Assembly (NCBI RefSeq): GCF_010131535.1 | Contig: NZ_WUBS01000002.1 | Span: 124,001-188,000, forward strand | Direction: 5' to 3' | DNA length: 64,000 nt | Source of the DNA: Acerihabitans arboris | GTDB lineage: Bacteria > Pseudomonadota > Gammaproteobacteria > Enterobacterales > Enterobacteriaceae | In this document: positions 1-64,000 of the stretch, piece by piece | Layout of the letters: every line of letters begins with the position of its first letter | Numbering within the stretch: position 1 is the stretch's first letter | Translations under genes and position numbers: made by a program | The notes under the pieces: model-generated | What the model was told of the DNA's origin: nothing | What the model saw: the letters and a program-made list of their open reading frames with translations, nothing else | Database searches by the model: none

Positions 1-1287
1 GTGGGACTGCGTTTCATCAAGCCAGCTGCCGGTGGGGAAATGATAAAACAGATCCACCGCGATGGTCTGGTCGTCCCACATAAACAGATCCGGCGCCGCG
101 CGAAACGAGACCGGGATAGCGCCGTGGTAGCCGCCTTTTACCGCCAGATGCTCCGGTCCCTCGTTTAACGCCAGCGAGGTGGGCCGGCGCGTGGAGATCC
201 AGCGCGGCGCGTCATAAGGCTGGCGCCGGGGAATATCCTGCGCCTGCACCCGCAGCGCGTCCGCCGCCGGCAAGGGCGCGGAAACCAGACGCCACGCCGC
301 CTGGCGCAGTTCAGACTCGTTGCTCCCGCTGATAAGCAGCAGCTTATAAACCGGATTGCGGGGATTATCAATTATCCGCAGCTGCGCTCCGCCGCCCCCG
401 GGCATCACCAGGTCGCCGATATTATCGCCGGGTTTGCCGAAGATAATGCCGTTTTCCTCCGGCAGCGCGTTAAGCAGCACCGGGAAATCCGCGTCCCTAA
501 AGCCCGCCTGCGCGCCGAACCAGGACGCCACCGTGGCCGCGGCGCCGATAACATCGGCCGTCGGCCGCAAGGCAAAGGCGACGGGGAGGCGCGCTTGCGC
601 CATTAGCGACGGGTCGAAAAATGGACGGGGCAGATTGTCCAGGCGCCGTCCGCTGTCCAGCCGCAGGCCGCTGAGCTGGAAAGCGGACGTCGGCAGGATG
701 GTAAGCCGGTAATTATCCGGCAGCGCTTTCTCACATTGCCCCTGGCCGCCCGCGCCGTCGGCGCCGCGGTGGATACGAAAGCTCAGGTTGTTGACCGCCA
801 CCATGATCGATGCCGGGATATCCATCTGGAAAACGCCGTTATCATTGGCATCCTGCCCCAGCGGCAGCGATCCCAGCGGCTGGCCGTTAAGCATCAACTG
901 TACGCTGGCGTCGGTGGCGGCAAGCTCGGGCGAGACCTGCAGCGCCAGGGAAATCTTCGCCCCGGTCACCACCAGGTCGCGGGGCAGCGTAAACATAACC
1001 CCGGACTGCAATTGGGTACCGCTCAGCGTCAGCCCCGCTTTTTGCCCCATTTCCGCAAGCGTCATCGTCAGGCCGGCCAGCGTATTGGCCGCCGGCGTCG
1101 CGGTGTTGCCCGCCGCCGTTTGCTCCGTTTGCCACGCGAACCCGGCGCCCGTGCCCGGCGCCGGCAGCAGGGGCGGCAGCGCCGGCGCATCCGCCGAGGC
1201 ATAACCTCCGGCCGCATAAAAAAGGTTAAGCAGGCAACAGGTCAGCAACAGCCGTTGCGCCCTGCCGGCACGATTGCGGGATATCAT
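1..1287 (-). CDS. bcsB: Cellulose synthase periplasmic subunit BcsB, 3' end cut by window edge
   Basis: BcsB is the periplasmic, inner-membrane-anchored partner of BcsA that receives the growing cellulose chain. The frame is open from an ATG at 1287 to base 1, giving 429 residues without a stop; the Escherichia coli protein is about 780 residues, so roughly half is present. An N-terminal hydrophobic signal segment (about residues 10-32) is followed by a proline/alanine-rich linker. Next comes the typical jelly-roll start with FTLPRDLVVTGA and IPASIMVAVNNLSFRIHRG. The start codon overlaps the bcsA stop (ATGA at 1284-1287), which indicates translational coupling. The identification rests on family-like sequence plus the bcsA neighbour. 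Confidence 0.93.
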   Translation of the reverse strand, partial: MISRNRAGRAQRLLLTCCLLNLFYAAGGYASADAPALPPLLPAPGTGAGFAWQTEQTAAGNTATPAANTLAGLTMTLAEMGQKAGLTLSGTQLQSGVMFTLPRDLVVTGAKISLALQVSPELAATDASVQLMLNGQPLGSLPLGQDANDNGVFQMDIPASIMVAVNNLSFRIHRGADGAGGQGQCEKALPDNYRLTILPTSAFQLSGLRLDSGRRLDNLPRPFFDPSLMAQARLPVAFALRPTADVIGAAATVASWFGAQAGFRDADFPVLLNALPEENGIIFGKPGDNIGDLVMPGGGGAQLRIIDNPRNPVYKLLLISGSNESELRQAAWRLVSAPLPAADALRVQAQDIPRRQPYDAPRWISTRRPTSLALNEGPEHLAVKGGYHGAIPVSFRAAPDLFMWDDQTIAVDLFYHFPTGSWLDETQSH

Positions 1288-3392
1288 TGCGTGCTCCCTT
1301 TTTGACCTGCGATCCGCGGCCGGCGTGGCCCCGCGCCGGAAAACAGCCTGCGGCCGAAAAACAGCTCATAAACGCAGCGCACAATGCCGCCCAATGAGCG
1401 CAGCGGCCGGTCCGGCGCGCAGGGTTCGCTGACCCAGGCGTCGGCGCGGGTCAGCACCACCCGCACCAGCTGGCGGCGGTGATTAAGCGAGATGGCGGCG
1501 AATTCGAGGCGTAAATCGGCGCCGGTATTGCCCACGCCACGGGCCGGCAGCCGGATGGCGTCCTGCTGGAAGGTCAGTTCAATTTCCGCAACCTGTTTGC
1601 CCGCGATATCGCTGCCGGCGGGGATAACCAATCGCGCGCCCCCCATGGAGAGATCGGCGGTATGGGTGGCAAGCGACGTGCCGTCGGTAAAATGCGCCAA
1701 CGCCGGCACCTGGACGATAATGCGGATGGTTTTGCGGATTTGGCGGCTCTCCTTCGCCACCGCGATCGACGCCAGCAGCACCAGCACGCTGTATCCGGCC
1801 CAGGCCAGGTTAAACAGGATAACCCGGGGATCGATGCCGGGATAATCATCAAGCCCCAGGCGCACCGCGACCCAAATCATGCTCAGCGCCAAAAACAGGG
1901 TTACGATAATCAGCGGCCTGACCGTATTGCCGTCGAAATAGTTTTTATCCAGCAGGTCGCCTTTATCCGTGACATTAAATTTGCCCAGCTTGGGAGAAAT
2001 CAGGCTCAGCAGGGTGGGGAAAATCAAATGGAAAGCCATTACGGTTTCATAGATTTCGCCCCAGAACGAATAACGGTAACGGCCGGTGATGCGTGAGTTA
2101 ACATAAATCGACATCATCAGGTGCGGCAACGCGTAAGCGAAAATCAGGCTGGCGCTTGAGGCGATGATATTGAGATTAAACAGCAGGAATACCAGCGGCG
2201 CGGTAAGGAACACCACCCTGGGCAAACCATACTGAAAATGCAGCATGGCGTTGAGATAGCATAACCGCTGCTGCCAGGTCAGGCCGCGGCCGAACAACGG
2301 ATTATCGATACGGAATATTTGCGTCATGCCCCGGGCCCAGCGAATGCGCTGGTTAACATGCAGCGCCAGGCGTTCGGTGGCCAGTCCCGCCGCCATGGGG
2401 ATGGCCAGGAACGCCGAATTCCACCCCCGGCGCTGTAATTTTAACGCGGTATGGGCATCCTCGGTGACCGTTTCCACCGCAAAGCCGTCGATTTCATCCA
2501 GCGCGCTGCGCCGGATAACCGCGCATGAACCGCAAAAGAAGGTGGCGTTCCAGTTATCGTTGCCTTGCTGGACCGGACCGTAAAACAGCGCGCCTTCGTT
2601 GGGCACCTGCGTCGCGGCGGATAAATTGCGTTCAAACGGATCGGGAGAATAAAAATGGTGCGGCGTCTGGATCAAGGCCAGCCGCGCGTCCAGTAGAAAA
2701 CTGCCCACCGTGGCCTGCAGGAAGATGCGCGTGGCGACATGATCACAATCAAACACGCAAATCAGCTCGCCGCGGGTTTTCTCCATGGCGTGGTTTAGAT
2801 TACCCGCCTTGGCATGGCGGTTATCGCTGCGGGTAATATAGCCTGCCCCGGCGGCGGCGGCGAATTCGCCGACTTCGCCGCGATTGCCGTCGTCCAGGAT
2901 ATAAATATTCATTTTGTCCGCCGGGTAGTCCATGCTTTGCGCCGCCAGCACCGTATCCCGCACCACGTCCAGGCTTTCGTTATAGGTGGGAATATACACA
3001 TCCACCGTCGGCCAGGTCGTCATATCGGCCGGCAGCGGCGCGATAGAGCGCTCCAGCGGCCAGGACGTTTGCAAATAACCCAACAGCAAAATAACCCAGG
3101 AATAGATTTCGGCCATAAACAGCCCGATGCCCAGGAAACATTCCAGGTTGGAATTAAAATGCAGGGTGGTGGTCGCCCGCCAGTAGATATAACGTGTAGA
3201 CATCAGCAGCGATAACATGATCATGATAATGAGGGTCTTGCGTCCGTTGAACCGGCCCAGCACCAGGATAAAGGCGATATTAATAAAACCGAAGACATAT
3301 TGCTTATCACTATCCATCGGCGTCATTATAACCAATGCGGCCGCGGGGAAAAAAAACAATAAAAAAAATAAAAATAACATCTTATTCATCAT
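1284..3392 (-). CDS. bcsA: Cellulose synthase catalytic subunit BcsA (UDP-forming)
   Basis: Inner-membrane processive GT2 glycosyltransferase that polymerises UDP-glucose into beta-1,4-glucan and exports it. All hallmark motifs are visible: DDG at 167-169, DCD at 215-217, FFCG at 285-288, TED at 310-312 and QRIRW at 348-352. Two membrane helices precede the catalytic domain and several follow it. A C-terminal PilZ domain carries the c-di-GMP signature RxxxR (R553-R557) and DLSMGG (580-585), so activation by c-di-GMP is expected. At 702 residues it is shorter than the 872-residue E. coli K-12 protein, which has a longer N-terminal part. Overlaps bcsB by four bases. Confidence 0.96.
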   Translation of the reverse strand: MMNKMLFLFFLLFFFPAAALVIMTPMDSDKQYVFGFINIAFILVLGRFNGRKTLIIMIMLSLLMSTRYIYWRATTTLHFNSNLECFLGIGLFMAEIYSWVILLLGYLQTSWPLERSIAPLPADMTTWPTVDVYIPTYNESLDVVRDTVLAAQSMDYPADKMNIYILDDGNRGEVGEFAAAAGAGYITRSDNRHAKAGNLNHAMEKTRGELICVFDCDHVATRIFLQATVGSFLLDARLALIQTPHHFYSPDPFERNLSAATQVPNEGALFYGPVQQGNDNWNATFFCGSCAVIRRSALDEIDGFAVETVTEDAHTALKLQRRGWNSAFLAIPMAAGLATERLALHVNQRIRWARGMTQIFRIDNPLFGRGLTWQQRLCYLNAMLHFQYGLPRVVFLTAPLVFLLFNLNIIASSASLIFAYALPHLMMSIYVNSRITGRYRYSFWGEIYETVMAFHLIFPTLLSLISPKLGKFNVTDKGDLLDKNYFDGNTVRPLIIVTLFLALSMIWVAVRLGLDDYPGIDPRVILFNLAWAGYSVLVLLASIAVAKESRQIRKTIRIIVQVPALAHFTDGTSLATHTADLSMGGARLVIPAGSDIAGKQVAEIELTFQQDAIRLPARGVGNTGADLRLEFAAISLNHRRQLVRVVLTRADAWVSEPCAPDRPLRSLGGIVRCVYELFFGRRLFSGAGPRRPRIAGQKGSTQ

Positions 3393-3517
3393 TAACCTGC
3401 GATATTTGCCAATAATTTATCGTTAATATATGAACTAAGGCCGGGAGATGAAGACCAATCCACTCTCCCCGCGCTCATGACAGCCAGGTTATGGCAAAGC
3501 TCGCGTTATTAGGCAGC

Positions 3518-3937
3518 TCACGCTTTGGCGGCAATGGATTTAAACAAAGCAAACAGGGGAACCGCATGATGCGCGGCGCCATCATTTTCTTCCTGGCCGG
3601 GCGCGTACCCGCCGTCCGGCAGGCGGGCGGTGTTATGATCGTTTGAGAAAATATCGTCCAGCGCCGTCACGGCGGCTCGCGGCCGACGCGCCGCAACCGG
3701 CGTCTCGCGCTGGGCATACACCGGCGCCGCGTTTATCTCCGCCATGGGCGGCGCTTCGGCGGGAAGCGGGCCGTCCGCAGCGGCCCGCTCCCCGCCGGCG
3801 GCGTCTGCAAACGGGTTAACGGTAGCGGAATGAACGCTCGCCTCGGGCGCGTCGTTATCATTATTATGTGCTATCGCCCGAAAATTAAAGTTAGCCAGGT
3901 TGGCTTTTTTTTTGAAGGTGCTTATATCATCATACAT
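3518..3937 (-). CDS. BcsO-like cellulose biosynthesis accessory protein (tentative)
   Basis: A 139-residue soluble protein rich in Pro and Ala. The N-terminus (YDDISTFKKKANLANFNFR) and the short hydrophobic C-terminus (PLFALFKSIAAKA) flank a low-complexity middle. That architecture resembles BcsO, the proline-rich protein encoded near bcsQ-bcsA in several enterobacterial cellulose operons; its function is not settled. It is the nearest same-strand gene upstream of bcsA, with a 125-base gap in which no bcsQ is found. The BcsO assignment comes from N-terminal pattern, composition and position only and could be wrong. Confidence 0.55.
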   Translation of the reverse strand: MYDDISTFKKKANLANFNFRAIAHNNDNDAPEASVHSATVNPFADAAGGERAAADGPLPAEAPPMAEINAAPVYAQRETPVAARRPRAAVTALDDIFSNDHNTARLPDGGYAPGQEENDGAAHHAVPLFALFKSIAAKA

Positions 3938-4055
3938 GTAGTATTCCCCAACAAACCAAAATTATTAAGGTCAAGACATTTGCCGGCCTTAAGCCATTAA
4001 TATCCATCCGCGGCTTTATTAACAGGCGGTCTACCTCTGTCTCTTTATGCCTAAA

Positions 4056-4142
4056 TTATTTTGCCATCCGGCACAAGCCGGCGGCCAGCAACCCGATAAA
4101 GGAACCGATCATCATTCCCGCCACAAATATCAACATGTACAT
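4056..4142 (-). CDS. 28-residue single-pass membrane protein, DUF3789-like
   Basis: Tiny ORF starting ATG at 4142 and ending TAA at 4056. The product is almost entirely one hydrophobic helix of the form FVAGMMIGSFIGLLAAGLC followed by RMAK. The G-M-M-x-G-x-x-x-G spacing and the basic end resemble the DUF3789 family of small enterobacterial membrane proteins. A GGGAGA stretch about 10 bases upstream could serve as ribosome-binding site. It lies on the same strand just upstream of the BcsO-like gene. A 78-residue ORF in another frame of the same strand covers the region but has no membrane-protein or family features, so I prefer this one. Confidence 0.42.
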   Translation of the reverse strand: MYMLIFVAGMMIGSFIGLLAAGLCRMAK

Positions 4143-4591
4143 AACAATATTTTCTCCCGGTACGAGATTGACATGGCGAAAACAGCGCCATTTCCTGTTC
4201 ATCGTAGATTGGCAGGAAGGTTTTTAAAAAGACTCGTTTTAACGTTAATGTTATTCCAGGACTGGACGATAATAATATCTTCATCACATTTAATTCGAAC
4301 TTATACTAGCCACTAAAGATTGCAGGCGTAAATTGTTTTTATCTATAATTATTAATTAATATATAGTTAATACCTATATATTTCATATATGATTAAAAAT
4401 ATTAATGTTAAAAATTTATTTTCCATACTCAAATATACAACAATTCGATCGCAATCCTGTAATGGCGCGCGGCGCCAAGCGCGGGAGGAAGATCGTAATG
4501 GACGCGCAAGAGCACCAACGCCGCCAGGAAAGGCGGCGCTGTCCAGCGCTAGCCGGCAACAGGCGATTTATGCCGGCTTAGCGGCGGGATA
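4143..4591. other. Intergenic region with AT-rich tract upstream of the cellulose genes
   Basis: No convincing gene. Bases about 4310-4445 are very AT-rich, unlike the surrounding GC-rich DNA, and are the likely promoter area for the minus-strand bcs genes. A GC hairpin (CGCCGCC 4519-4525, GGCGGCG 4532-4538) lies downstream of the peptide-type ABC operon that ends at 4592, without an obvious U-tract on either strand. Confidence 0.5.
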
Positions 4592-5455
4592 TCAGGGGCG
4601 TGAGCATGCAACCATCAACTGCGGTGGCGGCTCCGCCGGGGGAATGGCCCCCAGCAGCGCCTGGGTATAGGGATGGACCGGCTGGTTGAAAATCTGCTCC
4701 CTGCTCCCGATCTCCACGATGCGCCCCTGGTGCATAACGGCAATACGCGGCGCCATATAACGCACCACGCGCAGATCGTGGGAGATAAACAGATAGGCCA
4801 GCCCATTCTCCCGCTGCAGCTTTTTCAGTAAATTAAGAATTTGCGCCTGTATCGACACATCCAGCGCGGACACCGGCTCGTCAAGGATCAACAGCCGGGG
4901 ATTCAGGGCCAGCGCCCGCGCGATACCGATACGCTGACGCTGGCCGCCGGAAAATTCCGCCGGATAGCGCCGCGCCTGCGCCGGACTGAGGCCGACCTGG
5001 CGCATCAATTCGTAAATCCGGGCCTGCCGCTCAAGCGCGTTGCCGATGCGATGCACAATCAGCGGCTCGCCGATGATGTCAAAGACGGTCATCCTGCGGT
5101 TAAGCGAGGCGTAGGGGTCCTGGAAAACTATCTGGAATTCACGGCACAGCCGGGCGTTACGTCGGCGCTTCAGCGCGGTAATGTCCTGGCCGTCGAACCA
5201 GATCCGCCCGGCGGTCGGCCTGGTCAGCCCCACCAGCATTGCGCTAAGGGTTGATTTGCCGCAGCCCGACTCGCCGACCAGTCCAAGCGTCTCGCCGGCC
5301 TCCAGCGTCAGATCTACGCCGTCCACCGCCTTGACCACGGCGGCGGCGTAACGAAAGACGCCCATGGACGGCAGATAATGCTTCTTGATCCCCTCGACCC
5401 GCAATAAAGGCGTCGGCAGCCCGTGTTCCTGCGCCGGTTTGTTGCTGACGGACAT
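4592..5455 (-). CDS. Peptide-type ABC transporter ATP-binding protein (DppF/OppF family)
   Basis: Cytoplasmic ATPase that energises a dipeptide/oligopeptide/nickel-type importer. It has Walker A GESGCGKST (61-69), signature FSGGQRQR (168-175) and Walker B LLILDEP (188-194), followed by SALD. The C-terminal region has the HPYTQALLGAIP element typical of Opp/Dpp ATPases. At 287 residues it is slightly shorter than DppF (334), with a divergent tail. Last gene of a five-gene minus-strand operon (binding protein, two permeases, two ATPases), two bases after the paired ATPase. The substrate cannot be read from sequence. Confidence 0.9.
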   Translation of the reverse strand: MSVSNKPAQEHGLPTPLLRVEGIKKHYLPSMGVFRYAAAVVKAVDGVDLTLEAGETLGLVGESGCGKSTLSAMLVGLTRPTAGRIWFDGQDITALKRRRNARLCREFQIVFQDPYASLNRRMTVFDIIGEPLIVHRIGNALERQARIYELMRQVGLSPAQARRYPAEFSGGQRQRIGIARALALNPRLLILDEPVSALDVSIQAQILNLLKKLQRENGLAYLFISHDLRVVRYMAPRIAVMHQGRIVEIGSREQIFNQPVHPYTQALLGAIPPAEPPPQLMVACSRP

Positions 5456-5457
5456 CG

Positions 5458-6489
5458 CTATTTCCTTTCCATTCGCGTGGGAACGGCCAACTCATGGGCA
5501 AAATGGCAGGCGCTAACATGCAGCGGATCGCCCTGCTCCACCCGTGGCGGCGGTATCGTGGCGGCGCAGACCGGACGATCGCGGCATAGCCGGCAGCGTG
5601 GGCGGAAGGCGCACCCGGACGGTAAGCGGGAAAAGAGCGGCGGCTCGCCGGCGATGACCTCCAGCTCCCGATCCACGTCGCTGTCGAGGCGCGGTATGGC
5701 GCTTAACAGCGCCCTGGTATAGGGATGCCGGGACGAGCGAAACACCTGCCCCGCACGCCCTTGCTCCACGATACGCCCGGCATACATCACCACCACCCGA
5801 TCGGCGTGCTGCGCCACCAGCCCCATATCGTGGGTAATCAGCAGCAGCGCCGCGCCGGTCTGCCGGCAGGCGGCGCGCATGCTGTTCATCACCTGGGCCT
5901 GCACCGTGACATCCAGCGCCGTGGTCGGCTCATCGGCGATAATCAGCCGGGGCTGATTAACCAGCGCGATGGCGATCAGGCTGCGCTGGCACAGACCGCC
6001 CGACAGCTCGTGGGGGTAACGCCGCATTTTTTCGCCGGCGTCGGGGATGCCCGCCAGCGACAGCGCCTGTTCGGCCCGGAGTTCCCGCTCGCGCCGGGTC
6101 AGCGACGGCTGGTGGCGGGCGAGGCTTTCGGTTATCTGTCGCCCGATGGTCAGCACCGGATTGAGCGAAGACATCGGGTCCTGGAAGATCATGGCGATGC
6201 GATCGCCATACAACATCGCGCGGCGCCCGGCATCCAGCGCCAGCAGGTCTTGCCCGTTAAAACGCAGCGCGCCGGCGGCAACCGACATGCCCGGCGGAAG
6301 CAGCGACATCAGGGACAGCGCGGTCAGCGTTTTCCCCGAGCCGGATTCGCCGACGATGCAGACGGTTTCGCCGCGTTCCACGGTAAAAGAGATATCGTCG
6401 ATTACCCGCTGGCACTGCCGCCGGGTATCGAACCGCACGCTCAGCCCCTCCACCGCCAGCAGCGGCCCCGGTTTGTCCAGACGCGTCAT
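5458..6489 (-). CDS. Peptide-type ABC transporter ATP-binding protein (DppD/OppD family)
   Basis: Second ATPase of the importer, 343 residues. Walker A GESGSGKT, the variant signature LSGGLCQRS and Walker B RLIIADEPTTALD are visible. The C-terminus has HPYTRALLSAIP and a Cys-rich stretch (CAFRPRCRLCRDRPVC) matching the iron-sulfur-type C-terminal element of Opp/Dpp ATPases. The Q-R to C-Q-R change in the signature loop (usual form SGGMRQR) is worth noting but probably tolerated. It starts inside the stop of the upstream permease (ATGA overlap at 6486-6489). Confidence 0.9.
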   Translation of the reverse strand: MTRLDKPGPLLAVEGLSVRFDTRRQCQRVIDDISFTVERGETVCIVGESGSGKTLTALSLMSLLPPGMSVAAGALRFNGQDLLALDAGRRAMLYGDRIAMIFQDPMSSLNPVLTIGRQITESLARHQPSLTRRERELRAEQALSLAGIPDAGEKMRRYPHELSGGLCQRSLIAIALVNQPRLIIADEPTTALDVTVQAQVMNSMRAACRQTGAALLLITHDMGLVAQHADRVVVMYAGRIVEQGRAGQVFRSSRHPYTRALLSAIPRLDSDVDRELEVIAGEPPLFSRLPSGCAFRPRCRLCRDRPVCAATIPPPRVEQGDPLHVSACHFAHELAVPTRMERK

Positions 6490-7367
6490 AAGGCGTCACC
6501 CCGCGGGTCGAGGGCCTTATGCAGCGCGTCGCCGAGCTGGTTCAGCGCCAGCACCAGCACCAGCACCAGCAGGCCGGGCACGACGGCGTACAGCGGCGCA
6601 ACCGCCAGGTAATCCCGGCTGTTGCTGAGCATCGATCCCCATGAGGCGGCCGGCGGCTTGATGCCCAGGCCGATAAACGACAGCGAGGCCTCCAGCAAAA
6701 TGGCATGGCCCGCCGCCGACGCCAGCTGCGTGACCACCACGCCGATGCTGTTTGGCATAACGTGGCGCAGCATGATGCGCCAGGGTCCGGTGCCCTGTAC
6801 CACGGCGGCTTTAACATAATCAAGCTCGCGCTCGCGCAGCACCGAGGCACGCATCAGGCGGGCAAAAATGGGAATATTCACCACGGCGACCGCGACGCAG
6901 ATTTGCGCCAGCCCCGCGCCGAGGATCGCCACGGTGATTACCGCCAGCAAAATGCCCGGATAGGCCAGCAGGACATCGCAGACGCGCATCAGCACTGCGT
7001 CCAGCCAGCGGGCGCCCATGCCGGCAATCAACCCCGCCACGATACCCAGCCCGGCGCCGGCGCTGACGCTGGCAAACCCCGCCAGCAGCGAAACGCGCGA
7101 TCCGAACAGCACGCGGCTGAGGAGATCGCGCGACAGTTCGTCGGTGCCCAGCAGATGGCCGCCGGTACCGGCCGGCACCAGTCGCAGCCCGGCGAACTGG
7201 GCATCGGGGTCAAAGGGCGCCAGCCAGGGCGCCAGTAGCGCCACCAGCGTAATCACCACCACCCCGGCCAGGCCGAACAGGCCGGAGGGCGTGCCAAGCA
7301 TCGCTTTTGCCAGCCTGAACCGGCCGGGCGCCGCGTCGGATGTTGCGCAGAGGTTCACACCCATCAC
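6486..7367 (-). CDS. Peptide-type ABC transporter permease (DppC family)
   Basis: Inner-membrane permease of 293 residues with about six helices. After a short N-terminal cytoplasmic part and a first helix, it has the usual FDPDAQFAGLRL periplasmic loop and LLGTDELSRDLLSRVLFGSR. The cytoplasmic EAA-type loop (RASVLRERELDYVKAAVVQG) contacts the ATPases. The GIKPPAASWGSML motif near the end is diagnostic for DppC-like permeases. It overlaps both neighbours by four bases (ATGA), consistent with one coupled transcript. Confidence 0.93.
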   Translation of the reverse strand: MMGVNLCATSDAAPGRFRLAKAMLGTPSGLFGLAGVVVITLVALLAPWLAPFDPDAQFAGLRLVPAGTGGHLLGTDELSRDLLSRVLFGSRVSLLAGFASVSAGAGLGIVAGLIAGMGARWLDAVLMRVCDVLLAYPGILLAVITVAILGAGLAQICVAVAVVNIPIFARLMRASVLRERELDYVKAAVVQGTGPWRIMLRHVMPNSIGVVVTQLASAAGHAILLEASLSFIGLGIKPPAASWGSMLSNSRDYLAVAPLYAVVPGLLVLVLVLALNQLGDALHKALDPRGDAL

Positions 7368-8320
7368 GCGCCTCCCCGCGCGAGGCGAATCCGCGGATCG
7401 ATGGCGCCATACAGCAAATCGACCGCCAGGTTCAGCACCAGGAAAAACAGCACCAGCACGATCAGTATTCCCTGCACCATGCCGTAATCGCGGTTGATGA
7501 TGGACTGCACCAGCAGCCGGCCGATGCCGGGCCAGGCGAATACCGATTCGATAACCACCGCGCCGCCCAGCATGCGGCCAAGCAGGATACCGGTCATGGT
7601 GACAATCGGCAGCAGGGAATTACGCAGCACATGCCAGTAGATGATCTGCCCGCGGCCCAGTCCCTTGGCGCGGGCGGTACGGATGTAACCTTCCCCCAGC
7701 GTATCTATTACCGCGCCGCGGGTGGAGCGAATCAGCACCGCCGCGCCGTGCAGTCCCAGGGTCAGGGTAGGCAGCACCAGCGCCCGTAAAAAACCGGCGA
7801 CCGAATCATCGGCGCTGACGAATCCCCCCGGCGGCAGCCAGCCCAACGTCACGGCAAACAGCAAAATCGCCAGCATGCCGAACCAGAAATTGGGCGTGGC
7901 GACGGCCAGCGAGGATAGCAATGACGCCAGCCAGTCGATGGCCTTGCCCTGCCCCAGCCCGGCGGCCAGGCCCAACGGCACGCCAACCGCCAGTGCGGCC
8001 AGCAGCGCCGTGGCGGCCAGCAGCAGCGAAAACGGCAGGCGGCTGAAAATCAGCTCGCTGTTATCGCGATGATAGATGTACGAGACGCCAAAGTCGCCGC
8101 GCAGCATATGTCCCAGCCAGGCGGCATACTGCACCGGTAGCGGGCGGCCGAGGCCATACGCCGCCCTGATATGCTGCACATCCTGCCGGGTGGCGTCCGG
8201 TCCGGCGATAAGTTCGGCCGGATCGCCCGGCATGGCGCGGACCACCGCAAACACGATGACGCTTGACAGCAGCAGCACCGGGATCCACTGCATCAGCCGG
8301 CGTAACAGATAGGCGGCCAT
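7364..8320 (-). CDS. Peptide-type ABC transporter permease (DppB family)
   Basis: Inner-membrane permease, 318 residues, first permease of the operon. It has the DppB pattern: an N-terminal helix (LLRRLMQWIPVLLLSSVIVF), PGDPAELIAG, the short amphipathic PVQYAAWLGHMLRGDFG, then five more helices. The EAA loop RTARAKGLGRGQIIYWHVLRN and the end motif VFAWPGIGRLLVQSI are clear. It lies 22 bases after the binding-protein gene. Substrate is unknown; the linked enolase-superfamily gene hints at a sugar acid or peptide derivative, but that is inference. Confidence 0.93.
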   Translation of the reverse strand: MAAYLLRRLMQWIPVLLLSSVIVFAVVRAMPGDPAELIAGPDATRQDVQHIRAAYGLGRPLPVQYAAWLGHMLRGDFGVSYIYHRDNSELIFSRLPFSLLLAATALLAALAVGVPLGLAAGLGQGKAIDWLASLLSSLAVATPNFWFGMLAILLFAVTLGWLPPGGFVSADDSVAGFLRALVLPTLTLGLHGAAVLIRSTRGAVIDTLGEGYIRTARAKGLGRGQIIYWHVLRNSLLPIVTMTGILLGRMLGGAVVIESVFAWPGIGRLLVQSIINRDYGMVQGILIVLVLFFLVLNLAVDLLYGAIDPRIRLARGGA

Positions 8321-8342
8321 AGGCTACTCCCCGCGGTCGGCG

Positions 8343-9863
8343 TCATGGCTGGAATGCGGCATCGGCCAGGATCGGCATGCCGTCCAGGTTAAACCGCACG
8401 CCGGTCAGGCCCGGCGCGGAGGCCCACAGCACCGGCAGCGTCGCCACCGGCAATACCCAGTTTTCCTTCAGCATAAATTCGTCGATACGCTGCCAGGCCT
8501 GGTCGGTTGCCGGCCCGGGCGGCTGCGAGGTGACCAGCGCCACGTCATCCTGATACTGGCGCGATTTAATGCCCGCCAGGTTATCGGTGGCGCGAAAGAT
8601 CACCGCGGAGAGCAGGATTGCGGCGGGTCCGCGCCCGGCGCGGGCATAAACATGGGCCGCCAACTGGAAGTCACCCTTGCGGAAACGGGAAATGTAGGCG
8701 GCTTCGGACATCTCGACGATGCTGGCCTTCAGGCCGATATCGCGCAGCGCGTTTTGCAGTACCTGCGCCATGGCGCCGATCTGCGGTTCCGACTGGGTGC
8801 GCGACATCAGCGATATCTCCGCGCCGGCGGCGCCGGCCTGCTGGATCAGCTGCCTGGCCTGGGCCAGATCGTAGGAACAGTCATTTTCATGCCCCGCCGC
8901 CTCGCGCTTGCTGAACGCCGGCCAGGGCAGGCATTTGGTCTTCGCGGCGGGGCCTGCTATATCACGGGCGATACGCGCGCGGTCCAGCGCCAGCCCGATG
9001 GCGCGCCGCACCTCCGGTTTGTCCAGCGGCGCAGACAGGGTATTGAGGGTGATATCCAGCACCCGGCCTTCCTCGGTGGCGGCGCCGGTGGCGAAACCGG
9101 CCGATGACAGCTGCCCGGCGGTCTCCCGGTCGACGGACGGCAAAAAATCCACCGTGCCGGCGCGCAGCTGCATCACGCCCGACTGCCGATCGGGAATGAT
9201 TTTGATGGTGATTTTTTTGAGCGTCGGGCGCGGCCCCCAATAGGACTCGTTACGCACAAAAACCGCATCCTCTCCCGGCATATAGCGGCTCAGCTTAAAC
9301 GGGCCGGTGCCGTTGCCGCCGGTTTTGATTTTTTCCGGCTGGCTGCCGTCGATAATAAACGCCAAATCCAATAAATCGAAAATGGCGTCGGAGCCGCCGT
9401 CAAACTTCAATATCACCGTTTGATCATCGGGGGTATCGATGCTGTTGATCATTTTCGCCAGCGGCAGGATATTTGCGCCGTTGGCCGGGTCACGGGCATA
9501 GTTCAGGCTGAACGCCACGTCTTTGGACGTCAGCTTTCGCCCATCGTGAAAGCTGACGCCGTCCGCGAGCTTGAGCGTCAGGGTCTTGCCGTCGTCGGAA
9601 CGGGTCCAGGATTGCGCCAGCTCCGGCTGCGGACGTCCGTTCACGTCCAGGCGCACCAGGGAGTTATACAGCAGGTGGGTCAGCACGAAGGTGCCCATGC
9701 GCAGCTCGGTGGGATCAAACGAGGTGATATCGGCGCTTTGCCCAATCACCAGCGTATTCCGGCCCGCCGCCAGCGCGTTGCCGCCGCCCAGGCCGAGGCT
9801 CAATAACAGCGGCAGGATAACGCCGCCGGCGCGAACCCAGTCGCTAAACGTCTTTAACTTCAT
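8343..9863 (-). CDS. Periplasmic peptide-type ABC substrate-binding protein (SBP_bac_5)
   Basis: Family 5 solute-binding protein that delivers substrate to the DppBC-like permeases. The proposed start at 9863 is preceded by GAGGGA and gives 506 residues with a Sec signal peptide ending near ALAAG (about residue 33). In-frame upstream starts (9899, 9875) would only add a polar leader. Family hallmarks are ADITSFDPTELRMG, LAQSWTRSDDGKTLTLKLADGVSFHDG and TGPFKLSRYMPG. It faces the GntR gene across a divergent promoter with two identical palindromes. Confidence 0.9.
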   Translation of the reverse strand: MKLKTFSDWVRAGGVILPLLLSLGLGGGNALAAGRNTLVIGQSADITSFDPTELRMGTFVLTHLLYNSLVRLDVNGRPQPELAQSWTRSDDGKTLTLKLADGVSFHDGRKLTSKDVAFSLNYARDPANGANILPLAKMINSIDTPDDQTVILKFDGGSDAIFDLLDLAFIIDGSQPEKIKTGGNGTGPFKLSRYMPGEDAVFVRNESYWGPRPTLKKITIKIIPDRQSGVMQLRAGTVDFLPSVDRETAGQLSSAGFATGAATEEGRVLDITLNTLSAPLDKPEVRRAIGLALDRARIARDIAGPAAKTKCLPWPAFSKREAAGHENDCSYDLAQARQLIQQAGAAGAEISLMSRTQSEPQIGAMAQVLQNALRDIGLKASIVEMSEAAYISRFRKGDFQLAAHVYARAGRGPAAILLSAVIFRATDNLAGIKSRQYQDDVALVTSQPPGPATDQAWQRIDEFMLKENWVLPVATLPVLWASAPGLTGVRFNLDGMPILADAAFQP

Positions 9864-10013
9864 ACATTCCCTCATGGCATCGTTCTTATGCTGGACCAAC
9901 CAACGCCAGACGCGTTATTTGATCAAATTATTTTCTACTGTTGAGCGAATACTATTGAATAAAGCCGATTTATAACAGAAGATAAACCTTACTAAGATAT
10001 ATTTTGATCAAAT
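9864..10013. promoter_or_regulatory. Divergent promoter region with two identical TTTGATCAAA palindromes
   Basis: Control region between the binding-protein gene (minus) and the GntR gene (plus). The perfect 10-base palindrome TTTGATCAAA occurs at 9918-9927 and again at 10003-10012; the first extends to ATTTGATCAAAT. Centres are 85 bases apart, about eight helical turns, and the second copy abuts the GntR start codon. The most economical reading is a pair of operators for the adjacent FCD-type GntR protein, allowing autorepression and control of the importer. The binding assignment is inference. Confidence 0.6.
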
Positions 10014-10730
10014 ATGGTTATGCATAAATTAGATAAGCCCACCCAGGCCAGCGAAACGGATATTACCGATCGGCTGAGAGACGCCATCATAAACCGGCAG
10101 GAATTCGACGCCGGCGCGCCGCTGCGCATCGACGCGCTGGCCACGCGTTTCGGCGTGTCCCATATGCCGATACGGGCGGCGTTACAGCGGCTGGAAAGTG
10201 AAGGACTGATCGTCGCCCAGCCGAATAAGGGCGCTCGGGTGGTGTCGGTGGATGAGACGTTCGTCGGGGAATTGCTCGATATCCGCATGTTGATTGAAAG
10301 TTACCTGGCGCGCCGCGCCGCCGAGCGGATGACGCCGGAGCGGCTGGCGCAATTAGAGACGCTGCGGGCGCGGCACGAGGAAGCGGTCGGCCGCGGCGAT
10401 GCCGCCGTGGCGCTGGCGGCCAACCGGGATTTCCACGCCGCCATTCATCAGGTTGCCGCCAACCGCGACGCCGGCCTGATCCTCGACCGGCACTGGAGGC
10501 TGATCCGCGCCCTGTGGAAACGCTACGGTTACCAAGCCGATCGTTTTGCCGGCGTGGTGGCCGACCATCGGCTATTGCTGGCGGCGTTTGCCGCCGGCGA
10601 CGGTGAATCGGCCGCCGCCGTTACCGCCGCCCATACCGCGCGCGCCAAGCTGGTGCTGCTCAGCCGCATGCGTGAAAACGCCCCGCCGTCCGCCGCTGAC
10701 GCCCATCCCCTCGGGCGGCGGCATGAATAA
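10014..10730 (+). CDS. GntR-family transcriptional regulator with FCD effector domain
   Basis: DNA-binding regulator of 238 residues. The N-terminal winged helix (about 15-80) contains LATRFGVSHMPIRAALQRLESEGLI and the wing NKGARV. The C-terminal all-helical FCD domain (about 90-220) binds a small carboxylate-like effector, often through a metal held by Asp/His side chains. Divergent to the ABC operon and overlapping the enolase-superfamily gene, it probably controls uptake and first catabolic step together. An alternative start six bases downstream (10020) is possible. Confidence 0.92.
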   Translation: MVMHKLDKPTQASETDITDRLRDAIINRQEFDAGAPLRIDALATRFGVSHMPIRAALQRLESEGLIVAQPNKGARVVSVDETFVGELLDIRMLIESYLARRAAERMTPERLAQLETLRARHEEAVGRGDAAVALAANRDFHAAIHQVAANRDAGLILDRHWRLIRALWKRYGYQADRFAGVVADHRLLLAAFAAGDGESAAAVTAAHTARAKLVLLSRMRENAPPSAADAHPLGRRHE

Positions 10731-11817
10731 TTCGCGCATCTCCGCGCTGGATCTGGTGCATTGCCCGGTAACGGCCAAGACCACCTGGTCATTTATCCGC
10801 CTGACCCGGTCGGATGGCGTGAGCGGCTGGGGCGAGGCCAGCTGGGTGCGCGATCCGGGCGTGCTTGACGTTTTCCATGCCGCCGCCCGGCAACGCTTGC
10901 TGGGGCAACCATGGGCGGCGTTAGACGGCTATCTTGAAGGGGAAACCCCGGCGCTGCCGCAGGCGGCGATTGCCAGCGCCCTGGAACAGGCCATGTGGGA
11001 TATCCGCGGCAAAAGCAACGGCAATTATTCGGCGGCGCTGGCGGTCGCCGGGTACCGCCGCCGCATTCCGCTGTATGCCAATATCAACCGCAGCATCACC
11101 GACCGCGACGAGGCGGGCTTCCGCCGGGCGGGGCAAAAAGCGGTGGCGGCGGGATTCGGCCGTATCAAGATAGCGCCCTTTGACGGCCTGACGCCGGGAA
11201 AGATCCATACGCCGACCGGCCGTAAACTGCTGGACGACGGGCTGGCGCGGGTGGCCGCGACCCGCGCGGGCATCGGCGCCGACACCGAGTTATATGTCGA
11301 TTGCCATTGGCGTTTCGATCGCCTGGGCGCGTCGTCGGTATTAAAGGAACTGGCGGCGCTGGGCGTGGGCTGGTTTGAATGCCCGCTGATGGAAACGTTG
11401 GAGAATATCCCCGCCCTGAAACAGCTGCGCGGCGAGGCCAATACCCTGGGCATGCGGCTGGCCGGACTGGAGGAACTGACGCATCCCGCCGGGTTTCTGC
11501 CCTGGCTTGGCGCCGGGGCATATGATGTGGTGATGCCGGATGTGAAATACGCGCGCGGCATCGCCGGGGTGGCGGCGGTGGCGCGGCTGGCGGCCTCTTT
11601 CGCTACCGGCTGCGCGCCGCATAATCCCAGCGGGCCGATCGCCCATGCCGCCAGCCTGGTGGCCTGCGCCATCAGCGATAGCATCGAGCAGTTGGAACAT
11701 CAGTTTGATGAAACGCCGGCCTTCTGGCGGTTAATCAACGATAATTTCCCGCGCCCGGTGGACGGGGCCAGCCTGACGCCGGCGTTGCCGGGCTTGGGCG
11801 CGGAGCTGCGGCGCTGA
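10723..11817 (+). CDS. Mandelate racemase/muconate-lactonizing enzyme family protein (enolase superfamily)
   Basis: Probable acid-sugar dehydratase or cycloisomerase that abstracts a proton alpha to a carboxylate with Mg2+. The chosen ATG at 10723 overlaps the GntR stop by eight bases and gives 364 residues; the open frame continues upstream only as a shadow of the GntR gene. Candidate active-site residues sit in the right order: K149 (RIKIAP), D193 and H195 (VDCHWRF), E219 (FECP), E250 (AGLEE), D273 (MPDVKYARG) and H300 (APHNPSGP). The exact substrate is not recognisable. Located convergent to the DASS transporter and divergent from the peptide-type importer. Confidence 0.85.
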   Translation: MNNSRISALDLVHCPVTAKTTWSFIRLTRSDGVSGWGEASWVRDPGVLDVFHAAARQRLLGQPWAALDGYLEGETPALPQAAIASALEQAMWDIRGKSNGNYSAALAVAGYRRRIPLYANINRSITDRDEAGFRRAGQKAVAAGFGRIKIAPFDGLTPGKIHTPTGRKLLDDGLARVAATRAGIGADTELYVDCHWRFDRLGASSVLKELAALGVGWFECPLMETLENIPALKQLRGEANTLGMRLAGLEELTHPAGFLPWLGAGAYDVVMPDVKYARGIAGVAAVARLAASFATGCAPHNPSGPIAHAASLVACAISDSIEQLEHQFDETPAFWRLINDNFPRPVDGASLTPALPGLGAELRR

Positions 11818-11820
11818 TGG

Positions 11821-13242
11821 TTACCAGAATCCCAGCACTTTCCACCAGGCGCTGCCGATAAACAGCCAGATGGGGATCACCACCAGGCTTACCATAAAGC
11901 CAATCTTCCACCAGGTCGCCAGCGGGATAAAGTTGCAGCCGAAAAGAATCGGCGCCGGGCCGCCGGAATAATGCGTGGTGGCCATATAAAGGTTACTGAA
12001 CATGCCGAACACCAGCACCGTCAGCATGGGCGGCGCGCCCGCGGCAATGGCGATCGAGACAAATATGGCATACATCGCGCTGATATGGGCAATGGCGCTC
12101 GCCATCATATAATGGCTGTAATAATAAGCCAGCAGCAGGATACCCAGCATCGGCACCCAGTTCATCCCCTGCACCGAACCGGCAATCAGCGAACCGAACC
12201 AGGCGATAAACCCCAGCTTGTTGAGCTGGCTGGCAAGCGTGAGCAACACCGCGAACCAGATAACCGTATGCCACGCTTCTTTCTCGGAAATGACGTCTTC
12301 CCACGTCAGCGCGCCGGTAAGCAGCAAAATGGCCAACCCGATGAACGCGACCATGGTGGCGTCGATATTCAGCGCCGCTCCGCATACCCACAACGTGACC
12401 AAACCGATAAATACCGCGAGAACGATCCACTCGTTGCGGCTCATGCGCCCCATTTCACGCAGTTTTTCGATCGCCATGACCCGCATTTCAGGGGTCTTTT
12501 TCAGTTCCGGCGGATAAAAACGGTACAGCAGAAGCGGGATGACCACCAGCGAGATCAAGCCGGGAACAATGGCCGCCACCGCCCAACTGGTCCAGGTAAT
12601 ATGGATGCCCATTTCGCCCGCCAGTTTGCCGACCATTGGATTACCCGCCATTGACGTCAGGAACATCGCGCAGGTAATGGCATTACACTGGAAAATACAT
12701 TGCACCAGGAACGCCCCAATCTTGCGTTCGGTGCCTCTTTCCGGCGTGGACTCATACGCCTCGGAAATAGACCGGAACAGCGGCGTAATAATGCCGCCGC
12801 AGCGCGCCGAGGTAGAAGGCATCGCGGGCGCAAATATCAAATCGGTCAATACCAGGCCGTAAGCCAGGCCAAGCGAGCTGTGGCCCAGTTTGCTGATAAA
12901 CAGGTAGCCGACCCGCCGGCCAAACCCGGTCTTGATAAAGCCGCGCGAAATGAAAAATGCGCAGGCGATCATCCAGATGGTCGGATCGGCGAATCCCGCC
13001 AGCACCGCTTTCATATCCAGCAAACCGGTGGCCACCACCACGGTCAGGCTGAAAACCGCCATGGCGCCGAGGGGATAAGGCGAAAGGATTAATCCTATAA
13101 CCGTGGCGGCGAACACCGCCATCAGGTGCCAGGCAATCGGGTTGACGCCTTGCGGGATCGGGCTTATCCAAATACCCGCCCCGATCAGCAGGATGATCAG
13201 CATTTTCCCCATTTTTGTTTTTAACAGCGACATTATGTTCAT
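11821..13242 (-). CDS. DASS-family (SLC13-type) carboxylate:cation symporter or antiporter
   Basis: Inner-membrane transporter of 473 residues with about 11-12 helices. It belongs to the divalent anion/Na+ symporter family that includes CitT, TtdT and plant-type dicarboxylate carriers. Visible signatures are PQGVNPIAWHLMAVFAATV near the start, APAMPSTSARCGGIITP in the first hairpin half and YSGGPAPILFGCNF in the second. With tarD and a LysR gene nearby, tartrate or a similar C4 dicarboxylate is the likely substrate. It ends four bases from the convergent enolase-superfamily gene. Confidence 0.9.
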   Translation of the reverse strand: MNIMSLLKTKMGKMLIILLIGAGIWISPIPQGVNPIAWHLMAVFAATVIGLILSPYPLGAMAVFSLTVVVATGLLDMKAVLAGFADPTIWMIACAFFISRGFIKTGFGRRVGYLFISKLGHSSLGLAYGLVLTDLIFAPAMPSTSARCGGIITPLFRSISEAYESTPERGTERKIGAFLVQCIFQCNAITCAMFLTSMAGNPMVGKLAGEMGIHITWTSWAVAAIVPGLISLVVIPLLLYRFYPPELKKTPEMRVMAIEKLREMGRMSRNEWIVLAVFIGLVTLWVCGAALNIDATMVAFIGLAILLLTGALTWEDVISEKEAWHTVIWFAVLLTLASQLNKLGFIAWFGSLIAGSVQGMNWVPMLGILLLAYYYSHYMMASAIAHISAMYAIFVSIAIAAGAPPMLTVLVFGMFSNLYMATTHYSGGPAPILFGCNFIPLATWWKIGFMVSLVVIPIWLFIGSAWWKVLGFW

Positions 13243-13840
13243 ACCATTATTCCATTCTGGTTTTTATCCGGCAGGGTATTTTCAAAATTATGACAACAAC
13301 ACTATCAATAGGGCGACTTTATAATTTAAAAAGAAATGCCATGTTGATCAAGGTCATTCTTGATCGGGAGTTTTGCTCGTAAAACGATATTTTTTGCCGT
13401 TTTTCGCGGCCAGAATAAATAACCAATCCCTTGCCGCATAGGGGGATATACAATGTTAATAACTAATGCGTATATTATTAACCACCTTGAAGGTTTATGT
13501 TATTTGTCGCATAAATTTATTCCAGGTTGCCATTACCAGCATAACGTCGATTCATGACAAAAAAAGTAAAAAAGTTAAAAACCTTAAAATAACCTCCGGG
13601 CGGTTCCCCTTATTCATGACCAGGGCGGCTTTCGCCGCCCGTTAAAGGCTATCCAAACGCCGTCAACCCTCGGCCGTGGCGGCCACCGGCACCCGGGGGC
13701 TTTTCACGCCTTCGCCCGGAAAACCGCCGGTAAGGCAACGTTTTCAGCTGGATGCCGTCCGGCTCGGTGCAGCCGAGCGGCTCATGGCGGCGCGCATCGC
13801 AGTCGGCCATAAATGCCGCGCCCGCCGGGTATGGCGCGTC
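13243..13840. other. Upstream region of the DASS gene with inverted repeats
   Basis: No gene is supported. The half nearest the DASS start is AT-rich and promoter-like. It contains a perfect interrupted repeat GATCAAG/CTTGATC (13346-13352 and 13359-13365). A GC-rich hairpin (GGGCGGC 13623-13629, loop TTTC, GCCGCCC 13634-13640) lies near the end of the permease remnant but lacks a U-tract. Bases about 13649-13840 are an open minus-strand extension of the permease remnant with no family resemblance. Confidence 0.5.
13346..13365. repeat. Interrupted inverted repeat GATCAAG-N6-CTTGATC, candidate operator
   Basis: Seven-base perfect arms separated by six bases, about 105-123 bases upstream of the DASS start. 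The left arm sits in TTGATCAA, the same core as the two palindromes beside the GntR gene at 10014. This could link the transporter to that regulator. No experimental support; the shared core may be chance. Confidence 0.4.
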
Positions 13841-14086
13841 ATGCTCCACTCGACGAGCGGCAAAATCAATAATGTTGTTTAAAACCCAATAGCACAGCAC
13901 CACCACCAGATAAATTTCCAGCGGCGCATAGGTCTGCGCAATAGCCTGTCTGGCGGCGTACATAAATTCCTGTACCGAGACAATCGACAGCAGCGCCGAG
14001 TCTTTGATCAGGCCAATCAGCAATCCCATCAGCGGCGACAGCATTTGCGGCAGCACCACGTGGGCCAGCGCACGCGTCCGGCGGGA
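13841..14086 (-). pseudogene. Remnant of a polar amino-acid ABC transporter permease (HisM/GltK family)
   Basis: Only the last third of a permease is left. The stretch reads RALAHVVLPQM, then GLIKDSALLSIVSVQEF, then a final helix LVVVLCYWVLNNIIDF and ARRVEH. These are the conserved C-terminal elements of polar amino-acid permeases. There is an in-frame stop about 30 bases upstream and no N-terminal helices, and the frame runs past the expected end into unrelated sequence. No cognate ATPase or binding protein is adjacent, so this is a decayed leftover and not a working gene. Confidence 0.75.
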
Positions 14087-14166
14087 ACTGTGATCGCGCG
14101 GGCTGGAGGCGGGTAGCGTTTAATATATAATACAAATGTGGCTAATCAATACCGTGGGGTCAGGGT

Positions 14167-15105
14167 ATGTTTAATCATCCGCAAATCGAGCTGGTGTGGT
14201 TTGAAGACTGCGTGGCGCTGGCGGATACGCTGAATTTTTCACGGGCCGCGCAACAGCGGCATGTCACGCAACCGGCCTTCAGCCGGCGGATCCAGGCTCT
14301 CGAGTCCTGGGCGGGCACCGCCCTGTTTGAAAGAAACCGCCGCGGCGTCAGGCTGACGGCGGCCGGTGAGGTGTTTAACCTCCAGGCCATCGAATTCCTG
14401 CGCTCGATCCACAGTATCCGGGAAAAAACCCTGGAAGCGGCGGGTAAAGGCCTGCCGATGATTACCTTTTCCGCCACGCATTCATTATCAACGCTATTTT
14501 TCCCCTTCTGGCTGCGCAAAAGCGGCTTGTCTTATCTCTATGACCAGGTAAAACTGGTGTCTGATACCCTGGGCGCCTGCGAACGCATGTTCGTGCGCGG
14601 CGATGCGCAATTTTTACTGTGCCACTATCATCCCGATGCCGCCCGTGAGCTGGAAAACGCGCAATTCAACAGTATCCAGGTCGGCGAGGATACCCTGATG
14701 CCGCTCTGCGCGCCCGATAAAACCGGCAGGCATCCGCAATGGGCCATGGATGACAATATCAAGGCAATACCGCACCTGGCCTACAGCGCCGACTCAGGGC
14801 TGGGCAGAATAATCAGCGGCAGCCGAAACCTGGCCGCGCGGCTGAAAAGCATGAAAACGGTGTTTACGTCCGATCTCGCCGCAACGCTGCTGGCCATGGC
14901 CCGGGCGGGAGACGGCGTGGCCTGGCTCCCCCGGGCGCTGGCGCAAACCGATCTGGTTAACGGCTCATTAGTCAGGGCCGCCGCCGGGGAGCGGCATCTG
15001 GAGGTGCCGGTGCAGATACGCGTGTTCCGCCCCGCCGCCATGATGACATCGGCGGCGGAACAACTGTGGGACGCCATTGCCGCCCAAAATACGCTGTATC
15101 CGTGA
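14167..15105 (+). CDS. LysR-family transcriptional regulator
   Basis: A 312-residue LysR-type regulator. The N-terminal winged helix-turn-helix (about 8-66) contains LADTLNFSRAAQQRHVTQPAFSRRIQALE; an effector domain (about 95-300) follows. It is transcribed toward tarD, which is convergent with it. Given its position between the DASS transporter and tarD it is the natural candidate activator of D-tartrate use; a T-N11-A dyad upstream of tarD fits. The short upstream region contains a TATAAT-like AT stretch. Confidence 0.9.
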   Translation: MFNHPQIELVWFEDCVALADTLNFSRAAQQRHVTQPAFSRRIQALESWAGTALFERNRRGVRLTAAGEVFNLQAIEFLRSIHSIREKTLEAAGKGLPMITFSATHSLSTLFFPFWLRKSGLSYLYDQVKLVSDTLGACERMFVRGDAQFLLCHYHPDAARELENAQFNSIQVGEDTLMPLCAPDKTGRHPQWAMDDNIKAIPHLAYSADSGLGRIISGSRNLAARLKSMKTVFTSDLAATLLAMARAGDGVAWLPRALAQTDLVNGSLVRAAAGERHLEVPVQIRVFRPAAMMTSAAEQLWDAIAAQNTLYP

Positions 15106-15164
15106 TCGGATCCGGGCAACGTCGCCGACGTGGTTCCCAGGCGTTTTATTGCGCCGGCCGCCGG

Positions 15165-16328
15165 TTATTCGGCCAGTTCGCGCATCACGCTTATCAGGTC
15201 GGATTTACCTTCAAACCCGATCCCCGGCAGTTCGGGCATGGTGATATAGCCGTTATCCACGGTCACCGAATCCGGAAAACCGCCATAGGGCTGGAACAGA
15301 TCCGGGTAGCTTTCATTACCCCCGAGCCCTAGCCCGGCCGCGATATTCAGCGACATCTGGTGTCCGCCGTGCGGAACACAGCGGGATGCGGACCAGCCGA
15401 ACTGTTTTAGCACCTCCAGGGTACGCAGGTATTCAACCAGGCCGTAAGACAGGGCGCAGTCGAACTGGAGATAGTCCCGATCCGGGCGCATGCCGCCGTA
15501 ACGCAACAGGTTGCGGGCATCCTGATGGGAAAAAAGATTCTCCCCGGTCGCCATCGAACCCGGATAAAACCCGGATAGCGCGGCCTGCAGGGAGTAATCC
15601 AGCGGATCGCCGGCTTCCTCGAACCAGAACAGCGGATAATCGCGCAGCATTTTGGCATAGGCGATGCCGGTCTCGAGATCAAAGCGGCCGTTCGCATCCA
15701 CCGCCAGGCGCGCGTCATTGCCGATTTCATCCAGCACGGCGTCGATGCGGCGGCGGTCTTCATCGATGGAGGCGCCGCCAATCTTCATTTTGACCAGGTT
15801 ATAACCGCGGTTCAGGTAGCCGCGCATTTCATGGCGCAGCGCGGCCAGATCCTTGCCCGGATAATAATAACCGCCGGCGGCGTAGACAAATACGCGTGGA
15901 TTGGCCCGCGCGCCGTTGATTTCCGCCAGCATGCGGAACAGGGGCTGGCCGGCAATCTTGGCCGTGGCGTCCCAGATGGCCATGTCCAGGGTGCCCACGG
16001 CAACGGAGCGCTCGCCATGGCCGCCCGGCTTTTCGTTGGCCATCATCGCGTCCCAGAGCCGGTGCGGGTCAAGGTTGCCGCCGGAGCTATCCAGCACGCC
16101 GTCCGGGTCCGCCTGCAGGATACGGTCGCGGAAACGTTCGCGGATCAATCCGCCCTGGCCATAACGGCCGTTGGAGTTAAAGCCATAGCCCACCACGCGC
16201 CGGCCGTCCTTGATAACGTCGGTCACCACGGCGACCAGGCTGGCGGTCATCTTGCTGAAATCGATATAGGCATTACGGATAGGCGAGGCAATGGGTTTGG
16301 TTATTTCAACCACGTCGGTGATACGCAT
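15165..16328 (-). CDS. tarD: D(-)-tartrate dehydratase (enolase superfamily)
   Basis: Mg2+-dependent dehydratase converting D-tartrate to oxaloacetate, as characterised for the Bradyrhizobium japonicum enzyme. The 387-residue product follows that protein nearly throughout, for example SPIRNAYIDFSKMTASLVAV, EKPGGHGERSVAVGT and RYGGMRPDRDYLQFDCALSY. Catalytic and metal residues line up with a two-residue offset: K182 in VKMKIGG, D211, E237, E263 and H320 (CVPHGGHQ). Neighbours fit a tartrate module: LysR regulator and DASS transporter. An ordinary alpha-proteobacterial-looking enzyme in an enterobacterial setting suggests horizontal acquisition, which is inference. Confidence 0.93.
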   Translation of the reverse strand: MRITDVVEITKPIASPIRNAYIDFSKMTASLVAVVTDVIKDGRRVVGYGFNSNGRYGQGGLIRERFRDRILQADPDGVLDSSGGNLDPHRLWDAMMANEKPGGHGERSVAVGTLDMAIWDATAKIAGQPLFRMLAEINGARANPRVFVYAAGGYYYPGKDLAALRHEMRGYLNRGYNLVKMKIGGASIDEDRRRIDAVLDEIGNDARLAVDANGRFDLETGIAYAKMLRDYPLFWFEEAGDPLDYSLQAALSGFYPGSMATGENLFSHQDARNLLRYGGMRPDRDYLQFDCALSYGLVEYLRTLEVLKQFGWSASRCVPHGGHQMSLNIAAGLGLGGNESYPDLFQPYGGFPDSVTVDNGYITMPELPGIGFEGKSDLISVMRELAE

Positions 16329-16419
16329 TATTTAGCCCTTGAACGATAATTAATCTTGTAGTCGCATTGATACTATCCTGGCGTTACAGGCAAGGCTAAT
16401 GCCGGTTCGGATCCCGGTG

Positions 16420-16434
16420 ATGCGTATTATGCAT
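16420..16434. promoter_or_regulatory. ATGC-N7-GCAT dyad with T-N11-A, candidate LysR box upstream of tarD
   Basis: A perfect four-base dyad with a seven-base spacer contains the T-N11-A pattern (T16421, A16433) typical of LysR-type binding sites. It lies about 92-106 bases upstream of the tarD start on the minus strand, a usual position for a LysR recognition site. The regulator at 14167 is the obvious candidate. Short motif, so chance occurrence is possible. Confidence 0.4.
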
Positions 16435-16581
16435 ACCCGACAACATTCCCTGTGCGCTGAAGATGGAGTTTTTTCCATGAAGCTATGGTATGAATATTTA
16501 TAATGGCATGAGCGTTTTCTGCAAGTATTAATCGGCGCACAAACCATACTATGCAATCCAATTTTTACTGAAGGAAATATA

Positions 16582-17475
16582 ATGATGAATGAGATAAATA
16601 ACTCTGCTATCAGTAATGATAGCAATCGTGTTTCAACAATCCCGGCACAGCGATTGAATAATGATTTAAGTAACAGAATTATAGCTACAAATAATTATAT
16701 TGGCCATTTATCGCTCTATTATCCCTGCACCATGGGACAGATTTTTTCCCACTTAAAGCCCAATGATTATTCGGCATGTCACCAAGCCTTAACAGAAATG
16801 AACGCCAAACCGCCCGTCCCATCGATAGAGTATTTCACCAGAAAATTGAAAAGAGTGATTTGGGATGAAAAAAGCATACCAAATCTCTATAAAAAAGTAT
16901 GTAGTGCCATTTTAGTTGACCCTTCTGAAACAACTTCAAGTTATATTAAACAAATCAGTAATACAGTCATTGTGGGTAACAAAAATAATCTAGAAAATAA
17001 TAATGATCGGGAAAATCATATCACTATATCAATGCCAGCGGCCTATAACCAAGAATACAGTCGTTTCTTATTGGCGTTAACCCTATCAACCAATGAGTCA
17101 TTAGGTTCTTTTCATAACGACGGGGAAAGTGAATTATGCGTGAAATTTACTTCCGGCCCATCCCAAGCCAACCCAAAAAATACAATTATAAAATTCACAA
17201 CTTTTGAAAATATGTTCGACACTAATGAATGTGCCGCCACCTATCTTAAATGCATTATGGATGCGGCCGATAGACTCATTAAAAAACAACAAGGCGAAGA
17301 AAAACTGTTATGTGCTTTGACCATTAAACGCGTGATCGACTATTTAAAACTTAAAAACCACCCTAATTTAGATAACAAAGAAATAGAAAATATAACAAAA
17401 GGTTACCCTTATTTATTAAATCTGGCTAAAGCACTACGAAACCTATATCCTGAGCTAGACACCAACCAAAGTTAG
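16582..17475 (+). CDS. Uncharacterised AT-rich orphan protein, 297 residues
   Basis: I do not recognise this family. The start at 16582 has a good AAGGA six bases upstream. The product is soluble, has no signal peptide or membrane helix, and is rich in Asn, Lys and Ile. The N-terminal 40 residues are polar and Ser/Asn-rich (NSAISNDSNRVSTIPAQ), as seen in many exported effectors but not specific to them. Later segments look helical (about 85-110 and 225-290). Base composition is far more AT-rich than all neighbours, a strong sign of foreign origin. It is followed by a hairpin at 17487-17510 and by gene debris. A secreted effector or toxin is conceivable but unproven. Confidence 0.8.
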   Translation: MMNEINNSAISNDSNRVSTIPAQRLNNDLSNRIIATNNYIGHLSLYYPCTMGQIFSHLKPNDYSACHQALTEMNAKPPVPSIEYFTRKLKRVIWDEKSIPNLYKKVCSAILVDPSETTSSYIKQISNTVIVGNKNNLENNNDRENHITISMPAAYNQEYSRFLLALTLSTNESLGSFHNDGESELCVKFTSGPSQANPKNTIIKFTTFENMFDTNECAATYLKCIMDAADRLIKKQQGEEKLLCALTIKRVIDYLKLKNHPNLDNKEIENITKGYPYLLNLAKALRNLYPELDTNQS

Positions 17476-17486
17476 ATTACCTTTAA

Positions 17487-17510
17487 ATTCATCTGCTTGC
17501 GCAGGTGAAT
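17487..17510. terminator. Hairpin after the AT-rich orphan gene, possible terminator
   Basis: Ten-base stem with one G-T wobble: ATTCATCTGC (17487-17496), loop TTGC, GCAGGTGAAT (17501-17510). It begins 12 bases after the stop codon. No U-tract follows on the plus strand, so intrinsic termination is uncertain. Confidence 0.4.
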
Positions 17511-18063
17511 CATCTAAACCACTGGACAAGGCGTGTATCGTTAATTCACTTGCAACGCCTTATCGGTCCACGCGCGGACCGGTTGCGCTTTATCCTTACC
17601 GCCAGGGGCACTGGCTTAAAAAAGGCGTCTTATGATGCCTTCTCTGCACGCGTTGTGCCCCATCATGACATTCCGGGCATTCCAAAGCGCCCTCCCGCCG
17701 CCACAAGACATTCATCCGTTTGCTGTTCTTGATGAACATGCGGCGGAGCCTCTTGCAGCCTTTTGGTCCGACCAATAACGGAAAAAATGTGACTATTGCT
17801 CGCAAATCGATAAAAAAGCCGCTGGCATCATTGTTATTTGTTACTTATTAATTAATTTTATGTATCAAATGAATTGCTGAAATGTTGTGGTAGGACCAAT
17901 TATGATCAACATCCAACCTTATGAATATGCGTTTTATTAACACCGGTTATTTATCCATCAAGGCCAAGCTTGCAGTCTTCGCCGACCTTTTCCGCCGGGC
18001 ATGACCTGCCCGGGCGGCCAGGAGCATTCCCGCCGCCGCAAGCCGAGTCCGAGGAGAGCATCC
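17511..18063. other. Intergenic debris and lldP promoter region
   Basis: Bases about 17520-17770 have several short overlapping reading frames on both strands (for example a 49-residue plus-strand frame ending TAA at about 17779) but no recognisable family; they look like decayed coding DNA. Bases about 17800-17950 become AT-rich and contain the LldR-type operator. The stretch just before lldP holds the GAGGAGAG ribosome-binding site. Confidence 0.45.
17888..17898. promoter_or_regulatory. LldR-type operator TGGT-AGG-ACCA upstream of lldP
   Basis: Perfect TGGTNNNACCA palindrome in the context TGTGGTAGGACCAAT. This is the half-site arrangement known for LldR and PdhR of the FadR branch of GntR regulators. 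It lies about 165 bases upstream of lldP, whose operon encodes the matching regulator. The motif is seen directly; the binding protein is inferred from family knowledge. Confidence 0.65.
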
Positions 18064-19719
18064 ATGCCAATCTGGCCACAAAATTATGACCCGCTCGGCA
18101 ATATCTGGCTATCGAGCCTGGTTGCCGCCATTCCCATTGTATTTTTCTTCTTCGCGCTGATTAAATTACGCCTGAAAGGCTACCTGGCGGGCACCATCAC
18201 CACGTTCCTCGCCCTGCTGGTGGCGCTGCTGCTGTTTCGCATGCCGCCCGATCGGGCGCTGGCCTCGGTGGTCTACGGCTTCTTCTACGGACTATGGCCT
18301 ATCGCGTGGATTATCGTCGCCGCCGTGTTTGTCTATAAGATTTCGGTCAAGACCGGCCAGTTCGACATTATCCGCTCATCCATCCTGTCGGTAACGCCGG
18401 ATCAGCGCCTGCAGATGCTCATCGTCGGCTTCTCGTTCGGCGCGTTCCTGGAGGGGGCCGCCGGTTTCGGCGCGCCGGTGGCCATCACCGCCGCGCTGCT
18501 GGTGGGGCTGGGATTCAAGCCGCTCTATGCCGCCGGCTTATGCCTGATTGCCAATACCGCGCCCGTGGCTTTCGGCGCGATGGGCGTACCCATTATCGTC
18601 GCCGGGCAGGTGACCAATATCGATCCCTTCACCATCGGCCAAATGGTCGGCCGGCAGTTGCCGTTCCTGACCATCATCGTCCTGTTCTGGATCATGGCCA
18701 TTATGGACGGATGGCGCGGGATCAGGGAAACCTGGCCGGCGGTGCTGGTGGCGGGAAGCTCATTTGCCCTGGCCCAGTACCTGAGCTCGAATTTCCTTGG
18801 TCCGGAGCTGCCGGATATCATCTCCTCGCTGGTGTCGCTGGTGTGCCTGACCCTGTTCCTGCGCGTCTGGCGCCCGGCGCGCATCTTCAGGTTCAGCGAT
18901 GACGCCAACCAGGCGGCCCACGCCTTCACGCCCGCCAAGACCTATACCGCCGGACAGATTATCCGCGCCTGGATGCCGTTTATTTTCCTGACCGCCACGG
19001 TCACCCTTTGGAGCGTTCCGCCGTTCAAGGCGTTGTTTGTCGCGGGAGGGCCGCTGCAAGGCTGGGTGGTGAATATTTCCGTGCCCTTCCTGGACAAGCT
19101 GGTGGCAAAGACGCCGCCGGTGGTGGCGGAAGCCCTGCCGTACGCGGCGGTATACAGGTTCGATTGGTTCTCGGCCACCGGCACCGCCATCATGGTGGCG
19201 GCATTTATCTCGATTGCCTATCTGCGCATGGAGCCGCGCGTGGCGGCGGCGACCTTTAAGGAAACGCTCAGGGATCTGGCGCTGCCGATCTACTCCATCG
19301 GCATGGTGCTCGCCTTCGCGTTTATTTCCAATTATTCCGGTCTTTCCGCCACGCTGGCCCTGGCCCTGGCGCATACCGGCCACGCCTTTACCTTTTTCTC
19401 GCCCTTTCTCGGCTGGCTGGGCGTGTTCCTCACCGGCTCCGACACCGCGTCAAACGCCCTGTTCGCCGCGCTGCAGGCCACCACCGCGCAGCAAATCGGG
19501 GTATCCGACGTGCTGCTGGTGGCGGCCAATACCTCGGGCGGCGTCACCGGGAAAATGATTTCGCCACAGTCCATCGCCATCGCCTGCGCGGCGGTGGGGC
19601 TGGTGGGCCATGAACCGGATTTATTTCGCTTTACGGTGAAACACAGCCTGATCTTCTGTTGTATCGTAGGGGTTATCACTACCCTGCAGGCCTATATTCT
19701 GCCCTGGATGATCCCATGA
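18064..19719 (+). CDS. lldP: L-lactate permease (LctP family)
   Basis: Proton-coupled lactate permease of the inner membrane, 551 residues from the ATG at 18064, the usual family length. This start has GAGGAGAG upstream; the longer in-frame extension to 18001 lacks membrane-protein character. About a dozen helices are present, with the family stretches [46 protein letters not shown] and [17 protein letters not shown]. First gene of lldPRD, same order as in E. coli; its stop overlaps the lldR start (ATGA). Confidence 0.95.
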
Positions 19720-20504
19720 CCTTACATGATATCCGCCTGGCCGACCAAATCGTCGAACGTCTTAAACGCCTGATAACGGAACGCGGGCTGGCGGCGGGCA
19801 TGCGCCTGCCGGCCGAGCGCCAGCTGGCCGCCCAGCTTGGCGTGTCGCGCTCATCGGTGCGCGAGGCGATCCAGAAGCTCAGCAGCCAGGGACTGGTGGT
19901 CAGCCGCCGCGGCGGCGGAACCTACGTCCAGAACGACACCCATCAATGGTCCGAGCAGCGTATCGTCCTGCCGCTGAAGATGCTGATGGCCGACGATCCG
20001 GATTATCGTTATGACGTATTGGAAGCGCGGCTGGCTATCGAGGCCAGCACCGCATGGCACGCGGCGCTGCGCGCCACCGACACCGACAAGGACCGGCTGC
20101 GGATGTGTTTCGATGCCACGCTGCGGGTCAACGACAGCGACGATCCCGACCTGGCCGCGCAGTCCGACGTACGTTTTCACCTGGCGATTGCCGAAGCCTC
20201 GCACAACCTGGTGCTGCTGCAAACCATGCGCGGATTGTTCGATCTGCTCCAATCCTCGGTGATGCAAAGCCGCCGACGCATGTATCAGGTGCCGGTTATT
20301 TTTGCCCAATTAACGGAACAGCACCATGAGCTGCTGCAGGCCATCCTGGCCGGCGCCCAGGAGCGCGCGCGCGCCGCGGCGATAGCCCATCTTGCCTGCG
20401 TCGATACCACGCTCAGAGCCCTGCACGAAGACGAAGCCCGGCAGGCCCGCGTCACCCGGCTGCCCCACCACGACACCGACATTATGCGAGAACAGGATAA
20501 ATGA
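19716..20504 (+). CDS. lldR: L-lactate-responsive regulator LldR (GntR family, FadR branch)
   Basis: GntR-family regulator of the lactate operon, 262 residues from the ATG at 19716. The winged helix (about 5-75) reads [25 protein letters not shown] and the wing RRGGGTYV, close to E. coli LldR. A FCD effector domain (about 95-235) follows. The start overlaps the lldP stop and its own stop overlaps the lldD start (ATGA both times). A matching operator is present upstream of lldP. Confidence 0.92.
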
Positions 20505-21655
20505 TCATTTCAGCAGCAACCGACTATCGCGCGGCGGCCAAACGCAAGCTGCCGCCCTTTCTGTTTCACTACCTGGACGGCGGCGCCTATGCCGAATATA
20601 CCCTGAAGCGCAACGTGGAAGACCTGGCGCAGGTGGCGCTCCGGCAACGGGTGCTGCGCAATATGTCGGCACTGAGCCTGGAAACGCAGCTGTTTGGACA
20701 GACGCTCGCCATGCCGGTGGCCCTGGCGCCGGTCGGGTTATGCGGCATGTATGCCCGGCGCGGCGAGGTGCAGGCGGCCAGGGCCGCCGAGAGCAAGGGC
20801 ATTCCCTTTACGCTGTCGACCGTGTCGGTCGGCACCATCGAGGAAGTATCCTCGGCCATTACCGGGCCGATGTGGTTCCAGCTCTATGTGCTCAAGGACC
20901 GGGGCTTTATGCGCAACGCCCTTGAGCGCGCCAGGGCCGCGGGCTGCACGACGCTGGTCTTCACCGTGGATATGCCGGTTCCCGGCGCCCGTTACCGCGA
21001 CGCCCATTCGGGCATGAGCGGGCCGAACGCGGCACTGCGGCGCTACCTGCAGGCGGTGGCCCATCCCGCCTGGGCCTGGGATGTCGGTCTGCTCGGACGC
21101 CCCCACGACCTCGGCAACATTTCCGCCTACCTGGGCAAACCCACCGGCCTGGCGGACTATATCGGCTGGCTGGCGAAAAATTTCGACCCCTCCATTTCCT
21201 GGAGCGACCTGGAATGGATCCGCGAGTTCTGGCAGGGACCGATGATCATCAAGGGCATTCTTGATGCCGAGGATGCGCGGGATGCGGTGCGCTTCGGCGC
21301 GGACGGCATCGTGGTGTCCAATCACGGCGGACGCCAGCTCGACGGCGTGCTCTCCTCCACCCGCGCGTTGCCCGCCATCGCCGACGCGGTAAAGGGCGAT
21401 ATCGCCATTCTCGCCGACAGCGGCGTTCGCAACGGCCTGGACGTGGTGCGCATGATAGCGCTGGGCGCCGACACCGTGCTGCTGGGACGGGCCTATATCT
21501 ATGCCCTGGCGACGGCGGGAGAAAAAGGCGTGGCCAATCTGCTTGACCTTATCGACAAGGAAATGCGGGTGGCCATGACCCTCACCGGCGCCGGGACTAT
21601 CGCCGGGATCACGCGCGAGTCGCTGGCGCGGCACGTTATCCAGGAGCCCCTCTAG
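20501..21655 (+). CDS. lldD: L-lactate dehydrogenase, FMN-dependent
   Basis: Membrane-associated, quinone-linked flavoenzyme oxidising L-lactate to pyruvate; 384 residues versus 396 in E. coli. It belongs to the alpha-hydroxyacid oxidase family, with the N-terminal [16 protein letters not shown], the FMN-site [25 protein letters not shown] and the catalytic [10 protein letters not shown] containing the active-site His and substrate-binding Arg. The phosphate-binding end [19 protein letters not shown] and LLGRAY is intact. Last gene of lldPRD. Confidence 0.95.
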
Positions 21656-22049
21656 CCGGAGGGGGTTCCCGCCGGGTCGTCCCCTGGCATACCAGCGCCT
21701 GCCGGCCGCGGAAAGCGCCTGCGTCCGCATGATGGCCGGGGCGGACGTCAGGCCGCGCCGCCGCCTGCGCGGCATAGGCGCCGTACAATACACATCGCCA
21801 TGCGATTTATCTGTCACGCAACATGTTTTGCAACGGTTAATCCACGCGTCAAAACATGGGCTGCCTCTCTCTAATAATCGCCATTGTCTTATTAAACGTG
21901 ATCTCAATCATATTTTAACGCCCATATTGCCCCGGTGGTCAATTAGCCATAGCCATTGTGGCCACTATTTAATATTTACAACTTGTCAACAAGGCTATTA
22001 TAGTCATAAATAGCAACCGGCGGATAATAGTGCAATTCGGAGCCAATCC
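21656..22049. other. Intergenic region between lldD and the PTS operon
   Basis: The first 130 bases are GC-rich without a clear terminator; the last 150 are AT-rich and likely carry the promoter of the regulator/PTS genes. A small repeat CTTGT-CA-ACAAG lies at 21982-21993. No gene is supported. Confidence 0.45.
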
Positions 22050-23561
22050 ATGATGAGGAACCTGACGGACAGACAGATAAAAATCATGAAGCACCTGATT
22101 AACCACAAAGAGTATATCAGCATCGAGTCGATATCGTCTTTAGTGGTCGCGTCAAAACGCACGATACGCAGGGATATTGAAATGATTAACGATAAATTAT
22201 CTACCGAGGGTATTTTTCTGGCCAGCAAGACCGGACGTGGAATTATTGCCGAATTTCGTAACGATGCCGCGGAGATCACCTCAAGAAACGTATTTATGAA
22301 TGACAGTGATGTCTTTAACACTAGCGTCCGCTTGTTAAAAATAGCGTCGGATTTATTGATGAATTCACCGCAGCCTACGTCCATCAGTGAATTGTCAAAA
22401 AAATATTTTATCAGCCGGGCATCTATCGTCAATGATTTAAAAAAAATCGAAACCTGGCTCGCACATTTTGATCTGGCGCTGTTTAAAGACCTTAGCGGCA
22501 CGCGGATAATCGGTAATGAGAAATCGATGCGAATCGCCATGAAGGCCCTGGTGTTAAAATCCATTTACAGCAATATGAACATGATGGAAAGCCGGATAGA
22601 TACGGCCATTCTCAGCGAGCTATCGGCGAAGTTCGGCGAGCAGCATGTATTATTTACCACCGATCTGATTACCGCGATTGAAGACCAGCTTGCGTACCGT
22701 ATCAGCGACCCTTATTACATCAATTTGTTTACTCATATCCTGGTATTGATCCATCGAATTAACCTGAGAATTAATGATAGCGAAATCCCATGCGATGATT
22801 TTATTGCTCAGGATCGGGTAATGTATGAAATTTCGCTATCAATAATCAATACCATTGAAAATAAATATAATATACGGATCAACACAATCGAAGCTGAATA
22901 TATTTACCAATATCTGGTCTCCTCGGGCAAGACCGATATTGATAACAGCAGCAGTGTAAAAACCAACGGTTCCGGCCGTTCGCTGGCCTTTACCCGCCAG
23001 CTGATCGTGCGGGTGTCATCGCTGATCAACGTGGACATCACGATGGATAACCATCTGATGACCTCGCTGCTTTCCCATGTCAAACCGATGCTGAACCGGC
23101 TTGAGTATCATATCAGGATTAAAAATCCGCTGCTGCATGATATCAAAAATGAGCTGGGCAGCATTTTCGCCGCGGTAAAAAATGCCGCCAACGGCATTGC
23201 CGCGGAACATGCCATCGGCCCGGTCACCGACGATGAGATCGGCTACCTGACGGTACACATCCAGGCGGCGATTGAAAATAATATCGAAAGAAAACGCGTG
23301 CTGCTGGTGTGCTCGAGCGGCCTGGGCACGTCGCAACTGCTCCATGGGCGGGTGATAAGGGCCTTCCCCTGCTGGGAGATTGTCGGCATCGTGTCCGGGC
23401 AGGAGATAGCGCGATATATAACACAACATGATGTGGACATCATCATATCGACTATCCGGCTAGAGGAAATAAACCGGCCGGTGGTGTATGTATCGGCGCT
23501 ATTTACCGCCAAAGATATCAGCCGGGTGACGGAATGCCTGGTGGCCAATTATATGAAATAG
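22050..23561 (+). CDS. PRD-containing transcriptional regulator with PTS EIIB-like domain
   Basis: A PTS-controlled activator of the MtlR/LicR type, 503 residues. Order of parts: helix-turn-helix (about 5-60, RTIRRDIEMIN), second Mga-like helix-turn-helix (about 90-150, YFISRASIVNDLKKIE), PRD1 (about 190-290), PRD2 (about 310-410, with HIQAAIEN) and a EIIB-gat/fru-like domain with C421 in VLLVCSSGLGTSQLL. No EIIA domain is attached. Phosphorylation of PRD histidines and C421 by the adjacent PTS would couple transcription to sugar flux. Lower GC than the lactate genes. Confidence 0.9.
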   Translation: MMRNLTDRQIKIMKHLINHKEYISIESISSLVVASKRTIRRDIEMINDKLSTEGIFLASKTGRGIIAEFRNDAAEITSRNVFMNDSDVFNTSVRLLKIASDLLMNSPQPTSISELSKKYFISRASIVNDLKKIETWLAHFDLALFKDLSGTRIIGNEKSMRIAMKALVLKSIYSNMNMMESRIDTAILSELSAKFGEQHVLFTTDLITAIEDQLAYRISDPYYINLFTHILVLIHRINLRINDSEIPCDDFIAQDRVMYEISLSIINTIENKYNIRINTIEAEYIYQYLVSSGKTDIDNSSSVKTNGSGRSLAFTRQLIVRVSSLINVDITMDNHLMTSLLSHVKPMLNRLEYHIRIKNPLLHDIKNELGSIFAAVKNAANGIAAEHAIGPVTDDEIGYLTVHIQAAIENNIERKRVLLVCSSGLGTSQLLHGRVIRAFPCWEIVGIVSGQEIARYITQHDVDIIISTIRLEEINRPVVYVSALFTAKDISRVTECLVANYMK

Positions 23562-23608
23562 CGTTATGAAAAAACCTGATAATATTTATATTCCGCGGAG
23601 GACCACGA

Positions 23609-24082
23609 ATGACTCTCACCATGGCTATTGACGATGTTTTGCAGGAAGAATGTATTATCCTCAACTCACAGGCCCGGACCAAAGATCAGATTATTAATGA
23701 ACTCACCGACATCCTGTTCGACAGCGGCGCATTAGCGGATAAAACCTGTTTTTTAAAGGATGTCTGGTCAAGGGAGGAATTAGGTTCAACCGGTTTCGAA
23801 AATCATATTGCCATTCCCCATGGCAAATCCACCGCTGTATTAAAAACCCGTATTGCCATCGGCCGGGTCGATGGAGATATCCCTTGGGAAACGATAGACG
23901 GCACCAGGGTGCGATTAGTGATTCTGTTTGCGGTAAAGGATACCGACAGCGATGCCCGGCATATAAAAATATTATCAAAAATATCAATGGCATTAGGTGA
24001 TGATGAAGTCGTTGATGATTTACTCCATTTACAAAGCCGTAGCGAATTATATCGATTATTGGTAACCCGTTCTGAAAGTTAA
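23609..24082 (+). CDS. PTS fructose-family EIIA component
   Basis: Cytoplasmic phosphocarrier of 157 residues, PTS_EIIA_2 fold. The active-site histidine is H71 in FENHIAIPHGKS; the flanking REELGSTGF and the VRLVILFAVKD strand are typical. It transfers phosphate from HPr to the EIIB domain of the next gene. Lies 47 bases after the PRD regulator and 44 before the EIIBC gene, one probable operon. Confidence 0.92.
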   Translation: MTLTMAIDDVLQEECIILNSQARTKDQIINELTDILFDSGALADKTCFLKDVWSREELGSTGFENHIAIPHGKSTAVLKTRIAIGRVDGDIPWETIDGTRVRLVILFAVKDTDSDARHIKILSKISMALGDDEVVDDLLHLQSRSELYRLLVTRSES

Positions 24083-24126
24083 TATCCTAAAACTATAACT
24101 CTGTATTTACCTACCGGAGAAGGCAT

Positions 24127-25527
24127 ATGAACATTATCGCCGTGACCTCGTGTCCGACGGGTGTCGCGCACACCTATCTGGCCGAGGCTAATCTCAAAAA
24201 ATCCGCCAAGAAGTTAAATATACCTATTTTAGTCGAAACGCAGGGCGCGGTGGAAAGTGAATATATCCTGAGTAACGAGGATATAAAAAACGCCGACATC
24301 GTGCTTATCGCCGCCGATAAAAAAATCGAATTATCCCGTTTTATCAATAAAAATATCATCGAGGTATCGGTCACCAAAGCCGCCAAGGACGCGGAAGGCT
24401 TGCTGCGCGCCATCGTCGGGGGAGAATTGACCGCGCACCGGTTAAGCGACGCCGGCGACGCGCCGGCGGCCGGGCAGGCAACACGCTCGGCGATTGGCGA
24501 CATCTATGTCCATCTGATCACCGGCGTCAACCTGATGATCCCCTTTGTGGTCGCCGGCGGCATATTGATTGCCCTGAGTTTCGCCTTCGGAATTAAAGCG
24601 GCGACGCCCGGCGACCCGAGTTTTAACCCGCTGGCCAAAATGCTGTCGGATATCGGCGGCGGGTCCGCTTTTGCGCTGATGCTGCCGGTGCTGGCGTTCG
24701 GCATCAGCCAGTCCATTAGCGGCAAAGCGGGGATCGTGGCCGGCGCCGTGGGCGGCATGATGGCGATACACACCGGCTCCGGCTTCCTCGGGGCGCTGCT
24801 GGCGGGCTTTCTGGCCGGCTATGTCACCTTATTGATCAATAAATATATCAAGCTGCCTAAATCCATTATCAGCTTAAAACCGATCCTGATTGTACCGCTG
24901 CTAAGCGTATTCATCACCGGCGCCATGATGGCGCTGTTAATCGGCGAGCCCATCAAGCTGTTGCTGGGATTATTGACCACCTTTCTCAATTCGCTGGGTA
25001 ATGCCAACTCAGCCATCCTCGGCTTGTTATTCGGCATGATGGTGGCATTCGATATGGGCGGCCCGCTGAATAAAACGGTCTGCATGTTTGCCATCGGGCT
25101 AATGTCGAGCGGCATATACGGTCCGATCGCCGCCTGCATGGCCGCCGGCATGGTGCCGCCGCTGGGCATTGCCCTGGCGACCACCTTGTTTAAAAGGAAG
25201 TTCACCCGCCAGGAAGTCGAGACCGGCAAGGTTACCTACATCCTCGGCCTATCGTTTATTACCGAAGGCGCCATTCCGTTTGCCGTCGCCGATCCTTTTC
25301 GGGTGATACCGGCCATCGTCTGCGGCTCAGGACTGGCCGGCGCGCTGTCCATGATGCTGGGCTGCGCCTCGCGGGCGCCCCACGGCGGTATTTTCGTGAT
25401 GTTTATTCCCAACGTGATTACCAACGTGCTGGCCTATAGCTTCGCCATTGCCGCCGGGTCATTGCTTACCGCGCTCATTCTGCTTTTTATCAAGAAAGAT
25501 GTTCCCCAGTCCCTTCAGGAAGGATAA
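24127..25527 (+). CDS. PTS fructose-family EIIBC component
   Basis: Sugar-transporting PTS subunit, 466 residues. The N-terminal EIIB domain (about 1-100) has the phosphorylated C9 in TSCPTGVAHTYLAEANL. A single EIIB is present, unlike FruA, which carries a duplicated domain. The EIIC part (about 120-460) has roughly nine to ten helices, with MIPFVVAGGILIALSFAFG, FDMGGPLNKTVCMFAIGL, EGAIPFAVADP and the final APHGGIFVMF. Its true sugar is unknown; the linked aldolase suggests a ketose or keto-derivative. Confidence 0.92.
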   Translation: MNIIAVTSCPTGVAHTYLAEANLKKSAKKLNIPILVETQGAVESEYILSNEDIKNADIVLIAADKKIELSRFINKNIIEVSVTKAAKDAEGLLRAIVGGELTAHRLSDAGDAPAAGQATRSAIGDIYVHLITGVNLMIPFVVAGGILIALSFAFGIKAATPGDPSFNPLAKMLSDIGGGSAFALMLPVLAFGISQSISGKAGIVAGAVGGMMAIHTGSGFLGALLAGFLAGYVTLLINKYIKLPKSIISLKPILIVPLLSVFITGAMMALLIGEPIKLLLGLLTTFLNSLGNANSAILGLLFGMMVAFDMGGPLNKTVCMFAIGLMSSGIYGPIAACMAAGMVPPLGIALATTLFKRKFTRQEVETGKVTYILGLSFITEGAIPFAVADPFRVIPAIVCGSGLAGALSMMLGCASRAPHGGIFVMFIPNVITNVLAYSFAIAAGSLLTALILLFIKKDVPQSLQEG

Positions 25528-25532
25528 TCGCT

Positions 25533-26399
25533 ATGCTCTATACCATGAAAGACGTACTGACAGTGGCCAACCAACATAAATTCGGCGTTGGCGCCTTTAA
25601 TATCGCCAGCGCGGAATTTGCCCGCGCGGTGATTGAAACGGCGGAAGAACACGCCTCGCCGGTGATCCTGGAAATCCATCCCGACGAGATGCGTTTTACC
25701 GGCGCCGATTTTATCGTCTATCTCAGGACCCTGGCCATCAATGCCAGCGTGCCGGTGGTGATTCATCTGGACCACGGACGCAACCTGCGGGAAGTCATGC
25801 AGGCCATCTATGCCGGTTTTACGTCGGTGATGATCGACGCTTCCTGCGAGGATTTTGACGGCAATATCCGCGTCACGCAAAAAATCGTTGAAATCGCCCA
25901 TGCGCTGAACATCTCGGTCGAGGCGGAGCTGGGGACCATCGGCGCGATGAACGGCAGCGCGGAAGGCGGCACGGCTGAGATATTGTTTACCGACCCGCGG
26001 CAGGCGCAGATCTTCGCCGAACGGACCGGGGTGGATACCCTGGCGGTGGCCATCGGCACGTCTCACGGCTTATATCCCAAGGGTAAACAACCCAAGCTGG
26101 ATATCGAGCGGCTGCAGCAAATCAGGCAATTAGTGTCTATTCCGCTGGTATTGCACGGCGGTTCCGGCAACAAAGACAGCGAGGTGGCCGAAGCCATCCG
26201 TTATGGCGTCGGCAAGATCAATATTTCCAGCGAGATGAAAAAGGCCTTTTTCGTCTCGCTGGAGCAGGAGCTGAAAAGCGGCGATCATGAACCCAACGCA
26301 CTTTATATTAAACCGATGCAGGCCGCGGCCCGGGTGATTGCCAATAAAATGGCCCTGTTCGGTTCGGTGGATAAAAGCCGGTTATATCTCCCCGGCTAA
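25533..26399 (+). CDS. Class II ketose-bisphosphate aldolase (FbaA/GatY/KbaY family)
   Basis: Zn2+-dependent aldolase of 288 residues, probably cleaving a phosphorylated ketose to dihydroxyacetone phosphate and an aldehyde. Zinc and catalytic motifs are present: VIHLDHG (Asp/His near 82-83), VEAELGTIG, AIGTSHGLY and LHGGSG. The length fits the GatY/KbaY branch. It starts five bases after EIIBC, so product handling of the imported sugar phosphate is likely. With no 1-phosphofructokinase gene nearby, a substrate cleavable without a second phosphorylation is possible. Confidence 0.92.
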   Translation: MLYTMKDVLTVANQHKFGVGAFNIASAEFARAVIETAEEHASPVILEIHPDEMRFTGADFIVYLRTLAINASVPVVIHLDHGRNLREVMQAIYAGFTSVMIDASCEDFDGNIRVTQKIVEIAHALNISVEAELGTIGAMNGSAEGGTAEILFTDPRQAQIFAERTGVDTLAVAIGTSHGLYPKGKQPKLDIERLQQIRQLVSIPLVLHGGSGNKDSEVAEAIRYGVGKINISSEMKKAFFVSLEQELKSGDHEPNALYIKPMQAAARVIANKMALFGSVDKSRLYLPG

Positions 26400-26513
26400 G
26401 GCCCCTGCGCCTATATTGACCCTGGCCGGTTGACGGGAGAACGCCCCATGGCACGGCAGGCCTGTTATCGTCGATGTTAAATCAAAGGTCGCGCAGGCCC
26501 GCCACCCGCGGAT

Positions 26514-27314
26514 TTACCGGTTAATGATTTCCCGTGGAATCGGCTCGCCATGGTATTTTTGATAGATGGCGTTCAGTTTGCCATTTTTCAGGTTGGCGGC
26601 AATCCATTCATCCAGCCTGGCTTTCAGCTCCGGCTGGCCCTTCGGCACGCCAATCGCCAGATCAAACACCTGCAACGTCATCTTCGGTTCAAACGCCAGC
26701 TTAGGATCCTGTTTCTTGATCTGGTTGACCAGGGTAGCCGACGTCGCCACCGCGAAAGCCTGCCCGCTCACCGCCGCGGTGACCAGCGTGGCGTCGTCGT
26801 CATAGCGCTGCACGCTAAAGCCGCGTTTCGCCGCCTCCGCGCTCAGCTGCGTGTCCTGGGTAGTGCCGCGCGTCACGGTAATCGCCTTGCCTTTCAGGTC
26901 GTTCCAGTCCTTGATATTGGTTGCCGCCGGCGCGCCTATCACCGAACGTAACCCGGCGTACGCGCGCGTAAAGTCCACCACCTGCGCGCGCTGCGGGGTC
27001 ACCGACAGGGTCGAGATTACGATATCCGCCTTGCCGGTTTGCAGGTTCGGGATCCTGGTCGGGCCGGTGGTTTCAATAAACTGCAGCTTCAGCCCCCAGT
27101 CACTGGCCAATAACTGCGCCGTCTCAACGTCCGATCCAATCGGCTTCAGGCCGGCGTCCAGCATGCCGGACGGCGGAATGGAAAGATCGGTGGCCACCCG
27201 CAGCGTGCCGCGATCCTTGATCTCTTGCCAGGAATCCGACGCCGCGGCGGCGGGGTTAAACGCCAGCAAACAAAACAGGGTGCCCATTACCGCTATCTGT
27301 CTTATGGTACGCAT
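26514..27314 (-). CDS. Periplasmic polar-amino-acid-type ABC substrate-binding protein (SBP_bac_3)
   Basis: Binding protein of 266 residues with a signal peptide ending near PAAAAS (about residue 25). Family 3 features are RGTLRVATDLSIPPSG, GSDVETAQLLASDWG, QTGKADIVISTLSVTPQRAQVVDFT and GVPKGQPELKARLDEWI. Members bind amino acids, opines or related acids. Last gene of a seven-gene minus-strand operon that also encodes an isomerase and a dehydrogenase, so the ligand may be a small hydroxy or sugar acid. Confidence 0.92.
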   Translation of the reverse strand: MRTIRQIAVMGTLFCLLAFNPAAAASDSWQEIKDRGTLRVATDLSIPPSGMLDAGLKPIGSDVETAQLLASDWGLKLQFIETTGPTRIPNLQTGKADIVISTLSVTPQRAQVVDFTRAYAGLRSVIGAPAATNIKDWNDLKGKAITVTRGTTQDTQLSAEAAKRGFSVQRYDDDATLVTAAVSGQAFAVATSATLVNQIKKQDPKLAFEPKMTLQVFDLAIGVPKGQPELKARLDEWIAANLKNGKLNAIYQKYHGEPIPREIINR

Positions 27315-27356
27315 AGTTCTTTCTCCAGGGTTGTCTGATGTTTTACCGTCGCCGGC

Positions 27357-28082
27357 CTACAGCTCGTTGGCGATAAAATCTTGCAGCTCGGATGTGGCAG
27401 GCTGTTTTAAAATGGCGGCATTGCCGCTTTCGTGCACGGTGCCCTGGTGCATGAACACCACCTTGTCGGCGATACGCCGGGCAAAATTCATCTCATGGGT
27501 CACCATGATCATGGTCATCCCGCTGCCGGCCAGCCGCTCGATAACGCGCAGCACTTCGCCGGTCAGTTTGGGATCGAGCGCGGAGGTTACCTCGTCAAAC
27601 AGCATCACCTTCGGTTTCATCGCCAGCGAACGGGCGATGGCCGCGCGCTGCTGCTGGCCGCCGGAAAGCTGCTCCGGGTAGTTATCCGCCTTGTCGGCCA
27701 GCCCGACCTGCTCCAGCACCGAGTGCGCCAGGCGCTTGGCGTCGGTTTTCGACTGTTTTTTTACCGAGACCGGCCCCAGCGTAATATTTTGCTCAATGGT
27801 TAAATGGGGAAACAGGTTGTAGCTTTGGAACACAATTCCGACATCCTGGCGCAGTTTGCGCAGATCGAGATGCGGATCCTCGACGCGATGCCCGCAGACC
27901 TCGATGCTGCCGCCGTTAATCTGCTCCAGCCGATCGATACAACGCAGGGCGGTACTTTTTCCCGAACCGCTGGCGCCGATCAGCGCCACCACCTGTCCCC
28001 GATCCACCGAAAAAGACACATCGTTGAGCACCGGCACCGGTCCAAAGCTTTTTTTCACGTTGTTGAGCACGATAATCGACAT
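27357..28082 (-). CDS. Polar-amino-acid-type ABC transporter ATP-binding protein (GlnQ family)
   Basis: ATPase of 241 residues typical of amino-acid importers. Walker A GASGSGKST, Q-loop FQSYNLFPHLT, signature LSGGQQQRAAIARSLA and Walker B VMLFDEVTSALDP are all intact, as is the switch His in MVTHEMNFA. It pairs with the two permeases directly upstream and the binding protein downstream. Confidence 0.95.
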   Translation of the reverse strand: MSIIVLNNVKKSFGPVPVLNDVSFSVDRGQVVALIGASGSGKSTALRCIDRLEQINGGSIEVCGHRVEDPHLDLRKLRQDVGIVFQSYNLFPHLTIEQNITLGPVSVKKQSKTDAKRLAHSVLEQVGLADKADNYPEQLSGGQQQRAAIARSLAMKPKVMLFDEVTSALDPKLTGEVLRVIERLAGSGMTMIMVTHEMNFARRIADKVVFMHQGTVHESGNAAILKQPATSELQDFIANEL

Positions 28083-28100
28083 AATGATTTCCTTTAACGC

Positions 28101-28787
28101 TCATGCGGTTGTGGCAATCGCGGCGTTTTGCCGCGCCGTTTTGTTAACCAAGGCGCGGCGCTCGAGCCGGCGACTCAATACCGAAACAGGAAAACACAGG
28201 CAAAAATAGAGGAAGGAGACAATCAGGTAAGTAATAAACGGCTCGAATATCGAGTTGTTGATAAGCTGCCCGGCCCGCGCCAGCTCAACGAAACCGACCA
28301 CCGACGCCAGCGAGGTGTTTTTGATGATCTGTACCGAAAACCCGACCGTGGGCGGCGTCGCCAGCCTGACGGCCTGCGGTAAAATCACCTTGAGCAGGCG
28401 CTGCGTGCGGGACAGCGCCAGGCATTCCGCCGCTTCCCACTGCGCGCGCGGCACCGCCTGCAGGCAGCCGCGCCAGATTTCGCCCAGATAAGCGCTGGCA
28501 TAAAGGGTCAGCGAGACCCCGGCGGCTAACAGCGGCGAAATGTTAAACCCCAGCGACGGCAGGCCGAAATAAATCATGAACATGATAATCAGCAGCGGGG
28601 TTCCCTGGATAAGCTGGACGTAGGCGCTTACCACAAAACGCACGCCGCGCAGCGGCGCGATGCGGCCCAGGGCCACCAGAAAACCGACCAGCCCACCGCC
28701 GCCAAACGCCATCAGCGACAGGATAACAGTCCAGAAAGCGCCTTCCAGCAGGAATTGGATATGGGCCATGTTAAGGGAGGAATTCAT
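28101..28787 (-). CDS. Polar-amino-acid-type ABC transporter permease (HisM/GlnP family)
   Basis: Inner-membrane permease of 228 residues from the ATG at 28787, which has GAGGAGCAAG just upstream; a longer in-frame extension to 28862 would overlap the preceding permease gene and lacks a site. It shows VQLIQGTPLLIIMFMIYFGLP, AYLGEIWRGCLQAVPRAQWEAAECL (EAA loop) and VILPQAVRLATPP. Forms a heterodimer with the permease encoded immediately upstream. Confidence 0.93.
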   Translation of the reverse strand: MNSSLNMAHIQFLLEGAFWTVILSLMAFGGGGLVGFLVALGRIAPLRGVRFVVSAYVQLIQGTPLLIIMFMIYFGLPSLGFNISPLLAAGVSLTLYASAYLGEIWRGCLQAVPRAQWEAAECLALSRTQRLLKVILPQAVRLATPPTVGFSVQIIKNTSLASVVGFVELARAGQLINNSIFEPFITYLIVSFLYFCLCFPVSVLSRRLERRALVNKTARQNAAIATTA

Positions 28788-28797
28788 GTCTTGCTCC

Positions 28798-29475
28798 TCA
28801 AATGTTGGTGCCGAGGCGGCGGCGGCGGGGAAAGGCCAGCAGCCCCACCAGCCAAAACGCAAAGCGCATTAAAAACGATAAGCCCAGGTAAATGCCGGCG
28901 ACGACAAAGAAGGTTTCGAACGGGCGATAGGTCTCCGACTGGATAAAGTTGGCGGTGGCCGTCAGTTCCTCGGTCGAAATCTGCGAGGTCACGGACGAGG
29001 CCAGCATCAGCAGGATAAACTGGCTGGTGAGCGAAGGATAAACGCGTTCTATCGCCGGTCGCAGCGCCACATGCCAGTATTGCTGCCAGGCTGACAACCC
29101 CAGCGTTTCCGCCGCTTCCCACTGCCCCTTATGGATCGACTCAAACCCCGCGCGCACGATTTCCGCGGTGTAGGCGCCGACGTTAATCGTCAACGCAATC
29201 ACCGAGACGGTAAAGGCCGAAAACGAGAAGCCCAGGCTGGACAATCCAAAATACACCAGGAAGATCTGCACCAGGAAAGGCGTATTGCGGATGGCCTCGA
29301 TATACACCCCCGCGATGCGGGAGCACCAGGCGCATTGGGAACGGCGCGCAATGGCGCACAGGGTCCCAATCAGAAAACCGCAGAGGGTGGTGATGACCGC
29401 CAGCTGCGCGGTCAGCAAGGCGCCGTCCATCAGCATCTGCCATTGCGTGAAAATCGCCGTGAAATCAAGCTTCAT
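28798..29475 (-). CDS. Polar-amino-acid-type ABC transporter permease (HisQ/GlnP family)
   Basis: Second permease, 225 residues. It has IEAIRNTPFLVQIFLVYFGL, AYTAEIVRAGFESIHKGQWEAAETLGLS (EAA loop) and LRPAIERVYPSL. Helix content and length match the family. It lies between the dehydrogenase gene (nine bases upstream) and the partner permease (ten bases downstream), part of the same operon. Confidence 0.93.
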   Translation of the reverse strand: MKLDFTAIFTQWQMLMDGALLTAQLAVITTLCGFLIGTLCAIARRSQCAWCSRIAGVYIEAIRNTPFLVQIFLVYFGLSSLGFSFSAFTVSVIALTINVGAYTAEIVRAGFESIHKGQWEAAETLGLSAWQQYWHVALRPAIERVYPSLTSQFILLMLASSVTSQISTEELTATANFIQSETYRPFETFFVVAGIYLGLSFLMRFAFWLVGLLAFPRRRRLGTNI

Positions 29476-29484
29476 AACCGGTAC

Positions 29485-30417
29485 CTATTTTGTCGCGTCC
29501 GCAGTTTCCCGCCCGGTCATCCGGTCGTAAACCTTAAACAGCGCCTGATTGCCATGTGACCCTTCGCCATGCGCCTGCGCATCCTGGTATTGTGTCGCCA
29601 CCAGCGCGGTTGCCGGCAGCGGCACCGGACGCTTCTGCGCCGCTTCCAGCACCAGGCGCAAATCCTTCATCATCAAATCGATGCGAAAGCCGGCCGAGGT
29701 ATCGCCCGCAATCATCGCCGCGCCCAGCTTGTCGAGCATCCAGGACGCCGCCGAACCGCCCAGCAGCACCTGGCGCATCTGGTCCAGGTCGATGCCGTAG
29801 GCCCGGCCCAGCGCCAACGCTTCGCAAATGGCCTGGATATTGATGCCGCAGATCAGCTGGTTGCACAGCTTGACCGTCTGGCCGGCGCCCGACAGGCCGA
29901 CATGGTTGATGGTGGTGCCCATCGCCCGCAAAAAGGGTTCGGCGCGCGCGAATCCTTCGGCGTCGCCGCCGACCATAATGCTCAGGGCGGCATTTTTCGC
30001 CCCCACCGGCCCGCCGGATACCGGCGCGTCGAGCATGGTCACGCCCGCCGCCGCCAGCGCCTGGCTCATCCGGCGCGTGGCGTCCGGGGCAATGGTGCTC
30101 ATATCCACATACAGCCCGCCGCGCGGCGGGCAGGCCAGCAGTCCCCCGCTCCCCCGCACCACGTCTTCCACCTGCGGCGTGTCCGGCAGCATGGATATCA
30201 CGATGTCGGCGTCGCGCACCGCGCCGCCGACATCCCGCGCCGCCTCCACGCCATACGCCGTCAACGGTTCAACCGCCGCGGGCAGGACATCGTAAGCGCG
30301 CACCAGGAATCCGGCCTGGGCAAGATTGCGGGCCATTTCGCGCCCCATGACGCCCAGGCCGAGAAAACCGACGGTACCGCTGGCTGTTGCTGTTGTTGAG
30401 ATGGTTGAATGGCTCAT
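29485..30417 (-). CDS. NAD(P)-binding beta-hydroxyacid dehydrogenase (3-hydroxyisobutyrate dehydrogenase family)
   Basis: Oxidoreductase of 310 residues in the family of tartronate semialdehyde reductase, 3-hydroxyisobutyrate dehydrogenase and L-threonate dehydrogenase. The N-terminal Rossmann fold has VGFLGLGVMGREMARNL (17-32); the substrate loop DAPVSGGPVGAKNA (130-143) and catalytic K183 in GAGQTVKLCNQ are present. The start overlaps the upstream isomerase stop (ATGA, 30414-30417). Linked to RpiB and an importer, it may oxidise a four- to six-carbon hydroxy acid; substrate not determinable here. Confidence 0.9.
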   Translation of the reverse strand: MSHSTISTTATASGTVGFLGLGVMGREMARNLAQAGFLVRAYDVLPAAVEPLTAYGVEAARDVGGAVRDADIVISMLPDTPQVEDVVRGSGGLLACPPRGGLYVDMSTIAPDATRRMSQALAAAGVTMLDAPVSGGPVGAKNAALSIMVGGDAEGFARAEPFLRAMGTTINHVGLSGAGQTVKLCNQLICGINIQAICEALALGRAYGIDLDQMRQVLLGGSAASWMLDKLGAAMIAGDTSAGFRIDLMMKDLRLVLEAAQKRPVPLPATALVATQYQDAQAHGEGSHGNQALFKVYDRMTGRETADATK

Positions 30418-30884
30418 GGCAATCGGTTCTCCCCTGATCGGTTTTGTTGTTCAAGTCGGTTAAGTTTGTCGACGCGGCGCACGAAATCCTCATCGCGGAC
30501 AAATTGGGCCTGGAGAAACGCGTCGATCAGATCGCGCGCCAGCCATGGCCCGACAATTTGCGCGCCCAGGCACATCACGTTGAGGTCGTCATGTTCTACG
30601 CCCTGATGCGCTGAATGAATATCGTGACACACGGCGGCGCGGATGCCGTTGATTTTATTAGCCGCAATCACGGCGCCCACGCCGGTGCCGCACACCAGAA
30701 TGCCCCGGCGGCTCGCGTCCTGGCGCACCTTGCCGCACAGGGCATGGGCAATATCGGGAAAATCGACCGGATCGGGCGTGTGGCTGCCGATGTCATCCAC
30801 CTGATGACCGGTCTCGCGCAGCCAATCGGCCAGTTCCTGCTTAAGCCGGAAGCCGGCGTGATCGCTGCCAATAACGATATTCAT
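30414..30884 (-). CDS. RpiB/LacAB-family sugar-phosphate isomerase
   Basis: Aldose-ketose isomerase of 156 residues. Family motifs GSDHAGFRLK (7-15), the catalytic C65 in LVCGTGVGAVIAANKINGIRA and HDIHSAHQGVEHDDLNVMCLG are all present. Members act on ribose/allose 5- or 6-phosphates, or on tetrose phosphates in erythritol-type pathways. No other pentose-phosphate gene is adjacent; its partner here is a dehydrogenase and an ABC importer, so a dedicated role in that pathway is likely. Confidence 0.92.
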   Translation of the reverse strand: MNIVIGSDHAGFRLKQELADWLRETGHQVDDIGSHTPDPVDFPDIAHALCGKVRQDASRRGILVCGTGVGAVIAANKINGIRAAVCHDIHSAHQGVEHDDLNVMCLGAQIVGPWLARDLIDAFLQAQFVRDEDFVRRVDKLNRLEQQNRSGENRLP

Positions 30885-30908
30885 TCGGGATTCCTTGTAG
30901 GGGGTGGT

Positions 30909-31658
30909 TTATTCGGAAAAAGGCGCCGCGCCCGCCATGCGGATGGTGGCGCGGCGGCGGAAGTCCGCGCCAATCTCGAAGTGACGCCCGAGCAGATCGT
31001 CGGCCCGCGCTTCGTCGCGCTCGACAATGGCGGCAAAAATGGCGCGATGGTGATCGATAAGAAATTCCTCGATGCCCTCGACCTGGATGATTTGTTCCCG
31101 CCGATCAAGATGCGAACGCATCATCAGCGCGCTGATGGATTGATAAATGCTGATAAGCGTGGCCGAGCCCGACGCGAGTACAATGGATTCGTGAAAATGA
31201 AAATCCGCCAGGCCGCCCACTTCCGGGGTATGGATGGTTTCGATAATGGCGCGCAGGCATTCGGCCAACCGGTCATAATCGCCCTGGGTGGCCCGGCGGC
31301 AGGCAAGCCGTACCGCCTGCCGCTCAATGGCGATGCGCGCCTGCATGACGTCGTCGATAACGTCCGCCTGGTGCGCCAGCACAAAGGTGAAAAACTCGCC
31401 CAGTATCGACACGCTGGGTTTTTTCACCACCGTGCCGATGCCGTGCCTGATCTCCACCGCGCCAATCATCGCCAGCGCGCGCAGCGCTTCGCGCAAGACC
31501 GGCCGGCTCACGCCGAGCTGGGAGGAAAGCTCGCGCTCCGGCAGCAGGCAGTCCCCCGCCTTCAGTTCCCCCGACAGCAGTTGCTCGCGCAAAAAGCCGA
31601 CCACGCGATCATAGCCGTTGCCCGTTTCCTGTTTTTCGTTCCCGCGTTTAATCATCAT
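30909..31658 (-). CDS. GntR-family regulator, FadR branch with FCD domain
   Basis: Regulator of 249 residues and first gene of the operon. The winged helix (about 18-85) contains LPERELSSQLGVSRPVLREALRALAMIGAVE and HGIGTVV; the FCD domain (about 100-235) has RIAIERQAVRLACRRA and DFHFHESIVLASGS, the latter with likely metal-binding His. A TGGT-AAT-ACCA operator 25-35 bases upstream of the start suggests autoregulation of the whole seven-gene operon. The start could also be the second codon. Confidence 0.92.
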   Translation of the reverse strand: MMIKRGNEKQETGNGYDRVVGFLREQLLSGELKAGDCLLPERELSSQLGVSRPVLREALRALAMIGAVEIRHGIGTVVKKPSVSILGEFFTFVLAHQADVIDDVMQARIAIERQAVRLACRRATQGDYDRLAECLRAIIETIHTPEVGGLADFHFHESIVLASGSATLISIYQSISALMMRSHLDRREQIIQVEGIEEFLIDHHRAIFAAIVERDEARADDLLGRHFEIGADFRRRATIRMAGAAPFSE

Positions 31659-31682
31659 CAGTCATCAATCAACCCTAACCAG

Positions 31683-31693
31683 TGGTAATACCA
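31683..31693. promoter_or_regulatory. FadR-type operator TGGT-AAT-ACCA upstream of the seven-gene operon
   Basis: Perfect TGGTNNNACCA palindrome within AGTGGTAATACCAAT, 25 bases upstream of the regulator start codon. This half-site arrangement is used by FadR-branch GntR proteins such as PdhR and LldR. Its position close to the start suits a repressor site. The cognate regulator is inferred to be the adjacent gene product. Confidence 0.6.
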
Positions 31694-31720
31694 ATGGTAG
31701 GTATGTTAATGAAATATTAA

Positions 31721-31736
31721 TGTGATGTTACTCACA
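31721..31736. promoter_or_regulatory. Perfect CRP-cAMP binding site TGTGA-N6-TCACA
   Basis: TGTGATGTTACTCACA matches the CRP core consensus exactly, with an A/T-rich flank. Its centre lies about 70 bases upstream of the first gene of the minus-strand operon and upstream of the FadR-type operator, as expected for an activated catabolic promoter. Predicts catabolite control of the isomerase/dehydrogenase/importer genes. Confidence 0.7.
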
Positions 31737-31929
31737 GTTATTTTTTGGGCGGCAGGATAGGGATCACAAATCTGGCGGGAAGTCGGAAATGAATAAAAAC
31801 GGGCGCGCGTCGCCATCGCCGGTAACGAGACGCGGCATCGCGGCCAGCATTGGGCATTAGAACAGAAACACTATGCGGTGAGCGGTGAATCGAGGATAAG
31901 CCGCGCGGCTGACGCCCGCCGTCCGGGAA

Positions 31930-32229
31930 TTAATGTTGCGCCAGTATTGCCGCCAGTAGTCCGGGAAAACGATCCTGCATCTCCCGGCGGCGCAGCGTAT
32001 TCATATGCGTGGTGCCGACATTATGGGTATAGACCAGCCCCGCGTCGCGCAATACGCGAAAATGGTGGGAAACGCTGGATTTGGGCCGGCCGCCGTCCAG
32101 CTCGCCGCAGCTGGCCTCGCCCAGTTGGTCCAGCCGCCGCACTATGTCCAGTCGCAGCGGATCGCTCAAGGCGTAAAGCACGCGCTCAAGGGCGAATTCA
32201 GTGATGGACGGATGTTTGAATGGGCGCAT
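31930..32229 (-). CDS. ArsR-family helix-turn-helix regulator with a single Cys
   Basis: Small regulator of 99 residues. A winged helix covers about 15-90, with VLYALSDPLRLDIVRRL, the recognition region KSSVSHHFRVLRDAGLV and a wing. There is no CxC metal-binding motif; the only cysteine is in EASCGELD at the start of the second helix pair, so redox or electrophile sensing is more likely than metal sensing. It is divergent from an Old Yellow Enzyme gene across two back-to-back 20-base dyads. Confidence 0.88.
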   Translation of the reverse strand: MRPFKHPSITEFALERVLYALSDPLRLDIVRRLDQLGEASCGELDGGRPKSSVSHHFRVLRDAGLVYTHNVGTTHMNTLRRREMQDRFPGLLAAILAQH

Positions 32230-32245
32230 GACCCGAGTATAGCGA

Positions 32246-32285
32246 ATGGCTTGTCAAAAAGCCATAATTCGAATATTATCGAATT
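32246..32285. promoter_or_regulatory. Two abutting 20-base perfect dyads between ArsR and the Old Yellow Enzyme gene
   Basis: ATGGCTT-N6-AAGCCAT occupies 32246-32265 and AATTCGA-N6-TCGAATT occupies 32266-32285, with no base between them. Arms are seven-base perfect in both. They sit in the 108-base divergent region and are well placed to block both promoters. The adjacent ArsR protein probably binds one or both; two different sequences may mean two regulators or promoters. Confidence 0.6.
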
Positions 32286-32337
32286 ACAGAATAAAGAAAT
32301 GTTGTACGATCGACCCACTCAAATACAGGAAAAGCCC

Positions 32338-33426
32338 ATGTCCGCCTTATTTCAACCGTTTAAACTCAAGGACGTTACGCTGCGCAACCGCATCGCGGTT
32401 CCGCCTATGTGCATGTATTCCGCCAATGACGGCCTGATCAACGACTGGCATCAGGTCCACCTGGCCGCCCTCGCCCGCGGCGGCGCCGGACTGGTGATCG
32501 TCGAGGCGACCGCGGTATCCCCGGAGGGCCGCATCACCCCAGGCTGCGCCGGTATCTGGAACGACTCCCTGGCCCAGGCGTTTGTGCCGGTGGTGCGGGC
32601 CATCAAGGCGGCGGGCGCCGTGCCCGGCATCCAGATTGGTCATGCCGGCCGCAAGGCCAGCGCCAATATTCCCTGGGAAGGCGACGACCATATCGCCGAG
32701 GGCAATCCGCGCGGCTGGCAGACCATTGCGCCGTCCGCTATCGCCTTTGGCGCCAATTTGCCCAAGGTGCCGAAAGCCATGACCCTGGATGACATAAGCC
32801 GGGTACGTAATGATTTCGTGGCCGCGGCGCGCCGGGCGCGCGACGCCGGCTTCGAGTGGCTGGAGCTGCATTTCGCCCATGGTTACCTGGCCCAAAGCTT
32901 CTTCTCCGCCCACTCCAACCAGCGCGCCGACCAATACGGCGGCAGCGTGGAAAACCGCAGCCGTTTCCTGCTGGAAACCCTGGCGGCGGTGCGCGAAGTC
33001 TGGCCGGAACATCTGCCGCTGACCGCCCGCTTCGGCGTGCTTGAATTCGACGGGCGCGACGAGCAAACCCTGACTGAATCCATCGAACTGGCCAGGCGCT
33101 TCAAAGAGGGCGGGCTGGATATGCTCAGCGTCAGCATCGGCTTCTCCACCCCTGACGCCAACATCCCGTGGGGACCGGCGTTTATGGGCCCGATTGCCAA
33201 ACGGGTGCGCGGGGAAGCCGGCATTCCGGTGGCCTCCGCCTGGGGTTTTGGCACGCCGGACCTGGCCGAAAAATCCATTCGGGACCAGCAGCTGGATCTG
33301 GTCATGGTGGGCAAGGCGCATCTGGCCAACCCCCACTGGAGCTATCACGCGGCGCGCGAGCTGAAGGTTGAGCGCCCCTCCTGGACGCTGCCCGCCCCTT
33401 ACGCCCACTGGCTCGAAAGATATTAA
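32338..33426 (+). CDS. Old Yellow Enzyme family NADPH dehydrogenase (YqjM/NamA type)
   Basis: FMN-dependent ene-reductase acting on electrophilic alpha,beta-unsaturated compounds; 362 residues from the ATG at 32338 with CAGGAAAAG upstream. The open frame continues upstream to 32005 only as a shadow of the ArsR gene. YqjM-class marks are C25 and Y27 in PPMCMYSA, the substrate-binding pair H178/H181 in LELHFAHGYL, QIGHAGRKAS and YGGSVENRSRF. Divergent from a Cys-containing ArsR regulator, which fits an electrophile stress response. Confidence 0.92.
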   Translation: MSALFQPFKLKDVTLRNRIAVPPMCMYSANDGLINDWHQVHLAALARGGAGLVIVEATAVSPEGRITPGCAGIWNDSLAQAFVPVVRAIKAAGAVPGIQIGHAGRKASANIPWEGDDHIAEGNPRGWQTIAPSAIAFGANLPKVPKAMTLDDISRVRNDFVAAARRARDAGFEWLELHFAHGYLAQSFFSAHSNQRADQYGGSVENRSRFLLETLAAVREVWPEHLPLTARFGVLEFDGRDEQTLTESIELARRFKEGGLDMLSVSIGFSTPDANIPWGPAFMGPIAKRVRGEAGIPVASAWGFGTPDLAEKSIRDQQLDLVMVGKAHLANPHWSYHAARELKVERPSWTLPAPYAHWLERY

Positions 33427-33586
33427 TGACCCCGGCTGCGCCGTATAGGGCGCGGCCATGATTTCAGCCTGCTTACCTTCGGTAACACCCTGACGCGGCG
33501 CGGTGCATATTTTGCCCGGCCGTGGTGCGTCCCCCTCCGTCCAACGACGTTACCCTACATGATTCCCGCCGGCGCCCGCGGGACGG

Positions 33587-35780
<2,194 letters not shown>

Positions 35781-36179
35781 ATGATCGATATTATCAAAAG
35801 CGGCTCTAAACCCACTGCCAGTGGTCCCGAGAGCTATTTTACCGGTACGGTGAGTATCAACTCCCCCTTCCAGGCGACGGCGCCCGCGCGCGTCGGCGGC
35901 GCCACCGTCAGTTTCGGGCCAGGCGCCCGGACGGCCTGGCACACCCATCCGTTGGGCCAGACGCTGATTGTGACCGAGGGCCAGGGGCTGGTGCAAGAAT
36001 GGGGTAAACCGGCTCAGGCCATGAACAAAGGCGATATCGTCTGGATTGAAGCGGGGGTTAAACACTGGCACGGCGCGTCGGCGGCCTCGGCCATGACGCA
36101 TATCGCGATTGCCGAATCCCAGGACGGCAAAGCGGTCGACTGGTTGGAAAAGGTCACCGACGAGCAGTACCGGCAGTAA
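35781..36179 (+). CDS. Cupin-domain protein
   Basis: A 132-residue single-domain cupin. Metal-ligand motif 1 reads WHTHPLGQTLIVTEG and motif 2 IEAGVKHWHGASA, so three histidines and a glutamine or glutamate could hold a metal. Related small cupins occur with carboxymuconolactone-type or oxidoreductase genes; catalytic function is not established. It has GAGGAAACAC as ribosome-binding site and is followed by a LysR gene on the same strand. Confidence 0.88.
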   Translation: MIDIIKSGSKPTASGPESYFTGTVSINSPFQATAPARVGGATVSFGPGARTAWHTHPLGQTLIVTEGQGLVQEWGKPAQAMNKGDIVWIEAGVKHWHGASAASAMTHIAIAESQDGKAVDWLEKVTDEQYRQ

Positions 36180-36382
36180 TGTAGCGCCGCTGTCCGTCAA
36201 ACCGCCGGGTTATCATGGCCCATCAGCCTGCCGATAACGCAGCGCTGTTTTACGTCGCTCGCGGGCATACGCCGCCCGGCAGGATTAATGTCCTGGCTAG
36301 CGATCTTGCAGCGTCGGCGGTAATAGACGCAGATGTATTGAATAAGAGTAATAATAATTATGCTGACCACCCGGGTAACTGA

Positions 36383-37276
<894 letters not shown>

Positions 37277-37374
37277 TCCCCGGTCCGCCGGGCGCGCGGT
37301 TAACAGTCCTAGATGACGTTACCCGGCCGAGGGTCCGGGCAGGGACTTAAGGCGGGCATTTTCCAGCTCCCGCC

Positions 37375-38049
37375 CTACACAATCCGTCCCTGCGCCATGG
37401 ATACGCCCCGGTCGCACATATGATCGATAACGTCGCGATCGTGGCTTACCAGGATCATGGTCAGGTTGCCCCGGGCCTTCAGGTCGTTCAGCACATTGAG
37501 GATTTCCGCCTGCACCGACATATCCAGGGCGGAGGTGGGTTCATCGAGCAACAGGAGCTTCGGTTGCAGCAACAGCGCGCGCACGATGGCCACGCGCTGG
37601 CGCTGGCCGCCGGAAAGCTGGTGCGGATAGCGGGTTATCATGTCCGGATCCAGCCCCACCTGGCGAAAGCCCGCGACAATCTTATCGGTAATATGGTCTT
37701 CCCTCAGCAGCTTAAGCGGTTCGGCCAGCGTCCTGAGCAGTTTGTGTTTGGGATGCAGCGACGAATAAGGATCCTGGAACACCATCTGCACGTTGCGCCG
37801 CAGGATGCCGGTAAAGGGTTTGCCGGGCCTGATGCTGTCTCCCAGCAGGCGCATTTCGCCGCTCCAGCCGCTGTTTAACCCGGCCAGCACCCACAGCAGC
37901 GATGATTTACCGCACCCCGACGGGCCCACCAGGCCAAAGCACTCTCCCGGCTGGACGGACAGGTTGATATCATGCGCCACGGTACGGACGCGGTTGCCCT
38001 GCCGGTGCGAGACGTTAAGGTGGGCAAGCTGCACTGCGGGACCGGTCAT
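37375..38049 (-). CDS. Peptide/nickel-type ABC transporter ATP-binding protein (DppF/NikE family)
   Basis: ATPase of the second peptide-type importer, 224 residues from the ATG at 38049 that overlaps the upstream ATPase stop (ATGA). A longer frame to 38127 is a shadow of that gene. Walker A GPSGCGKSS, Q-loop FQDPYSSLHPK, signature LSGGQRQRVAIVRALL and Walker B LLLLDEPTSALD are intact. The protein ends right after the D-loop/H-loop region (RGVSMAQGRIV), without the C-terminal oligopeptide extension, so it is shorter than DppF (about 334). Last gene of its operon. Confidence 0.9.
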   Translation of the reverse strand: MTGPAVQLAHLNVSHRQGNRVRTVAHDINLSVQPGECFGLVGPSGCGKSSLLWVLAGLNSGWSGEMRLLGDSIRPGKPFTGILRRNVQMVFQDPYSSLHPKHKLLRTLAEPLKLLREDHITDKIVAGFRQVGLDPDMITRYPHQLSGGQRQRVAIVRALLLQPKLLLLDEPTSALDMSVQAEILNVLNDLKARGNLTMILVSHDRDVIDHMCDRGVSMAQGRIV

Positions 38050-38891
38050 TCCATCGCCTCCAGCGCCGCCCGATCCAGCACCGGCAGGCGCAGGCCGTGG
38101 GTCGCCGCCGAGGGACGGCACGACCACAGGGTGCGCGTGTAGGGATGGGTGGCGCTGGCCAGCCCGCCGGCCGGCAGTTGGTCAACCAATTGGCCTTGAT
38201 ACATCACCAGCACCCGTTCGCAATGCCGGGCCACCTGCTGTAAGTCATGGCTTATCAGCAACAGCCCCATATTGCGCTCCGCCACCAGTTTTTCCATCAG
38301 GTTCAGCACCTGATCGCGCATTTCATGATCCAGCGCCGAGGTCGGCTCATCGGCAATCAGCAAGTCCGGGTGATTGATCAGCGCTATCGCCAGCATCACC
38401 CGCTGGCCCATGCCGCCGGAAAGCTGGTGGGGGTAGCGCCGGCCCAGGGTTTTGGGATCCGGCAGCCCCACCGCCGCCAGCATATCGAGCATTTTTTCAT
38501 TACGCTCGGCCCGGCCGAGCCGGGTATGCAGCAGCAAAGGTTCGATCACCTGCGTGGCGATGGTCTGGCCGGGGTTGAGCGCATACTTCGGATCCTGCAT
38601 CACCATGGCGATGCGATTGCCGCGCAGCTGGTTCCATTGACGGCTTGCCATCCGCGTCAAATCCAGGCCGCCAAAGCTCAGCCGGCCCGCCTGGACGGTT
38701 AACGGATAAGGCAGCAGGCCCATCAGCGCCCGCGCCGTCAGTGATTTCCCGGATCCCGACTCACCGACCAGCGCCACTCGTTCCTGACCGAGACGAAATG
38801 AAATGGACTTCACCAGCGGCAGGGGCCGCCGGTCAGGCAGGATGACGCTAAGCCGGTCCGCGACTAGAAGCGAGGTGTTATCGGTTGGCAT
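38046..38891 (-). CDS. Peptide/nickel-type ABC transporter ATP-binding protein (DppD/NikD family)
   Basis: Partner ATPase of 281 residues. Walker A GESGSGKSL, Q-loop MQDPKYALNPGQ, signature LSGGMGQRVMLAIAL and Walker B LLIADEPTSALD are present. Starts 14 bases inside the preceding permease gene, a tight overlap. The C-terminus lacks the Cys-rich element of OppD, as in the NikD branch. Confidence 0.92.
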   Translation of the reverse strand: MPTDNTSLLVADRLSVILPDRRPLPLVKSISFRLGQERVALVGESGSGKSLTARALMGLLPYPLTVQAGRLSFGGLDLTRMASRQWNQLRGNRIAMVMQDPKYALNPGQTIATQVIEPLLLHTRLGRAERNEKMLDMLAAVGLPDPKTLGRRYPHQLSGGMGQRVMLAIALINHPDLLIADEPTSALDHEMRDQVLNLMEKLVAERNMGLLLISHDLQQVARHCERVLVMYQGQLVDQLPAGGLASATHPYTRTLWSCRPSAATHGLRLPVLDRAALEAME

Positions 38892-39771
38892 TGCGGGTAT
38901 CCATTTTATCGCGCAGGCCGTCGCCCAGCAGGTTAAACGCCAGGCTGGCCAGCAGGATGGCGCCGCCGGGCGCGGCGGCCACCCACCACTGATCGAAGAT
39001 CACTTTGCTGCCTTCGGCTACCATCGATCCCCATTCGGCGGTCGGCGGACGAACGCCCATGCCCAGGAAGCCGAGGCCGGCGGCGGACAGGATAATGCCG
39101 CCCAGGCTTAGCGCCGCGCGCACCACGGCGCTGGGCAGGCACAGCGGCAGGATATGGCCGGACATCAGCCGCATGCCGCCGATGCCCTGCATACGCGCCG
39201 CCGCCAGGTAATCGCTGCGGCGCAGCCCCAGCGTTTCGGCGCGCGACTGGCGGGCAAAAGCCGGCCAACTGGTCAATGCCAGCGCCAGCGCGCCGTTCAT
39301 CAGCCCCGGTCCCATCACCGCCACCAGGGCCAGCGCGATCACCAGGCTTGGCAGCGACAGCACGATGTCGGTAACGCGCATCAGCACCCGCTCGGTCCAG
39401 CCGCCGAGATAACCGGCGCCGATGCCGATCAGCAGGCCGACCGGCACCGTCAGCACCAGGATCAGCGCCACCAGGATAAGCGTCGGCCGCGCGCCGTAAA
39501 TCACCCGCGACAGCAGGTCGCGGCCGAAGCCATCGGTGCCTAACCAATGATGGGCGGAAGGCGGCAGCAGGCGTTGTCCGATTTCCTGAACGTTCGGATC
39601 AAAGGGCGCCAGCCAGGGCGCAAACAGCGCCATCAGCACCAAAACGGCCGCCATGGCGCCGCCAACGGTTAACGCCGTCAGGCGCCGGCGGCGGATAAAG
39701 GTGGCCGGCGGCGAGTCAGGCGTTCCGCCGTCTCGCGCCGGCAGGGATGAGTCGGTCATCGATTGCGTCAT
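38878..39771 (-). CDS. Peptide/nickel-type ABC transporter permease (DppC family)
   Basis: Inner-membrane permease of 297 residues with about six helices. Typical parts are FDPNVQEIGQRLLPPS, LGTDGFGRDLLSRVIYGAR, the EAA loop RAETLGLRRSDYLAAARMQG and GVRPPTAEWGSMV. It begins with a polar, Pro-rich 25-residue segment before the first helix. Overlaps the stop of the DppB-type gene by four bases. Confidence 0.93.
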   Translation of the reverse strand: MTQSMTDSSLPARDGGTPDSPPATFIRRRRLTALTVGGAMAAVLVLMALFAPWLAPFDPNVQEIGQRLLPPSAHHWLGTDGFGRDLLSRVIYGARPTLILVALILVLTVPVGLLIGIGAGYLGGWTERVLMRVTDIVLSLPSLVIALALVAVMGPGLMNGALALALTSWPAFARQSRAETLGLRRSDYLAAARMQGIGGMRLMSGHILPLCLPSAVVRAALSLGGIILSAAGLGFLGMGVRPPTAEWGSMVAEGSKVIFDQWWVAAAPGGAILLASLAFNLLGDGLRDKMDTRNANR

Positions 39772-40820
39772 CGGGTTCGTGGATCGATTAAATAAGTCAG
39801 GGCATCGGCCAGGGCGTTAAGCAACACAAAGCAGAGGCCGATAAGCAGCGTGGCGCCCAGGATCGCCGGCGTATCGGAGGCAAACAGCGCGCCGGTCAGG
39901 TAGCGGCCCACGCCGGGCCAGGCGAACACCGTTTCGGTCAGCACCGCGCCCTCGAGCAGGCTGGCGTAGGAGAGCGACAGCACGGTCACCAGCGGCCCCA
40001 GCACGTTGGGGAAAATATGGCGCAATAAAATACGCAGCCGCCCGGCGCCCTTCGAGCGCGCGAGCACCACATACTCTTTGTTGCTCTCCTCCAGCAGCAA
40101 CGCCCGCAGCAGGCGGGTAATGCCGGCCATCGACAGCAGCCCGAGCACGGTAACCGGCAGCCACAGGTGGCTGATGGCGTTGCGGAACATGGCGCGATCG
40201 CCGGATAGCCAGGTATCCACCAGCACAAAACCGGTTTTCGGCTCCAGGGTATAGAGATAAATATCATCCAGCCGGCCCGGCCCGCTGGCCCAGTGCAGTA
40301 CGGCGTAAAACAGCAGCAATCCCAGCAGGCCCAGCCAGAATACCGGCACCGAATACCCCAGCAGCGAAACCAGGCGGGCGATGGAATCGAGCCAGTTGCC
40401 CGGCTTCCAGGCGGCCAGCAGCGCCAGCGCAATACCGCCGATGGCGCCGAACAGGATGGCGCAGGTGGCCAGTTCCAGCGTCGCGGGAAAGGTATGCAGT
40501 AAATCGTCAATCACCGGCTGGCCGGTAATGCGCGAGATGCCCATATCGCCGCGCACCAGGTGTTGCAGATAAAGCCGGAACTGCGTCGGCAGGGATTGGT
40601 CCAGGCCGAGCTGGCGGCGAATCTGGGCATAGGTGGCTTCGCTGGCGTGGTCGCCCGCCATCTGCAGCGCCGGATCAATCGGCGCCATTTGCGAGAGCGT
40701 AAACGTAAAAACCAGCAGGCCGAGCAGCGTCATCGCCAATGACAGCGCGCCGGTCAGGATGTTGCCCGACCAGCGCCAGCTTTGCCGGCCGAGGCCGGCC
40801 GAAGGCGTCGACGCCGACAT
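39768..40820 (-). CDS. Peptide/nickel-type ABC transporter permease (DppB family)
   Basis: Permease of 350 residues. After the first helix comes the periplasmic APIDPALQMAGDHASEATYAQ and RRQLGLDQSLPTQF, as in DppB. The large insertion YLYTLEPKTGFVLVDTW before helix four is shared with the permease at 54740, suggesting related substrates. The EAA loop VVLARSKGAGRLRILLRHIFPN and TETVFAWPGVGRYL are clear. Its ATG overlaps the binding-protein stop (TAATG at 40818-40822). Confidence 0.93.
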   Translation of the reverse strand: MSASTPSAGLGRQSWRWSGNILTGALSLAMTLLGLLVFTFTLSQMAPIDPALQMAGDHASEATYAQIRRQLGLDQSLPTQFRLYLQHLVRGDMGISRITGQPVIDDLLHTFPATLELATCAILFGAIGGIALALLAAWKPGNWLDSIARLVSLLGYSVPVFWLGLLGLLLFYAVLHWASGPGRLDDIYLYTLEPKTGFVLVDTWLSGDRAMFRNAISHLWLPVTVLGLLSMAGITRLLRALLLEESNKEYVVLARSKGAGRLRILLRHIFPNVLGPLVTVLSLSYASLLEGAVLTETVFAWPGVGRYLTGALFASDTPAILGATLLIGLCFVLLNALADALTYLIDPRTR

Positions 40821-42388
40821 TATTTGGTGACCCGGCTGTAAAACACCATATCCGGGTTGATGCCCTGGATATAGCCTTTCAGGTTATCGCGCACCGCAAT
40901 CAGGTTGCGCGCCTGTAAGCCGATGACATAAGGCGAACTTTGCATGACCTGCTTTTGCATCTGCCGATACATCTCCACCCGCCGGTGCGGATCGCTTTGC
41001 GCCGTGGCCGCCAGCGTCTGTTTGCTCAGTTCGGGAATATGCCAGTTGGCGCGCCAGGCCAGGGTTTTGCTGCCGTCTTCCGGATTATAGGCAAACGCGG
41101 CGGCGTTGGTATTGGGATCAAAATAGTCGGGGCCCCAGGAGGTCAGCGTTGCCTGGTAATTGTGGCTTTTCACGCTGGTTGATATCTGCGAGCTCAGCCC
41201 GGGCGCCACGTCCACGGCCACGCCGCCTTTGGCGAAACTGCCCTGCAACGCCTGGGCGATGTCCAGGTAGGGCGGCTGGTTGCTGACGGAAATCGTGAAG
41301 CTGACGTTGGCCAGCCCGGCCTTGGCCAGGATCTGTTTGGCTTTTTCCGGATCGTAGCGGTACGGCTCGTCCCTCAGCGCGCCCGGATACCCGTCGGGCA
41401 GGAAGGACTGGTGCACCTGGAATTGCCCTTTCATCAGGTCTTCGGCAATGCCGTGATAGTCAAACAGATAACGCGCGGCCTCCCAGAACGCCGGATTTTT
41501 CAGCGCCGGCGAAGCGTCGGCGTTAAACTGCAGGAAATACAGCGACGCCATGGGAACGGCCATGGGTGTGACCCCGGACTTGCCTGTTAACGCCGCCATC
41601 TGATCGGCGCCAAGATTGCGCGCGATATCCGCATCGCCCTGCTCCACCAGCAGCCGCCGCGCCGCCGGTTCCGGCACGTTCTTGATCAACACGTTGGCAA
41701 GCTTCGGCGCGCCTTCCGGCGAGCTTGGATTGGCCTGCAAGACCAGCACCTCATGGGGGACATAGCTGCGGATCTTATACGGACCGGTACCGGCGGAATG
41801 CCGGCCCAGCCAACCGTGGCCGAAATCGTTATTTTGCTGATGGGCCAGCGCCTCTTCGGCGTCGATAATCGATGAAACGGGAGCGGACAGCAGGCTAAGG
41901 ACGTAGGCGGGGCTGACGTCGGCGGTCCAGCTAATCTTCACCCTATTGTCGTCCACCTTTTGCAGCATGCCGTCGACGTTTTTTTCGTTCCAGCCGAGCT
42001 GGGTCAGGATAAACGACGGCTCCAGGTTGAGCTTGATCACCCGTGACAGCGAAAAGATCACGTCTTCCGGGCGCAGCGGATGGCCGCTGGCGAATTGGGT
42101 ATGCGGCCGCAGGGTGAAGGTCAGGCTGCGGTTATCGGCGCCGGCTTGCCAACTGTCCGCCAGGGTCGGTTTTAGCTCGATAGGGTTATGCGGATTGGAT
42201 TGCAACAGACGCTGGTAGAGACTGTTAAACGACTGCACGGTGGTCAGTTCAAATCCTTCCGCCGGGTCAAAACTGGACGCGTCGTCGATGGACTGGACGA
42301 TAACCAAGGTATCGGCCGGCGTGGTCGCCCGCGCGTTGAACGCGCACGCCAGGGCGGTGAAAAGCAACGAGGAAACGGCTAATTTCAT
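40820..42388 (-). CDS. Periplasmic peptide/nickel-type ABC substrate-binding protein (SBP_bac_5)
   Basis: Binding protein of 522 residues from the ATG at 42388 with a clear signal peptide (KLAVSSLLFTALACAFNARA, cleavage near residue 22). A TTG 30 bases further out only adds a polar leader. Family elements are VQSIDDASSFDPAEGFELTT, LADSWQAGADNRSLTFTLRP and HSAGTGPYKIRSYVPHE. First gene of a five-gene minus-strand importer operon, divergent from yceJ. It resembles the binding protein at 53091, so the two importers may be paralogues. Confidence 0.92.
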   Translation of the reverse strand: MKLAVSSLLFTALACAFNARATTPADTLVIVQSIDDASSFDPAEGFELTTVQSFNSLYQRLLQSNPHNPIELKPTLADSWQAGADNRSLTFTLRPHTQFASGHPLRPEDVIFSLSRVIKLNLEPSFILTQLGWNEKNVDGMLQKVDDNRVKISWTADVSPAYVLSLLSAPVSSIIDAEEALAHQQNNDFGHGWLGRHSAGTGPYKIRSYVPHEVLVLQANPSSPEGAPKLANVLIKNVPEPAARRLLVEQGDADIARNLGADQMAALTGKSGVTPMAVPMASLYFLQFNADASPALKNPAFWEAARYLFDYHGIAEDLMKGQFQVHQSFLPDGYPGALRDEPYRYDPEKAKQILAKAGLANVSFTISVSNQPPYLDIAQALQGSFAKGGVAVDVAPGLSSQISTSVKSHNYQATLTSWGPDYFDPNTNAAAFAYNPEDGSKTLAWRANWHIPELSKQTLAATAQSDPHRRVEMYRQMQKQVMQSSPYVIGLQARNLIAVRDNLKGYIQGINPDMVFYSRVTK

Positions 42389-42698
42389 GGCAAGCTCCGG
42401 ATAAGGTCGATTCGGCAAACTGTTGGCGAGTGTAGGGGAGCCGTCCTCTGAGCGTAAATGACATTAAACGCTATAGTTATTTCATATCCGCATAACAACA
42501 AGCGCTTTAATAGCCTTTCTAACCGTCGGGGCTTGCCATCCCCCCGCCGTTACCAATCGATCCCACGCCATGATAATAAAGCGCATTTTTTGATTTACAA
42601 AACTTTAACGTCTTTAACATCGCTTATAATTGCTTTTTTATTTCAGTATGTTTTATTTATTGCCCAATGGTAACGAAAAACCACGGGAGAAACGCCTT

Positions 42699-43295
42699 AT
42701 GCGCTGGCGTAATTCAGCCGAAAATTTCGGTTATATCAGCATCGGCGTTCACTGGCTGGTGGCGCTCGCCGTGTATGGCATGTTTGCGCTTGGCCTGTGG
42801 ATGGTGACGCTGGGTTATTATGCGACCTGGTATCATCGCGCGCCCGAACTGCACAAAAGCATCGGCTGTCTTCTTTTCGCCGTCATGATCCTGCGCCTGA
42901 TCTGGCGTTTTATGTCCCCGCCCCCCGAACCGCTCAGCCATTACTCGCCGCTGACGCGCGCCGGCGCGGCGCTGGCGCATTTGACCTTGTATATCCTGCT
43001 GTTTGCCCTGCTGACCAGCGGGTATCTGATTTCCACCGCCGACGGACAGCCCATCGATGTCTTCGGCTGGTTTTCCGTTCCCGCGACCCTTAGCGGCCTG
43101 GGAGGTCAGGCCGATGTGGCGGGCGATATCCATTTTTACCTGGCGTGGTGCGTGGTGATCCTGTCGGTATTGCACGGCCTGGCCGCGTTAAAACATCATT
43201 TTATCGACGGCGACATCACGCTCAGGCGGATGCTTGGGTGTCGCCCCCACCCACCTGCGAATCATAAGGAAAGACCCCATGCTGAAAAAGACTAG
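42699..43295 (+). CDS. yceJ: Cytochrome b561 family membrane protein YceJ
   Basis: Di-haem b-type inner-membrane cytochrome, 198 residues from the ATG at 42699 with GGGAGAAA upstream. Four helices are expected; haem-ligand histidines lie in [22 protein letters not shown] and [16 protein letters not shown]. The stretch [16 protein letters not shown] and [18 protein letters not shown] match E. coli YceJ closely. Overlaps yceI by 17 bases, same order as E. coli. Confidence 0.93.
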
Positions 43296-43860
43296 CCTTG
43301 TCCTGGCAACGGCAACGGCAACGATGTTATTCGTCTCGGGCATCGCCGGCGCGGCGGAATATAAAATCGATAAACAAGGCCAGCACGCTTTTGTGCTGTT
43401 CAAGATCAAACATCTGGGTTATAGCTGGCTCTACGGCGGCTTTAAGGATTTTGACGGCGGCTTCACCTTCGACGACGACAATCCCGCCGCCGACAAGGTC
43501 AAGGTGGTGATCAATACCGCAAGCGTCGATACCAACCACGCCGAACGCGACAAACACCTCAGGAGCGCGGAGTTCCTGAACGCGGCGAAATTTCCCCAGG
43601 CCACCTTCGAATCCACCCAGGTGAAAAAAGACGGCGATGAATGGGATATCACCGGCAACCTGACGTTAAACGGCGTGACCAAGCCCATTACGCTGGAAGC
43701 CAGGTTAACCGGCCGGGGCAAGGATCCCTGGGGCGGCTACCGCGCGGGTTTCGAAGCGCAGGGCACCCTGGCGCTGAAAGACTTTAACATCACCACCGAT
43801 CTGGGCCCGGCGTCCCAGCAGGTGGACTTAATCCTATCGGTCGAGGGCGTCCGGCAATAG
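43279..43860 (+). CDS. yceI: YceI-family periplasmic protein
   Basis: Periplasmic lipocalin-like beta-barrel that binds a polyisoprenoid-like lipid, 193 residues. Signal peptide ends near GIAGAAE (about residue 25). Almost the whole mature part follows E. coli YceI ([60 protein letters not shown]). It is encoded with the b561 cytochrome YceJ, its usual partner; osmotic or pH-linked expression is known in E. coli. Confidence 0.95.
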
Positions 43861-43877
43861 CCCATCGCCGTTATTGG

Positions 43878-43900
43878 CGCGCGGCGGCGGTAGCCGCGCG
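43878..43900. terminator. GC-rich hairpin between convergent yceI and amidase genes
   Basis: Stem of eight base pairs built on GCGCGGC (43879-43885) and GCCGCGC (43893-43899), with a seven-base loop. It sits in the 43-base gap between two convergent stop codons, the usual place for a shared terminator. There is no U-tract, so Rho-independent function is not certain. Confidence 0.45.
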
Positions 43901-43903
43901 GCA

Positions 43904-45286
43904 TTATGGCGACAGGCTGTCGTTAATGCAGGGGGGACGCCGCAGATGAAAATCGGTACGCTGCTGAAAATGGTGCGCCACCTTTAACAACATTTGCTCG
44001 CCGCCGTCCGGCCCGATCAGTTGCATGCCGATGGGCAGGTTTTGCGCGTCGAATCCGGCGGGCAGGCTCAGGGCGGGCATGGCCGTCAGGCTGGGAAGGC
44101 AGGTAAAGCGCATATTGCCGGTCAGTACGCTTTCCGGTTGTCCATCAATCACCACCTGCGCCTGTCCGCTAAGCGGCGCGGTAAACGGCAGCGTCGGCGT
44201 CAGGATAACGTCCACCTGGCGAAAAAGCCGCTCAAGCTGCTGGCGCAGCCAGGTCCGGTAGCGCTGGGCCTGCAAATATTCCACGGCGCTGAAGCCGAGG
44301 CCGGCCTGCAATAACATGCGCACGTCCTCGCCGTACTCCTCCGGCCGGGATTGCAGCCAATGCCCATGGACGGCGCTCGGTTCCGCGGCATCGACAATCA
44401 CCTGCGCATCGACGGCGTTCTCCAGACCGTCTACCCGCACCGGCGCGATCGTCGCCCCCATCTCGCCGAACAGCGCCAGGGTCTGTTGCCAGGCGCGCGC
44501 GACATCCGGCTGCAGGCCCTGGTCGCTGTAGTCCTCGATGACGCCGATGCGCAGCGGATAGGGCGCGTCGTCCAGGGATAACGGCGTTTCACCCGACAGC
44601 GCGGTATACACCAGCGCGCATTCTTCGCTGGAACGGGCCAGCGGACCGACGGTATCCATGCTCCATGCCAGGGGAAAAATACCCTCGGTGCTGATGCGCC
44701 CGACGCCGGGCCTGAGCCCCGTGACGCCGTTCATCGAGGCCGGCAGCCGGATGGAGCCGCCGGTATCGGTGCCGAGCGTGGCGAAGGCGCTGCGCACCGC
44801 CGCCGCCACGCCCGAGCCGCCGCTGGAGCCGGCGGGAATGCGCGCGGCGTCCCAGGCGTTATGACAAGCGCCATAATGCGGGTTATCGGTGGTGCCGCCC
44901 CAGGCAAACTCATGCATGGTGGTGGTGCCGAGGATCAGTGCGCCGGCCTGCTTTAAGCGCAGGCTGACCACCGCGTCCCGGCCGGCCATATTCCCTTGCA
45001 GGATACGGCTGCCCGCGTGCATCTCATGGCCTTGGATATCGATATTGGCCTTCAGCGCCAGCGGGATCCCATGCAGGGGGCCCAGATCGTAGCCATTGCG
45101 CAGCAGGGTCTGGTAGGCCTCGGCCAGTTCAACGGCCTGCCGTTCATAGATTTCGCTAAACGCATTAAGCCGTCGGGTCAGGCGCTCCCGGTCCAGGCAG
45201 GCGCCGGCCAGTTCGGGGAAACTCAGCCGGCCTTGCCGCACCTGCCGTCCGGCTTCGCCAATAGAGAGATCCAGGATATCCGACAT
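43904..45286 (-). CDS. Amidase-signature hydrolase (AtzE/GatA-like)
   Basis: Amidase-signature enzyme of 460 residues that hydrolyses a C-N amide bond. The Ser-cisSer-Lys triad is visible: K79 in GIPLALKANIDIQG, the cis-serine at about 154-155 in PAGSSGGSG and the nucleophile S178 in GTDTGGSIRLPAS. A small AtzG-like gene lies three bases upstream, the same pairing as AtzE-AtzG of 1-carboxybiuret hydrolase. Part of a minus-strand cluster with a nitrilase and an ABC importer. Substrate is unknown; GatA is excluded by context. Confidence 0.92.
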   Translation of the reverse strand: MSDILDLSIGEAGRQVRQGRLSFPELAGACLDRERLTRRLNAFSEIYERQAVELAEAYQTLLRNGYDLGPLHGIPLALKANIDIQGHEMHAGSRILQGNMAGRDAVVSLRLKQAGALILGTTTMHEFAWGGTTDNPHYGACHNAWDAARIPAGSSGGSGVAAAVRSAFATLGTDTGGSIRLPASMNGVTGLRPGVGRISTEGIFPLAWSMDTVGPLARSSEECALVYTALSGETPLSLDDAPYPLRIGVIEDYSDQGLQPDVARAWQQTLALFGEMGATIAPVRVDGLENAVDAQVIVDAAEPSAVHGHWLQSRPEEYGEDVRMLLQAGLGFSAVEYLQAQRYRTWLRQQLERLFRQVDVILTPTLPFTAPLSGQAQVVIDGQPESVLTGNMRFTCLPSLTAMPALSLPAGFDAQNLPIGMQLIGPDGGEQMLLKVAHHFQQRTDFHLRRPPCINDSLSP

Positions 45287-45289
45287 AAT

Positions 45290-45493
45290 TCAGCCTCGGC
45301 GTGGATTAATGGGCTGCAGGGGCGACACCCGTACCGTTATCGGCAATACCGTGGCGTCCAGGTGCTGGTTAACAAACCGGCTTAACGCGTCGGCGCGCGC
45401 CACCCAATCCTCAAGCGTCGGCAGCACCGCGTCCTGATGCCCCTGGCTTAAGGCGCCCAGCAGGGCCAGGCGTTTTTTTGCATGCTCGGTCAT
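45290..45493 (-). CDS. AtzG-like small subunit (DUF4089-type)
   Basis: A 67-residue protein just upstream of the amidase gene. AtzG-type proteins are about 65-70 residues, helical, and form a complex with an AtzE-type amidase. Here the pattern AVLPTLEDWVARADALSRF, then V-L-P-I at the C-terminal third, is consistent with the family, though the match is loose. Position next to an amidase is the stronger argument. Confidence 0.6.
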   Translation of the reverse strand: MTEHAKKRLALLGALSQGHQDAVLPTLEDWVARADALSRFVNQHLDATVLPITVRVSPLQPINPRRG

Positions 45494-45549
45494 GGCGTAT
45501 TGTCCTCCTCCGGCAAGCGCGCGCCGATAAATACGGCGTACGCTCAGGG

Positions 45550-46557
45550 TTATTTAGCCGCGTCGGCCATTGCCTTGGCCTTGGTGGCCAGCGCGACATT
45601 GACATTATTTTGATAAGAAGTGGCCTCGGAGGGATAGGCTTTGATATTTTTGGCATATAACGCGATCTGCATATTGTTGTCCCAGGCTTTCTGCGATACC
45701 AGTACGTTCTCCGGATAGCCCTTGGCCTCGATTTCACGCATCACCGCGGCGCGCACCAGATCCCTGGGCACGTTGGGGAAATATTTGGCGGCGATTTCCA
45801 CCGCGCGATCGGTATTGCGGTAAATAAAGCGCGACGCCATCTCAAAGGCGGTCACCACGCCCTGCGCCTGCGCGGGATTGTTATCAATATAGTCCTGGGT
45901 GGTGGTCAGGCTTGAAAACGCAAAGGGAAACCAGTCCTGGTTGGCGGCGAACGAGTACACCACATGCAGGCCGTTCTGCCTTTCCGCCATCGAGGTCTGC
46001 GGTTCCACCGCCAGCGCATAGTCGGCGCGATCCGCCGCCACCGCCGGGATTTCATTGCCGATCGCCACGTGCACCAGCTTCACATTGCTTAAGTTATGCT
46101 GTTTGATCAGATAACTCATAAACGCCCAGGTGGTGTCGGGCTGCGGGCTGGTCACTACCCTCTTGTTGGACAAAAAGCCCAGGTTGTTCTGCAGCGGCGT
46201 GGCGTCCTTGCCGAAGATAAATACCGTCGGCGCGTTTTGCACCCCGGCCACCACCACCCCGCCACCGCCATTTTCATGGGATTTCGGCACAAACACCGGG
46301 TCCTGAATGGAAAAATCCGCCGAACCGCCGATCACCGCCGCCCAGGACTGGGAACCGCCGCCACCGGTGCTGATCTTGACCTCGACGCCCTGCTGTTTAA
46401 AAAAGCCTTGCTCCTGCGCGACGTAGAGCGGCAGGTAGAGCAAGGACTGAAAGGCCTGGTTGATGCGCACCGGCGTTTGCGCCGCCGGCGCCGGTCCCGC
46501 CACCGCACCCAGTGTAACTGCCAGGGCAATACCCCGTATCCGCTTGCTTATGTTCAT
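45550..46557 (-). CDS. Periplasmic SsuA/TauA/ThiY-like ABC substrate-binding protein
   Basis: Binding protein of 335 residues from the ATG at 46557, just after the permease stop. A signal peptide ends near APAAQ (about residue 26); the longer frame to 46791 is a shadow of the permease gene. NMT1/SsuA-like features are QSLLYLPLYVAQEQGFFKQQG, the glycine-rich STGGGGSQSWAAVIGGSADF and AFEMASRFIYRN. Members bind sulfonates, pyrimidine precursors or nitrogen compounds. With the amidase and nitrilase, an amide- or nitrile-containing ligand is likely. Confidence 0.9.
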   Translation of the reverse strand: MNISKRIRGIALAVTLGAVAGPAPAAQTPVRINQAFQSLLYLPLYVAQEQGFFKQQGVEVKISTGGGGSQSWAAVIGGSADFSIQDPVFVPKSHENGGGGVVVAGVQNAPTVFIFGKDATPLQNNLGFLSNKRVVTSPQPDTTWAFMSYLIKQHNLSNVKLVHVAIGNEIPAVAADRADYALAVEPQTSMAERQNGLHVVYSFAANQDWFPFAFSSLTTTQDYIDNNPAQAQGVVTAFEMASRFIYRNTDRAVEIAAKYFPNVPRDLVRAAVMREIEAKGYPENVLVSQKAWDNNMQIALYAKNIKAYPSEATSYQNNVNVALATKAKAMADAAK

Positions 46558-46559
46558 TT

Positions 46560-47396
46560 TCAGGCCCTTTCCCATGAGAGAATCATACGTTCGAGTAAAG
46601 CGACTAACCCGTTGAAAACCAGCATCATGATCATTACCAGCACAATGCCCGCCAGGACGATATTCATGCCGAAATTGGAGCTGCCCAGCAGGATCATATG
46701 GCCGACGCCGGCATCGGAGGAAATGTATTCCCCGACGATGGCGCCCACCAGGGCGAAACCGACGTTCAGGCGCAGGCCGGACACCACCCACAGCATGGCG
46801 GACGGCACCACCAGCTTGATAAAAATCACCGTGCGCGAGGCATCGAAAGATCGCAGTAGGTTGATCAGGTCCGGATCGGTGCGCAACGCGCCCTTATAGG
46901 ACGTGGTCAGCGAGACCACCACGCAGGAGAAGGCCACGATCACCACCTTGGACAGCATTTCGGTGCCGAACCAGATAATGGTAATCGGCGCGATGGCCAG
47001 TACCGGGATGGCGCCGACGGCGGCAATAAACGGCGCGGCCAGATCCGAGATAAACCGGGAATACCACAGCAGCAACCCCAGTATCGACCCGCCGACCGCC
47101 CCGACCACAAAACCAATCAGCGTCTCGCAGGTGGTGATGTTGATATCGGCCAGCAGCTCGCCGGACTGGAAGCGTTGCACCAGCACCTCCCACACCATGC
47201 TGGGACTGGCAAACAGGAACTTGCTGATGCCGCCGGTGCGTACCCCGATTTCCCAGCCGGCCAGCAGGCCGGCCACAATCAGTATTTGCAACAGCAGCAG
47301 GGTATAGCGCCGCACGGCCGGGGTGCGGAAAAAGGACTCCAGCCGTTCGCTCTTGCGGGCGGTGTCCATCCGGGTAGGTTGCGGGATACTGCTCAT
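46560..47396 (-). CDS. SsuC/TauC-type ABC transporter permease
   Basis: Inner-membrane permease of 278 residues from the ATG at 47396 (a start 15 bases further out is possible). Six helices; conserved parts are GWEIGVRTGGISKFLFASPS, GSILGLLLWYSR, the EAA-like loop TDPDLINLLRSFDASRTVIFIKLVVPSAML and a final GIVLVMIMMLVFNGLVALLE. It lies between its ATPase (upstream) and binding protein (downstream). Confidence 0.92.
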   Translation of the reverse strand: MSSIPQPTRMDTARKSERLESFFRTPAVRRYTLLLLQILIVAGLLAGWEIGVRTGGISKFLFASPSMVWEVLVQRFQSGELLADINITTCETLIGFVVGAVGGSILGLLLWYSRFISDLAAPFIAAVGAIPVLAIAPITIIWFGTEMLSKVVIVAFSCVVVSLTTSYKGALRTDPDLINLLRSFDASRTVIFIKLVVPSAMLWVVSGLRLNVGFALVGAIVGEYISSDAGVGHMILLGSSNFGMNIVLAGIVLVMIMMLVFNGLVALLERMILSWERA

Positions 47397-47418
47397 GATT
47401 GCGCCTCGCAAAAGACAG

Positions 47419-48198
47419 TCATATATTGACCGGGGCGGCGCCGATGCTGCGCCAGATCACTTCGTAATAATCATTGAAGCGCGGCGAGAGCCGGCGCTCG
47501 GGAATAATCATGCTGTCGGTCTCCAGATCGACCTTTATCTCATGCACAATCTCACCCGGACTGGCTTTCATGACGTAGACCCGGTCCGAGAGCGTGACCG
47601 CCTCTTCGATATCGTGGGTGATAAATATCACCGTCTTTTTCTGCTGTTTAACCACCGTTAGCAGTTCCGACTCGAGCGCGACTTTCAGCGGATAGTCCAG
47701 CGCCTTGTAAGCCTCGTCCATCAAGATGATTTCAGGCTCGGTGACCATGGTGCGCATCAGCGCCACCCGCTGTTTCATACCGCCGGACAGCTGGGCGGGA
47801 TATTTATCCTCGAATCCCTCCATGTGGTAGGTACGCAACAGGTCGGCGGCGCGTTCGCGGGCGATTTTTTTATTGATTCCCCGCACCTCCAGTCCCAGGA
47901 CGACGTTCTCCAGCACGGTCCTCCAGGGAAACAGCAAATCCTTTTGCAATACGTAGCCCAGATCCGGCGAGGGGCTGCCGGTGGTCTCGCGGTTTTTGAT
48001 AATGATATGGCCGTCGTCGGGCGCCAGCAGGCCGGTAATGATGTTGAACAAGGTGGATTTGCCGCAGCCGCTGGGGCCGACAAAAGAGATAAACTCATTT
48101 TCATCGGCATGAAAATCCAGGGCATGGAGCACCGCCACCGGCCCCGAGGCCGAGGCGTAGCTTTTCGAGATATTGACTGCTTGCAGGGTATGCGGCAT
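47419..48198 (-). CDS. SsuB/TauB-type ABC transporter ATP-binding protein
   Basis: ATPase of 259 residues. Walker A GPSGCGKST, Q-loop LQKDLLFPWRTVLENV, signature LSGGMKQRVALMRTMV and Walker B IILMDEAYKALD are intact, with the switch His in FITHDIEEAV. The FPWRTVLEN stretch is typical of nitrate/sulfonate/taurine importers. Four bases after the nitrilase gene. Confidence 0.95.
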   Translation of the reverse strand: MPHTLQAVNISKSYASASGPVAVLHALDFHADENEFISFVGPSGCGKSTLFNIITGLLAPDDGHIIIKNRETTGSPSPDLGYVLQKDLLFPWRTVLENVVLGLEVRGINKKIARERAADLLRTYHMEGFEDKYPAQLSGGMKQRVALMRTMVTEPEIILMDEAYKALDYPLKVALESELLTVVKQQKKTVIFITHDIEEAVTLSDRVYVMKASPGEIVHEIKVDLETDSMIIPERRLSPRFNDYYEVIWRSIGAAPVNI

Positions 48199-48202
48199 GA
48201 CG

Positions 48203-49111
48203 CTACTCCCCGCCGTGCTGGGCAGGGTGATGGCGCACGGTTAACACCGGATCGGATACCCGCACCGGCACATAATCCTTGAGGAAAAAATAGCCCATAT
48301 AACCTACGCTGCGTGAGTGGGTGATAGCGTCCCTGATGTTGACGCTCGCCATGGCGATGCCCGCGGCATTACCGGTATCGGCAATGATGTTGCCGCGCGG
48401 ATCTATGATGCGGCTGTGGCCGTGGTACAGCAGGTTGCCGTGGGCGCCATGCATATTGGATTCCACCATCCAGCATTGATTTTCCATCGCGCGCACCCGC
48501 CCAAACAGGGTATAGCTGTCGACCATGGAATCCTGTTCCGGATCCCGGCTATCGCCCGCCAGACCCCAGGCGGTGGGCATGATCATGATATCCGCGCCCC
48601 GAAGCGCCAGTTCGCGGGTGCTTTCAGGAAAGACCTTGTCATAGCAGATCAGCATGCCGATGCGCCCGAGCGGCGTATCAAACACCGGAAACCGGTCGCC
48701 GGGATAATAGACATGCTTCTCGTCGCCCGGCTGGTGTACCTTGCGATAACGGCCCACCTCGCCCTCCGGCCCCAGCAGCACCACGGTGTTGAACAATACC
48801 TCGGGGAAACGGGGATGGCGTTCGGTCATGCCCACCACCGCATAGACCTGATGCTGTATTACCGCCTGGCGGATCCGGCCGATGCCCTCCCCGGTTTCAA
48901 TCACCTCGGCGTTGGCGAATTGCCAGGCCACGTTATCAAAATCCAGGCGCAGGGTATCGGTCAGGTAGCCCTGTAAAATCTGTTCGGGAAACACCACCAG
49001 CCCGGCGCCGGCGTCGACGGCCCGCGCCAGCAGCGCGAGAATATTGGCGACGTTGCGCTGTTTGTCATAAAACGCCTGCATGGAAACGGTGGCAATGATG
49101 GTTTCGCTCAC
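48203..49111 (-). CDS. Carbon-nitrogen hydrolase (nitrilase superfamily)
   Basis: Hydrolase of 302 residues acting on a nitrile, amide or carbamoyl group. The Glu-Lys-Cys triad is present as E43 in VVFPEQILQGYL, K124 in GRYRKVHQPG and C156 in IGMLICYDKVFPES. Closest in pattern to aliphatic amidase/N-carbamoyl amide hydrolase branches; a true nitrilase cannot be excluded. First gene of a six-gene minus-strand set with importer, AtzG-like protein and amidase; divergent from an XRE-cupin regulator. Confidence 0.92.
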   Translation of the reverse strand: MSETIIATVSMQAFYDKQRNVANILALLARAVDAGAGLVVFPEQILQGYLTDTLRLDFDNVAWQFANAEVIETGEGIGRIRQAVIQHQVYAVVGMTERHPRFPEVLFNTVVLLGPEGEVGRYRKVHQPGDEKHVYYPGDRFPVFDTPLGRIGMLICYDKVFPESTRELALRGADIMIMPTAWGLAGDSRDPEQDSMVDSYTLFGRVRAMENQCWMVESNMHGAHGNLLYHGHSRIIDPRGNIIADTGNAAGIAMASVNIRDAITHSRSVGYMGYFFLKDYVPVRVSDPVLTVRHHPAQHGGE

Positions 49112-49302
49112 ACCCTGCTCCTGTCGTTTGATGGATTAACCGCCGCCGGCTGGCCCGGCCGCGCGGGTTAGGCTGGCTTTCACATCATGCCGCTTAATTT
49201 TCGTTAAGACCAAAATGTTTTTCTTATAGTAAAAAATAAGCGGTGTTAAAGAAAATAACGTACACTCCAGCGCTAGGCATGTGTTAAGGATCCGGAGGGC
49301 CG
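49112..49302. promoter_or_regulatory. Divergent promoter region between nitrilase and XRE-cupin genes
   Basis: 191 bases. The half near the regulator is AT-rich and includes TATAGT in the spacer of a small repeat CTTAT (49223-49227)/ATAAG (49236-49240). The regulator has a GGATCCGGAGGG ribosome-binding site. Likely holds both promoters and the operator of the XRE-cupin protein; no consensus operator recognised. Confidence 0.4.
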
Positions 49303-49965
49303 ATGGCGAACAATAGCTTCAGTAAAACGGCAGGCATAAGGACCGCGTTGACTACGGAGCAGGATTTTGGCAACCGGGTTAAAGCGCTGCGGGTGGAGCG
49401 GCGCTGGACGCTGGATCAGGTGGCAAAAAACAGCGGGGTGTCCATCTCCACGCTGTCGAAGATCGAGAACGGCCAGGTATCGGCCTCCTTCGATACCATC
49501 ACCAAAATTGCCAACGCCTTCGATTTTTCCTTCAGCGATCTGTTCAAGCAGAACGCATCGGCCTCCCCAAATGCCCGCCCGCCGGTGGCCGGGCGCCGTA
49601 CCGTCACCCGCGCGGGCGAGGGGCTGGTCTTTACCAACGCCCACTATATCTACAATGTGCACTCCGAGGAATTAACCCATAAGGGCATGATCCCGATAGT
49701 AATGCAGATTACCGCGCGCGAGGCGCCGCCGCAGGAGCAATGGTCCTGCCATGAAGGCGAAGAATTTATTTATGCGATCAGCGGGACCACCATCCTGCAT
49801 ACCGCCTGGTATGCCCCGCTGTGCCTGATGCCCGGCGACAGCGCCTATATCGACAGTTCGATGCCGCACGCCTTTGTGACGCAGGGGGAGCGGGACGCCT
49901 CGATTCTGTCTATCTGCCTTACCGATAAACTGGATTTCGAGCAACCGGGCAAGGCGGCGGGGTAA
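49303..49965 (+). CDS. XRE-family regulator with cupin sensor domain
   Basis: Regulator of 220 residues. The helix-turn-helix (about 22-78) reads VKALRVERRWTLDQVAKNSG and STLSKIENGQVSASFDTITKIA. A C-terminal cupin (about 135-205) contains HEGEEFIYAISG and PGDSAYIDSSMPHAF. This architecture is typical of PuuR-like regulators that sense a small amine or amide. Divergent from the nitrilase/ABC/amidase genes, which it probably controls. Confidence 0.92.
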   Translation: MANNSFSKTAGIRTALTTEQDFGNRVKALRVERRWTLDQVAKNSGVSISTLSKIENGQVSASFDTITKIANAFDFSFSDLFKQNASASPNARPPVAGRRTVTRAGEGLVFTNAHYIYNVHSEELTHKGMIPIVMQITAREAPPQEQWSCHEGEEFIYAISGTTILHTAWYAPLCLMPGDSAYIDSSMPHAFVTQGERDASILSICLTDKLDFEQPGKAAG

Positions 49966-50332
49966 GGTCTGAAACGACAAACCAGCCAAGCGGCGGGGAT
50001 AGGCAAGTCCCCGCCCGGGCGGGTGCCGACGGCCGGCCGTCACCCACGCCTACCGCCTCGGGGCGCCGGCACGCCGGCGGGACAAGGTTCGGACGCTTGC
50101 CCCGTTACGGTGCGGCCCGGCGCAATATTCCGCCGCACGCCCCATCCCTGGCCCGGTTTTAGCCGGGCCCCCATGCGTAACCGGTTGAAAATAAGATAGT
50201 CATTAATCTTTTTCCGCATTGGCGTGGATCTTGCTGCATTCATGGCCGCCATGTGGCGTTGCCAACAGCGACCCGGGCGCGATGCGCTTTCTCCCGTAGA
50301 TATGTTGATCATAACTAGCCAGGGGTTATCCG
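49966..50332. other. Intergenic region with GC-rich hairpins after the XRE-cupin gene
   Basis: No gene supported. A hairpin GGCGGGGA (49992-49999)/TCCCCGCC (50008-50015) starts 27 bases after the stop and may be a terminator, without a U-tract. A perfect 14-base palindrome GACGGCCGGCCGTC lies at 50028-50041. The rest is GC-rich and then AT-richer toward the LysR start. Confidence 0.45.
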
Positions 50333-51268
50333 ATGGAACTGAAGTGGCTTGAAGATTTTCTCAGCGTTTCTCAGTGCTATAGCTTTACGCGGGCGGCTAA
50401 TGAGAGAAACATCACCCAGTCCGCGCTGAGCCGCCGTATCAAACAGCTTGAGGAGTGGCTGGGGGTACCGCTGTTCGATCGCAAGTCTTATCCGATTCGC
50501 CTGACGCCCGAGGGCCGGGATTTTCTGCAAACCGCGTCGGAAATGGTGTTTTCCATGGCCCAGCTTCGCAACGATATCCGCCAGCGTCATGCGCAAAAAC
50601 ACGCCATCGTGCATTTCGCCACGCTGAATACGCTGTCGCTGACCTTTTTCCCCGCCTGGATCAACGCGATCGATCCGTCCCAGCAATACGGCTACCTGCG
50701 GCTGTGCGACCAGCAGCCGTCTTTCAGCGGTAATATTTCCCTGCTGCTCGATGGCGAAACCGATTTCCTGCTGACCTACGCGCACGACTCCGTGCCGTTG
50801 ATGAAACAACTGCAGCGTTTTCCGTACATCGAACTGGGCGAGGAGCGGGCCATCGCCGTCTGCGCGCCGGACAGCGACGGCAAACCGCTTTACCCGATCG
50901 ATGAGCGCCGGGACGCCGACGGCAACCAGGCGCCCATCCCTTATCTCAGCTATGGCAAACGCTCATTTTTCGCCCACGCGCTCAGCGCGCTGTTTGCCTT
51001 GCGCCCGCTGCCGCTGAAGCCTATTTATGAAAATCCGATTTCCAGCGGCCTGAAGGCCATGACGATTTCCGGCTGCGGCACGTCATGGCTGCCGTCGAGT
51101 CTGATCACCGAGGAAATCGCCGCCGGCACCCTGACCCGCGCGGGCGATCGCAGTTGGGATATCCAGGCCGGGATCCGCCTTTACCGGCTGGAAAAATTCC
51201 GCAATATCCAGGCCGAACGCCTGTGGAACCGGGCCTGCCTGCTGCACCGGACGCACGCGGCGGCCTGA
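50333..51268 (+). CDS. LysR-family transcriptional regulator
   Basis: A 311-residue LysR protein. The helix-turn-helix (about 3-62) has FLSVSQCYSFTRAANERNITQSALSRRIKQLE, then WLGVPLFDRKSYPIRLTPEG. It is similar in layout to the LysR at 14167, including the long effector-domain insertion before the C-terminus (FALRPLPLKPIYENP). It precedes the M20/ABC operon on the same strand and is its likely regulator. In-frame stop confirms the full length. Confidence 0.92.
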   Translation: MELKWLEDFLSVSQCYSFTRAANERNITQSALSRRIKQLEEWLGVPLFDRKSYPIRLTPEGRDFLQTASEMVFSMAQLRNDIRQRHAQKHAIVHFATLNTLSLTFFPAWINAIDPSQQYGYLRLCDQQPSFSGNISLLLDGETDFLLTYAHDSVPLMKQLQRFPYIELGEERAIAVCAPDSDGKPLYPIDERRDADGNQAPIPYLSYGKRSFFAHALSALFALRPLPLKPIYENPISSGLKAMTISGCGTSWLPSSLITEEIAAGTLTRAGDRSWDIQAGIRLYRLEKFRNIQAERLWNRACLLHRTHAAA

Positions 51269-51561
51269 ATCGCGTCACCCGGCGTCCGGCGGCATATCCG
51301 GCCTGATAACTTCTTCTTTCCTTGCTGTTTCCCGGTGGGACGCGCGTGCCATTGCCAAAATAAAAAGTCTATTTATCAGATAAATATTCATTTCACATGC
51401 CAAAAAACCAGGCCCGGGCAAACTATGCAATTTTGGAATAGGCCAGTTTAAAGTCTCATTGGATATTTGCCGCTTCCACCCACATCCTGAATGGGTTCCC
51501 ATCGTATTGTCCGACCCAGCACGTCATCGACGACTTCATCCACCGGCACGAGGATATTCAG

Positions 51562-53004
51562 GTGAATAACGCATTAGCGCAGCAGAAAGCATTGGTCTGG
51601 AATCTGGTCGACGTCAAAAAGAACCTGTTCACCGCCCTGAGCGACCGTATCTGGGGCATGCCTGAAATCGCCTATACCGAATACCGTTCGGTGGCCGAAC
51701 ACACCGCCATGCTGAAGTCCCAGGCTTTTCGCGTAACGGAAAACGTCGCAGGCATCCCCACCGCCGTCATGGGGGAAGCCGGACAGGGAGGCCCGATCAT
51801 CGCCATCCTGGGTGAATACGATGCGCTGCCGGGGCTGAGCCAGGTGGCCGGCATCGCCAGGCCGGAACCGATCCCCGGCAATGGCCACGGCCATGGCTGC
51901 GGCCATAACCTGCTCGGCTCCGCCGCCATGCTCGCCGCCACGGCAATTAAAGACTGGCTGGCGCAGACCGGCGCGCCGGGTCGCGTACGCTATTACGGCT
52001 GTCCGGCGGAAGAAGGCGGCGCGGCAAAATCCTTTATGGCCCGCGCCGGCGCGTTTGACGACGTGGATATCGCCATTACCTGGCACCCGTCGGCCTTTAG
52101 CGAAGTGGCGCGCGCCGAGTCCCTGGCCAATACCCGCATGGACTTTGTCTTCCACGGGCGCGCCTCACACGCCGCCGCGTCTCCGCATCTGGGGCGCAGC
52201 GCGCTGGATGCCGTCGAACTGATGAACGTCGGCGTCAACTACCTGCGTGAGCATGTGCCGTCCGATTCGCGGATCCACTACGCCATGCTCGACTCCGGCG
52301 GCATTGCGCCGAACGTGGTGCAGGCGCGCGCGGCGGTACGTTACGCGATCCGCGCCCGCGACGTTCACGCCATGTTCGCACTTAACGAGCGGGTGAAAAA
52401 AGTGGCGGCGGGCGCGGCGATGATGACCGAGACCCGGGTGGATATCAGCATCATGAGCGCCGTCGCCAACCTGCTGGGCAACGAGCCGCTGGAACAGGCC
52501 ATGCAGCGGAATTACGAACTGCTCGGCCCGATTGCCTTTGACGACGCCGACAAAGCCTTTGCCGCCGAAATCCAGGCCACGCTGACTCCGGAAGATATAC
52601 AGAGCGCCTATCGCCGCATCGGCGTTAAAACACCGCAACATCCCGCCCCGTTGTGTGAATTTATCGTTCCCCTGGACGCGGCCGGCGAGCTGATGCTCGG
52701 CTCCACCGACGTCGGCGACATCAGTTGGATACTGCCGACCGTGCAGGCCCACGTCCCGACTTACGCCATCGGCACCCCGGGCCATTCATGGCAGTTGACC
52801 GCGCAGGGCATGCTGCCCGCCGCGCATAAAGGGCTAGCCCACGCGGCCAAGGTCATGGCCGCCACCGCCATCGATACCCTGACCGACAAGGTCTTGCTGG
52901 CGCAGGCGAAAACCGCGCATTACGAACTCACCGCGCAAACGCCTTACGTCTGCCCTATTCCCGCCGACGTGAAACCGCCGCTGCAACCGCGCCCGGCCGA
53001 ATAG
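51562..53004 (+). CDS. M20-family amidohydrolase (AbgB-like)
   Basis: Metal-dependent amidohydrolase of 480 residues, the length of E. coli AbgB, the p-aminobenzoyl-glutamate hydrolase subunit it resembles throughout. Dimetal-site residues include H109-H115 in NGHGHGCGHNLLG, E150-E151 in GCPAEEGG and H175 in TWHPSAF. The later STDVGDISWILPT and GTPGHSWQLTAQG are shared with AbgB. No AbgA partner is present, so it may work as a homomer on a different N-acyl amino acid or dipeptide imported by the following ABC system. Confidence 0.9.
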   Translation: MNNALAQQKALVWNLVDVKKNLFTALSDRIWGMPEIAYTEYRSVAEHTAMLKSQAFRVTENVAGIPTAVMGEAGQGGPIIAILGEYDALPGLSQVAGIARPEPIPGNGHGHGCGHNLLGSAAMLAATAIKDWLAQTGAPGRVRYYGCPAEEGGAAKSFMARAGAFDDVDIAITWHPSAFSEVARAESLANTRMDFVFHGRASHAAASPHLGRSALDAVELMNVGVNYLREHVPSDSRIHYAMLDSGGIAPNVVQARAAVRYAIRARDVHAMFALNERVKKVAAGAAMMTETRVDISIMSAVANLLGNEPLEQAMQRNYELLGPIAFDDADKAFAAEIQATLTPEDIQSAYRRIGVKTPQHPAPLCEFIVPLDAAGELMLGSTDVGDISWILPTVQAHVPTYAIGTPGHSWQLTAQGMLPAAHKGLAHAAKVMAATAIDTLTDKVLLAQAKTAHYELTAQTPYVCPIPADVKPPLQPRPAE

Positions 53005-53090
53005 CGGTATTGTCCTGTGCCGCATTTTTTGCGGCATTTTTGCCGCGCGTCCGCGGTACTTCGCCATTTTCATTCACAGGAGCGGAATTG

Positions 53091-54701
53091 ATGCATAACA
53101 CCCGGAAACGAGCCCTGAACAACCTGATCGGACTGACGTTGGGGTGCGCCGTGCTGCCCCTGGCGGCGCAGGCGCAAACGCCCGCGGATTCGCTGGTGAT
53201 GGCATGGAATATCGACGCCATCAGCACCTTTGATCCGGCGCAGATCGGCGAAGTGGTCACCAATGAAATCATCAAGAACACCTGCGACACGCTGGTCGAC
53301 TTCGATCCCAAGGATGAATCCCAGGTTATTCCCCGTCTGGCAAAAAGCTGGGACATTTCGCCGGACCGCAGGCGGATTACCTTCCATCTGAACAGCGGGC
53401 TGACGTTCCCGTCGGGCAATAAGGCCACGGCGAAGGATGTCGCCTGGTCGCTGCAGCGGGTGGTGCTGTTGGGCTTCGGCAATTCCGCCACCCTGACCGA
53501 ATACGGCTTCGACAAGGATAACGTTACCCAGCGTATTACCGCGCCGGACGACGATACGCTGGTCATGGGCTTTGATCAGCCGTATCCAACCAACCTGGTG
53601 CTGCAGGCGATTGCGGCCAACAACGTCTCCACCACGCTTGACCGCGCGCTGGTGGAGCAAAACGCCGTTAACGGCGATATGGGCAATAAATACCTCACCA
53701 CCCATACCGCCTGCGTCGGACCCTATCAGCTGATGCGCTGGAACGCCGGCGAAGGCGTGATGCTGCAGGCGAATAAAGAATACTGGGGCGCCGCCCCCAA
53801 ACTGCAGCGTATCCTGATCCGCCACGTGGCGGAAACGGGCACCCAACGTTTGCTGCTGACCCAGGGCGACGTGGACATCGCGCGCGACCTCGCCCCGGAC
53901 GATCTGCGCGATTTAGACCAGGGCGGCCAGGTGAAGATAGAAAAAGTGCTTAAGCCGCAGCTGTTTTTCTGGACCTTCAACAGCGAAGACCCCATCTTTA
54001 AAAATCCCAAGGTGCGCCTGGCGATGCGTTACCTGATCGATTACCAGGGCCTGGCGTCCACCGTCATGCCGTACCTCGGCGTGCCCCGCGCCAGCTTCGC
54101 GCAGCTCGGCGCCTACGGCGCGCTGGATAAAGATGCCGGACAACCGTTCAAGCTCGATCTCGCCAAAGCCAAACAACTGCTGACCGAAGCCGGCTATCCG
54201 GACGGATTCAGCGCCAAACTGATTATCGGCACCCTGCCGCACTCCGCGCCCATTGCGCAAAGCACCCAGGAAAACGCGTCGAAAATCGGCGTAAGGCTAT
54301 CCATCGAGAGCATGGCCAATGCCCAGCTGTTCAGCCGGGTGCGCGGGCGTGAATTCCAAAGCGCCATGATGGCGTGGCAGACCGCGGTGCCGGACGCCCA
54401 TGGCAACGCCTCGCGCCTGGTGTTTAACCCGGACAACAGCAAGGAGGCCAAAAAAACGCAGTATCCGAGCTGGCGCGCGGCCTATTTTGACCCGGCGATG
54501 AACCGGCAGGTCACCGACGCGCTGCTGGAGCCCGACGCCCAAAAACGCATCGCTCGCTACCACACCCTGCAGGAAGAGCAGATGCAGCAGGGACCGATGG
54601 CGATCATGTTCCAAATGTACAACACCGCCGGGTTGACTAAACAGGTGAAAGACTGGACCTGGAACGGCTTTCGCGTTTATTACGCCGTGGCCGCCAAATA
54701 A
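53091..54701 (+). CDS. Periplasmic peptide/nickel-type ABC substrate-binding protein (SBP_bac_5)
   Basis: Binding protein of 536 residues from the ATG at 53091 with CAGGAGCGG upstream; the signal peptide ends near AAQAQT (about residue 29). Family elements are WNIDAISTFDPAQIGEVVTN, RLAKSWDISPDRRRITFHLN and HTACVGPYQLMRWNAGE. It is similar in pattern to the binding protein at 40820, suggesting gene duplication. First importer gene after the M20 amidohydrolase. Confidence 0.93.
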   Translation: MHNTRKRALNNLIGLTLGCAVLPLAAQAQTPADSLVMAWNIDAISTFDPAQIGEVVTNEIIKNTCDTLVDFDPKDESQVIPRLAKSWDISPDRRRITFHLNSGLTFPSGNKATAKDVAWSLQRVVLLGFGNSATLTEYGFDKDNVTQRITAPDDDTLVMGFDQPYPTNLVLQAIAANNVSTTLDRALVEQNAVNGDMGNKYLTTHTACVGPYQLMRWNAGEGVMLQANKEYWGAAPKLQRILIRHVAETGTQRLLLTQGDVDIARDLAPDDLRDLDQGGQVKIEKVLKPQLFFWTFNSEDPIFKNPKVRLAMRYLIDYQGLASTVMPYLGVPRASFAQLGAYGALDKDAGQPFKLDLAKAKQLLTEAGYPDGFSAKLIIGTLPHSAPIAQSTQENASKIGVRLSIESMANAQLFSRVRGREFQSAMMAWQTAVPDAHGNASRLVFNPDNSKEAKKTQYPSWRAAYFDPAMNRQVTDALLEPDAQKRIARYHTLQEEQMQQGPMAIMFQMYNTAGLTKQVKDWTWNGFRVYYAVAAK

Positions 54702-54739
54702 CCGGGGCGACATTGTCGTCCGCACAGAAGGAGCCACCG

Positions 54740-55825
54740 ATGTCGCTACTCGATCCTAGCGCCGCGGGCGAACATCCTGCTGACCCGCTCTGGCTCAGGC
54801 TGGGTGAACACGGCGCGCGCTTGGGCAAGCTGCTGGTTTCCGTGTCCTGTACCCTGTTGGGGCTGGCGGCGCTGACCTTTTTCATCGGCCGCCTGCTGCC
54901 CATCGATCCGGTGGTGGCGGTGCTGGGGGACAATGCCAGCCAGGAAGCCTATCAAAAGATGTATCACCTGTTGGGGCTGGACAAACCGCTGTGGGAGCAG
55001 TTTTTGATGTACCTGAAAAACGTCGCCGCACTAGACTTCGGCAATGCGCTGACCACCGGCCGTCCGGTCGCCGAGGACATCGGCCGGGTATTTCCGGCCA
55101 CCCTGGAGCTGGCGAGCCTGGCGGCGATCATCGGCACCTGCCTGGGCATTCCGGCAGGCGTGCTCAGCGCCATGTACCGCAATACCTGGTTCGATCACTG
55201 TATCCGCTTTATCGGCCTGCTCGGCCATTCGGCGCCGAATTTCTGGCTGGGGCTGATGGGGCTGGTGCTGTTTTACGCCACGCTCGGCTGGATAGGCGGA
55301 CCGGGGCGCATCGATTTTATCTACGAATTCGACGTGCGGAAGGTCACCGGGTTCTACCTGATTGACACCGCGCTTGCCGGCAACTGGGCGGCGCTGGGCA
55401 ATGTGTTCAGCCACCTGATCCTGCCGGCGTCGATTCTCGGGCTCAGCGGCCTGTCCTATATCAGCCGCATGACCCGCAGCTTTATGATTGAACAGCTGTC
55501 GCAGGAATATGTGATAACCGCGCGCGTCAAGGGGCTGTCATGGGCGCGCAGCGTATGGGTCCACGCGTTTCGCAACGTGGCGGTGCAGGTGGTGACCGTG
55601 GTGGCCCTCTCCTACGCTTTCCTGCTGGAAGGCGCGGTGCTGACCGAAACCGTTTTCGCCTGGCCCGGCTTCGGCCGTTACCTGACCAACGCCATGCTGG
55701 CCGGCGACATGAACGCGGTGGTCGGCTGTTCACTGCTGATCGGCGTCATATTTGTAGGGCTAAACCTGCTGTGCGACCTGCTTTACCGCATTTTCGATCC
55801 ACGTACCCGCCAGGAGCAATCATGA
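54740..55825 (+). CDS. Peptide/nickel-type ABC transporter permease (DppB family)
   Basis: Permease of 361 residues from the ATG at 54740, preceded by AGAAGGAGCC. Helix one is followed by LPIDPVVAVLGDNASQEAYQ. The insertion DFIYEFDVRKVTGFYLIDTA before helix four parallels the permease at 39768. EAA loop VITARVKGLSWARSVWVHAFRN and TETVFAWPGFGRYL are intact. Its stop overlaps the DppC-type start (ATGA). Confidence 0.93.
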   Translation: MSLLDPSAAGEHPADPLWLRLGEHGARLGKLLVSVSCTLLGLAALTFFIGRLLPIDPVVAVLGDNASQEAYQKMYHLLGLDKPLWEQFLMYLKNVAALDFGNALTTGRPVAEDIGRVFPATLELASLAAIIGTCLGIPAGVLSAMYRNTWFDHCIRFIGLLGHSAPNFWLGLMGLVLFYATLGWIGGPGRIDFIYEFDVRKVTGFYLIDTALAGNWAALGNVFSHLILPASILGLSGLSYISRMTRSFMIEQLSQEYVITARVKGLSWARSVWVHAFRNVAVQVVTVVALSYAFLLEGAVLTETVFAWPGFGRYLTNAMLAGDMNAVVGCSLLIGVIFVGLNLLCDLLYRIFDPRTRQEQS

Positions 55826-56757
55826 CCGACTCTGCTAAACCCCGCCTGACCCGCCGTTCGCGCCGTTCGCTGCGCGACTGGCTGGATGCGCCTGTTCCAG
55901 CGACGCCGTGGCAGGCGCGTATGCAGCAGAGCCTGAACCAATGGCGCCGTTTTTGCCGCAATACCTCGGCGCTGTTCGGCCTGGTGGTGATCCTTATCAT
56001 CACCGCCGCCGCGCTGTTTGCGCCCTGGCTGGCGACCCACAACATCTACGCGCAAAACCTGCAGCTGCGTCTTGGCGCGCCAGGCGGTGAATACTGGCTG
56101 GGCACCGACGAACTGGGGCGCGATATCTACAGCCGCCTGATTTACGGCGCGCGCATCACGCTGTACATCACCTGCCTGTCGGCGCTGATTGTCGGCCCGG
56201 TAGGGCTGCTGGTCGGCACCATCGCCGGCACGGTCGGCGGCTGGGTCGACACCGTATTGATGCGCATCGTGGATATCTTCCTGGCATTCCCGAGCCTTAT
56301 CCTGGCGCTGGGTTTTGTCGCCGCCCTCGGTCCCGGCATCGAAAACGCCATTATCGCCATTTCACTCTCGGCCTGGCCGCCTATCGCCCGGCTGGCCCGC
56401 GCCGAAGCGCTGTCAATCCGTAATATGGATTATGTCGCCGCCGTGCGCCTGCAGGGCGCGTCGCAGATACGCATTATCCTGCGCCATATTATCCCGATGT
56501 GCCTGCCGTCGGTGGTGGTGCGCCTGACGCTGAACATGGCGGGAATTATCCTCACCGCAGCCAGCCTCGGTTTCCTGGGCCTCGGCGCCCAGGCGCCCAG
56601 TCCAGAGTGGGGGGCGATGTTGTCATCGGGCCGTCAGTTCATGATGACCAACTGGACCATCGCCGCGATCCCCGGCCTGTCTATTCTTCTCACCAGCCTG
56701 GCCTTTAACCTGTTCGGCGACGGCCTGCGCGACGTTCTGGATCTGCGCCATGACTGA
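55822..56757 (+). CDS. Peptide/nickel-type ABC transporter permease (DppC family)
   Basis: Permease of 311 residues from the ATG at 55822. A basic N-terminal stretch (RLTRRSRRSLRDWL) precedes helix one. Typical parts are LGTDELGRDIYSRLIYGARI, RAEALSIRNMDYVAAVRLQG (EAA loop) and GAQAPSPEWGAML. Overlaps both neighbours (ATGA upstream; eight bases downstream), indicating one transcript. Confidence 0.93.
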   Translation: MTDSAKPRLTRRSRRSLRDWLDAPVPATPWQARMQQSLNQWRRFCRNTSALFGLVVILIITAAALFAPWLATHNIYAQNLQLRLGAPGGEYWLGTDELGRDIYSRLIYGARITLYITCLSALIVGPVGLLVGTIAGTVGGWVDTVLMRIVDIFLAFPSLILALGFVAALGPGIENAIIAISLSAWPPIARLARAEALSIRNMDYVAAVRLQGASQIRIILRHIIPMCLPSVVVRLTLNMAGIILTAASLGFLGLGAQAPSPEWGAMLSSGRQFMMTNWTIAAIPGLSILLTSLAFNLFGDGLRDVLDLRHD

Positions 56758-57616
56758 TAACCTGCTTGAAGTACGTCATCTTAACGTGGTGTTCAAGGAC
56801 CGCCGCCGCGAAAATCACGCCGTACGGGATATTTCGTTCTCGATAGGGCGCGAAAAGGTGGCCATCGTCGGCGAATCCGGCTCCGGCAAATCGCTGACCG
56901 GCCGCGCGCTGCTGAAACTCACACCGCAGGGCGCCAGCGTCAGCGCCGAAAAAATGTGGTTGGGCGATACCGACCTGATGAACACCAGCGAACGCGGGAT
57001 GCGCAAGATTCGTGGTAAACGCATTTCAATGATCATGCAGGACCCCAAATTCTCGCTCAATCCGCTGATGCGCGTCGGGCAGCAGATCAATGAGGCCTAC
57101 CGCACCCACTTTAACGTCGGCGAACATGCCGCGCGGGCCAAAACGCTGCTGATGCTGGAAGCGGTGAACATTCGCGATCCGGAACGGGTGTTCAGGCTGT
57201 ACCCGCATGAGATTTCCGGCGGCATGGGCCAGCGCATCATGATTGCCATGATGCTGATACCCGAGCCGGATCTGATCATCGCCGACGAGCCGACATCGGC
57301 CCTGGACGTCACCGTGCGCCAGCAGGTGCTGGGCGTGCTTGATGCCCTGCTGGCGCGGCGTAACACCGGCCTGCTGTTCATTACCCACGACCTGGGGCTG
57401 GTGGCGGGATTTTGCGACCGGGTGCTGGTGATGTACGGCGGCCGCATCCTGGAGGAAATTGCCGCCGATCGGTTGCATAACGCCAGGCATCCCTACACCC
57501 GGGCGCTGCTCGCCAGCCAGCCGGATCTGCACCGTCCGGTGGACATGCTGGCGATCCCGGCACGCGACCCGGCCTGGCTGTCCGGCCCGGTATACCGATA
57601 TGGAGACGCGTGCTGA
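56750..57616 (+). CDS. Peptide/nickel-type ABC transporter ATP-binding protein (DppD/NikD family)
   Basis: ATPase of 288 residues. Walker A GESGSGKSL, Q-loop MQDPKFSLNPLMRVG, signature ISGGMGQRIMIAMML and Walker B LIIADEPTSALD are present; the switch His is in FITHDLGLVAG. C-terminal HPYTRALLASQPD as in this branch. Its stop and the next start share one base (TGATG at 57614-57618). Confidence 0.93.
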   Translation: MTDNLLEVRHLNVVFKDRRRENHAVRDISFSIGREKVAIVGESGSGKSLTGRALLKLTPQGASVSAEKMWLGDTDLMNTSERGMRKIRGKRISMIMQDPKFSLNPLMRVGQQINEAYRTHFNVGEHAARAKTLLMLEAVNIRDPERVFRLYPHEISGGMGQRIMIAMMLIPEPDLIIADEPTSALDVTVRQQVLGVLDALLARRNTGLLFITHDLGLVAGFCDRVLVMYGGRILEEIAADRLHNARHPYTRALLASQPDLHRPVDMLAIPARDPAWLSGPVYRYGDAC

Positions 57617-58440
57617 TGACATCTGCGATAAACGGGTCCGCCCAACCCGCAACGGCCGCGTCGACGACGGCGGATAAAACGCCGCCGCTGGCCGTCGACC
57701 GTATGATTGAAACCGTCGATTTAGGCATTGCCTTCGGCAAGGGCCGCCAGCGCAAACAGGTAGTGGACGGCGTGTCCATCAGCATTGCGCGTGGCGAAAG
57801 CTACGGCCTGATAGGCGAGTCCGGCTGCGGGAAATCCACCCTGCTGCGCGCGCTGACCGGCCAGAACCCCCACTATGCCGGCGCCATCCTCTATCAGAAT
57901 CGCGAGCAGCATCCGGTGCGTGACAAAGCGTTCTATCGCCAGATCCAGATGGTATTCCAGGATCCCTACGCATCGCTGCATCCGCGCAAAATGGTCTACC
58001 ACACCCTGCTGGAGCCGCTGGTTATTCACGGCATGGACCGGCGCGAAACGCGCATTTCCGACGTGCTCGACGCGATCGGCCTGGGCGACGCCTTTCGCTA
58101 TCGTTATCCGCATCAGCTCTCCGGCGGCCAGCGGCAGCGCGTGGCGCTGGCCCGGGCGCTGATCATCGAGCCGCAGGTGTTACTGCTGGACGAGCCGACC
58201 TCGGCGCTGGATGTTTCCGTGCAGGCGGAGATCCTGAACCTGCTGAAAACCCTACGACGCGAGCGCAACCTGACCTATTTAATGGTCACGCATAACCTGG
58301 CGGTGGTGGCCCATTTATGCGACCGGGTAGCCATCATGCACCAGGGGAAATTGCTCGAGGAAATGACCGCCGACGAAATCCGGCGCGGTTCGGCAACCGA
58401 GCCGTATACCCAACAGTTTCTCGCCGCCAGCAACCACTGA
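57616..58440 (+). CDS. Peptide/nickel-type ABC transporter ATP-binding protein (DppF/NikE family)
   Basis: Partner ATPase, 274 residues from the ATG at 57616; a GTG six bases earlier is possible. After a 35-residue polar leader come Walker A GESGCGKST, Q-loop FQDPYASLHPRKMV, signature LSGGQRQRVALARAL and Walker B LLLDEPTSALDV. It is complete, unlike the shortened counterpart at 37375. Confidence 0.93.
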   Translation: MTSAINGSAQPATAASTTADKTPPLAVDRMIETVDLGIAFGKGRQRKQVVDGVSISIARGESYGLIGESGCGKSTLLRALTGQNPHYAGAILYQNREQHPVRDKAFYRQIQMVFQDPYASLHPRKMVYHTLLEPLVIHGMDRRETRISDVLDAIGLGDAFRYRYPHQLSGGQRQRVALARALIIEPQVLLLDEPTSALDVSVQAEILNLLKTLRRERNLTYLMVTHNLAVVAHLCDRVAIMHQGKLLEEMTADEIRRGSATEPYTQQFLAASNH

Positions 58441-58458
58441 CGGCCCAGGAGTCGCGCC

Positions 58459-59412
58459 ATGATGAACAATAGGCACTCCAGCCCGGACCGGGACGCCCTG
58501 CTGCTGTGCTGCGACGGCCAGGACACCGACGCGCTGCTGATCCTGCGCCGGGGCGATATCCTGCTGGAATATGGCGATATGCAGCAGCGCTTTCTCTGCC
58601 ATTCCATGCGTAAAAGTTTTCTCAGCGCGCTGATAGGCATCCAGGCGACGCGCGGCTGCTTCGATTTATCGCTGACGCTGGCCGCCCTGGATATCGACGA
58701 TATTGACGCGCTGAGCGACATTGAGCGCAGCGCCACGCTCCATGACCTGCTGACGGCGCGTTCGGGAATTTACCATCCCGCCAACTATGAAACACCATGG
58801 ATGACGCGCATCAAGCCCCCGCGCCACAGCCAGCCGCCGGGCTGCCGGTGGAGTTACAATAATTGGGATTTCAACGCCTTGGGAAGCGCTTACCGCCAGC
58901 TGACCGGGTTGGATATCCATCAGGCGTTTTTCGACCAGATCGCCCAACCGCTCGGCATGGCCGACTTCAGGAGGGAAGATGGCTGGATGGAGCCGGGGGC
59001 GCTTTCCCGGCACGCGGCCTATCCGTTCCGTCTGTCGACCCGCGATCTGGCGCGCTTCGGCCAGCTATTCCTGCAACAGGGCATGTGGCGGGGCCAGCAG
59101 ATTATTCCCGCGGCCTGGGTACGCCGGAGCCTGATGCCCTACTCCCACGCCGGCGATCGCGGCGCCTACGGCTATATGTGGTGGCTGGCCCGCGACGGCG
59201 TGGCATTGCCCGGCTGTGAACTCCCCGGCGGCAGCTATTTCGCCTACGGTGCGGGAGGCCATTACTGCCTGATGCTGCCCACCCTTGACGCCGTGGTGGT
59301 CCACCGGGTGAATACCGACATCGCGGCGCGCGAGATCAATCGTTTTCAATTCGGCCGGTTAATCAACCTGACCCTGGCGTTCCTTGCTGCATCATCGGGA
59401 GAACAAACATGA
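58459..59412 (+). CDS. SxxK serine hydrolase, class C beta-lactamase-like
   Basis: Penicillin-binding-protein-like hydrolase of 317 residues. The catalytic SxxK is S49-M50-R51-K52 (HSMRKSF), the second motif YNN lies in RWSYNNWDFNALG and a C-terminal GAGGH may replace the KTG box. No signal peptide is seen, so it is probably cytoplasmic and more likely an esterase or D-aminopeptidase/amide hydrolase than a drug-resistance enzyme. It lies 18 bases after the ABC ATPase and overlaps the PrpD-family gene by four bases. Confidence 0.88.
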   Translation: MMNNRHSSPDRDALLLCCDGQDTDALLILRRGDILLEYGDMQQRFLCHSMRKSFLSALIGIQATRGCFDLSLTLAALDIDDIDALSDIERSATLHDLLTARSGIYHPANYETPWMTRIKPPRHSQPPGCRWSYNNWDFNALGSAYRQLTGLDIHQAFFDQIAQPLGMADFRREDGWMEPGALSRHAAYPFRLSTRDLARFGQLFLQQGMWRGQQIIPAAWVRRSLMPYSHAGDRGAYGYMWWLARDGVALPGCELPGGSYFAYGAGGHYCLMLPTLDAVVVHRVNTDIAAREINRFQFGRLINLTLAFLAASSGEQT

Positions 59413-60752
59413 ATGTGATCGAAGCCATTGCCGCCTGGAGTCGCGCCCAGGACGGATTCAGCCGGCCGGCGCGGGAGCTGGCGCGGCGGGCAATCGTCGA
59501 CACGCTGGCCTGTCTTTATGCCGGCCGGGGCGATTTTTCCACGCTCGCCGTGCGTACGGCCGGCGAACCTTACCTGCGCCGCGACTATCGGGCGCGGGTT
59601 ATCGGCGGCGGCCGCGCCCCGGCGGCGATTGCCGCGCTGATTAACGGCACGTCGGCGCACGCCATCGACTATGACGATAACTTCGGGCCGGGCATGAGTC
59701 ACGCCTCGGCGGTGCTGGTGCCGGCGCTGCTGGCGGCGGCGGATGAATTAAACGCAGGCGGCGGCCAACTGGTCGACGCCTATCTGATCGGCCTGCAGGC
59801 GCAAGCGTTTATCGGCGCGGGGGTTGGCCCTTCGCACTACACCGCCGGCTGGCACGGCACGTCCACGGTCGGCTGCATCGGCACGGCGGCCGGCGTCGCA
59901 TGGCTGATGGGCCTGGACCAGGCCGGGATCGCCCGCGCGCTAAGCAACGCCGTAAGTTTTGCCTCCGGCACCAAAGGGCAGTTCGGCACGCCCATAAAAC
60001 CGCTGCACGCGGGCTGGGCGGCGCGCAACGCGATAGAGGCGGCCGTATTGGCGCAGCGGGGCATGCGCGGCAGGATCGATATCCTCGAGGCGCCCCAGGG
60101 GTTCGGCGAAATGTTTGGCGGCGCCGCGCCGTCCGGCTGGGATATTCCAGCCATCCTCGGCACGCGGCCGCACGTCATTGAAAGCGTGGGCGTGATGCCG
60201 AAGCGCCACCCCTGCTGCGGTTCCACGCATATGATTATCGATGCGCTGTCCGACCTGCGCGATACCCATGATTTTACCGACGCCGACGTGGTGTCGGCGG
60301 ATACGCTGGTCGGTATCGCCAACCAGCGCAACCTGGCCTATGCGGTGCCGGAAAATGAAATGCAGGCGCGTTTCTCCATGCACTATTGCGTCGATACCTG
60401 GCTACGCAACGGCGCGCTGAGCGTGCTCGATTTCACCCCCGCCCGGGTGGCGCAACAAACGGATCCGGCGCGATTGGCCCGCATCACCCTGCGCGCCTAC
60501 AGGGCGGAGCAAGAGGCCGGCGGGAAGCTGCCGCATCGCGTGACCCTCACCCTACGCGACGGCCGCCGGCTGGAAGCCGAACGCCGCCTGGCGAAAGGCA
60601 GCAACACGGAACCCTTTAGCGAGGCCGAACGCCGGCAAAAATTCATCGACTGCTGCGCCGGACTGGAGCTGCCGGACCGCCTGTTTGATCGGCTTAAAAG
60701 CCTGGGAGATGCAGGCGACCTCGGTTACCTGGATGCGCTGCTTGTTGAATAG
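59409..60752 (+). CDS. MmgE/PrpD-family protein
   Basis: Protein of 447 residues in the family of 2-methylcitrate dehydratase and cis-aconitate decarboxylase. Family stretches are RRAIVDTLACLYAG, INGTSAHAIDYDD, GWHGTSTVGCIGTAAGVAWLMG, TKGQFGTPIKPLHAG and KRHPCCGSTH. No prpB/prpC genes are near, so it is not part of the propionate pathway. As the last gene of the importer operon it may act on a product of the M20 or serine hydrolase. Exact reaction unknown. Confidence 0.9.
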   Translation: MNVIEAIAAWSRAQDGFSRPARELARRAIVDTLACLYAGRGDFSTLAVRTAGEPYLRRDYRARVIGGGRAPAAIAALINGTSAHAIDYDDNFGPGMSHASAVLVPALLAAADELNAGGGQLVDAYLIGLQAQAFIGAGVGPSHYTAGWHGTSTVGCIGTAAGVAWLMGLDQAGIARALSNAVSFASGTKGQFGTPIKPLHAGWAARNAIEAAVLAQRGMRGRIDILEAPQGFGEMFGGAAPSGWDIPAILGTRPHVIESVGVMPKRHPCCGSTHMIIDALSDLRDTHDFTDADVVSADTLVGIANQRNLAYAVPENEMQARFSMHYCVDTWLRNGALSVLDFTPARVAQQTDPARLARITLRAYRAEQEAGGKLPHRVTLTLRDGRRLEAERRLAKGSNTEPFSEAERRQKFIDCCAGLELPDRLFDRLKSLGDAGDLGYLDALLVE

Positions 60753-61104
60753 CCGGCTTATTTGAATTGACTGACAACATATGGATATTAATTGGCCTAA
60801 TAATTAATATAATTTTCAATTATAACTGATAAAGCCTCGTTTAAGGGTAGATAGATTACCCTAAACTGAGGCCTATGATTCAAATGCCATTGCCGTTAGC
60901 TTAAATTATGTTTTAAGCCAGGGGCCCACCGGCATTCAAACAAACATTAATTAGTAACGAAAAGGTATTTCCCCGTATTACACATAGTTTTCTCTACCGG
61001 AGACGCGGGCATTCTTTTTACTTTATCCGCGCAGGCAACGTGCCGATTTATCAGTCATACTCGCCTCTTGTTTGTTTTTAATAACGTAAAATACCTATCG
61101 CGCA
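60753..61104. other. AT-rich intergenic region after the PrpD-family gene
   Basis: 352 bases, distinctly AT-richer than the flanking operon. The only structured element I see is the long hairpin at 60834-60872. No gene is supported. Confidence 0.45.
60834..60872. terminator. Long imperfect hairpin after the M20/ABC/PrpD operon
   Basis: A 39-base inverted repeat. The left arm starts GCCTC and the right arm ends GAGGC; inner parts GGGTA and TACCC pair around a seven-base loop (GATAGAT), with two single-base bulges. About 15 paired positions. No U-tract on the plus strand, so it could be a terminator, mRNA-stabilising stem or part of a small element. Confidence 0.45.
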
Positions 61105-61329
61105 TCAATCGTTCATAATCAAGCTATTGCCGGCTGTTTTGTCCAGCCGTAAACCCATTAATAAAATCCTCTGCCGGGCGCGATAAAATAGATTTATCGC
61201 CAATAATATCTGCGAAACCATGAATGCTGATATAATAATCGGCCACTTTTTATTAATTTGACTCCGAATAAAAACATGGTTTATTTTTAACAACCAAAAA
61301 AATGTGTTAATCAATGAATTGAAAAACAT
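61105..61329 (-). CDS. Small AT-rich membrane-segment ORF, doubtful
   Basis: 74-residue ORF whose start overlaps the stop of the preceding small ORF (TGATG). It has one hydrophobic stretch (PIIISAFMVSQILLAINLF) and a polar tail. No family recognised. Low GC and lack of a ribosome-binding site make a real gene uncertain; it may be decayed DNA. Confidence 0.22.
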   Translation of the reverse strand: MFFNSLINTFFWLLKINHVFIRSQINKKWPIIISAFMVSQILLAINLFYRARQRILLMGLRLDKTAGNSLIMND

Positions 61330-61544
61330 CAGCAGAAATCAACACCATCCGTATCGTGCATATTTTCCCGCGCCATGCCCCATGGAAGCGGGTTTTTACC
61401 ATTCCGGCTTAATGCCACGCACCCGTCATAATCTTCTCTGGTCATCAGATTCACCGATAAGCCCACTCCCGCCGCTTTAAAGTAATCATTGGCCCTTTTT
61501 ATGGCTGCCATTCCCTGCTCACGGATGTTAACGATAACATTCAC
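61329..61544 (-). pseudogene. N-terminal fragment of an unidentified protein
   Basis: 71-residue ORF with gene-like composition (INIREQG-type start, KAAGVGLSVNLMTREDYDGC, LSRNGKNPLPWGM) but no recognisable complete domain. It ends abruptly at VDFC. The hydrophilic, structured-looking sequence suggests the front of a longer acyltransferase-like protein lost by truncation; the family guess is weak. Confidence 0.35.
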
Positions 61545-61811
61545 TGCGCCACATTCCTGTTTTAAGCATTTCTTTTAGACTAATGCGTCAAAAAAAATAG
61601 CCTGGCAAGTTAATAAAAAAACCAGCTTGTCATTTTCATTCCGCCCCTAATTGTATCGCGACCGGCAAGCGTCAGGAATAGGTTGAGGCAAATGAGGGAT
61701 GATGCTATGCGCATACAACGCTTTTCACCTCCGGCCCGGCGGTGAAAAACGCGGCTTCAGGATAAAAAAACGGCAGCGGTCAGGTGATGATCCCGCGGCG
61801 GCGCACGCCGC

Positions 61812-63293
61812 TTAACCAGCGTCAATCCAGACGCTGACGCCGGCGGCGTTACATCTGAATATGCCGGCGCCATGCTCGTCCAGGGTGACAATATCTTCGC
61901 GCTGTCCCACATGGTCCCGCCAGCGGGCCTGGGCAAAACCTGCGCCCAATTCGAGCTTTTTTTCGCCCTCGCCGCTGTTGGACATCACCACCACGCAGCC
62001 GGGCAACCGATCCGTGCCATGGCGGCGGAACGCCACGCAGTGCGCATCGTCGAAATAATCGGTCTGCCGGCCGTGGGCATACAGCCGCCGCGCGCGTATC
62101 AACGCCTCAAGCTCCGGGATCGCCGGCATCTCGATGGCGTGGATTTCGCCATCGTTGCCGGTATCGGCATAGGAGGCGCCGAACAGATCGGGGTAGAACA
62201 CCGTCGGCACGCCCTGCTCGCGCAGGAGTATCAGCGCATAGGCCAGCGGCTTGAACCAGGGTTGCACCGGCGCCTCAAGGGATTGCAGCGGCTGGGTATC
62301 GTGGTTGTCCACCAGAGTGACGGCGTGGGCCGGGTCGGCGGCCACCAGGGTGTCGGCAAACACCTGGCTGAGGTCAAATTCCGCGCCCTGCGTCGAGGCG
62401 CGATGGAAGTTCATTTGCAGCGGCGCGTCGAACAGCATGGTTTTACCGTCAACCTGCTCAAGATACTGCAGCAATATCTCCGTCTTATGGGACCAATACT
62501 CGGCGATAATAAACATCGGCTGCCCGGCGGCATCCTGAATATGATCGATCCAGTCTTTATAGAACCACGCGGGGATATGTTTTACCGCATCCAGGCGAAA
62601 GCCGGTGCAATGGGTCTCATTCATCACCCAGCGGCCCCAGTGGGCCAGCTCCGCGGCGACGGCCGGATTACGGAACTCGATATTGGCGCCCATCAGGTAA
62701 TCATAGTTGCCCAATTCGTCGTCCACCTCTTCATTCCAGCCGTCACGGGTATATTCAGTGACGATTTTAAAGATGCCTTTTTCATCGGGATCTTCGATCA
62801 GGTCGATACCGCTGAAACACTTATGATCCCAGACGAACCGCGAATATTGGCCTTGCCGGGCCGGAAAGGTAAAGCGGGTCCAGGCGGTGGCGTCGATCGC
62901 CCGTTCTTCTATCTCTTCCCGATCCTCTATTTCCACACGATTGACCTGGATGCGCTCCTGTTCGTCGGCGCCCATCTTATGATTGAGCACCACGTCCAGC
63001 AGTACGCCGATATCATGGGATTTCAGCGCCTCGATAGCGGCCAGCAGCGCCGCCTTGTCGCCATATTTAGTCGCGTGGCCGCCCTTCTGGTCGAACTCGC
63101 CCAAATCAAACAAATCATAGGTATCGTAACCGACGGAGTCCGCGCCGGTGTCCGCTTTGTAGGCCGGGGGCAGCCAGACCATGGTGATGCCGATTTCCGC
63201 CAGCCATCCGGCCCGTTCGGCGGCTTCGCCCCATAACGTGCCTCCGGGGGGATAATACCAATGAAAAAACTGCATAAGCGTGGGATTGCGCAT
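61812..63293 (-). CDS. amyA: Cytoplasmic alpha-amylase AmyA
   Basis: Cytoplasmic GH13 alpha-amylase hydrolysing alpha-1,4-glucans, 493 residues from the ATG at 63293 (E. coli AmyA has 495). A longer frame to 63350 exists, and an ATG at 63305 is possible; the chosen start matches MRNPTL of E. coli. No signal peptide. Catalytic residues are D235 ([10 protein letters not shown]), E265 (FIIAEYWSH) and D332 (VDNHDTQPL). Sequence follows E. coli AmyA along its length, including [20 protein letters not shown]. Confidence 0.96.
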
Positions 63294-63385
63294 CGAAGAT
63301 TCCATCGTTGACAGGACTAAGGAAAGTATGGAAGAAACGCAAACAATCACCGGACATATTTTTCGCTGCTTAACTTAAAAGGCCG

Positions 63386-64000
63386 CTAATGGGTATCGAT
63401 GGCGCCCTCCGTGAACGTTTCTTCGTTGTGCAGCCGCTGGCGCCGCCGCAGATTGGGAAACCAGGCCATCCATAGCCCGACCACCACCAGCGTGCCGATG
63501 CCGCCCAGGGCGGCGGCGGGCACCGCGCCCAGCCATGCCGCCAGCAGGCCGGATTCGAACTCGCCCAATTGGTTGGACGTGTTGATAAATATCGAATTAA
63601 CCGCGCTGACGCGGCCGCGCATTTCGTCGGGGGTATCCAGCTGGACCAGCGCGCCGCGGATCACCATGCTCACCATATCGAAGCCGCCGAGGGCAAACAG
63701 CGCCAGCAGCGACAGCCAGAGCGCGGTCGAGAGCGCAAAGACCATGGTCGCGACGCCGAAGCCGGCAACCGACAGGAACATAATCATGCCCACGCGCCGC
63801 TCGAGCGCGCGGCGGCTAAGCCAGAAGCCGACCAGCAGCGCGCCTACCGCCGGCGCGCCGCGCAGCAGCCCCAGGCCCCAGGGGCCGGTGTGCAGTATGT
63901 CCTTGGCGAAAATCGGCAACAGCGCGGTGGCGCCCCCCAGCAGCACGGCAAACAGGTCCAGCGAGATCACGCCCAACACATCGGGCCGGGCGCGGATAAA
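63386..64000 (-). CDS. MFS transporter, N-terminal part cut by window edge
   Basis: C-terminal 200 or so residues of a major-facilitator protein; the frame is open to the window end. About six helices are present (VISLDLFAVLLGGATALLPIF, LRGAPAVGALLVGFWLSRR, MIMFLSVAGFGVATMVFAL and so on). MRGRVSAVNSIFINTSNQLG resembles the EntS-like exporter group (MFS_3). Substrate not determinable from this half. Confidence 0.88.
   Translation of the reverse strand, partial: FIRARPDVLGVISLDLFAVLLGGATALLPIFAKDILHTGPWGLGLLRGAPAVGALLVGFWLSRRALERRVGMIMFLSVAGFGVATMVFALSTALWLSLLALFALGGFDMVSMVIRGALVQLDTPDEMRGRVSAVNSIFINTSNQLGEFESGLLAAWLGAVPAAALGGIGTLVVVGLWMAWFPNLRRRQRLHNEETFTEGAIDTH

Follow-up and report, generated by a model that had tools for sequence, protein, structure and literature searches.

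The window (the whole 64,000-nucleotide stretch of DNA analysed here) contains an operon and a divergent regulator gene, laid out as follows:

49303..49965, + strand: XRE-cupin transcription regulator, divergent from the operon (HTH_3 and Cupin_2, above the Pfam cut-offs)
49218..49236, no strand: conserved near-palindrome, candidate operator of the XRE-cupin regulator (intergenic alignment)
48203..49111, - strand: nitrilase-superfamily C–N hydrolase, amidase/carbamoylase-like by motif (PF00795)
47419..48198, - strand: ABC importer ATPase (PF00005)
46560..47411, - strand: ABC importer permease, TTG start as listed (PF00528)
45550..46557, - strand: NitT/TauT-type substrate-binding protein (SBP), NMT1/SsuA-type (PF09084)
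45290..45493, - strand: 67-aa protein outside known families, putative amidase partner (conservation, purifying selection)
43904..45286, - strand: amidase-signature hydrolase (PF01425)

Starting next to the regulator, the operon runs nitrilase-family enzyme, ATPase, permease, SBP, 67-aa protein and amidase, with 4, 7, 2, 56 and 3 bases between consecutive genes. These distances take the SBP to start at the ATG at 46557, as its listed GTG start (46791) lies too far upstream. Pfam matches bear out the gene positions and kinds given in the preliminary description for 43904..49965, i.e., the amidase, SBP, permease, ATPase, nitrilase-superfamily protein and divergent XRE-cupin gene.

The same description had proposed a genome-neighbourhood survey, and this finds the set kept, in the same order, in 15 other loci: 14 from Enterobacterales and one on a Pseudomonas plasmid. 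Identity to the relatives is 66–96% for the ATPase, 66–95% for the permease and 68–90% for the SBP, and the SBP occurs in none of the 393 other Enterobacterales genomes sampled. The gene set is a genuine unit, conserved yet patchily distributed. After the amidase, an EamA carrier gene closes the run in 12 of 14 relatives and a second amidase gene closes it in the other two; the window operon has neither at this end. Many of the relatives have names that presumably hint at plant or insect hosts. L042 and L024 are one and the same Pseudomonas record, with frameshifts in the importer and amidase genes; its nitrilase ORF was used unaltered in alignments A1 and A2 (scan query) and excluded from A3–A6, A8 and the trees. 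L005 and L029, judged by length and place, are a single contig, L037 stops after the ATPase gene, and L041, in which the SBP reading is split, was excluded from the SBP alignment and the joined tree.

An NMT1-like SBP, a BPD permease and an ABC ATPase, all over their Pfam cut-offs (PF09084, PF00528 and PF00005), together make a NitT/TauT-type importer. The models nearest to the SBP and permease are of the SsuA, SsuC and SaoP types, as one would expect of a sulfonate or taurine uptake locus in which the hydrolases are incidental. However, all of these scores fall below cut-off (62 vs 163.5, 96 vs 295 and 96 vs 347), the locus proteins scanned include no desulfonating enzyme, and C–N hydrolases adjoin the SBP's relatives, so we regard a sulfonate locus as highly improbable. 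The predicted structure of the SBP (pLDDT 42) was too poor for a fold search.

An amidase, acetamidase/formamidase or other C–N hydrolase adjoins the SBP relatives with at least about 30% identity in all 16 loci opened, compared with two of nine loci below 30% (four of nine when isochorismatase-type hydrolases are counted). Fisher's test gives 7e-5 (0.002 with isochorismatase-type hydrolases counted), values which ignore kinship among loci that are related and not independent draws, and which compare flanks of 7–10 kb for the near loci with 5 kb for the controls. The counts draw on incomplete plasmid gene tables. Plasmid records matching the SBP numbered 33, of which 21 were opened: 12 with roughly 30% identity or above (one at 29.9%) and nine with less. 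The unopened ones are two sister Rhizobium and four Paraburkholderia records (near) and six others (far).

The nitrilase-superfamily protein scores 175 bits against PF00795 (cut-off 23.2) and reaches the cut-off of no listed NCBIfam model. Its E43, K124 and C156 form the Glu-Lys-Cys triad of the superfamily, as presented in PMC3537687, and these residues are invariant in 15 aligned rows along with E131 and K159. The motif at the nucleophile is Cys-Tyr-Asp in all 15 rows. Nitrile-hydrolysing nitrilases carry Cys-Trp-Glu there, which makes it improbable from the motif that this enzyme is one of them. In Thioclava, the importer, small gene and amidase are retained and no nitrilase gene is annotated nearby, and the nitrilase is therefore not essential to every version of the system.

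The enzyme could be a carbamoylase (of the beta-ureidopropionase or N-carbamoyl amino acid hydrolase type) in a ureide- or pyrimidine-derived pathway, with the amidase acting on a ring-opened precursor or product. N-carbamoyl-D-amino acid and N-carbamoylputrescine hydrolases are among its neighbours in the PDB. In D-carbamoylase, the first Arg of CNDRRWPE occupies the aligned position of K159, and we take this Arg to bind carboxylate. A Skermanella relative of the importer also adjoins a ring-opening amidohydrolase. We nevertheless judge this pathway unlikely, as the score for AguB, a carbamoylase-type model, is far under cut-off (109 vs 410), and no ring-opening or pyrimidine enzyme was noted in the portion of the relatives' gene neighbourhoods that was covered, where labels came only from a small reference set. 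The N-carbamoylputrescine hydrolases AguB and AguY, in the account of PMC12283126, are a nitrilase-like and a GatA-like enzyme for one ureido reaction; apart from the low AguB score, the window differs in that polyamine pathway genes are absent among the locus proteins scanned.

At 329 bits against PF01425 (cut-off 27), the amidase belongs to the amidase signature family, and its Lys, Ser and Ser motifs are retained in 15 of 15 rows. Its best NCBIfam model is indoleacetamide hydrolase (324 bits). This match, together with the plant-host-like names that many relatives presumably bear, would suit auxin-type chemistry, in which indole-3-acetonitrile or indole-3-acetamide is turned into indole-3-acetate by the nitrilase and amidase and, in relatives, the EamA carrier exports the product. 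But 324 is far under that model's cut-off of 532 and is nearly equalled by the AtzE models (317.6 vs 461 for NF006631 and 297.5 vs 425.75 for TIGR02715, both also below cut-off), the nucleophile motif is not that of nitrile-hydrolysing enzymes, and auxin synthesis needs no importer. We consider auxin production very unlikely.

The 67-aa ORF is coding and under purifying selection, because dN/dS is low (0.02–0.12) in eight Pantoea/Erwinia-type pairs; among five more distant pairs, it is 0.28 (window–L043), 0.61 (window–L029) and saturated in three. All 13 intact, complete relatives have its gene. The preliminary description had called the product AtzG-like, a label that fails in Pfam and NCBIfam searches and in profile–profile comparison. 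The window protein matches nothing in either database, including the AtzG-like/HpxX models PF13318 and NF033624, both of which are matched by the HpxX of the same genome, and PF13318 matches none of 15 members of the small-protein family (Pfam, E up to 10). Its family profile shares just 7–17 out-of-register columns with AtzG, HpxX and GatC profiles (E 0.07–0.5). For comparison, alignments among the AtzG, GatC and upstream-ORF sets span 38–53 columns at E 0.001–0.004, with hhalign probabilities of only 8–20%.

The predicted fold (pLDDT 77) is a short helix, a long helix and a tail. Foldseek gave no E below 9 for this query of just 67 residues, run without an AtzG control model, and the best PDB match of the family profile is a designed protein (E 0.0093). 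AtzG membership thus has no support from Pfam, NCBIfam, PDB sequence search, profile comparison or fold search. Two of the 15 family members match unrelated Pfam models, Ago_N_2 at 0.0063 and CAP at 0.041.

The genome does encode a true HpxX–AtzE pair, on contig C56 (HpxX 107.6 bits, cut-off 70; AtzE 743.6 bits, cut-off 461). This HpxW-HpxX-HpxY type cluster resembles the window in joining a small protein to a GatA-related amidase, but it matches the HpxX and AtzE models and has a gamma-glutamyltransferase alongside, whereas the window pair reaches neither model. Position alone, in other words, does not make a protein AtzG-like.

The AtzE–AtzG 1-carboxybiuret hydrolase of Pseudomonas sp. ADP likewise pairs a GatA-related amidase with a small protein whose gene lies immediately before that of the amidase; as PMC6219798 describes it, AtzG is non-catalytic and AtzE is insoluble without it. 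That gene order is what favours a route of the atzDGEHF kind, for carboxybiuret or s-triazines. Unlike AtzE–AtzG, the window pair has an amidase below both AtzE cut-offs and a small protein outside PF13318 with no profile similarity, and its locus carries no atzD; AtzD (PF09663) had no match in the genome, in a search whose positive control also gave none. We find such a route scarcely credible. The earlier statement that atzD, biuret hydrolase and allophanate hydrolase are missing holds for the locus proteins scanned, but elsewhere the genome carries an allophanate hydrolase (810.8 bits, cut-off 511), adjoined by a urea carboxylase of which the extracted locus contains the C-terminal part (556.9 bits for that part; model cut-off 1303.85).

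Our preferred reading, to which we give a probability of roughly 0.6, is that the operon works as a self-contained unit that imports a small compound of the amide or ureide type and deamidates it to obtain nitrogen. The importer would bring the compound into the cell and the two unrelated hydrolases would each cut one C–N bond, releasing ammonia or a fragment (e.g., urea) that the genome could use. The 67-aa protein may be a dedicated non-catalytic partner of the amidase, as AtzG is for AtzE, without detectable kinship. In most relatives the left-over acid would leave through the EamA carrier, whose gene the window lacks. A doubtful refinement makes the substrate a small dicarboxylic diamide or ureide, which the amidase would convert to a monoamide before the nitrilase-family enzyme, with K159 holding the carboxylate, removes the second amide. 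Of the two-step nitrogen-scavenging route first proposed, the coherent operon of importer and two hydrolases survives and does look like nitrogen scavenging; the AtzE–AtzG analogy is not borne out at the family level.

Clusters in Thioclava, Rhizobium, Paraburkholderia, Comamonas and Skermanella share a related SBP, permease and ATPase with an adjoining amidase, and that of Thioclava adds a small gene, an EamA carrier and a second amidase. They differ from the window in their regulators and in having no nitrilase-family gene annotated beside the importer. A literature search, aimed in part at the gene set and with most subscription journals outside its reach, found no description of it. The locus offers a well-bounded, testable operon, probably for nitrogen use.

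Gene-by-gene comparison with a congener shows that the small gene and the amidase gene have been swapped jointly; L029 exemplifies the other type of cassette. This fits a physical pair and makes the small protein a candidate new amidase-partner family. Adjacent genes can also be exchanged jointly without physical partnership. It is possible, if speculative, that the ~70-aa protein founds a family unrelated to GatC and AtzG, separate in origin, which stabilises or gates a GatA-type amidase, and that partner and amidase travel from genome to genome as a single interchangeable cassette, adapting the operon to different amides while the importer and nitrilase-family enzyme stay fixed. A true partnership would mean that a GatA-line amidase does not depend on the AtzG and GatC families for its small subunit, and the exchange between congeners sets two cassettes side by side behind one kind of importer, as a natural comparison. 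In yeast GatFAB, too, the small partner of a GatA-type amidase has changed, but GatF is a GatC ortholog and GatFAB a transfer-RNA enzyme, according to PMC4027206.

The XRE-cupin protein would govern the operon from the near-palindrome. In 13 of 15 related loci its gene lies next to the operon and points away from it, and the core of the near-palindrome, ATAAGAAAA (minus strand), is unchanged in 13 of 13 aligned intergenic regions (alignment A9, which excludes L042 as well as L030 and L043, where the XRE gene is not adjacent). The exact 19-mer at 49218..49236 occurs once in the genome, and the Kosakonia version is a perfect palindrome. The best sigma-54 match in the window's intergenic region has four mismatches, and there is therefore no direct sign of nitrogen control; Serratia and E. 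typographi have sigma-54-like sites with two mismatches.

We put at roughly 60% the probability that the operon in the window imports a small amide- or ureide-type compound and hydrolyses it stepwise for nitrogen, and the preliminary description, which had proposed import and hydrolysis for nitrogen, was right about the general kind of system. The seven genes it named all lie where it had placed them, six as one tight minus-strand run and the XRE-cupin gene divergent:

49303-49965, plus strand, XRE-cupin regulator
49218-49236, candidate operator
48203-49111, minus strand, nitrilase-family gene, followed by the ATPase and permease genes
45550-46557, minus strand, NitT/TauT-type substrate-binding protein (SBP)
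45290-45493, minus strand, small gene (67-aa product)
43904-45286, minus strand, amidase

As listed, the SBP gene starts too far upstream (46791); the ATG at 46557, where an apparent signal peptide begins, comes right after the permease stop. The G+C content of the operon is 0.605, vs 0.594 for the window.

Clues to the substrate come from SBP relatives and enzyme residues. With SBP relatives of ~30% identity or more, an amidase, acetamidase/formamidase or other C-N hydrolase adjoins the SBP in 16/16 opened loci (Thioclava, Pseudomonas, Rhizobium, Acuticoccus, Methylobacterium, two Comamonas, three Paraburkholderia, Skermanella, Agrobacterium and four other genomes). Below 30%, an amidase is nearby in 2/9 loci, or 4/9 if isochorismatase-type hydrolases are included (Fisher tests vs 16/16: 7e-5 and 0.002, with loci related within both sets, two control loci near copies, flanks of 7-10 kb for near relatives vs 5 kb for controls, and incomplete plasmid gene tables). 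The Paraburkholderia aromaticivorans cluster contains a gamma-glutamyltransferase and an oxalate/formate antiporter, and the Skermanella cluster a ring-opening amidohydrolase. Such neighbourhoods offer a hint that the substrate is a small diamide, ureide or ring-opened imide, though a diamide specifically is an improbable guess.

The nitrilase-family enzyme has Glu43, Lys124, Cys156 and Cys-Tyr-Asp-Lys at the nucleophile, unchanged in 15 alignment rows. Nitrile-hydrolysing nitrilases carry Cys-Trp-Glu instead of Cys-Tyr-Asp, so the substrate is more likely an amide or carbamoyl compound. In the alignment, Lys159 falls on the first Arg of the D-carbamoylase motif CNDRRWPE, the residue that holds the substrate carboxylate. 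Among the NCBIfam models listed, none reaches its cut-off for this enzyme or the amidase.

A neighbourhood survey of the gene set, suggested in the preliminary description, found the unit conserved at 15 other loci. The GTDB species collection was scanned with the nitrilase-family alignment via two short peptide patterns, so relatives without these patterns escape. Fourteen loci are from Enterobacterales (Serratia, Erwinia, Pantoea, Mangrovibacter, Klebsiella indica, Enterobacter, Kosakonia and two MAGs, one of them L029, the window's congener) and one is on a Pseudomonas plasmid. The nitrilase-ATPase order is identical in all 15; permease, SBP and amidase come next in all 14 with a long enough contig, the Pseudomonas copies being fragmented. 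On that plasmid (p1, CP093281; L024/L042), frameshifts break operon genes, through decay or sequencing errors. A small ORF lies 5' of the amidase in 13/13 intact and complete loci, and the XRE gene is neighbouring and divergent in 13/15, absent there in Serratia and E. typographi. At E up to 1e-40, the SBP was found in 0/393 other sampled Enterobacterales genomes and 4/397 sampled others of the phylum (34-37% identity); of five congeners queried with the nitrilase-family protein, one has a close copy (88%). The operon is thus kept as a unit with a patchy distribution.

The regulator-operon gap contains ATAAGAAAA in 13/13 aligned loci, inside a near-palindrome (perfect in Kosakonia) which is a candidate operator. 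Searching the genome for the 19-mer gives a single exact occurrence plus three sites that differ at two positions; the reversed control gives none. One two-mismatch copy (contig C23, 239955-239973) has two nitrilase-family matches in its surroundings, ~3 kb and 10 kb away. A search of the window's intergenic region for a sigma-54 site gave nothing better than four mismatches.

The 3' end of the operon varies. An EamA-type carrier follows the amidase in 12/14 loci (L029, L031-L036, L038-L042), and Pfam confirmed EamA on three of these and on Thioclava's carrier; for the Erwinia copy, the nearest NCBIfam models (cysteine exporter; carboxylate/amino acid/amine transporter) all fall under their cut-offs. 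Serratia (L030) and E. typographi (L043) have a second amidase in the carrier's place. Unlike Thioclava, which has both, the window has neither, with yceI next on the opposite strand; it either lost the carrier or second amidase or never had either.

Relative to L029, the small gene and amidase were exchanged jointly: their identities drop together and both trees move L029. DNA identity is 89.5% from the XRE gene to ~45574 (SBP gene end), beyond which nothing matches until 70.9% inside the amidase; protein identities are 88% (nitrilase), 96% (ATPase), 95% (permease), 90% (SBP), 30% (small protein) and 65% (amidase). With E. typographi, the last two are 52% and 71%. The joined nitrilase-importer tree makes the window and L029 sisters (ultrafast bootstrap 100). 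In the amidase tree, L029 falls inside a Pantoea-Kosakonia group (99), which with Thioclava is separate from the window, Serratia and E. typographi (95), and the small-protein tree again places L029 with that group (97). Joint exchange is how a physical pair would behave, and mere adjacency could produce the same.

The small gene is real. Eight Pantoea/Erwinia-type pairs have a dN/dS of 0.02-0.12, and among five distant pairs it is 0.28, 0.61 and three times saturated; a ribosome-binding site, good by eye, lies 5' of it. The preliminary description had called its product AtzG-like, after the non-catalytic partner of the AtzE amidase. This label appears wrong. The genome has a canonical HpxX-AtzE pair (HpxX 107.6 bits, cut-off 70; AtzE-family amidase 743.6, cut-off 461) which passes the family tests, whereas the window's small protein and amidase fail them. 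The relevant features on contig C56 (L002, L055, L103) are:

23508-25060 and 86053-87735, HpxX-AtzE with an adjoining gamma-glutamyltransferase, and allophanate hydrolase with an adjoining urea carboxylase gene

The latter two would make urea usable if it is a product. An AtzG-like gene is still kept in a strongly reduced 1.1-Mb genome of the same family (G018; L057).

Judged by sequence, AtzG-like membership is rejected: PF13318 was found in 0/15 small-protein family members at E up to 10, and alignments to AtzG-like, related-amidase small-ORF and GatC profiles cover 7-17 columns, out of register (E 0.07-0.5). A PDB search with the single sequence gave no match. The three profile sets match each other over 38-53 columns (E 0.001-0.004) with probabilities of just 8-20%, so this yardstick is itself weak. 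The model (pLDDT 77) has a short helix, a long helix and an extended tail, and its best Foldseek neighbour is no better than E 9. The small protein may therefore still share a distant origin with the AtzG/GatC sets. ORFs of 65 aa that look AtzG-like and carry an EPA motif close to their end lie 5' of amidases 38-40% identical to the window's (L069, L070, L072, L073, L075, L076); small partners encoded upstream may thus be widespread in that amidase line.

Beside the operon, window positions 50333-60752 hold one run of genes for a LysR regulator, M20-type amidohydrolase, peptide-type SBP, two permeases, ATPase, beta-lactamase-family protein and MmgE/PrpD protein, a predicted second uptake-and-hydrolysis locus. 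At 37375-42418 lies a further ABC importer of the peptide type, whose SBP belongs to family 5.
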